DNA of 24,946 nt, taken from IMG/VR virus record IMGVR_UViG_3300023084_001865, positions 1 through 24,946 of that record; one strand, given 5' to 3'. The number at the start of each line of letters is the position of its first letter. Position 1 is the first letter of the stretch. The position numbers and the translations under genes are program-made. The notes beneath the pieces were generated by a model. The model was not told the DNA's origin, did no database searches, and saw only the letters and a list, made by a program, of their open reading frames with translations. This document shows, in pieces, positions 1-24,946 of the stretch. The DNA is from a virus.

Positions 1-2
1 TA

Positions 3-167
3 GACGGTGAGGACGATGTAGTCGACCTGACCAAGATAGTGAACGACTTCGCACTGCTGAGAAACCAATGGCTGGGCATCACCAAAGGACTGGATCAGAA
101 ACAATGGCAGATAACCAACATTGTGAAACTGAGGGTGGCAGGAATGGAAGATGCCGACATCAAATAA
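3..167 (+). CDS. C-terminal end of an unrecognised protein (5' partial)
   Basis: An open frame enters from the left edge and ends at TAA 165-167. The visible 54 residues begin DGEDDVVDLTKIVNDF and end MEDADIK. The piece is hydrophilic and probably helical, with no motif I recognise. Its last 17 bases overlap the ATG of the next gene at 151, the tight packing seen throughout the window. This overlap and the uninterrupted frame are the evidence that it is a real gene end. The start lies outside the window, so no function can be assigned. Confidence 0.6.
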   Translation, partial: DGEDDVVDLTKIVNDFALLRNQWLGITKGLDQKQWQITNIVKLRVAGMEDADIK

Positions 168-780
168 CAGAATAATACTAACAGATGTAGACGGTGTGTT
201 GCTAGAATGGGAACACCATTTCACCAAATGGGTGTTACAGAAATCATATTTTGACGAGCACGGCAATCGATACTATCCACACAAACTACTGCCCAAAAAA
301 CAGAAAACATATGAGATGGCGGAAAGGTTTGGAGTTACCAAAGATGAGATTAGAAAACTTATACGGGAGTTCAACAGGAGCGCCTGGATGGGTACACAGA
401 GACCCATGTTGGGATCACAGACCTGGGTCAAGTTGTTGTCCGCGGAGGGATGGACATTCATACCCATAACATCACAGACATCAGACATACCAGCACAGCA
501 GTTGCGTAAGAGGAGACTGGGAGAACTGTTTGGGGACCACGTGTTCACAAATTACCACATACTGGGCACGGGCGCTGACAAGGATTCAGCATTATCCGAA
601 TTCCACGATACTGGGCTGTATTGGGTCGAGGACAAGCCAAACAACGCTGTAGCCGGGCTCAAATACGGTTTAAAGCCCATATTAATAGACCACCCATACA
701 ACAGAGACTTCGAACACCCGGACGTCATACGTGTAAATAATTGGCAGGAAATACACAAATTACTATCAGGAAGATCATGA
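151..780 (+). CDS. HAD-superfamily phosphatase-like protein
   Basis: The 209-aa protein has the HAD hydrolase motifs in order. Motif I is LTDVDGV, with the nucleophile and acid aspartates at D12 and D14. A motif II-like PITSQTS lies near residue 105, a lysine region ADKDSAL near 143, and motif IV YWVEDKP with the acidic pair near 160. Members of this superfamily remove phosphate from nucleotides, sugars or proteins. The length fits a single Rossmann core with a helical cap (residues about 20-90). It is the first gene of a run that continues by ATGA overlap into a glycosyltransferase, so a sugar-phosphate substrate is possible, but a 5'-nucleotidase role is equally compatible. GGAA lies a few bases before the ATG. 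Confidence 0.75.
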   Translation: MPTSNNRIILTDVDGVLLEWEHHFTKWVLQKSYFDEHGNRYYPHKLLPKKQKTYEMAERFGVTKDEIRKLIREFNRSAWMGTQRPMLGSQTWVKLLSAEGWTFIPITSQTSDIPAQQLRKRRLGELFGDHVFTNYHILGTGADKDSALSEFHDTGLYWVEDKPNNAVAGLKYGLKPILIDHPYNRDFEHPDVIRVNNWQEIHKLLSGRS

Positions 781-1454
781 AAGTTTACGTAGGTTGGGAC
801 AGCAGGGAGGACATAGCATACCAAGTGTGTGAGCACTCGATCAAGCGTAGGGATCCTAACGCAGAAGTACATCCATTAAAACAGAACGAGATGCGACAAC
901 AAGGCATCTACACCAGAGACGTGGACAAACTGGCATCAACTGAATTCACGTTCACTAGATTTTTCGTACCTTACCTGAACAATTTCAAAGGCTGGGCGGT
1001 ATTCTGTGACTGCGATTTCGTGTGGAAAGTGCCCGCGAAAGAACTGGAACAGTACTGCGATGACTCCAAGGCGGTTGTGTGCGTACAACACGATTACACA
1101 CCAGAGGATGGATCCATCAAGATGGACGGACAGATACAGACAGCATATCCCAGGAAGAACTGGAGTAGCATGGTGCTATGGAACTGTGCCCACGAGAAGA
1201 ACAAGATACTGACACCTGAATTCCTGAACAAGCAGACACCAAAGTTCCTACACAGGTTCTCATGGTTGGAAGATTCAGAGATAGGATCCTTGCCACACGC
1301 TTACAACTGGCTTGTGGGTTGGTACAAGGAACCCAAAGACGGCAAACCTAAGATACTCCACTATACCGAGGGAGGTCCTTGGTTCGATGGCTACCGAGAT
1401 TGTGAGTATGCTGACGACTGGAAAAAAGAAGTAATCAATTTGTTCTCAGCATAA
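777..1454 (+). CDS. Glycosyltransferase with DxD motif (GT-A type)
   Basis: I chose the ATG at 777, which overlaps the upstream TGA as ATGA and gives the family-like N-terminus MKVYVGWDSREDIAYQV. An upstream in-frame start at 741 would lie wholly inside the preceding gene. The 225-aa protein has a metal-binding DxD at D78-C79-D80 in AVFCDCDF and a C-terminal HYTEGGPW segment of the kind seen in GT8-like nucleotide-sugar transferases. It should transfer a sugar from a nucleotide donor in the cytoplasm. Donor and acceptor cannot be read from the sequence. It belongs with the glycan genes that follow. Confidence 0.75.
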   Translation: MKVYVGWDSREDIAYQVCEHSIKRRDPNAEVHPLKQNEMRQQGIYTRDVDKLASTEFTFTRFFVPYLNNFKGWAVFCDCDFVWKVPAKELEQYCDDSKAVVCVQHDYTPEDGSIKMDGQIQTAYPRKNWSSMVLWNCAHEKNKILTPEFLNKQTPKFLHRFSWLEDSEIGSLPHAYNWLVGWYKEPKDGKPKILHYTEGGPWFDGYRDCEYADDWKKEVINLFSA

Positions 1455-1882
1455 TGAACTGGGAGAAACTCAAAACCAATCATTATTTTAAAGATCCCGT
1501 GGAACACATATATGCTTCGATCTTGTACGATATGAAAGAGTATGATAAACTTTATGAAAATCAGAACAACCTAAATCATCACGTTTGGCAGGAGTTTGAT
1601 CAGAAATATAAAACAGGTTTTGAATTTATAAACGACATCGGAGAAATCAATACCAACAAGTCAGTCATATGTGTATGGTTTTTCAAGGACAGGAATGATA
1701 GGAGCAGTGGTGAGGACATAGTGCTAAATGGGAAAAAAATAAAGTATCAGCCAAACACTTTTTTGATAACTCAATCAACAGATATAAAAATTCTAGATAA
1801 AAAAGACAAGTATATCAGAAGACCTTTGCTCCAGCTCGATCTAAAAATAGAAGTGTGGAATCAAATATTAGAAAGATTTTAG
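1454..1882 (+). CDS. Unknown 142-aa protein, possibly a cupin-like fold
   Basis: The start overlaps the previous stop by one base (TAATG). The protein is rich in Lys, Asn, Tyr and Asp. Its second half, from about SVICVWFF through YQPNTFLITQS to LLQLDLK, alternates in a way that suggests beta strands of a double-stranded beta-helix. That could make it a relative of 2-oxoglutarate oxygenase-like or cupin proteins, but I see no HxD metal triad, so this is only a suggestion. Its stop codon overlaps that of the convergent methyltransferase gene at 1879-1882, with no space for a terminator. The gene is visibly more A/T rich than its left neighbour. Confidence 0.55.
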   Translation: MNWEKLKTNHYFKDPVEHIYASILYDMKEYDKLYENQNNLNHHVWQEFDQKYKTGFEFINDIGEINTNKSVICVWFFKDRNDRSSGEDIVLNGKKIKYQPNTFLITQSTDIKILDKKDKYIRRPLLQLDLKIEVWNQILERF

Positions 1883-2484
1883 TAATATATCTTATCCACT
1901 TGATTTGTTCCGTTGTGACTATCGATAATTTTATTGTTTCTAAATCCTAGATCTAACATATAATTGTCCATCTCGTACTCATTAGGTATTTGTGGAAATT
2001 CCTTATCCTTGTATAAATTCACTTCCTGTATGATGTATTTTGCACGTTTGAATATACCGGGAGCACCTTTCATTATCATAATTTCTGCACCCTGTACATC
2101 CTGTTTGATTAGATCAAATGTGGCATCCTGGCCAACCAATTCGTCTAAAGTCTGCATCTGTCGTATTTCGTAATCTTTGAATATACCAAATATAGTAGAT
2201 CCTTTAGTGTACGTAATTTTTTTCTTATTACCTTTGTCAATTTCTCTAAGGTACATTTTGACCTCTTTATTTGAATCTCCCAACACCGCTATATGATAGT
2301 CGGGGGTTATCTGTTTAAGGGATTTTTCATGTTTGTGTCCCGCTTCGATACAAGTATATTCTGCTTCAGGCCAGATGCTTTTAACATTTTTTGTCCAGAA
2401 ACCGTTCCATGCTCCAATATCTAATATCTTTTTAGGAGTAAAGTTTTGTTTTTCTTTCAGCTCTCGTAGATAATCGTACATCAT
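1879..2484 (-). CDS. FkbM-family SAM-dependent methyltransferase (second of a tandem pair)
   Basis: The 201-aa protein has the SAM-binding loop LDIGAWNGFW (residues 21-30), the acidic strand end CIEAGH (45-50), and the FkbM hallmark KQDVQGAE followed by MKGA (127-141). FkbM-type enzymes O-methylate sugars and polyketides, and in bacterial glycan loci usually a polysaccharide sugar. The start ATG at 2484 overlaps the TGA of the upstream methyltransferase (ATGA), so the two are probably translationally coupled. It is the last gene of the minus-strand arm (SGNH hydrolase, transferase, two methyltransferases). Confidence 0.8.
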   Translation of the reverse strand: MMYDYLRELKEKQNFTPKKILDIGAWNGFWTKNVKSIWPEAEYTCIEAGHKHEKSLKQITPDYHIAVLGDSNKEVKMYLREIDKGNKKKITYTKGSTIFGIFKDYEIRQMQTLDELVGQDATFDLIKQDVQGAEIMIMKGAPGIFKRAKYIIQEVNLYKDKEFPQIPNEYEMDNYMLDLGFRNNKIIDSHNGTNQVDKIYY

Positions 2485-3122
2485 ACTTTATAATAAACTA
2501 TGTCAGGCCACGTCTTGATCAGAATCTTATATCCCAGATCTTTTAGATGTTTTTCTATCTCTAGATTACTACTACCATATCTTTTACTGTTGTTGTTAAG
2601 TTCGATCATAATATATTTGATTTTTTCAAGTTGATGTGATGCACCTTTGAGAACTTCCATCTCTAGACCTTCTACATCTACTTTGAGCAGATCTATGTCT
2701 TGAATATTTAGAGAATCCATTTTTGAGATTTTCGTCTCTCCTTTTTCTAATAAAACTCTTGTATTCTGTGTCGAGGATTCTTGTGATAGAGAGATGTAGC
2801 CGTCCTCATTTCCTATCGCTTGGTTATAAATGCGTATGTGACCGTAGGGTGCTACATTACGTTGGAGACATTCATAATGCGTCTTGTTTGGTTCAAAGCA
2901 GTAGATATTTTTGGCATATTGTTGCATAGTAATAGCCCATGTGCCGCACCAGGCACCTACATCCACTATCATATTAAATTTTTTATTTTGCAACTGACAC
3001 CATTTCTCAAACTGTTTTAAACAAGTGTCCTGCATATGAGGATGACCTTTTTCTCGCCATTTCTCTATCTGTGCATCCGTCGACGGAACCCATAACCCAT
3101 CCTTTAGTTTCTCTATCTTCAT
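2481..3122 (-). CDS. FkbM-family SAM-dependent methyltransferase (first of a tandem pair)
   Basis: The 213-aa protein shows the FkbM pattern more clearly than its neighbour: VDVGAWCGTW (53-62), the acidic strand CFEPNK (75-80) and LLKVDVEGLEMEVLKG (145-160). The N-terminal 45 residues, with paired Cys and Trp residues, are an extension ahead of the fold. It probably methylates a sugar hydroxyl on the glycan made by the surrounding genes. ATG 3120-3122 overlaps the upstream stop (ATGA). The two tandem methyltransferases differ considerably, which favours different positions or sugars over a recent duplication. Confidence 0.82.
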   Translation of the reverse strand: MKIEKLKDGLWVPSTDAQIEKWREKGHPHMQDTCLKQFEKWCQLQNKKFNMIVDVGAWCGTWAITMQQYAKNIYCFEPNKTHYECLQRNVAPYGHIRIYNQAIGNEDGYISLSQESSTQNTRVLLEKGETKISKMDSLNIQDIDLLKVDVEGLEMEVLKGASHQLEKIKYIMIELNNNSKRYGSSNLEIEKHLKDLGYKILIKTWPDIVYYKV

Positions 3123-3931
3123 AATATTCCCTTGTCCATCAATGTTTCTACGGCTGTACCATTCTCAAATTCCTCCGGCGTGAACTGTTGATAGGCCAGA
3201 CTGTATAGCCATGGCTCCGGACCACCATAGTAGGGATTTTCAATATCTGACAACTCGATTCCCGCAACTGCCGTCGCGAAACTCTTCTCATGACAGAATA
3301 CAGGAACACCTTCACAAATGGCCTCTACCGCCGCTATGCTACAACTTGTGACAACGCACCAGGCATCCTTGAGGTCCTCGGATAGGGGTACCTTGGCCTC
3401 GCTTGGTCCTGATGTACCCCTGCCCCTAGGCTTGTGTCGAAGTCGGATGGGTCTGTCTGTGTATCTCTTGATCTGTTCTATCGTGTCATTGGTCCATGTT
3501 GGTTGATCTATGTATGAGTTAATTCCCGCCGAGCTCGGGCACACCAACACGTACTTGCCGGCGAACGATGGCGCTTTTATCTTGATGCCAAACTTCTCAA
3601 ATCTATCAGGCTTACAGTCCTTGATGTATGGAACGTGTATGGAATTCTTACAGATGCGCCAGTAGTGGTTGTCTGGCTTTAGATTGCTGTTGTCAAATCT
3701 TCCAAAGTATGGAGTGTCAGTGAACCAGTACTGATGGTTGCGGGCTTCTAACTTTTTAACCATCTCCCTGTTGTTGCCAACGAATCCCCAGAACATGCTG
3801 TTGCTGACAGGATCATTTTCTTTTGAATTGTCTAATTTGGTTATCTGATCAGGCCATGATTTCTCCACCCCTGCGAACACCTCCCACGCCTTACTGTTCT
3901 TGTTACTGAATGGTGCGTAGATCGTTAGCAT
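3119..3931 (-). CDS. GT-B/KpsC-like glycosyltransferase, paralogue A of four
   Basis: The 270-aa protein shares an ordered set of blocks with three other genes in this window (5706, 6511, 9156). These are a strand ending VLVCPSS (128-134), a TDRPIRLRHKP block (158-168), the signature WCVVTSCSIAAVEAICEGVP (191-210), and a C-terminal DIENPYY...SLAYQQFTPEEFENG block. The signature resembles the donor-site region of capsule-type (KpsC/poly-glycerophosphate) transferases, where a Ser/Glu pair contacts the nucleotide. The likely role is transfer of a sugar or polyol phosphate in surface glycan synthesis. Its start lies 29 bases inside the upstream SGNH gene. Confidence 0.65.
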   Translation of the reverse strand: MLTIYAPFSNKNSKAWEVFAGVEKSWPDQITKLDNSKENDPVSNSMFWGFVGNNREMVKKLEARNHQYWFTDTPYFGRFDNSNLKPDNHYWRICKNSIHVPYIKDCKPDRFEKFGIKIKAPSFAGKYVLVCPSSAGINSYIDQPTWTNDTIEQIKRYTDRPIRLRHKPRGRGTSGPSEAKVPLSEDLKDAWCVVTSCSIAAVEAICEGVPVFCHEKSFATAVAGIELSDIENPYYGGPEPWLYSLAYQQFTPEEFENGTAVETLMDKGIL

Positions 3932-4571
3932 CTATAAAATCCTTTAGTTGTTCTGTCCACAAAATGTGTCCTTCGTACGAAGGATGTGGATCGTTTGGAC
4001 TCACTATGTGTTTGTTCCCTATGATGAAATCATAATGACTGGTGTTAAATTTAAAAAAACGATCTTTGTTGATCGATGATTCCACTGTTCGTAGATCCTT
4101 GTTGAGTGAAGTCATTGAGTTAGGCAGACTGTTGTACATCACGTAAGGTATGCTTTTTAACTCAAAGAAATTTTGTAGATCTAAAACATGGTCAAGGAAT
4201 CTCATCTCGCCCTGTTGATCCACGTCCCATCCAGGTTGTCCAGAAATGAATCTTAGGTTGTCTGCCGTTTTCCATGTTCTCCATGTGGAATCCATGTTGA
4301 CTATTCGGCCCTTCTTCCACCCGTCGTTGGTCATGTAGTCATGTCTGTGTGTGCTAGACCAACCTATCACTGCGAATACATCTTTTGTACTGTTCTGTTG
4401 GAACCATAACTTCGTCGTGAAACTGATACGGTCATTGCCCCTGCCACCCATGGCGAGATTACACAACTCCATTTTGTATTGTTCTGCTAAAATTTTGGTC
4501 GTGAATGTGTCTACCCCGTCTTTTGGCCGGGACACAAGGAAACTGCATCCATTGGAAAATAATCGCATCAT
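3903..4571 (-). CDS. SGNH/GDSL-type hydrolase
   Basis: I place the start at the double ATG 4571/4568, which begins MMRLFSNGCSFLV. A longer in-frame start at 4793 would run through the divergent gene at 4599. The 222-aa protein has block I with the likely Ser nucleophile (NGCSF, S10), block II NLAMGGRGND with Gly 43 and Asn 46, block III VIGWSS (68-73) and a C-terminal DPHPSYEGH with D194 and H196. That is the SGNH catalytic layout. Such enzymes deacetylate or acylate sugars. As first gene of the minus arm, it most likely edits acyl groups on the local glycan. Confidence 0.75.
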   Translation of the reverse strand: MMRLFSNGCSFLVSRPKDGVDTFTTKILAEQYKMELCNLAMGGRGNDRISFTTKLWFQQNSTKDVFAVIGWSSTHRHDYMTNDGWKKGRIVNMDSTWRTWKTADNLRFISGQPGWDVDQQGEMRFLDHVLDLQNFFELKSIPYVMYNSLPNSMTSLNKDLRTVESSINKDRFFKFNTSHYDFIIGNKHIVSPNDPHPSYEGHILWTEQLKDFIDANDLRTIQ

Positions 4572-4598
4572 AGTGTATTTTACAGTATAATTATTCGT
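4572..4598. promoter_or_regulatory. Short divergent A/T-rich gap, probable promoter region
   Basis: Only 27 bases separate the minus-strand SGNH start from the plus-strand GT61 start, so divergent promoters must lie here or inside the genes. The stretch contains TATAATTA at 4586-4593, which resembles both a sigma70 -10 box and a degenerate T4 late octamer. No -35 box is convincing. Neither start has a clear Shine-Dalgarno sequence. Confidence 0.3.
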
Positions 4599-5681
4599 AT
4601 GCCAACGGTTAAGAATATCGATTCTTTGAAATATTTCCTCAATCGATTTCCCACAATCGACAGTGGGTATGAATACTCGGTCAATTACCATGAGAACGTG
4701 GATCCAAACTTCAAATCGTTGCCCACTTTCATGGCAGAATTCTTTGACTGTAAAGTACACAGTTGCCCGCTGTTGTTGACCAATGAGGATCATTTAATAA
4801 CCAATCACGTATGGAACCTCACGCACAAGAGCAGAAACAAACCAGGTAAAACTCATGGTCTATGGAAGGAATGGGGGGACCATGTGGAGATCGACCTACC
4901 TCCCGTGGCCAGGCAGTTCAACGAGACCTACACCTACGTGTGGTTGCCCATAGACGAGGACAGCGCCAACAACCCATGGCACATATGGATGGACGTGATA
5001 TCCAAGTTCCGACTGATCGAGAAGAGGTGGTCCACCAACTTCGCCAAGTACGTGTTTGTGCTTTCGAACCCCAGCAATTATTTTGACAGGGTGGCAAAGG
5101 AGTTCTTCTCAGAAATGAAGTACATGGTGATGCCAAAGAACGAGACCTGGCAGTTCAAACACCTAATCGTCCCCAGCCTCAGCAATCACAACGACGGAGT
5201 GACCACACCACATCTGGCACCGTGGCTCAGGGTGATGAAGAACATACTGAAGGTCGGATCCGATAGGAAGAGAAAGATCTTTGTGTCACGTGAGGACGCC
5301 AAGACCAGGAAGCTGGTAAACGCTGAAAAATTATTGATAGCTCTCAAAGGATGGGAGACCGTGACCTTAGAAAATTTATCAATCAAAGAACAGGTTAGAT
5401 GTTTCTCTGAAGCATCTCACGTGGTGTCAACACACGGTGCGGGACTGACCAACCTGCTCTGGTGTGAGCCTGGGACGAAGGTCATCGAGATACAGGACCC
5501 GAACATGATAAAAAAGAAGGTGTATCCCGTGTTGTCTTACCAACTGGGACTTGATCACGAGCTGTACCTCGCAAAGACCATACCCATAAAGACACAGGGA
5601 GAAAAACCAAAAGGTGTGAAGAGATTCAACGATCTCATCAATTTTGAAGTGGATGTGGCCGATTTGATTAGACATCTGTAA
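4599..5681 (+). CDS. GT61-family (DUF563-like) glycosyltransferase
   Basis: The 360-aa protein has the features of the GT61 family. These are NNPWHIWMDVISKF in the middle (124-137), IFVSREDAKTRKLVN (227-241) with the conserved Arg of the RxD/N segment, then LSIKEQVRCFSEASHVVSTHG (260-280), AGLTNLLW (281-288) and PGTKVIEI (291-298). GT61 enzymes transfer pentoses or hexosamines from nucleotide sugars. Nothing here tells which. It heads the plus-strand arm of the island. The central part (4840-5320) is noticeably richer in G and C than the genes that follow, a hint of separate origin. Confidence 0.8.
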   Translation: MPTVKNIDSLKYFLNRFPTIDSGYEYSVNYHENVDPNFKSLPTFMAEFFDCKVHSCPLLLTNEDHLITNHVWNLTHKSRNKPGKTHGLWKEWGDHVEIDLPPVARQFNETYTYVWLPIDEDSANNPWHIWMDVISKFRLIEKRWSTNFAKYVFVLSNPSNYFDRVAKEFFSEMKYMVMPKNETWQFKHLIVPSLSNHNDGVTTPHLAPWLRVMKNILKVGSDRKRKIFVSREDAKTRKLVNAEKLLIALKGWETVTLENLSIKEQVRCFSEASHVVSTHGAGLTNLLWCEPGTKVIEIQDPNMIKKKVYPVLSYQLGLDHELYLAKTIPIKTQGEKPKGVKRFNDLINFEVDVADLIRHL

Positions 5682-5705
5682 GGGAATATTATATAATACA
5701 GAGTC

Positions 5706-6521
5706 ATGATTTATCTAAGTCAAACACACAGAGAGGTTACAGAGAAATACATCAGATTCGCTAACCAAGGTATACCAGGTTCAAAGATTTTACCTTACAA
5801 AGATATTCTAAACATTAAAGAAGCAGAGGGAATCTGGTTGTTTGGCATACTACGTGGCACAGATCTGGTGTACAAACATTGTGAGAAAAATAAAATAAAT
5901 TTCTATTATATGGATAGACCTTATTGGGGATTGTCTAGAGAACATCCTTATTTTTTGAGAATAGTCAAAAACGGACATGTTAAAAACACCATCGAAGATA
6001 GGCCCGATGACAGATTCAAAAGCACATTCCCACACGAGATAATGCCCTATCATAAAAACGGAAAAAAAGTGTTAGTGTGTCCACCCACGAACGCAATCTG
6101 TGATTTCTTTAATTGTAGGGATTGGTTAGACAATACATTAAAAATATTGAAGGAGAACACCGATCGTGAGATAATTGTACGAGAGAAACCTTACAACCCA
6201 GAAACATACAAAGACGAGAACGGAACTCTACGCACAGGCGAGAACACATCACAGCAGTCAAAAGAAAAAATCGACTGGCGTGAAATACATGCCGTGGTCA
6301 CGTACAACAGTTCTATAACGATAAAAGCATTGTCCAGTGGTGTTCCGGTGTTCACAGACAGCAATAATTGTGCTTTCCCTATCGCAGGAAAAAACTTCGC
6401 AGACATAGAAAATCCAGAATATCATGACCCCAGACCTTTGTTCCACAGTCTTGCATATGGACAATTCAACAAAGAAGAAATGAGAAATGGCTACGCATGG
6501 AGTAAGTTGAATGGACGTTGA
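5706..6521 (+). CDS. GT-B/KpsC-like glycosyltransferase, paralogue B
   Basis: The 271-aa protein aligns by eye with paralogue A along its whole length: YYMDRPYWG (67-75) matches YWFTDTPYFG, then KVLVCPPTN (121-129), NTDREIIVREKP (151-162), HAVVTYNSSITIKALSSGVP (195-214) and DIENPEY...SLAYGQFNKEEMRNG. It is the closest relative of A, encoded on the opposite strand 2.6 kb away. It presumably performs a similar transfer with another donor or acceptor. A TATAAT-like box lies at 5692-5697, 8 bases before the ATG, without a recognisable -35. The next gene starts 11 bases before this one ends. Confidence 0.65.
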   Translation: MIYLSQTHREVTEKYIRFANQGIPGSKILPYKDILNIKEAEGIWLFGILRGTDLVYKHCEKNKINFYYMDRPYWGLSREHPYFLRIVKNGHVKNTIEDRPDDRFKSTFPHEIMPYHKNGKKVLVCPPTNAICDFFNCRDWLDNTLKILKENTDREIIVREKPYNPETYKDENGTLRTGENTSQQSKEKIDWREIHAVVTYNSSITIKALSSGVPVFTDSNNCAFPIAGKNFADIENPEYHDPRPLFHSLAYGQFNKEEMRNGYAWSKLNGR

Positions 6522-7494
6522 AATATTTAGAAGGACCGTGAAGGATCGTAAGCGTGGTGCAAGTTGGCAGTTGCTTCAGCACATGGCGGAAGGAATAAAG
6601 GCATGCGGTGATAACCCTATCGTAGTAAACGAACACAAGGAAGGTCCATGGACGGACAACGAAATGGAACCAACTGCTCCAATAGGTTGCATGTTTGGTT
6701 ATGGCGGGAAGAATCAACCACATCACACCAAAGGACGTAGGAGAGATCTAGTCGAACGTGCAAAGAAAAAAGGCATTTACATAATCACATTCGATGGAGG
6801 AATATTATCTAGTTTTGGAAATACTATTACACATCCTAAACACCACTGGCGTGTCAGCCTTTATTCACCCATGAATAACGGAGATTTCTTGAGTGACAAC
6901 AGTCCTGACGACAGATGGAACATGATGATGGACCTATGGAATATAAAACACGAGCCATGGCGCAAGTCAAATCAAAATGATCCTATTCTGTTTGGCTTAC
7001 AGCCAAAAGACAACTGGAGCATGGACGAGCTTGATCCTATTGAGTGGTTCAACAATGTGTATGAAAAAATAAGACCTGCTACTGATCGTAGATTCCTAAT
7101 ACGTCCACACCCCAATCACATGGCACAGATGATAAAAAGGAAAAACGAGTTCCCCGAAGACTGCGAATTGTTGGAAGGCCCTACACACTTCGTGGGCGAT
7201 GAGAAAAAGTACTACAGATTCAACTTCCAGGAGGCATTGAGTAACTGTCATGCTTTTGTTACTCATAATTCTACGGCCAGTGTTGACTCCTGTGTTCGTG
7301 GAATCCCCACCTTTGTTACCTCAGATCTTGCACTCTGTTGGCCAGTGGCAAACAAAGACCTAAACAAAATAGAAACACCCGAGTATCCGGATAGAACACA
7401 ATGGGTACATGATATAGGTTACAAGATGTGGAGTACGGACGAGATAAGAAGCGGTATTGTTTTTAAAAGATTCAAAGAGAAGTTAGGACTATGA
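6511..7494 (+). CDS. GT-B/KpsC-like glycosyltransferase, paralogue C (longest)
   Basis: The 327-aa protein has both halves of a GT-B fold. The N-terminal part contains a Gly-rich MFGYGGKNQPHH turn (61-72). The C-terminal part carries the family blocks PILFGLQP (158-165), RRFLIRPHPNH (193-203), HAFVTHNSTASVDSCVRGIP (247-266) and IETPEYPDRTQWVHDIGYKMW. The RPHP motif and the HNS segment are typical of capsule and polyol-phosphate transferases. Compared with A and B it is more distant, and nearer to paralogue D. The ATG overlaps the end of the previous gene, and its TGA overlaps the sulfotransferase ATG. Confidence 0.65.
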   Translation: MDVEIFRRTVKDRKRGASWQLLQHMAEGIKACGDNPIVVNEHKEGPWTDNEMEPTAPIGCMFGYGGKNQPHHTKGRRRDLVERAKKKGIYIITFDGGILSSFGNTITHPKHHWRVSLYSPMNNGDFLSDNSPDDRWNMMMDLWNIKHEPWRKSNQNDPILFGLQPKDNWSMDELDPIEWFNNVYEKIRPATDRRFLIRPHPNHMAQMIKRKNEFPEDCELLEGPTHFVGDEKKYYRFNFQEALSNCHAFVTHNSTASVDSCVRGIPTFVTSDLALCWPVANKDLNKIETPEYPDRTQWVHDIGYKMWSTDEIRSGIVFKRFKEKLGL

Positions 7495-8267
7495 TACACA
7501 GAAGAGTCAATGTACTACAAAACCAGTATGATACTATACCAAATCTTATCCTAAGTTTTCCACGTTGTGGTCGTACTTGGATGAAGCACTTATTTGGTCA
7601 TTATATCGCCAAGAAGTACAATGTAGAATTTAGTAAATGGGTGGATAGGCCAAGATCGGGAATACCTAGAATATTGTTCAGACATGACTGGATGAGTACA
7701 ACAGGGCATATACCATGGCAAGAATATTTTCAGATACAAGATAAATGTAGATTCATATTCAGTAAAGAAATGACAAAACAAAACATAATATATCTTTTCA
7801 GAGATCCCCTCGATGTGTTGTTCAGTTATTGGCCATACCTACAGAGTATACCTTACAAGAACTTTACTCCACCGGAACATACCGATATAATCGATTTCGC
7901 ACACAACAAACAATGGGGTTTTGATATTGTAATTAATTTTATGAACGCACAGTTGGATCATTATGAACAACATCAAAATAAAAAATTAAAAGTGAGGTAT
8001 GAAGATCTCAAAAAACAAGATTCGGAATGGCAAAAATTAATAGAATTCATATTTGGTCATTACGACTATCAAGCGTATGAACATGCCAAGTCCCAGACAA
8101 CATTCTCAAAAATGCAAGAGAAAAACAACAAAGATCTTCCCGATAATCTGAAGTTCTATAGAAAAGGGGGATCAAATTACATAAAAGAATTGTCAGCGGA
8201 ACAACAGGACATTTTATTAAACTGGCCCGGCTACAAGGATTTAAATAGACGCATACATGAAGATTAA
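7491..8267 (+). CDS. PAPS-dependent sulfotransferase
   Basis: The 258-aa protein has all three sulfotransferase signatures. The 5'-phosphosulfate loop is LSFPRCGRTW (21-30). The 3'-phosphate site is YLFRDPLDVLFSYW (101-114), with Arg 104 and Ser 112 as expected. The C-terminal substrate/PAPS block is YRKGGSNY (223-230), a variant of the usual RKGxxGDW. Length is normal for a soluble Sulfotransfer_1 enzyme. It would move sulfate from PAPS to a hydroxyl, most plausibly of a sugar given its position inside a glycosyltransferase run. PAPS must come from the host. ATGA overlap at the start indicates coupled translation. Confidence 0.87.
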   Translation: MIHRRVNVLQNQYDTIPNLILSFPRCGRTWMKHLFGHYIAKKYNVEFSKWVDRPRSGIPRILFRHDWMSTTGHIPWQEYFQIQDKCRFIFSKEMTKQNIIYLFRDPLDVLFSYWPYLQSIPYKNFTPPEHTDIIDFAHNKQWGFDIVINFMNAQLDHYEQHQNKKLKVRYEDLKKQDSEWQKLIEFIFGHYDYQAYEHAKSQTTFSKMQEKNNKDLPDNLKFYRKGGSNYIKELSAEQQDILLNWPGYKDLNRRIHED

Positions 8268-9159
8268 GGTAATCACATCATACAAACCTGGCTGTTGGGA
8301 ACAGTACGGCAAGAAGGGCATTGAGTCAATGGCCGAACAGTTTCCGCCAGAAGTGGACATAGTTGTGTATGCTGAAGAACCAAAGCCTGACTGTAAATAC
8401 GGTCGTATCCAATGGATAGACCTCAACACGGCCGAGCCAGAACTTTTTAAATTCAAGAACAAACACAAAGATGATCCGGTCGCTAACGGAGAACTCCAAG
8501 AGATACCGGGTGGTGTGAGAAGACCCGCCGAATTACAAACCAAGGGCGGTGCCGACAAGAATAAAGGATCATTCCTATGGGCGGCTGTGAGATTCGCCAA
8601 CAAAGTTTTCTGTGTGGTCAATGCTGTAAGGAACTCGAAGGACTATGACTACGTGGTGTGGATAGACGGTGACACTTTCACTTTCAGGTCCGTGCCGATG
8701 GATTTCTTTGAGAAACTACTGCCTAAGGAGACCATGTTGACCTATCTTGGTAGGGAGAATCCAAACCTACACGATGGTGGCAAGTATCCCGAATGCGGTT
8801 TCGTGGGATATAACATGCGACACCCTGAAATACAGAATTTCGTAAACGATTGGGAAAAACTCTATATAACAGATGATGTCTTCAAACTCCTGGAGTGGCA
8901 CGACAGTTACGTGTTCTGGCACCTGTCAAAGATTTATAGGAAAGAAAGAGGCATAACAGTCAATGATATAGGATACTGGAAAGGGGTCAAAGGTCATCAT
9001 GTGTTCGTCAACAGTGAACTGGGACTTTACATGGATCACCTCAAAGGAAAAAGGAAGAAGTTAGGCACATCCGCCAAAAATGATTTACGTGTCAACTCCA
9101 ATACTTCTACAGACATCAGGTCCATCGATTACTGGAAGAAAGCGCCGCCCACGATATGA
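8257..9159 (+). CDS. Glycosyltransferase-like protein with DxD motif
   Basis: The 300-aa protein opens with a beta strand KIKVITSYKPGCW and has YVVWIDGDTF with D137 and D139, the metal and nucleotide-sugar site of GT-A enzymes. This is followed by ECGFVGYNMRHPEIQNF and a conserved-looking HDSYVFWHL segment. A Gly/Lys-rich insertion lies at 75-105. This layout fits a single-domain retaining transferase related to the gene at 777 but not close to it. It starts 11 bases inside the sulfotransferase gene and its TGA overlaps the next ATG, so it is part of the same transcription unit. Confidence 0.7.
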   Translation: MKIKVITSYKPGCWEQYGKKGIESMAEQFPPEVDIVVYAEEPKPDCKYGRIQWIDLNTAEPELFKFKNKHKDDPVANGELQEIPGGVRRPAELQTKGGADKNKGSFLWAAVRFANKVFCVVNAVRNSKDYDYVVWIDGDTFTFRSVPMDFFEKLLPKETMLTYLGRENPNLHDGGKYPECGFVGYNMRHPEIQNFVNDWEKLYITDDVFKLLEWHDSYVFWHLSKIYRKERGITVNDIGYWKGVKGHHVFVNSELGLYMDHLKGKRKKLGTSAKNDLRVNSNTSTDIRSIDYWKKAPPTI

Positions 9160-10028
9160 GACTAGAAGTTTGGACAGAATACGGGCCATTGAATTCAAAA
9201 CCCATCTTTGATGCTTTCATAAAAAGTTTGGAAGATGCTGGTGAGACTGTATATCTAAACAAGTCTGCCAACGCTGACGTGGCCGTGATATGGAGTGTGT
9301 TATGGCGAGGCAGGATGGAACAGTATCAGAAGATCTGGAGAGAATATAGGGGCAGTGGTCGACCGGTCATAGTCATAGAAGTCGGGGGACTGAGAAGGAA
9401 CCAAAGTTTTAAAATTGGCATCAACGGTATCAACAGAGATGCTGATTTCGCCAATCAAGAGTATGACGACAAGAGATGGCCACTCTTCAAACACGAGCTA
9501 CAGCCTTGGAACCCTACAGGTGATATCATTGTGATATGTGGACAACACGATGCTTCTGAACAATGGAAGGGACTTCCTAGAATGGAAAATTGGATTGTTC
9601 AACAAATCACAGAAATAAGGAAGTATACAACGAGACCAATATTGGTCAGGCCACATCCTAGGAATCAGATATCATTTGATCCCGGTAAATTTGACAATGT
9701 CAAAATCAGAATGCCCAAAAGAGATTACAGGACATACGATGATACAGATTTCAAAAAAACTTTAAAAAGGACATGGGCCGTGGTCAATCACAGTTCCAAC
9801 CCGGCCATGGAGGCGGTCATAAAAGGTATTCCTGTTTTCGTTTCTGAATCCAGTTTGTGTCATGATGTGGGTAACATCAAACTTATTGACATCAACACAC
9901 CTGCCATGCCTAACAGAATCAATTGGGCAAATCAATTGGCATACACCGAATGGTTCAAGGACGAGATAGAGGCGGGCTTGCCATGGGGGAGAATCAAAAA
10001 AAGACTCGAAGAGAAATATATCAAATGA
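9156..10028 (+). CDS. GT-B/KpsC-like glycosyltransferase, paralogue D
   Basis: The 290-aa protein has family blocks IIVICGQHD (124-132), RPILVRPHPRNQ (160-171), WAVVNHSSNPAMEAVIKGIP (207-226) and IDINTPAMPNRINWANQLAY near the end. The N-terminal half has VIVIEVGGLRRNQ (71-83), a second Rossmann-like edge. It most resembles paralogue C in the RPHP and HNS-type motifs. A role in adding sugar or polyol phosphate to a glycan is inferred from the family pattern and from its neighbours. ATGA overlaps join it to genes on both sides. Confidence 0.65.
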   Translation: MRLEVWTEYGPLNSKPIFDAFIKSLEDAGETVYLNKSANADVAVIWSVLWRGRMEQYQKIWREYRGSGRPVIVIEVGGLRRNQSFKIGINGINRDADFANQEYDDKRWPLFKHELQPWNPTGDIIVICGQHDASEQWKGLPRMENWIVQQITEIRKYTTRPILVRPHPRNQISFDPGKFDNVKIRMPKRDYRTYDDTDFKKTLKRTWAVVNHSSNPAMEAVIKGIPVFVSESSLCHDVGNIKLIDINTPAMPNRINWANQLAYTEWFKDEIEAGLPWGRIKKRLEEKYIK

Positions 10029-10792
10029 AAGTAATAAACATAGGACAGAGGAATGTCATAGAACCTATAGAATGGAAACCATACACCGGCGAAACTATTA
10101 TTGTAAAGACAATACTGCGACAAGGCAAGAAGATACAAGAGACTGCCTACTACGAAGACAAAGTTAAAGCAGTGCCACGTGGTAATGCCTATTGTATAGG
10201 AAATGGACCTTCCAGAAAAGGATTTGATCTGAACAAACTGAAGTCAACAGGGCAAACTTATGGCTGTAATGCTTTGTATAGAGATTTCATACCAGACTTC
10301 ATATTTTCGGTCGATACAAAGATTACCGTGAAGATGTGCGAAGACGAAGTGGGGCTAAAGACTGTTCACTATGCACCATCATTGGAAGTGAATAGGAAAC
10401 AGAACAAGGGCATGTTACATCTGATTCCCTATAATCCTCACTGGATTTCAGGTAACGCCGCATTCTGGACAGCGGGAATACATGGACACAAAAATATATA
10501 TCTGCTAGGGTATGACTTCCGAGAGTACGGCGCGGGGCAGTTGAATAACATCTACCAAGACACCGAGTGTTATGGTGAGAGGAATAACGATGCTATCTTT
10601 GAGGGGTGGTTAAAAACTTTCAGGGACATGTTGAAGATGAGACCATATGTGAATTACACATTGGTGCATGATAATCCCCCAAGTTTCCTACATAATCTAC
10701 AGACAGGAACGGACATGGGCAACAGTAGAATAATCAGTTATAAGGAATTTAACGATACAGTCTTAAACCAGCACTCTCAAACTTCTGTCTAA
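10025..10792 (+). CDS. GNGPS-motif Rossmann-like protein (DUF115- or sialyltransferase-like)
   Basis: I use the ATG at 10025 (ATGA overlap, protein starting MKVINIGQRN). A start at 9923 would lie deep inside the previous gene. The 255-aa protein has AYCIGNGPSRKGFDL (55-69), then TYGCNALYRDFIPDFIFSVD (78-97) and later YLLGYDFREYG. GNGPS followed by a CN-containing strand and a PD...VD strand occurs both in DUF115/MptE-like proteins and in Campylobacter-type CstII sialyltransferases, where the first motif binds the nucleotide. It is the last gene of the plus arm. Its 3' end overlaps the convergent SprT-like gene by 44 bases. Confidence 0.6.
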   Translation: MKVINIGQRNVIEPIEWKPYTGETIIVKTILRQGKKIQETAYYEDKVKAVPRGNAYCIGNGPSRKGFDLNKLKSTGQTYGCNALYRDFIPDFIFSVDTKITVKMCEDEVGLKTVHYAPSLEVNRKQNKGMLHLIPYNPHWISGNAAFWTAGIHGHKNIYLLGYDFREYGAGQLNNIYQDTECYGERNNDAIFEGWLKTFRDMLKMRPYVNYTLVHDNPPSFLHNLQTGTDMGNSRIISYKEFNDTVLNQHSQTSV

Positions 10793-11213
10793 AAGCATAG
10801 AAGTTTTTATTGTGATTAGAGAACGGATCTTTCAACACAGTCATCTGGTATAGGTGCACCATCTCGTGTGCTAAGGTCTCTATGAAATCTTTCCAGGTTG
10901 GAAACTTTTCGTGCAGTTGTATGTAGTAATCCACAGGTACGTGGTGTGGTATCTTGCGTTGATCAAACTTGCCCTTAGGTGTTTTCCTATTGTCCCAGTT
11001 GGCCACGCATCTGCCCCAATCTCCCACTAGGCGCTTCACTTCAATGTGAACCCTGCCCAGTCTAGAGCCAAATAGCATGACATTCAGTTTGGAAAACCAG
11101 TGTGCGGCTACCATAGATGTAGGTCTATACCCTCGCACATTACCACTCATAGCAAGTTTATTTTCAAATTGTCTCTTGAGCTGTTTCTTTTTGCTGTGTG
11201 CCTTCTTTTCCAT
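10749..11213 (-). CDS. SprT-like zinc metalloprotease
   Basis: The ATG at 11213 has an AAGG Shine-Dalgarno-like sequence about 8 bases before it. A TTG at 11231 is also in frame but less likely. The 154-aa protein has the zincin motif LAHEMVHLYQ, with His 116, Glu 117 and His 120, and a probable third ligand at His 134 in SNHNKNFYAF, the SprT arrangement. The N-terminal 30 residues are very basic (KKAHSKKKQLKR), suiting DNA contact. No C-terminal zinc ribbon is present. SprT/Spartan proteins cleave proteins crosslinked to DNA, so a role in repair or replication near UvsW is reasonable. Confidence 0.78.
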   Translation of the reverse strand: MEKKAHSKKKQLKRQFENKLAMSGNVRGYRPTSMVAAHWFSKLNVMLFGSRLGRVHIEVKRLVGDWGRCVANWDNRKTPKGKFDQRKIPHHVPVDYYIQLHEKFPTWKDFIETLAHEMVHLYQMTVLKDPFSNHNKNFYAFRQKFESAGLRLYR

Positions 11214-11215
11214 GG

Positions 11216-11243
11216 TTGACCTTATTACCAATTATGTTATAAT
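11216..11243 (+). promoter_or_regulatory. Sigma70-type promoter for the replication/recombination cluster
   Basis: TTGACC at 11216-11221 and TATAAT at 11238-11243 are separated by 16 bases, close to the ideal bacterial promoter. Transcription would begin near 11250 and leave a leader of about 18 bases before the ATG at 11268. This suits early expression by unmodified host RNA polymerase. The start of the divergent SprT-like gene lies immediately to the left. Confidence 0.7.
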
Positions 11244-11267
11244 ATACTAATAATTATCTAAATTACC

Positions 11268-12611
11268 ATGGACAAAATACGCACAGATTTGCCAAAAACA
11301 ATTAACGAAGCACTTAAAATACTAGCATATAATGATTATTTCTGGCCAGATCATCGTACGGGTCACATCAACCCGCACCCCAAGGACAAGGAGACCGTGA
11401 GATCACTAGCGGAATCACAGTACGCATGGACAGAAAAACAGGCCAAACTGGCCTTGGTCATACTCAAGAGATACCTCACCAAGTTCCAAGCACATCAGAT
11501 AGACATTAAGCCCTTACTGGACAATCCAGTGTATGAGGACGACTTTAGAGTAATAAGTTTTGACAAAAGCATTGAAAAATACACAGACGATGATGGTACG
11601 GAAAAGATAGAGTTAAAATTTCCTTACAACAAGAAGATAATACAACTAATACGTTGCCTCAAGGATAAAAGAGACCTCCCTGGTATGTACGCACAGTATG
11701 ACGGTGAATCTAAGAAATGGACTATGTTACACACAGATGTCACAGCATACTATCTAACTCTTATCGCTGTAAGGTACGACTTCAAATTTATCACTCCCCA
11801 ATTACTTGATGATTACGACAAGATAAAAAAGGAAGTTGTAGGACATCGACAACCATCTGCTAGGTTATCAGGAGAAGAGATAATACTAGATCATGCGCAC
11901 GAATCTCTTAAAGAATACTGGAGAGATAATGTCAAAAACAAACCATTACTACAACAGGTCGACTCGTTGAAAAATTTTGGCATCACCACAAAGGGTATCG
12001 TTGTGCCTGCTAGATCAAAATTGGCTAGTCGCATCGCCCATCATCAATATCATAAACTCTGGATTAATTCGACCAATTTTACCAAGACCGAAGTTGTACA
12101 GGCACTAATCGATCTGGATGCGTTTCCTTTGCTGATACCTTGTCATAGCGATGTACACGAGGAACAGGAGATACAGGAATTTTGGAGTTGGATGAAGACA
12201 TTCGAGGAGCACGGCATAGACATGTTGAAACAATGTTCGTGGGGGTTTGACCTTAAGGAACCTGTGTATAGAAAAGAAAGAAGGAGTTTCAGTCCTCGCA
12301 CAAATGTGATAGATGATAAAAAACCCAGAGAGTTCTTCGAGAACTTGTACGAACTTCATCAAATGAGCAAACAGTTCAAATTCATAGACGAAAATACCAA
12401 AATTATATTTGTTCGTAACAGAATACCACGTGCATTAATTAGGAGCAAGGTAAAACCACAGGCTTCATTAATAGCATTGGGTGGTGGTTATTACGCCACA
12501 GGCACGGACAATCTCAAAAGACTGCTTGAAAATCTTCCAAAAAAGTTGTATTATAGTGATCACCAACCAAGTAGTTGGGATTGGCATGATCACGTGATAG
12601 AACAAATATAG
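11268..12611 (+). CDS. Unknown 447-aa protein, possible helicase-like partner of UvsW
   Basis: I do not recognise this protein with confidence. Residues 118-175 (FPYNKKIIQLIRCL, then MYAQYDGESKKWTM) resemble the HARP/annealing-helicase pattern in which a 'YD...KxW' turn packs against DNA. The C-terminal half has Rossmann-like strands (KGIVVPARSK; LDAFPLLIPC; KIIFVRNR; KKLYYSDHQP) but no Walker A or DExx box, as if an SF2-like fold had lost ATPase motifs. It is followed after one base by uvsW and driven by the promoter at 11216-11243, so a recombination or fork-repair role is inferred. The start ATG lacks a Shine-Dalgarno sequence. Confidence 0.6.
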   Translation: MDKIRTDLPKTINEALKILAYNDYFWPDHRTGHINPHPKDKETVRSLAESQYAWTEKQAKLALVILKRYLTKFQAHQIDIKPLLDNPVYEDDFRVISFDKSIEKYTDDDGTEKIELKFPYNKKIIQLIRCLKDKRDLPGMYAQYDGESKKWTMLHTDVTAYYLTLIAVRYDFKFITPQLLDDYDKIKKEVVGHRQPSARLSGEEIILDHAHESLKEYWRDNVKNKPLLQQVDSLKNFGITTKGIVVPARSKLASRIAHHQYHKLWINSTNFTKTEVVQALIDLDAFPLLIPCHSDVHEEQEIQEFWSWMKTFEEHGIDMLKQCSWGFDLKEPVYRKERRSFSPRTNVIDDKKPREFFENLYELHQMSKQFKFIDENTKIIFVRNRIPRALIRSKVKPQASLIALGGGYYATGTDNLKRLLENLPKKLYYSDHQPSSWDWHDHVIEQI

Positions 12612-12612
12612 A

Positions 12613-14076
12613 ATGAGCAGTTGTAAACTAGTAATAAAGGACGAAGTAAATGTGAAGTTCGAAAATCTCAGCCTCGAATGGAGGAAGAGATTGTCTAATA
12701 AATTCAAATACGAGATACCATACGCCAGGCACCTACCAGCGGTCAAACTGGGCAGATGGGACGGTAAGGTCAGTTTCTTTGGATTGGGCGGGACAACTTA
12801 CCTGAACCTCGTAGACCAGATACTGCCCATACTGGACGAGGGTGGTGTGTACGTGGACTTTGAGGATCACAGACCACAACACAACTTCGAGTTCAAGGCC
12901 GTGGACAAGGATTACCTGGCACACATCACTTGGCCGGAACACCATCCTTGTGCGGGACAACCCATACAGTTGAGAGACTACCAAGTTGAAGTCATAAACA
13001 AATTCATAGAAAACCCACAGAGCATACAGGAGATAGCCACTGGTGCGGGCAAGACCATAATCACTGCGGCACTCTGCCAACTGGTGGAACCATATGGTCG
13101 TACACTAACCATAGTGCCCAACAAGAGTTTGGTCACACAGACCGAGGAGGACTTCCTTGCTTGTAATCTAGATGTGGGAGTGTACTACGGAGACAGGAAG
13201 GAACTGGGCAGATTCAACACCATAGCAACATGGCAGTCATTGAATGTATTGGAGAAGAAAAGCAAAGATGAACATACTACAGATTTCTTAGAGGCCATAA
13301 AAGGCATCAACACCGTAATCATAGATGAAGTACACATGGCCAAAGCGGATGTGTTGAAAAGATTACTAACCGGACCATTCGCACATTGTGGCATACGTTG
13401 GGGACTGACTGGTACTGTGCCAAAGGCAGATTATGAGTTCATGGGTCTGAAATGTAGTATAGGCGATGTGGCCAACAGGATACAGGCCAGTGAACTTCAA
13501 GACAAAGGCGTGTTGGCCAACTGCCATGTTAATGTGCTACAGACACAGGACCATCCACAGTTCAAGACCTACGGCGAGGAACTGAAATGGTTGACAACAG
13601 ATGACACTAGGATGTCATGGGTGGCGAACACGATCAAGGACATAGCCACGTCTGGCAACACACTGATACTGGTCGATAGGATATCGGCCGGTGAGATGTT
13701 GGAGAAGAAAATAAAGGATTCCGTGTTTGTTTCGGGATCGACCAAAAACACAGACAGGAAGGAGCAATACGATGAAGTATCTACTGCGACAAATAAAGTT
13801 ATCATTGCCACATATGGAGTTGCCGCTGTTGGCATTAATATTCCTAGGATTTTTAATCTTGTTCTTATAGAACCGGGCAAGTCTTTCGTCCGTGTGATAC
13901 AGAGCATAGGACGTGGTATCAGGAAGGCCGAGGACAAGGACAGCGTACAGATCTGGGATATCACCAGCAGTTGCAAGTTCGCGAAAAGACACCTAGGGGC
14001 AAGGAAAAAGTTTTACAAAGAGGCCAATTACCCGTATAATATAGAAAAGATAGATTATGAAAATCCTTACACTTGA
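12613..14076 (+). CDS. uvsW: UvsW-like SF2 DNA helicase
   Basis: The 487-aa protein has the T4 UvsW layout. An N-terminal domain (about 1-105, with ARHLPAVKLGRWDGKVSFF) precedes the RecA-like helicase core: QLRDYQ (Q-motif region, 119-124), Walker A ATGAGKT (142-148), DEVH box IIDEVH (236-241), motif III GLTGT (264-268) and motif VI QSIGRGIRK (430-438). UvsW unwinds and anneals branched DNA and drives the switch from origin- to recombination-dependent replication in T4. Length matches T4 UvsW. The next gene starts 20 bases before its stop. Confidence 0.93.
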   Translation: MSSCKLVIKDEVNVKFENLSLEWRKRLSNKFKYEIPYARHLPAVKLGRWDGKVSFFGLGGTTYLNLVDQILPILDEGGVYVDFEDHRPQHNFEFKAVDKDYLAHITWPEHHPCAGQPIQLRDYQVEVINKFIENPQSIQEIATGAGKTIITAALCQLVEPYGRTLTIVPNKSLVTQTEEDFLACNLDVGVYYGDRKELGRFNTIATWQSLNVLEKKSKDEHTTDFLEAIKGINTVIIDEVHMAKADVLKRLLTGPFAHCGIRWGLTGTVPKADYEFMGLKCSIGDVANRIQASELQDKGVLANCHVNVLQTQDHPQFKTYGEELKWLTTDDTRMSWVANTIKDIATSGNTLILVDRISAGEMLEKKIKDSVFVSGSTKNTDRKEQYDEVSTATNKVIIATYGVAAVGINIPRIFNLVLIEPGKSFVRVIQSIGRGIRKAEDKDSVQIWDITSSCKFAKRHLGARKKFYKEANYPYNIEKIDYENPYT

Positions 14077-14560
14077 TGACAGGACATACAAATTAGAGAA
14101 GATCCCAGAATGGGTGGATGAGAAATTGAGGTTCGCTGTGTTGGATAATTCCGATCCTGCCAATCCGGATTTCTTTTACATACCTTTGATATTCCTAGAA
14201 AGTTTCAACGCACCAGCGGCGGTGTTGGAGATCGGTGATCACAAGATAAAAATGCCACTGGACTGGAAGATGTTGATAGGCGAGGCCGGACAATCAGAGA
14301 TGCATGTGTTGCCTATAACGAGTCTTAACGATAGAGGGTTTGATGCTTTCACATTCAATCCGTTGTCTAGCACCAAGCCAGAATTCATGCCCATAGACGT
14401 GGTGGACATCTACACAGAAGTCAAGTGGTACTTTCCCAAGATTAAGTCGGGACAGATGTTGGCTGTACCTTTGACCAACGGACGTAAGCCTATGTGTGCT
14501 TACTTCGTAAAAGATATATCTAGACAATGCGAGCAAGTTGACTATGGCTCCGTCTGGTAG
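14057..14560 (+). CDS. Unknown 167-aa protein downstream of uvsW
   Basis: The protein is rich in short hydrophobic strands with prolines (FYIPLIFLESF; KIKMPLDWKML; MHVLPITSLNDRGFDAFTFNP; QMLAVPLTNG; MCAYFVKD), suggesting a compact beta fold. I see no catalytic motif or signal peptide. The overlaps with uvsW (20 bases) and with the next small gene (17 bases) support that it is real and co-transcribed. I believe similar proteins occur next to uvsW in other marine T4-like phages, but I cannot verify this and assign no function. Confidence 0.7.
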   Translation: MKILTLDDRTYKLEKIPEWVDEKLRFAVLDNSDPANPDFFYIPLIFLESFNAPAAVLEIGDHKIKMPLDWKMLIGEAGQSEMHVLPITSLNDRGFDAFTFNPLSSTKPEFMPIDVVDIYTEVKWYFPKIKSGQMLAVPLTNGRKPMCAYFVKDISRQCEQVDYGSVW

Positions 14561-14777
14561 ACGAACAATCACAATAGATGCGCCCATAATGATAACCAGT
14601 AACAAAATTGCGGTATGGATGGATGAGAATTGGATGCATGACTTTTTTGACTTCATGAAGGAAAATAAATTTAAACTTTCAGGTTTACAACATAAGCACA
14701 ATAAAATAAAATTAACATTTGTTACAGCAAAAGAATGTACGATGTTTGGATTAAAATATGCCAGCAGAAAAAAATAG
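14544..14777 (+). CDS. Unknown 77-aa protein
   Basis: I prefer the ATG at 14544 (MAPSGRRTITIDAP) to an in-frame TTG two codons earlier. The protein is small and basic at its end (FGLKYASRKK), with WMDENWMHDFFDFMKENKF in the middle, probably an amphipathic helix followed by two strands. No known motif is visible. It overlaps the previous gene by 17 bases and the next by 20 bases, consistent with a compact phage operon. Base composition shifts to A/T rich here relative to uvsW. Confidence 0.6.
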   Translation: MAPSGRRTITIDAPIMITSNKIAVWMDENWMHDFFDFMKENKFKLSGLQHKHNKIKLTFVTAKECTMFGLKYASRKK

Positions 14778-15210
14778 AAAATTTTTTGATTTAAGGAATG
14801 GCCTCAAGGCCGTGGACTTCAGGAATAAAGATTATTTCGATAGGATAGACGACAAAGAAAAATCTTTGTACTCGCCATATATGTTAATGAGGTACGTGTC
14901 CAGTTGTTCAGCAAAGGATCCTTTCTTTGTAGAACACTATGTGGAAATGGTGAACGAGTGTGTGAATAAGCATTGTTTTACATTAGGTAAACACAAGAAA
15001 CTACTTTGGATACTGACTGCCATGTGTGGAACTTTACAACAACAGTTTCATCCATGGATCAAACCTATGAAGCGTGTACCAAATAAAAGTTTAAAGAAAT
15101 TACAGGAGATTTATCCCACGTGGAAGGAATCGGATCTCGAAACGTTAGATAAAGTCATAACCGACAGAGAATTGGAAGAGTTGATAGAGGCACATGGCAT
15201 CGACAAATAA
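14758..15210 (+). CDS. Possible clamp-loader small subunit (gp62-like)
   Basis: The 150-aa, all-alpha protein contains SLYSPYMLMRYVSSCSAKDP (36-55) and a later basic segment GKHKKLLWIL (77-86). In marine T4-like phages the gp62-type clamp-loader subunit has a similar order: a 'YSPYMVNR..LS' helix, then an 'R/K-K-R/K..W' helix. With the large subunit gp44, gp62 loads the sliding clamp gp45. The position in the replication region fits, but gp44 and gp45 are not in the window and similarity is by eye only. It overlaps both neighbours by under 25 bases. Confidence 0.45.
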   Translation: MPAEKNRKFFDLRNGLKAVDFRNKDYFDRIDDKEKSLYSPYMLMRYVSSCSAKDPFFVEHYVEMVNECVNKHCFTLGKHKKLLWILTAMCGTLQQQFHPWIKPMKRVPNKSLKKLQEIYPTWKESDLETLDKVITDRELEELIEAHGIDK

Positions 15211-15877
15211 ATGTACCTACTGTGGCAAAGAGTTCGCAAAAGAACGTACCTTACAAGTCCATTTGTGTGAACCAAAAAGAAGATACTTACAGCAAGATGA
15301 AAAATGGGTAGTGAATGCGTTCATGGTATTCCAAAGATTTTACAAGATACACCAACACAACTCCAAAGAAAAAACATATGACGACTTTGTGAAAAGTCCT
15401 TACTACAATGCATTTGTGAAGTTTGGTAGATATATTATGCATATCAATCCACTCTATCCTGACAAGTATATAGATTATGTATTGAAATCAAAAATAAAAT
15501 TAGATCACTGGGCCAAAGACGAATTATACGAACAGTATCTCATCGAAGCACTTAAGAGTGAACCCGTCGAGGCGGCTTTACAAAGAAGTATCACAACCAT
15601 GATGGATTGGGCCGAAGAGCAAAACGCACAGTGGGCCGACTACTTCAGATTAGTTAATACCAATCGTGCGGTACAGCATATACAACAAGGCAAAATTAGT
15701 CCATGGATGTTGTTAGGTTGCGAAGCAGGTAAAAGGATGTTAAAATCATTTAACGACGAACAACTACAAATGATTGAGAGATTCATGAACCCAAGTTTTT
15801 GGCCAAGCAAATTAAAGAGCTATCCGGCAGACCTGTTGCTAGTCAAAGAAACAGCCAAGGAGGCAAAGATTGTCTAA
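15194..15877 (+). CDS. Zinc-finger protein of unknown role
   Basis: The 227-aa protein begins with a single C2H2/C2HC-like finger: C7 and C10 in KCTYCGKEF, then H23 and C25 in LQVHLCEPKRR, with hydrophobic residues at the expected core positions. The remaining 200 residues are helical and rich in aromatic residues, without a catalytic signature. The finger and following basic EPKRR suggest nucleic-acid or protein binding, perhaps a transcription or replication factor. It starts 17 bases inside the previous gene and its end overlaps a small gene beginning with TTG. Confidence 0.65.
   Translation: MASTNKCTYCGKEFAKERTLQVHLCEPKRRYLQQDEKWVVNAFMVFQRFYKIHQHNSKEKTYDDFVKSPYYNAFVKFGRYIMHINPLYPDKYIDYVLKSKIKLDHWAKDELYEQYLIEALKSEPVEAALQRSITTMMDWAEEQNAQWADYFRLVNTNRAVQHIQQGKISPWMLLGCEAGKRMLKSFNDEQLQMIERFMNPSFWPSKLKSYPADLLLVKETAKEAKIV
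15857..15863 (+). promoter_or_regulatory. Strong Shine-Dalgarno that fixes a TTG start
   Basis: AAGGAGG lies 6 bases before the TTG at 15870 and is embedded in the end of the zinc-finger gene. It is one of the best ribosome-binding sites in the window, most genes here having weak or none. It is the reason for accepting the non-ATG start of the next gene. Confidence 0.7.
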
Positions 15878-16103
15878 GATAGATCTAGAGATTACCGACA
15901 ACTTGAGCTTCGAGGACGGAGACTGTGCTGTGATAATAAAAGAGGATGGATCTATAGGAAGGGTTATAATGCCCGACATGAACAGGAAGATATTGGAATC
16001 AGAAGGATACAAGAAACTGTTGGATGTGCTAGAGGTTCTGGAACCGGGTTCACGTGACAAGATGATAGATCATGCCAAACAAGGCAAAGGGAGTATGCAT
16101 TAA
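15870..16103 (+). CDS. Unknown 77-aa acidic protein, TTG start
   Basis: The gene starts at TTG under a near-perfect AAGGAGG site. The protein reads MSKIDLEITDNLSFEDGDCA, then VIIKEDGSIGRVIMPDMN, and ends in a helical EGYKKLLDVLEVLEPGS stretch. The beta-hairpin-like middle and amphipathic C-terminal helix suggest a small folded adaptor. I see no known motif. Its stop shares a base with the start of the DNA polymerase III alpha-like gene (TAATG), so the two are translationally linked, which is the best clue to its role. Confidence 0.65.
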   Translation: MSKIDLEITDNLSFEDGDCAVIIKEDGSIGRVIMPDMNRKILESEGYKKLLDVLEVLEPGSRDKMIDHAKQGKGSMH

Positions 16104-16693
16104 TGCCTGATGTAGATATAGATTTCTTTGACAGGGACGGAGTCCTCAAGTTATTCAAACACACACCAGCATCCATGATCAAAGATGGTAAATCAGAGAA
16201 GCACAAGACTGGAGTGTATTTTCATGCGATACCCGAACACCCAGTGACCGGACATTCTACCCTTGACTACAAGAAAGCCGAGGATAGAGGCTACTTCAAG
16301 ATAGACATGTTGAATGTCAACATATACAAGGAAGTAAAATCAGAACAGGAACTGGTAGAACTGATGATACAGGAACCGGATTGGGATATGCTGAAAGACC
16401 CAAAGATAGTCGAAAACCTTTTCCACCTGAACGGTCATTTCAATATCGTGTCCAAACTGGAACCCAGGAACATAGAACAACTGGCGGCAGTGCTGGCCAT
16501 TATACGTCCGGCCAAGCGACAGTTGATGTACAAGGACTGGCTTGACATCATGAAGGAAGTCTGGGTACGACCCACAGATGGATCATACTTCTTCAAGAAA
16601 TCACACGCAATAGCATACGCACAGGCAATTGTTGTACAGATGAATCTGATCACACGTGCTAAATATAGTTTTGATGCTACATCAAAAACCTAA
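16103..16693 (+). CDS. Miniature DNA polymerase III alpha (DnaE)-like protein
   Basis: The 196-aa protein has the sequence blocks of the bacterial C-family polymerase palm and fingers in the right order but greatly shortened. PDVDIDF (2-8, D5 and D7) matches PDFDVDF with its two catalytic aspartates. TGVYFHAIP...PVT...AEDRGYFKID (36-68, D68) matches the segment ending in VKFD with the third catalytic aspartate. LFHLNGHFNIVSKLEP then IEQLAAVLAIIRPA (107-137) matches the block ending ALVALFRPG, and KKSHAIAYA (165-173) matches NKSHSAAYA. PHP, beta-binding and OB domains are absent. Known DnaE proteins are about 1,100 residues. Whether it polymerises, regulates or decoys is unknown. Confidence 0.72.
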   Translation: MPDVDIDFFDRDGVLKLFKHTPASMIKDGKSEKHKTGVYFHAIPEHPVTGHSTLDYKKAEDRGYFKIDMLNVNIYKEVKSEQELVELMIQEPDWDMLKDPKIVENLFHLNGHFNIVSKLEPRNIEQLAAVLAIIRPAKRQLMYKDWLDIMKEVWVRPTDGSYFFKKSHAIAYAQAIVVQMNLITRAKYSFDATSKT

Positions 16694-16832
16694 GAAAAAA
16701 AAATCCAAACATATCAAAAAAAATCATCGCCGTTCTCTCCGGGACGAATATAATTCATATCAGAAAAATAATCCATTGACTCGTTATGTTGAGAGGGTGT
16801 GTGGTGTTAATAGTAATGAAAAAAAACTTTAA
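16674..16832 (+). CDS. Candidate very basic 52-aa protein
   Basis: A small frame starts at ATG 16674 inside the end of the DnaE-like gene and runs to TAA 16830-16832. It fills the 135-base gap before the convergent gene. The product begins MLHQKPKKKKSKHIKKNHRR and continues SLRDEYNSYQKNNPLTRYVE. About a third of its residues are Lys, Arg or His in the first half, suggesting nucleic-acid binding. No good Shine-Dalgarno is seen (upstream is TATAGTTTTG), and poly-A runs can create such frames by chance, so support is modest: the placement, the clean 4-base overlap with the neighbour and the lack of other content here. Confidence 0.4.
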   Translation: MLHQKPKKKKSKHIKKNHRRSLRDEYNSYQKNNPLTRYVERVCGVNSNEKKL

Positions 16833-17203
16833 ACTGGTTTTCTTACCAACTGTATAGTTTTTCGTTTTATTCTTTTCTTTGAAATGTCAGAAAGCCTCAC
16901 AGTAGGACCGTGAACTATTTCGACATCTTTAGAATTGAGTGTTACCAATGTTGTACGGAAGTAACGAAATTCACCTTTGAGGAATATGTTAATAGGCAGT
17001 TTTCGGTTTGATTCGTGCCACCAAGCCTCGCCACACTTCAGGAACTTCATCTTGTCCTGTGGTAGCATTAATCTACCGTAATCATAGAAACTGATCACGT
17101 TGGCATCTTCGTTCTGTACTATGCCCACATACTCCAGGTCACCCTTTCGAATCAGGCTCAGGAAGGGAAATTTGTCCCTCAGAGTGTTAAAAATTTCGTT
17201 CAT
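16829..17203 (-). CDS. Unknown 124-aa protein, minus strand
   Basis: The protein starts MNEIFNTLRDKFPFLSLIRKG and contains YVGIVQNEDANVISFYDYG, then GEAWWHESNRKLPINIFL and a basic C-terminus (SKKRIKRKTIQLVRKPV). The Trp-rich WWHESNRKLPI segment looks strongly conserved in type, but I cannot name the family. I believe related proteins are present in other marine T4-like phages. It is a lone minus-strand gene between two plus-strand units, and its start is only 32 bases from that of the virion protein, with the late octamer between them. Confidence 0.65.
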   Translation of the reverse strand: MNEIFNTLRDKFPFLSLIRKGDLEYVGIVQNEDANVISFYDYGRLMLPQDKMKFLKCGEAWWHESNRKLPINIFLKGEFRYFRTTLVTLNSKDVEIVHGPTVRLSDISKKRIKRKTIQLVRKPV

Positions 17204-17211
17204 TCTATATC

Positions 17212-17219
17212 TATAAATA
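17212..17219 (+). promoter_or_regulatory. T4-type late promoter octamer (exact TATAAATA)
   Basis: TATAAATA is an exact match to the T4 late promoter consensus, recognised by the phage sigma factor gp55 with gp33 and the sliding clamp. It lies 16 bases before the ATG at 17236. With the usual spacing, transcription would start near 17226 and leave a leader of about 10 bases with no Shine-Dalgarno. Its position directly before a virion-type gene is what one expects. Confidence 0.75.
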
Positions 17220-17235
17220 CTGTTAAATATGTACT

Positions 17236-18039
17236 ATGCAAACAGTCTCAAGGTATTTACTAGATCAATTGGTAATAGCCTACATAAATGGTTATCACGG
17301 GAGGAACTCAAAGGTGTACGATAGACGTTTAACACTACACAGAGGGGTCAACAACCCCATAACATTCACGTTCAAGAACGAGGATCAGAAGGCACAGGAT
17401 ATTACGAGCAAGACCTACGAGTTCAACATGATCGATTCAGAGACCAAGAAAGCGGTGTTGACCAAGACGTTAACCATACTGGACGACGGGTCAACAGTAA
17501 GCACGAAAGGTGATGCCAGTTGTACGATAACAGAGGGAGACCTATTATCACTGGATGCCAAGTTCTACAACTTCGCAGTGCGTGAAATCAAGTCAGATGG
17601 TAGCAGAGAGATCACATATTCAGACACAGGATATGCGGCCGCGGGTACCATAGAACTGTTAGATGGTGCTTACCCAGAGTTCGTTGCCAGCACAGAAGTT
17701 TCAAGTTTCACAGCAGTGGGCGGACCACTGACCTACACATCAGGATCCGTAGATGCCAGACCAGGCATCAATAACAACAAGGCACTACACACAATCGCAG
17801 TGTACACCAAAAACTTCTCAGGCACACTGAGAGTTCAAGGCACCATGAGTGCTAGTCCGGGATCCAGTGATTGGTTTGACATCACCATGGATGGTGCGTC
17901 ATCTACTGCCAACACCTTTTCCAGTTCAACCACGGTAACCAACTACAACTTCTATGGTGTTTACCACAATGTGAGATTCAGTTGGGGGAACGATAGTGGT
18001 AACACTGGCGTGATTGACAAAATCCTATATAGACAGTAA
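17236..18039 (+). CDS. Virion structural protein with BppU-like beta domain
   Basis: The 267-aa protein begins with a helix (TVSRYLLDQLVIAYINGY), then a beta domain with RGVNNPITFTFKNEDQ, a TYEFNMIDSETKKAVLTK strand pair, GDASCTITEGDLLSL and FAVREIKSDGSREITYSDTG. This is the pattern of BppU-type N-terminal domains of phage baseplate or fibre proteins. The C-terminal part is Ser/Thr/Gly/Asn rich with a second beta domain (TKNFSGTLRVQGTM; SDWFDITMDG; YHNVRFSWGN). No signal peptide is present. The exact late octamer just upstream supports late expression. A neck, tail or fibre location cannot be chosen from sequence. Confidence 0.75.
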   Translation: MQTVSRYLLDQLVIAYINGYHGRNSKVYDRRLTLHRGVNNPITFTFKNEDQKAQDITSKTYEFNMIDSETKKAVLTKTLTILDDGSTVSTKGDASCTITEGDLLSLDAKFYNFAVREIKSDGSREITYSDTGYAAAGTIELLDGAYPEFVASTEVSSFTAVGGPLTYTSGSVDARPGINNNKALHTIAVYTKNFSGTLRVQGTMSASPGSSDWFDITMDGASSTANTFSSSTTVTNYNFYGVYHNVRFSWGNDSGNTGVIDKILYRQ

Positions 18040-18049
18040 AATATAGTTT

Positions 18050-19063
18050 ATGAATCTGATCCAGTCTACTATTCTGACGAGTTTACCTGCGGGTAGGAAG
18101 AAGACACCCAGCGGTTGGATAAGTTTCAACGCACCTTGCTGTGTGTACAACGGCGAGTCCGCAGACAAGAAGAAAAGGGGAGGCATAATGACCAGCGCTG
18201 ATGGCACGGTCAGTTATCACTGCTTCAACTGTGGCTTCAAGGCCAGTTACGTGATAGGCAGGAAACTGTCCCGCAAGATGAGACAGTTCATGGGCTACAT
18301 AGGCATACCAGAGGACACCATACGCAAGTTGGCCATAGAGGCCATGCGAGAGGAGGAAAGCGACATCAAGTACGAGAAGAAGAAATTCGTTACATTCAAG
18401 AAAAAATCATTACCTAAAAACACACACAAACTAGACGTTTGGTTAGAAAAGTACATGGCCAACGATCTCACCGAACCACAATGGAAAAAGATCGATGGAT
18501 TGCTAAAGTATTTAGAAAATAGAGGAATAGGTGCAGACTGGTATGACTTCATGTATTCACCAGACAAGACATGGGACGTACATCAAAGACTGTTGATCCC
18601 ATTCTACTGGAGGGGTGAGATAGTCGGATTCACAGGTCGTATGTTTGAAGAATCAGATGGTGTCAAATATTACACAGATGTTTGGCCGGGCTACGTGTTC
18701 AACATGGATGCTCAAGACTGGACCAGGAAGTTTGTACTAGTTACAGAAGGTCCGTTCGATGCCATAGCCGTTTCGGGTGTGAGCATATTGGGATCAGAGA
18801 TAAATGAAACACAGAGAGAATTGATAGAGGGACTAGGAAGGCAAGTGATAGTTGTACCAGACAGGGACGCACCAGGTCAGAAGTTGATAGATCAAGCCAC
18901 CGAGTTTGGATGGAGTGTGGCATTCCCAAAATGGCAAGACGGCGTAAATGATGTCGCGGAGGCCGTAAATCAATACGGTAGAATGTTCACTATACAGTCG
19001 ATCCTAAAAACAACAGAGACGAGTAAATTGAAAATAGATCTTAAAAGGAAGATACGTGATTGA
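18050..19063 (+). CDS. 61: DNA primase, T4 gp61-like
   Basis: The 337-aa protein (T4 gp61 is 342) has an N-terminal zinc-ribbon region with C30, C31, H57, C58 and C61 in YHCFNCGFKA. A TOPRIM catalytic domain follows, with VTEGPFDAIA (231-240, Glu 233), LGSEIN (247-252) and VVPDRDAPGQ (268-277, Asp 271 and Asp 273). It makes RNA primers for lagging-strand synthesis and works with the gp41 helicase encoded just downstream at 19960. The radical SAM gene between the two overlaps its stop by 8 bases. The order primase then helicase supports the T4-like assignment. Confidence 0.92.
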   Translation: MNLIQSTILTSLPAGRKKTPSGWISFNAPCCVYNGESADKKKRGGIMTSADGTVSYHCFNCGFKASYVIGRKLSRKMRQFMGYIGIPEDTIRKLAIEAMREEESDIKYEKKKFVTFKKKSLPKNTHKLDVWLEKYMANDLTEPQWKKIDGLLKYLENRGIGADWYDFMYSPDKTWDVHQRLLIPFYWRGEIVGFTGRMFEESDGVKYYTDVWPGYVFNMDAQDWTRKFVLVTEGPFDAIAVSGVSILGSEINETQRELIEGLGRQVIVVPDRDAPGQKLIDQATEFGWSVAFPKWQDGVNDVAEAVNQYGRMFTIQSILKTTETSKLKIDLKRKIRD

Positions 19064-19967
19064 TTTCCATATAGAACCTACCAGTAAATGCACTCTGGAG
19101 TGTCCGTTGTGCTCAAGGACTTGGTTCTATGAAAAATATAAAAAAAGATCCTTACACGAAGTTGATGTGGATAATCTCACTAGGTTTGTTGGCAAGAATA
19201 AAAAACTTTCACTATGTGGCAACCATGGTGACCCGATATACCATTCAAAATTCATTGAGCTCTGTAGGAAACTCAAAGACAATAACTGCGAGTTAAGAAT
19301 TATAACAAACGGTTCCTCCAAAACAAAAAAATGGTGGCAAGAACTTAATTCGGTTCTTGAAGAGAACGACACAATCGTTTTCTCCATAGACGGCTTGGAA
19401 GATACTAATCACATATACAGGATCAATGCCAAATGGAAATCTATCATGGATGCTATCCAAGTATTACAAACACGCAAGTGTAAAATTCAATGGAAGTTCA
19501 TTGTTTTCAAACACAACCAACATCAAATCAAAGATGCGGAAGCATTGTCAAAAAAGATAGGATTTGATCAGTTTAACGTGGAACACAGCGATAGGTGGTT
19601 GGGCAAAAAGGACCTAATGCCAGACAAGGAGTTCGTTGACGAAGGGTACAAACAGTCAGAGGAGATTCTTACAAACCCAAACTTTACCACAACAATGTCA
19701 CCAAGATGTTTAAGAGATGGCATGCCTGGTAATAGTTTGTACATAGATGCCGAAGGTGATTTCTATCCTTGTTGCTGGATGGCAAGTTATCATTACAAAT
19801 ATAAAAGTATTTTCTCCCCAAAGGTAAAAAGATCGTTCAATATCAAAGACAACACGATAGAAGATATCCTAGAATGGGCTGAGGTAAAAGAGTTCTTTGA
19901 TTCAACAAAACAATTTACATCTGCCCACGAATGTTGTAAAATAAAGTGCGGAGTAAAAAATGGCTGA
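19056..19967 (+). CDS. Radical SAM enzyme with C-terminal SPASM-like cysteines
   Basis: The start is a GTG at 19056 preceded by AAAAGGAA. The next ATG would remove the cluster motif. The 303-aa protein has the radical SAM signature C12-x3-C16-x2-C19 (KCTLECPLCS), then LCGNHGDP as the SAM-contact loop, and ITNGSS. The end has Cys 239 and 240 (YPCCW) and Cys 293, 294 and 298 (ECCKIKCG), fitting an auxiliary SPASM or twitch-type cluster. Such enzymes modify peptides, sugars or cofactors. It overlaps primase and helicase genes by 8 bases on each side, an insertion into a replication unit. Substrate unknown. Confidence 0.87.
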   Translation: MIDFHIEPTSKCTLECPLCSRTWFYEKYKKRSLHEVDVDNLTRFVGKNKKLSLCGNHGDPIYHSKFIELCRKLKDNNCELRIITNGSSKTKKWWQELNSVLEENDTIVFSIDGLEDTNHIYRINAKWKSIMDAIQVLQTRKCKIQWKFIVFKHNQHQIKDAEALSKKIGFDQFNVEHSDRWLGKKDLMPDKEFVDEGYKQSEEILTNPNFTTTMSPRCLRDGMPGNSLYIDAEGDFYPCCWMASYHYKYKSIFSPKVKRSFNIKDNTIEDILEWAEVKEFFDSTKQFTSAHECCKIKCGVKNG

Positions 19968-21399
19968 ATATACGTTCGACGTACAGAAACTTTATATAGA
20001 GATGTTATTGGCGGATGCGGAATCGTTCGCAAGAGCACAGAACATATTCAAACCGGAATCGTTTGATCGTAAACTACAGCCTATTGCCAAATTCATCAAG
20101 GACTACATGGACGAATACAAGGTCATGCCGGACGTGGAACAGGTCAACGCCAAACACGATGTAAAACTTAAATCGGCCAAGGATCTAGATCCAAGTCACT
20201 TCAATTGGTTGCTGGACGAGTTTGAAACTTTTTCGAGACACAAGGCACTGGAACATGCCATACTACAATCAGCGGACCTGCTGGAGAAGGGCGATTACGC
20301 CCCCGTGGAAGACATGGTCAAGGAAGCGGTCAGCGTGGGACTCACACGTGACCTAGGCACGGACTACTTCGAGGATCCTAAAGGAAGGCTAACTGCCCTC
20401 AAGGACAACAACGGTCAGATCAGCACGGGCTGGGCCAACCTCGACAAGAAACTGTTTGGTGGATTCAACAGAGGAGAACTAAACATCTTTGCAGGTGGAT
20501 CAGGTGCGGGTAAGAGTTTGTTCCTACAGAATCTCGCGGTGAACTGGGCCACTGCTGGTCTGAACGTGTGTTACATATCTTTTGAATTGAGTGAGCAACT
20601 GACGGCCATGAGGTTGGATGCCATGATGACCAACATACCCACACGTAAGGTGTTCCCGGAGATAGACAACGTGGAGATGAAAGTCAAGATGATGGCTAAG
20701 AAATCTGGAATACTACAGATCAAATACCTGCCAAGTGGTAGCAACGTGTTAGACGTAAGAACGTATCTCAAAGAACTTGAACTGAAAACCAAGAAGAAGA
20801 TAGATTGTATACTGATAGATTATCTAGATCTCATGATGCCGAAGAGCAAGAAGATATCCCCCGCAGACTTGTTCATCAAGGACAAGTATGTGTCTGAAGA
20901 ACTTAGGAACTTGGTCGTAGAGAAACAGTGTGTGTTGGCGACGGCATCACAATTGAACAGGGCTTCAGTGGAAGAGATAGAGTTTGATCACAGTCACATT
21001 TCAGGTGGACTGTCCAAGATACAGACAGCAGACAACGTGATAGGGATATTCACAAGTAGAGCCATGAAAGAGCGTGGCAGATATCAGATACAATTCATGA
21101 AGACAAGATCAAGTTCGGGTGTGGGACAGAAAGTTGACTTGGAGTTTGACGTGGACAGTTTACGTATCAGAAGCCTGGACGAGGATGAGTCACAGAGCTA
21201 CAATCAACAGGGCAAGAACAAGATATACGATTCATTGAAACAGACCTCCAAAGTCACAGGCGGTACCGACACAGATGCTAGATCCGAGATTCCCGATCCA
21301 AGAAAAGGCGATAACTTAGGTATTAAAGTCAAAGCCACAGTTGAAGGTGGCAAACTGAGACAACTGCTCAACGATCTACACTCCGACGAGGAGCAATGA
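19960..21399 (+). CDS. 41: Replicative DNA helicase, T4 gp41-like (DnaB family)
   Basis: The 479-aa protein (T4 gp41 is 475) has an N-terminal helical domain (1-130) and a RecA-type core. The core contains STGWANLDKKLFGGFNRGEL (155-174), Walker A GGSGAGKS (179-186), ISFELSEQ, Walker B CILIDYLDLM (283-292), TASQLNRAS and ISGGLSKIQTADNV, all DnaB motifs in order. It forms a hexamer on the lagging strand, unwinds the fork 5'-3' and recruits the gp61 primase. The C-terminal 60 residues are acidic and variable. The ATG overlaps the radical SAM stop. After it comes a 105-base spacer with a late-type promoter. Confidence 0.93.
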   Translation: MAEYTFDVQKLYIEMLLADAESFARAQNIFKPESFDRKLQPIAKFIKDYMDEYKVMPDVEQVNAKHDVKLKSAKDLDPSHFNWLLDEFETFSRHKALEHAILQSADLLEKGDYAPVEDMVKEAVSVGLTRDLGTDYFEDPKGRLTALKDNNGQISTGWANLDKKLFGGFNRGELNIFAGGSGAGKSLFLQNLAVNWATAGLNVCYISFELSEQLTAMRLDAMMTNIPTRKVFPEIDNVEMKVKMMAKKSGILQIKYLPSGSNVLDVRTYLKELELKTKKKIDCILIDYLDLMMPKSKKISPADLFIKDKYVSEELRNLVVEKQCVLATASQLNRASVEEIEFDHSHISGGLSKIQTADNVIGIFTSRAMKERGRYQIQFMKTRSSSGVGQKVDLEFDVDSLRIRSLDEDESQSYNQQGKNKIYDSLKQTSKVTGGTDTDARSEIPDPRKGDNLGIKVKATVEGGKLRQLLNDLHSDEEQ

Positions 21400-21453
21400 T
21401 AAAGATTAACTTTATAAAATATACGTAGTTTTTTACCGAGAACATAAAAACAA

Positions 21454-21461
21454 CATAAATA
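21454..21461 (+). promoter_or_regulatory. T4-type late promoter octamer (CATAAATA, 7 of 8)
   Basis: CATAAATA differs from TATAAATA only at the first base and lies in the A/T-rich spacer between the helicase and the TRAP-type gene. Transcription would start near 21467, giving a leader of about 38 bases with a good Shine-Dalgarno (AGGAG at 21491-21495, 9 bases before the ATG). Confidence 0.55.
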
Positions 21462-21486
21462 AAGGTGTTATAACAAAAAATACCTT
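21462..21486 (+). other. Possible leader hairpin before the TRAP-type gene
   Basis: AAGGT at 21462-21466 can pair with ACCTT at 21482-21486, with a perfect 8-base palindrome GTTATAAC at 21467-21474 in the loop. The structure sits immediately before the ribosome-binding site. It is weak and A/T rich; it may modulate translation or be chance. If the late transcript starts at 21467, the left arm would be missing from it. Confidence 0.25.
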
Positions 21487-21504
21487 ATATAGGAGCATAG
21501 AACT

Positions 21505-22437
21505 ATGAGTATAAAAGTAAACTGGTTAATAGCTCACAAACCTGTGAATCTATTCATCAGAACAGCCGAAGCATTCAAAAAAGCGATTGCCGAGGCGACC
21601 GATGGAAAATACGAAATCGTAATCCATGAAAAAGAATCAGAAGAACATTTTATTGCCGAAACAGGGAAAACAACTGTTAAAGCACTAGCCGACAATGACT
21701 TCCAAATGAGTCAGACTGAAGTCTACCAAATTGGCAAGATGCACGAAGGAACAAGAGACTTCTTGGCCCTTGACTTACCTTTCTTGTTTGAGTCACACGA
21801 TCATTGTTCAGCAGTGATGGAAGGACCGATCGGTGAAGAGTTGAACAATAAACTACACAAGCACCTAAACGTAAAAGGTTTAGCATACACTTATTCAGGT
21901 GGATACAGAAACTTTGGTTCAAACAAAGAATTAAAGAACCTGTCTGACCTGGCAAATGCCAACAGCGTTAGGGTTGGTGGTAATCCGGTGTGCCAAGACT
22001 ACATCAAGGAACTTGGTGTTGACATCAACAGACAATCGATCCAATCAGCCGAACATTGGTTGAAGATAGATGAGATCGAAGCGGACTCTGTGGAAAACAC
22101 TTACACAAGATTCCCAGAAGCCAAATATTGGTTGAACACAAATCATAACATGTTCATCACGGATATCATGACTTCAGACGCATTCTGGAACACACTAGAT
22201 AACGATACCAAAGATATCTTCAAACAGACTGCGGTGAAAGTTGCGAGACTTGAAAGGAAATGGTCAGAAGAGGACCACGACGCTTTCGAGGCTTCGGCAG
22301 AAGTACATGGTAAAACCATAACTCCAATTTCAGAAGAGGACAAGGCTTTGATGAGAGAAAAAGCCGCTCCTGTCTACGAAAAATGGAGCAAGGAGTTATC
22401 TCCTAACTTGGTAGCAAATATCAAGAAATACAATTAG
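21505..22437 (+). CDS. TRAP-transporter DctP-type substrate-binding protein, no signal peptide
   Basis: The 310-aa protein has the TRAP periplasmic-binding layout: FKKAIAEATDGKYEIVIH (24-41), FLALDLPFLFESHDHC (86-101), a GGYRNFGSN strand (132-140), and SVRVGGNP (154-161) with the ligand-binding Arg at about 156. It ends with the long C-terminal helices (WNTLDNDTKDIFKQ; AAPVYEKWSKELSP). Bacterial relatives bind organic acids or similar solutes for the DctQM membrane subunits. Unlike them it starts MSIKVNWLIAH directly at the first strand, with no export signal. DctQ and DctM are not nearby. A Shine-Dalgarno and late-type octamer suggest late expression. Confidence 0.85.
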   Translation: MSIKVNWLIAHKPVNLFIRTAEAFKKAIAEATDGKYEIVIHEKESEEHFIAETGKTTVKALADNDFQMSQTEVYQIGKMHEGTRDFLALDLPFLFESHDHCSAVMEGPIGEELNNKLHKHLNVKGLAYTYSGGYRNFGSNKELKNLSDLANANSVRVGGNPVCQDYIKELGVDINRQSIQSAEHWLKIDEIEADSVENTYTRFPEAKYWLNTNHNMFITDIMTSDAFWNTLDNDTKDIFKQTAVKVARLERKWSEEDHDAFEASAEVHGKTITPISEEDKALMREKAAPVYEKWSKELSPNLVANIKKYN

Positions 22438-22450
22438 TAGTTCTACAGCA

Positions 22451-22458
22451 TTTAAATA
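22451..22458 (+). promoter_or_regulatory. Late-promoter-like octamer (TTTAAATA)
   Basis: TTTAAATA matches the T4 late octamer at 7 of 8 positions and lies in the 28-base gap before the oxygenase gene. It is only 7 bases from the ATG, so a transcript from it would be nearly leaderless. Chance occurrence in A/T-rich DNA is quite possible. Confidence 0.25.
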
Positions 22459-22465
22459 CTCGGGT

Positions 22466-23062
22466 ATGAAATTATCCGAGTATTTGAGCTGGTTAGATTC
22501 TGAGGAGTTTGACTACTACGCAGACACAGTAAAGTTCGCAGACCTTCAGCAGGAAGGATTCAAATTTTTAAAAAAAGTAAAGTTACCCCCATTACAATTC
22601 ATAAAAGAAATTACCACACAACCCAGGGCCGACGGCAAGGACCTAGAGAACGTGTACACCTACGGTCGACATCCATCACTGGACGAATGGGCGGAAAAAA
22701 ACTTTCCGGAACTGAAGTACAAACAAACACTAGTTCAACTACAGAAACCCGGAGACAAAGTGGATCCTCACGTGGACACACTACATGGACAAATAAGGAA
22801 ATGGATAGAACACGAACCAGAGTTAGCAAACATCGAACACTCCATGGAAAATCCCAATCCTAATTTCAAAGCAAGAAGATATTTTATAGGAGTCGAAGAC
22901 CGCGTTGATGGACAAGATTTTATCATAAACAATGTCAAATGGATTTGGGAGGAGGGAGATGTCATCTCTCTAAATGTGTGGAGAGCCACTCACAACACAA
23001 AAAATAACAGCAACAAGGATAGATACATAATCAAAATAACAGGACTAGAATCATGGACATAG
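22466..23062 (+). CDS. 2-oxoglutarate/Fe(II)-dependent oxygenase
   Basis: The 198-aa protein has the metal triad of this superfamily: H102 and D104 in VDPHVDT (HxD), and distal H176 in WRATHNTK. Arg 186 lies ten residues later and is placed to bind 2-oxoglutarate. Strands RRYFIGVED, DFIINNVKWIWEEGDVISLN and RYIIKITG form the double-stranded beta-helix. It resembles the prolyl/aspartyl hydroxylase-like oxygenases that are frequent in marine T4-like phages. The substrate (protein, nucleic acid or small molecule) cannot be read. Its stop lies inside the next gene's start region (10-base overlap), so the two are coupled. Confidence 0.82.
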   Translation: MKLSEYLSWLDSEEFDYYADTVKFADLQQEGFKFLKKVKLPPLQFIKEITTQPRADGKDLENVYTYGRHPSLDEWAEKNFPELKYKQTLVQLQKPGDKVDPHVDTLHGQIRKWIEHEPELANIEHSMENPNPNFKARRYFIGVEDRVDGQDFIINNVKWIWEEGDVISLNVWRATHNTKNNSNKDRYIIKITGLESWT

Positions 23063-23688
23063 AAAATATATGGCAACAATTCACCAAAAGACAGTTCGAG
23101 TACCTCAGTGATATTGTATCACATTCTAATGCCAAAACTGTTTGTGAAATAGGAGTATTTTGTGGTAGCGTTGCTAGAGCGATTTGGAAAGGAATGGAGA
23201 ACAGCGACAAAGAACTATATCTAATAGACAACTATTCGTTTCTACCAGAAAAGTTTAGAAAACCTTTTTTCAAAATGATAAAAAAAACTATTAGTAGCAA
23301 TGATAGAATACACACCCTGCTCGAAGATAGTCACAAATACGATTGGACGAAACACGATTTTATTATATTTTCACATGCCGATTATGATCATATGAAAAAT
23401 GATTTTGATAAATTGTTAACCGTCAATGTGAAGACAGTTGCTCTCGACATACCGTTTGGGTGTTTCAAAAGGACAACAACAATACTGGAAGCATTAAAGG
23501 ACAAGAAACTTAGACCACAATATTACATCGACGGCATGTTAATATGCGGACAGATGACACATTGTTCTCTTCCTACAGAGGAAGGTACATTGTTTGGAAA
23601 TCCAATACGATATGTGAAAAAGAAAAAAGGGTCTTATCAAACAGCAATAGATAAGATAGTAGGAAATCTAAAAGGCACTAAAGCGTAA
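23053..23688 (+). CDS. Class I SAM-dependent methyltransferase-like protein
   Basis: The 211-aa protein has a Rossmann motif I variant CEIGVFCGSVAR (31-42), an acidic end of strand 2 ELYLIDNYSF (54-63), a DS pair near residue 93, and FIIFSHADYDHMKNDF where class I methyltransferases of the Methyltransf_24 kind have their motif IV. It is not close to the two FkbM enzymes of the glycan island. The gene is A/T rich like the preceding oxygenase, and the two probably travel together. Product and substrate are unknown. Confidence 0.7.
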   Translation: MDIENIWQQFTKRQFEYLSDIVSHSNAKTVCEIGVFCGSVARAIWKGMENSDKELYLIDNYSFLPEKFRKPFFKMIKKTISSNDRIHTLLEDSHKYDWTKHDFIIFSHADYDHMKNDFDKLLTVNVKTVALDIPFGCFKRTTTILEALKDKKLRPQYYIDGMLICGQMTHCSLPTEEGTLFGNPIRYVKKKKGSYQTAIDKIVGNLKGTKA

Positions 23689-23743
23689 ATTACCAAAGAT
23701 AGCGTAAAAAAGAAAATAACGCGAACGCGTTAAAAAGCGTAAA
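23682..23743 (+). repeat. Three direct copies of AGCGTAAA
   Basis: The octamer AGCGTAAA occurs at 23682-23689, 23701-23708 and 23736-23743, with centres 19 and 35 bases apart. The first copy contains the methyltransferase stop codon and the last two flank the terminator hairpin. They could be a protein-binding site set or remnants of small duplications at an insertion boundary. Confidence 0.5.
23705..23732 (-). terminator. Rho-independent terminator of the porin gene
   Basis: On the minus strand TAACGCG and CGCGTTA (23717-23732) form a perfect 7-bp inverted repeat, a stem of 6-7 pairs with a 2-4 base loop. It is followed by a U-rich run read from 23716 down to 23705. On the plus strand the hairpin is followed by AAAAA, so it works best for the minus-strand porin gene ending at 23791. 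The 23744-23790 stretch between them holds nothing else I recognise. Confidence 0.75.
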
Positions 23744-23790
23744 GCCGACCTTGACCTTCTCAGATCTCCGCCGGCTCCACTGTGTTTAGA

Positions 23791-24729
23791 TTAGAACGTG
23801 AACTTGATTCCAACCGCGGCATCCTGCGTGTCTACGCCAGACGCTGGGTCAGTCATCTCGAAAGCACCGTACATGCTGAAGTTCTCACCAATCTTCTTCT
23901 CGGCTCCAACTGTGGTGTATGCGGCACCGTCCTCAACTTTACCGTATCCGATCGAGTATGTCGTGTCATCCACTAGGTGTGATGCCACTACCTCGTTTGC
24001 GGTTGTGGTAAGGTTGGTGGTTTCCGCGTCCTTGATTGTGTGCGTGTAGCCCACTGTTGTCGCATCTGACACAGCGTATGAAACACCAGCACCTGTGTAC
24101 TTAACAGAGTTCACTTTGTCATCTGTGTAGGCAATACCTAAATTTAGGTTATCACTCACATCCACAGACGCCGCTGTCTCGTAAACGTCCACACCAGACT
24201 TTCCGGTTGTTCCGTCCACTTTGATCAAGTTGTCCAACTGTATCGCACCAAAAGTGTTAGAGTAGACCACTGTGTGTGAGTCCCTGCTGAACAGTTTCTG
24301 TGCGGCACCGTTTCCATATTCCGGGAACACATCTGTCTTAGATGTTACTGCGCCCTTGAACACCGAGTTCTGTCTACCCGCTGATATGATTCCAGCGGTG
24401 CCCATGTCCACACCGGCGAAGGCCAGTTTGGAATCGAATGGGTTGGAACCCGAGTCATCCGCGTCGATGTCCACCTCAAGGGTAGCGAATCCGTTCACGC
24501 CCTCTGCGATGTCCTGCGAGAAGTTTGCTCCGATCGAGGAACCATTGTTCTCGGCCTTTGATGTTGAAACGCCATTGGCGTCCTCGTTGTTGGAAAGCAT
24601 GTAGTTCAGTGAACCGTACACTTCCATGTTAGCCGCTTCTGCTGGCTTGGGCTTCATTATGAAACCTATCACTATCAGTGCGATGATGATCGCCGCACCT
24701 ATAGCCGTCTTCTTCTTTGTTATTTTCAT
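23791..24729 (-). CDS. Phage-encoded Gram-negative porin with signal peptide
   Basis: I take the ATG at 24729 (MKITKKKTAIG), which has GGAG about 11 bases upstream. An in-frame start at 24807 would bury the signal peptide. The 312-aa precursor has a basic N-region, a hydrophobic core (9-24) and a PAEA^A signal peptidase site near residue 33. The mature start is NMEVYGSLNYML, typical of general porins. Alternating beta strands with a VDxDAD-type turn, FAGVDMGTAGIISAGRQNS and a terminal FTF follow; the final Phe is the outer-membrane assembly signal. It would form a trimeric outer-membrane channel. It has its own late-type promoter and terminator and looks complete. Confidence 0.87.
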   Translation of the reverse strand: MKITKKKTAIGAAIIIALIVIGFIMKPKPAEAANMEVYGSLNYMLSNNEDANGVSTSKAENNGSSIGANFSQDIAEGVNGFATLEVDIDADDSGSNPFDSKLAFAGVDMGTAGIISAGRQNSVFKGAVTSKTDVFPEYGNGAAQKLFSRDSHTVVYSNTFGAIQLDNLIKVDGTTGKSGVDVYETAASVDVSDNLNLGIAYTDDKVNSVKYTGAGVSYAVSDATTVGYTHTIKDAETTNLTTTANEVVASHLVDDTTYSIGYGKVEDGAAYTTVGAEKKIGENFSMYGAFEMTDPASGVDTQDAAVGIKFTF

Positions 24730-24740
24730 TATAGATTTTT

Positions 24741-24760
24741 CTCCTATATAGTTTCTATAT
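24741..24760 (-). promoter_or_regulatory. Porin ribosome-binding site with adjacent hairpin
   Basis: On the minus strand a perfect ATATAG-AAA-CTATAT inverted repeat (24746-24760) is followed at once by GGAG (24741-24744). ATATAGGAG is also the ribosome-binding context of the TRAP-type gene (about 21487-21495). The hairpin ends just before the GGAG and could affect its accessibility. Confidence 0.4.
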
Positions 24761-24800
24761 GACTTGTTTTTACTAATGCGAACACCAACACATGTCAGTG

Positions 24801-24835
24801 AGAGCATTTGCGATCACTGGCCTTGTGACCGCTCT
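24801..24835 (-). other. Hairpin-forming element in the porin leader
   Basis: GCGATCAC (24810-24817) and GTGACCGC (24825-24832) pair with one mismatch around a 7-base loop, and AGAGC (24801-24805) can pair with GCTCT (24831-24835). The two pairings share bases at 24831-24832, so they compete. The element would lie in the 5' leader of a porin mRNA started from 24849-24856. Regulatory function is only a suggestion. Confidence 0.3.
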
Positions 24836-24848
24836 GGATTGTAAGGCA

Positions 24849-24856
24849 TATTTATC
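24849..24856 (-). promoter_or_regulatory. Late-type promoter octamer for the porin (GATAAATA, 7 of 8)
   Basis: On the minus strand this reads GATAAATA, one mismatch from TATAAATA. Transcription would start near 24843 and give a leader of about 114 bases, unusually long for this phage, containing the hairpin element at 24801-24835. Confidence 0.5.
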
Positions 24857-24942
24857 AAAAAAGCAACACTTAATAGTTGCGTTTGGTAAACTTTTTCCAT
24901 GCGCTTGACGTCGAATAATTACAACGAACAGGAGGCGGAATC

Positions 24943-24946
24943 ATGG
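24943..24946 (+). CDS. First codon of a following gene (3' partial)
   Basis: AGGAGG at 24930-24935 lies 7 bases before an ATG at 24943, four bases from the window edge. The good ribosome-binding site makes a gene start here likely. Nothing can be said of its product. The preceding 24857-24929 stretch shows TTGACG at 24905 but no matching -10 box. Confidence 0.45.

Follow-up and report, generated by a model that had tools for sequence, protein, structure and literature searches.

The window (the 24,946-nt stretch formed by positions 1 to 24,946 of IMG/VR record IMGVR_UViG_3300023084_001865) carries an intact porin gene of phage ancestry behind a conserved and covarying 5′ leader, and in some sister phages the body encoded behind this leader has been exchanged for an unrelated short protein. 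We think it probable, without regarding it as settled, that the locus is a moron-like expression and export cassette through which the infected cell would acquire a channel (or other β protein) in its outer membrane. As in morons, the gene has its own promoter and terminator, and its occurrence is sporadic, with porin, the short protein, or neither being present in sister phages. The preliminary description had proposed a phage-encoded, exported porin, and sequence comparison supports that proposal. Feature coordinates are given in Table 1.

Table 1 Features of the porin locus and its landmarks. Coordinates are those of the window, except for the short exported protein family, for which they are those of the loci named.
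Feature	Coordinates	Strand	Remarks
Porin CDS	23791..24729	minus	Open complete ORF, 312 aa; predicted general-porin (OmpC/OmpF/OmpU/Omp32-like) barrel
Predicted signal peptide, residues 1-32	24634..24729	minus	KITKKK..., AEA cleavage motif; from sequence
Loop-3/constriction segment, residues 119-151	24277..24375	minus	R119, D133, E137, R149 (TDVFPEYG); HMM alignment to OmpK36 loop 3 VTSWTDVLPEFGG
Shine-Dalgarno AGGAG	24741..24745	minus	From sequence; precedes most relatives too
Sigma70-like promoter TTGCTT-17-TACAAT	24838..24866	minus	Conserved in 34 leaders
T4-late-type octamer GATAAATA	24856-24849	minus	Inside promoter spacer, ~120 nt upstream of ATG
5′ leader hairpin GCGGTCAC-aaggcca-GTGATCGC	24810..24832	minus	8/8 pairs kept in 34/34 sequences
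Second leader hairpin GCTCTCACTGACATGTGTTGGTGTTCGC	24778..24805	minus	Some relatives only: folded in window, L002, L005-L007, L022, L025, L026
Intrinsic terminator downstream of porin	23717..23732	minus	TAACGCGTTCGCGTTA then TTTTCTTTTTT at 23732-23717 and below
gp41/DnaB-type replicative helicase	19960..21399	plus	Fixed landmark beside porin island
Start (ATG G...) of divergent neighbor	24943..24946	plus	AGGAGG-spaced ATG at window edge
Short exported protein family, ~90 aa mature	L290 5001-5366, L296 5001-5366, L304 5001-5369, others		Behind porin leader

The gene was found to be open and complete, as had been claimed, and lies on the minus strand, on which the preliminary description was silent. 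The window porin matched Pfam Porin_1 (PF00267; E = 2.1e-8, 34.4 bits against a curated cut-off of 23.7), and 11 of 14 records of its relatives also exceeded this cut-off; PHROGs, PADLOC, and NCBIfam contained no family for it. The signal peptide (n-region KKK, a hydrophobic stretch, and AEA ending at A32), the AEA site, and the C-terminal Phe (F312) were all present as described and conserved in the relatives, with A32 invariant across 22 phage porins. The YGSLNY motif was also present and conserved (residues 38–43), but the mature protein begins near A33, a few residues before it, and the motif is not the mature start that it had been taken for. The AF2 model of the porin (21 sequences; pLDDT 76.8, falling below 50 at the loop-3 tip) had ~16 strands and matched the solved general porins OmpT, Omp32, OmpU, PorB, and OmpK36 with VIA Z of 24–26 over ~260–270 residues; the predicted fold is the 16-strand outer-membrane barrel of PF00267.

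Loop 3 of the porin reads VTSKTDVFPEYG and was aligned by HMM with its counterpart in OmpK36. In this alignment, D133 and E137 correspond to the acidic residues of OmpK36 loop 3, and R119 and R149 correspond to its basic cluster; R119, D133, and R149 were invariant in the porin family and E137 was nearly so. An arginine equivalent to R37 of the OmpK36 basic eyelet cluster is not kept in the window porin. Judged from the alignment, the acidic loop 3 of a general-porin constriction appears to be present and the basic cluster that it faces appears to be present only in part. The protein resembles OmpC, OmpF, and OmpK36 (PF00267) in its modeled 16-strand barrel, in the loop-3 motif TD.xPE(F/Y)G with its acidic residues, and in its C-terminal Phe, which belongs to a GxxFxF-type signal, but it shares only 14–20% identity with the solved porins, has a mature chain of only ~280 aa with very short surface loops, and falls in a phage-specific clade.

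The porin family is under purifying selection (overall dN/dS ~0.19), which is strongest at loop 3 (0.09, the lowest value of any part; strands, 0.16; loops, 0.22). Hypervariable extracellular loops were not seen when dN/dS was compared by part, the loops of the family being short and conserved. The strongest constraint at the pore constriction, together with the lack of hypervariable loops, points to conductance, and the selection pattern agrees more with a functional channel than with a surface antigen undergoing diversification. A channel is the best-supported reading for the porin, as far as can be judged from its sequence and that of its relatives.

Upstream of the gene, the main group of relatives shares the arrangement TTGCWT-N17-TACAAT, with NATAAATA in the spacer and a hairpin where the transcript is expected to begin, and TACAATCC was invariant in the 34 leaders. 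The window contained two matches to TTGC-N19-TACAAT (0.09 expected); the second match (10100-10128, minus strand) falls within a gene and was disregarded. By plain consensus score, the window promoter reached 8/12, no better than shuffles. Sister loci L015, L016, L018, and L019 carry TTGACA-18-TATAAT without a mismatch, and the hairpin behind it is unrelated in sequence; the promoter of L015 and L018 matched 12/12 consensus positions, a score reached by 0 of 400 shuffles. Expression is probably driven by a host-type polymerase.

The preliminary description had assigned late-type control signals to the gene. The octamer is indeed present, but the most conserved elements are sigma70-like, the octamer lies in their spacer, and taken alone it is at chance level (ATAAATA was found 3 times in the window, with 4.6 expected in shuffles). 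It has weight solely because it is conserved in relatives of the main group, the window count of this T4-type late promoter being that of chance; it is absent from sister groups L014, L033, L034, and L053. A late promoter as the main control is weakened by the chance-level count and by this absence, and the porin gene may be expressed early, or at both early and late times. The minus-strand terminator of the preliminary description proved real and recurs 56–61 nt past the stop codon in most main-group loci (where scored). A further terminator-like hairpin, GCAAC-GTTGC with T6 (24863-24880, minus strand), overlaps the −35 box and could shield the porin promoter from transcription arriving from upstream.

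The first leader hairpin showed covariation, with changes on both sides at five pairs, which 0 of 500 shuffles reached. The leader element occurred no more than once per contig in 15 records, and a scan of the whole of IMG/VR recovered it on 30 contigs, 25 with porin and 5 with the short protein, as assigned to porin or short-protein loci by contig name; across that collection, the hairpin was found nowhere but ahead of this slot. An Rfam gathering scan of the window returned nothing. In some relatives, the hairpin could alternatively be a DNA palindrome (operator), but the G-U wobble pairs and the hairpin of unrelated sequence in the sister loci favor RNA.

From these elements, we propose that host RNA polymerase would start a single-gene mRNA at the dedicated promoter, with the phage late polymerase perhaps adding a boost via the octamer in the spacer. 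The stable hairpin at the mRNA start may protect the message, which would have a strong ribosome site and end at its own terminator. Sec would export the porin and BAM would fold it via the C-terminal signal; the resulting general-diffusion channel would have 16 strands, very short surface loops, and a constriction like that of OmpC. Its presence would then alter the outer membrane of the infected cell, most likely by keeping a solute channel open under phage control while infection proceeds, and this may benefit the phage. The protective role of the hairpin is suggested by analogy with the ompA-type 5′ UTR stabilizer, also a 5′-terminal stem-loop before an outer-membrane protein gene; the porin leader is unrelated to it in sequence, and its stabilizing role is putative. 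Work on the stable ompA mRNA and its 5′ UTR is cited in PMC7509114.

When the helicase, and not the porin, was used as the anchor (80 loci), some sister phages proved to share the leader and the 33-residue signal peptide, but behind these lay a different protein of ~90 residues. The mature part of this short protein had no detectable relationship to the porin (hhalign probability 1.2%), and this profile comparison did not support its derivation from the porin by deletion. Its AF2 model was β-rich, with 6 strands (pLDDT 66.5), and had no significant match in the PDB; no match to the protein was found in cultured phages, PADLOC, or NCBIfam. Like the porin, it ends in a GxxFxF-type signal. Among the 11 helicase-anchored contigs that reached the right-hand landmarks, 4 had porin (two of them near copies), 3 had the short protein, and 4 had neither. 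When whole short-protein records, including a sister contig of 196.6 kb, were searched with the porin profile, only the signal peptide at the slot was matched. The tree of leader plus signal peptide, in which three rows were shorter than the rest, contained three label changes between porin and short protein (bootstrap 3–4), and its well-supported branches force only one. Repeated swapping of the body behind the leader is likely on this evidence, and the promoter, hairpin, and signal peptide would form a platform that carries the ~90-residue β-rich protein in the sisters.

That the slot also accommodates a 90-aa protein is hard to reconcile with solute diffusion alone. It is possible, though we hold it to be clearly less probable than the cassette proposed above, that the slot serves superinfection exclusion or surface remodeling: the added porin or short β protein would displace or mask the host receptor porin, and the short loops would give competitors nothing to bind. 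Lambdoid phages encode outer-membrane proteins, the porins Lc of PA-2 and NmpC among them, that may alter receptor use, and the window porin may be compared with these and with Cor; the phages are different, and the window porin family alternates with a nonhomologous short protein behind one leader. The alternation of two unrelated exported β proteins, the sisters with neither, the FkbM methyltransferases and other surface-type genes of the adjoining cargo, and the precedent of the small phage protein Cor, which acts on outer-membrane receptors (PMC9311878), are all consistent with exclusion, but the loops are not hypervariable, the constraint is greatest at the pore constriction, and PADLOC gave no match.

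Genes for FkbM-type methyltransferases and other transferase-like proteins, with repeated paralogues (cluster c12, 4 copies in the window), extend in a long series over 1879-10028 and look like a surface-modification island. Nearer to the porin, a TRAP-type DctP gene (21505-22434) travels with 22466-23062 and 23053-23688 as a cassette that was found near porin in six viral members. A nutrient-uptake role in which the porin is an auxiliary metabolic gene paired with this solute-binding protein is improbable. In the window, ~1.35 kb separates DctP (PF03480, E = 1.2e-38) from the porin, DctP and porin also lie near each other in L005-L007, L041, and L049, and on marine viral contigs a porin, OmpL, that has a promoter and terminator has been reported beside amtB and glnK (PMC8115048). 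However, most porin loci are without the DctP cassette, and the phage DctPs begin at the binding domain and would stay cytoplasmic; the pair was rejected because the signal peptide was missing from all six members (0/6). Viral OmpL resembles the window porin in being a porin on such contigs with its own promoter and terminator, but it is said to be Bacteroidetes-derived, forms part of a nitrogen-uptake set, and has another family context (PMC8115048). Tripartite tricarboxylate transporter-like genes, one secreted and TctC-like and one membrane and TctA-like, were noted by eye where a sister phage has this cargo island (L259 17320-19539).

The window carries a gp61-type primase, a gp41-type helicase, and a UvsW-type helicase. 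The best matches of its gp41 and UvsW (48–54%) were to jumbo phages of the PA5oct group, Atu_ph07, and Phosso, and by these genes the lineage is related to Atu_ph07, Phosso, and PA5oct; an origin from pelagimyophages (HTVC008M group) was rejected, since these core genes are nearest to the jumbo phages and not to HTVC008M. Pieces of DNA polymerase III alpha are present in relatives, and this gene has been reported in Atu_ph07 and most Rak2-like phages (PMC6102473). It is seemingly split: many relatives have an N-terminal/NTPase part (563 aa; L056 3606-5297) next to gp41, and the window has, at 16103-16693, a possible finger-domain piece (weak Pfam match).

Relatives of the porin were found on 56 viral contigs (48–94% identical), and the gp41-type helicase adjoins the porin in most of them. 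The usual layout is gp41-type helicase, variable cargo, porin (in either orientation), and a divergent radical SAM gene; the divergent neighbor at 24943 in the window is presumably the same radical SAM protein. The synteny comparison called for in the preliminary description showed the gp41-cargo-porin arrangement in dozens of independent contigs. The comparison with bacteria that it had also suggested, by identity and phylogeny, revealed no near-identical bacterial gene. Neither of the two refuting conditions named in the preliminary description was thus borne out. A close bacterial homologue was sought in ~930 genomes and only distant porins were found: 1 weak match in 385 genomes of the class, 2 in 147 of the SAR11 family, and 22 in 398 of the phylum (best E = 6e-17). 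When genome contigs were scanned with the porin alignment, no relative was confirmed, and no bacterial donor was named. In the tree, all phage porins, including that of the cultured Pelagibacter phage HTVC008M, formed one clade (support 100/96) apart from the nearest bacterial porins. A recent host gene capture or an assembly chimera at ~23.7 kb, to which the slightly higher G+C of the porin relative to its flank and the strand switch at the boundary might point, is extremely improbable and was rejected, because the same junctions are shared by dozens of contigs that come from separate samples, the bacterial matches are distant, and the clade is phage-only. By these comparisons, the porin is a resident phage gene and not a contaminant.

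Among annotated phage records, a relative of the porin was found only in HTVC008M, whose "outer membrane porin" (AGE60376.1) belongs to the same clade, is 40% identical over 91% of the query, and is intact with a signal peptide. It differs in belonging to a Kyanoviridae lineage, in lying beside baseplate genes, in its short signal peptide, and in having no such covarying hairpin leader. Phage-encoded porins were thus already known from HTVC008M, from viral OmpL (PMC8115048), and from OmpC-like entries among the BFVD viral proteins; they were unmentioned in the jumbo-phage literature searched. The new elements are the porin family across the lineage, its covarying leader, and the fact that the exported body behind that leader has been exchanged.

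We give about even chances to a more specific proposal, namely that this marine, jumbo-phage-related lineage maintains an interchangeable leader platform only for outer-membrane β proteins, that recombination at the signal-peptide junction swaps the porin for the ~90-residue protein and so remodels the surface of the infected cell, and that the hairpin is a new phage mRNA element. If this is true, large marine phages would actively manage the outer membrane of the cells that they infect, where phage porins have so far been known one by one. The leader, its two alternative bodies, and the natural empty sites would together offer a testable system for whether the porins of lytic phages feed the cell or shut out rivals.
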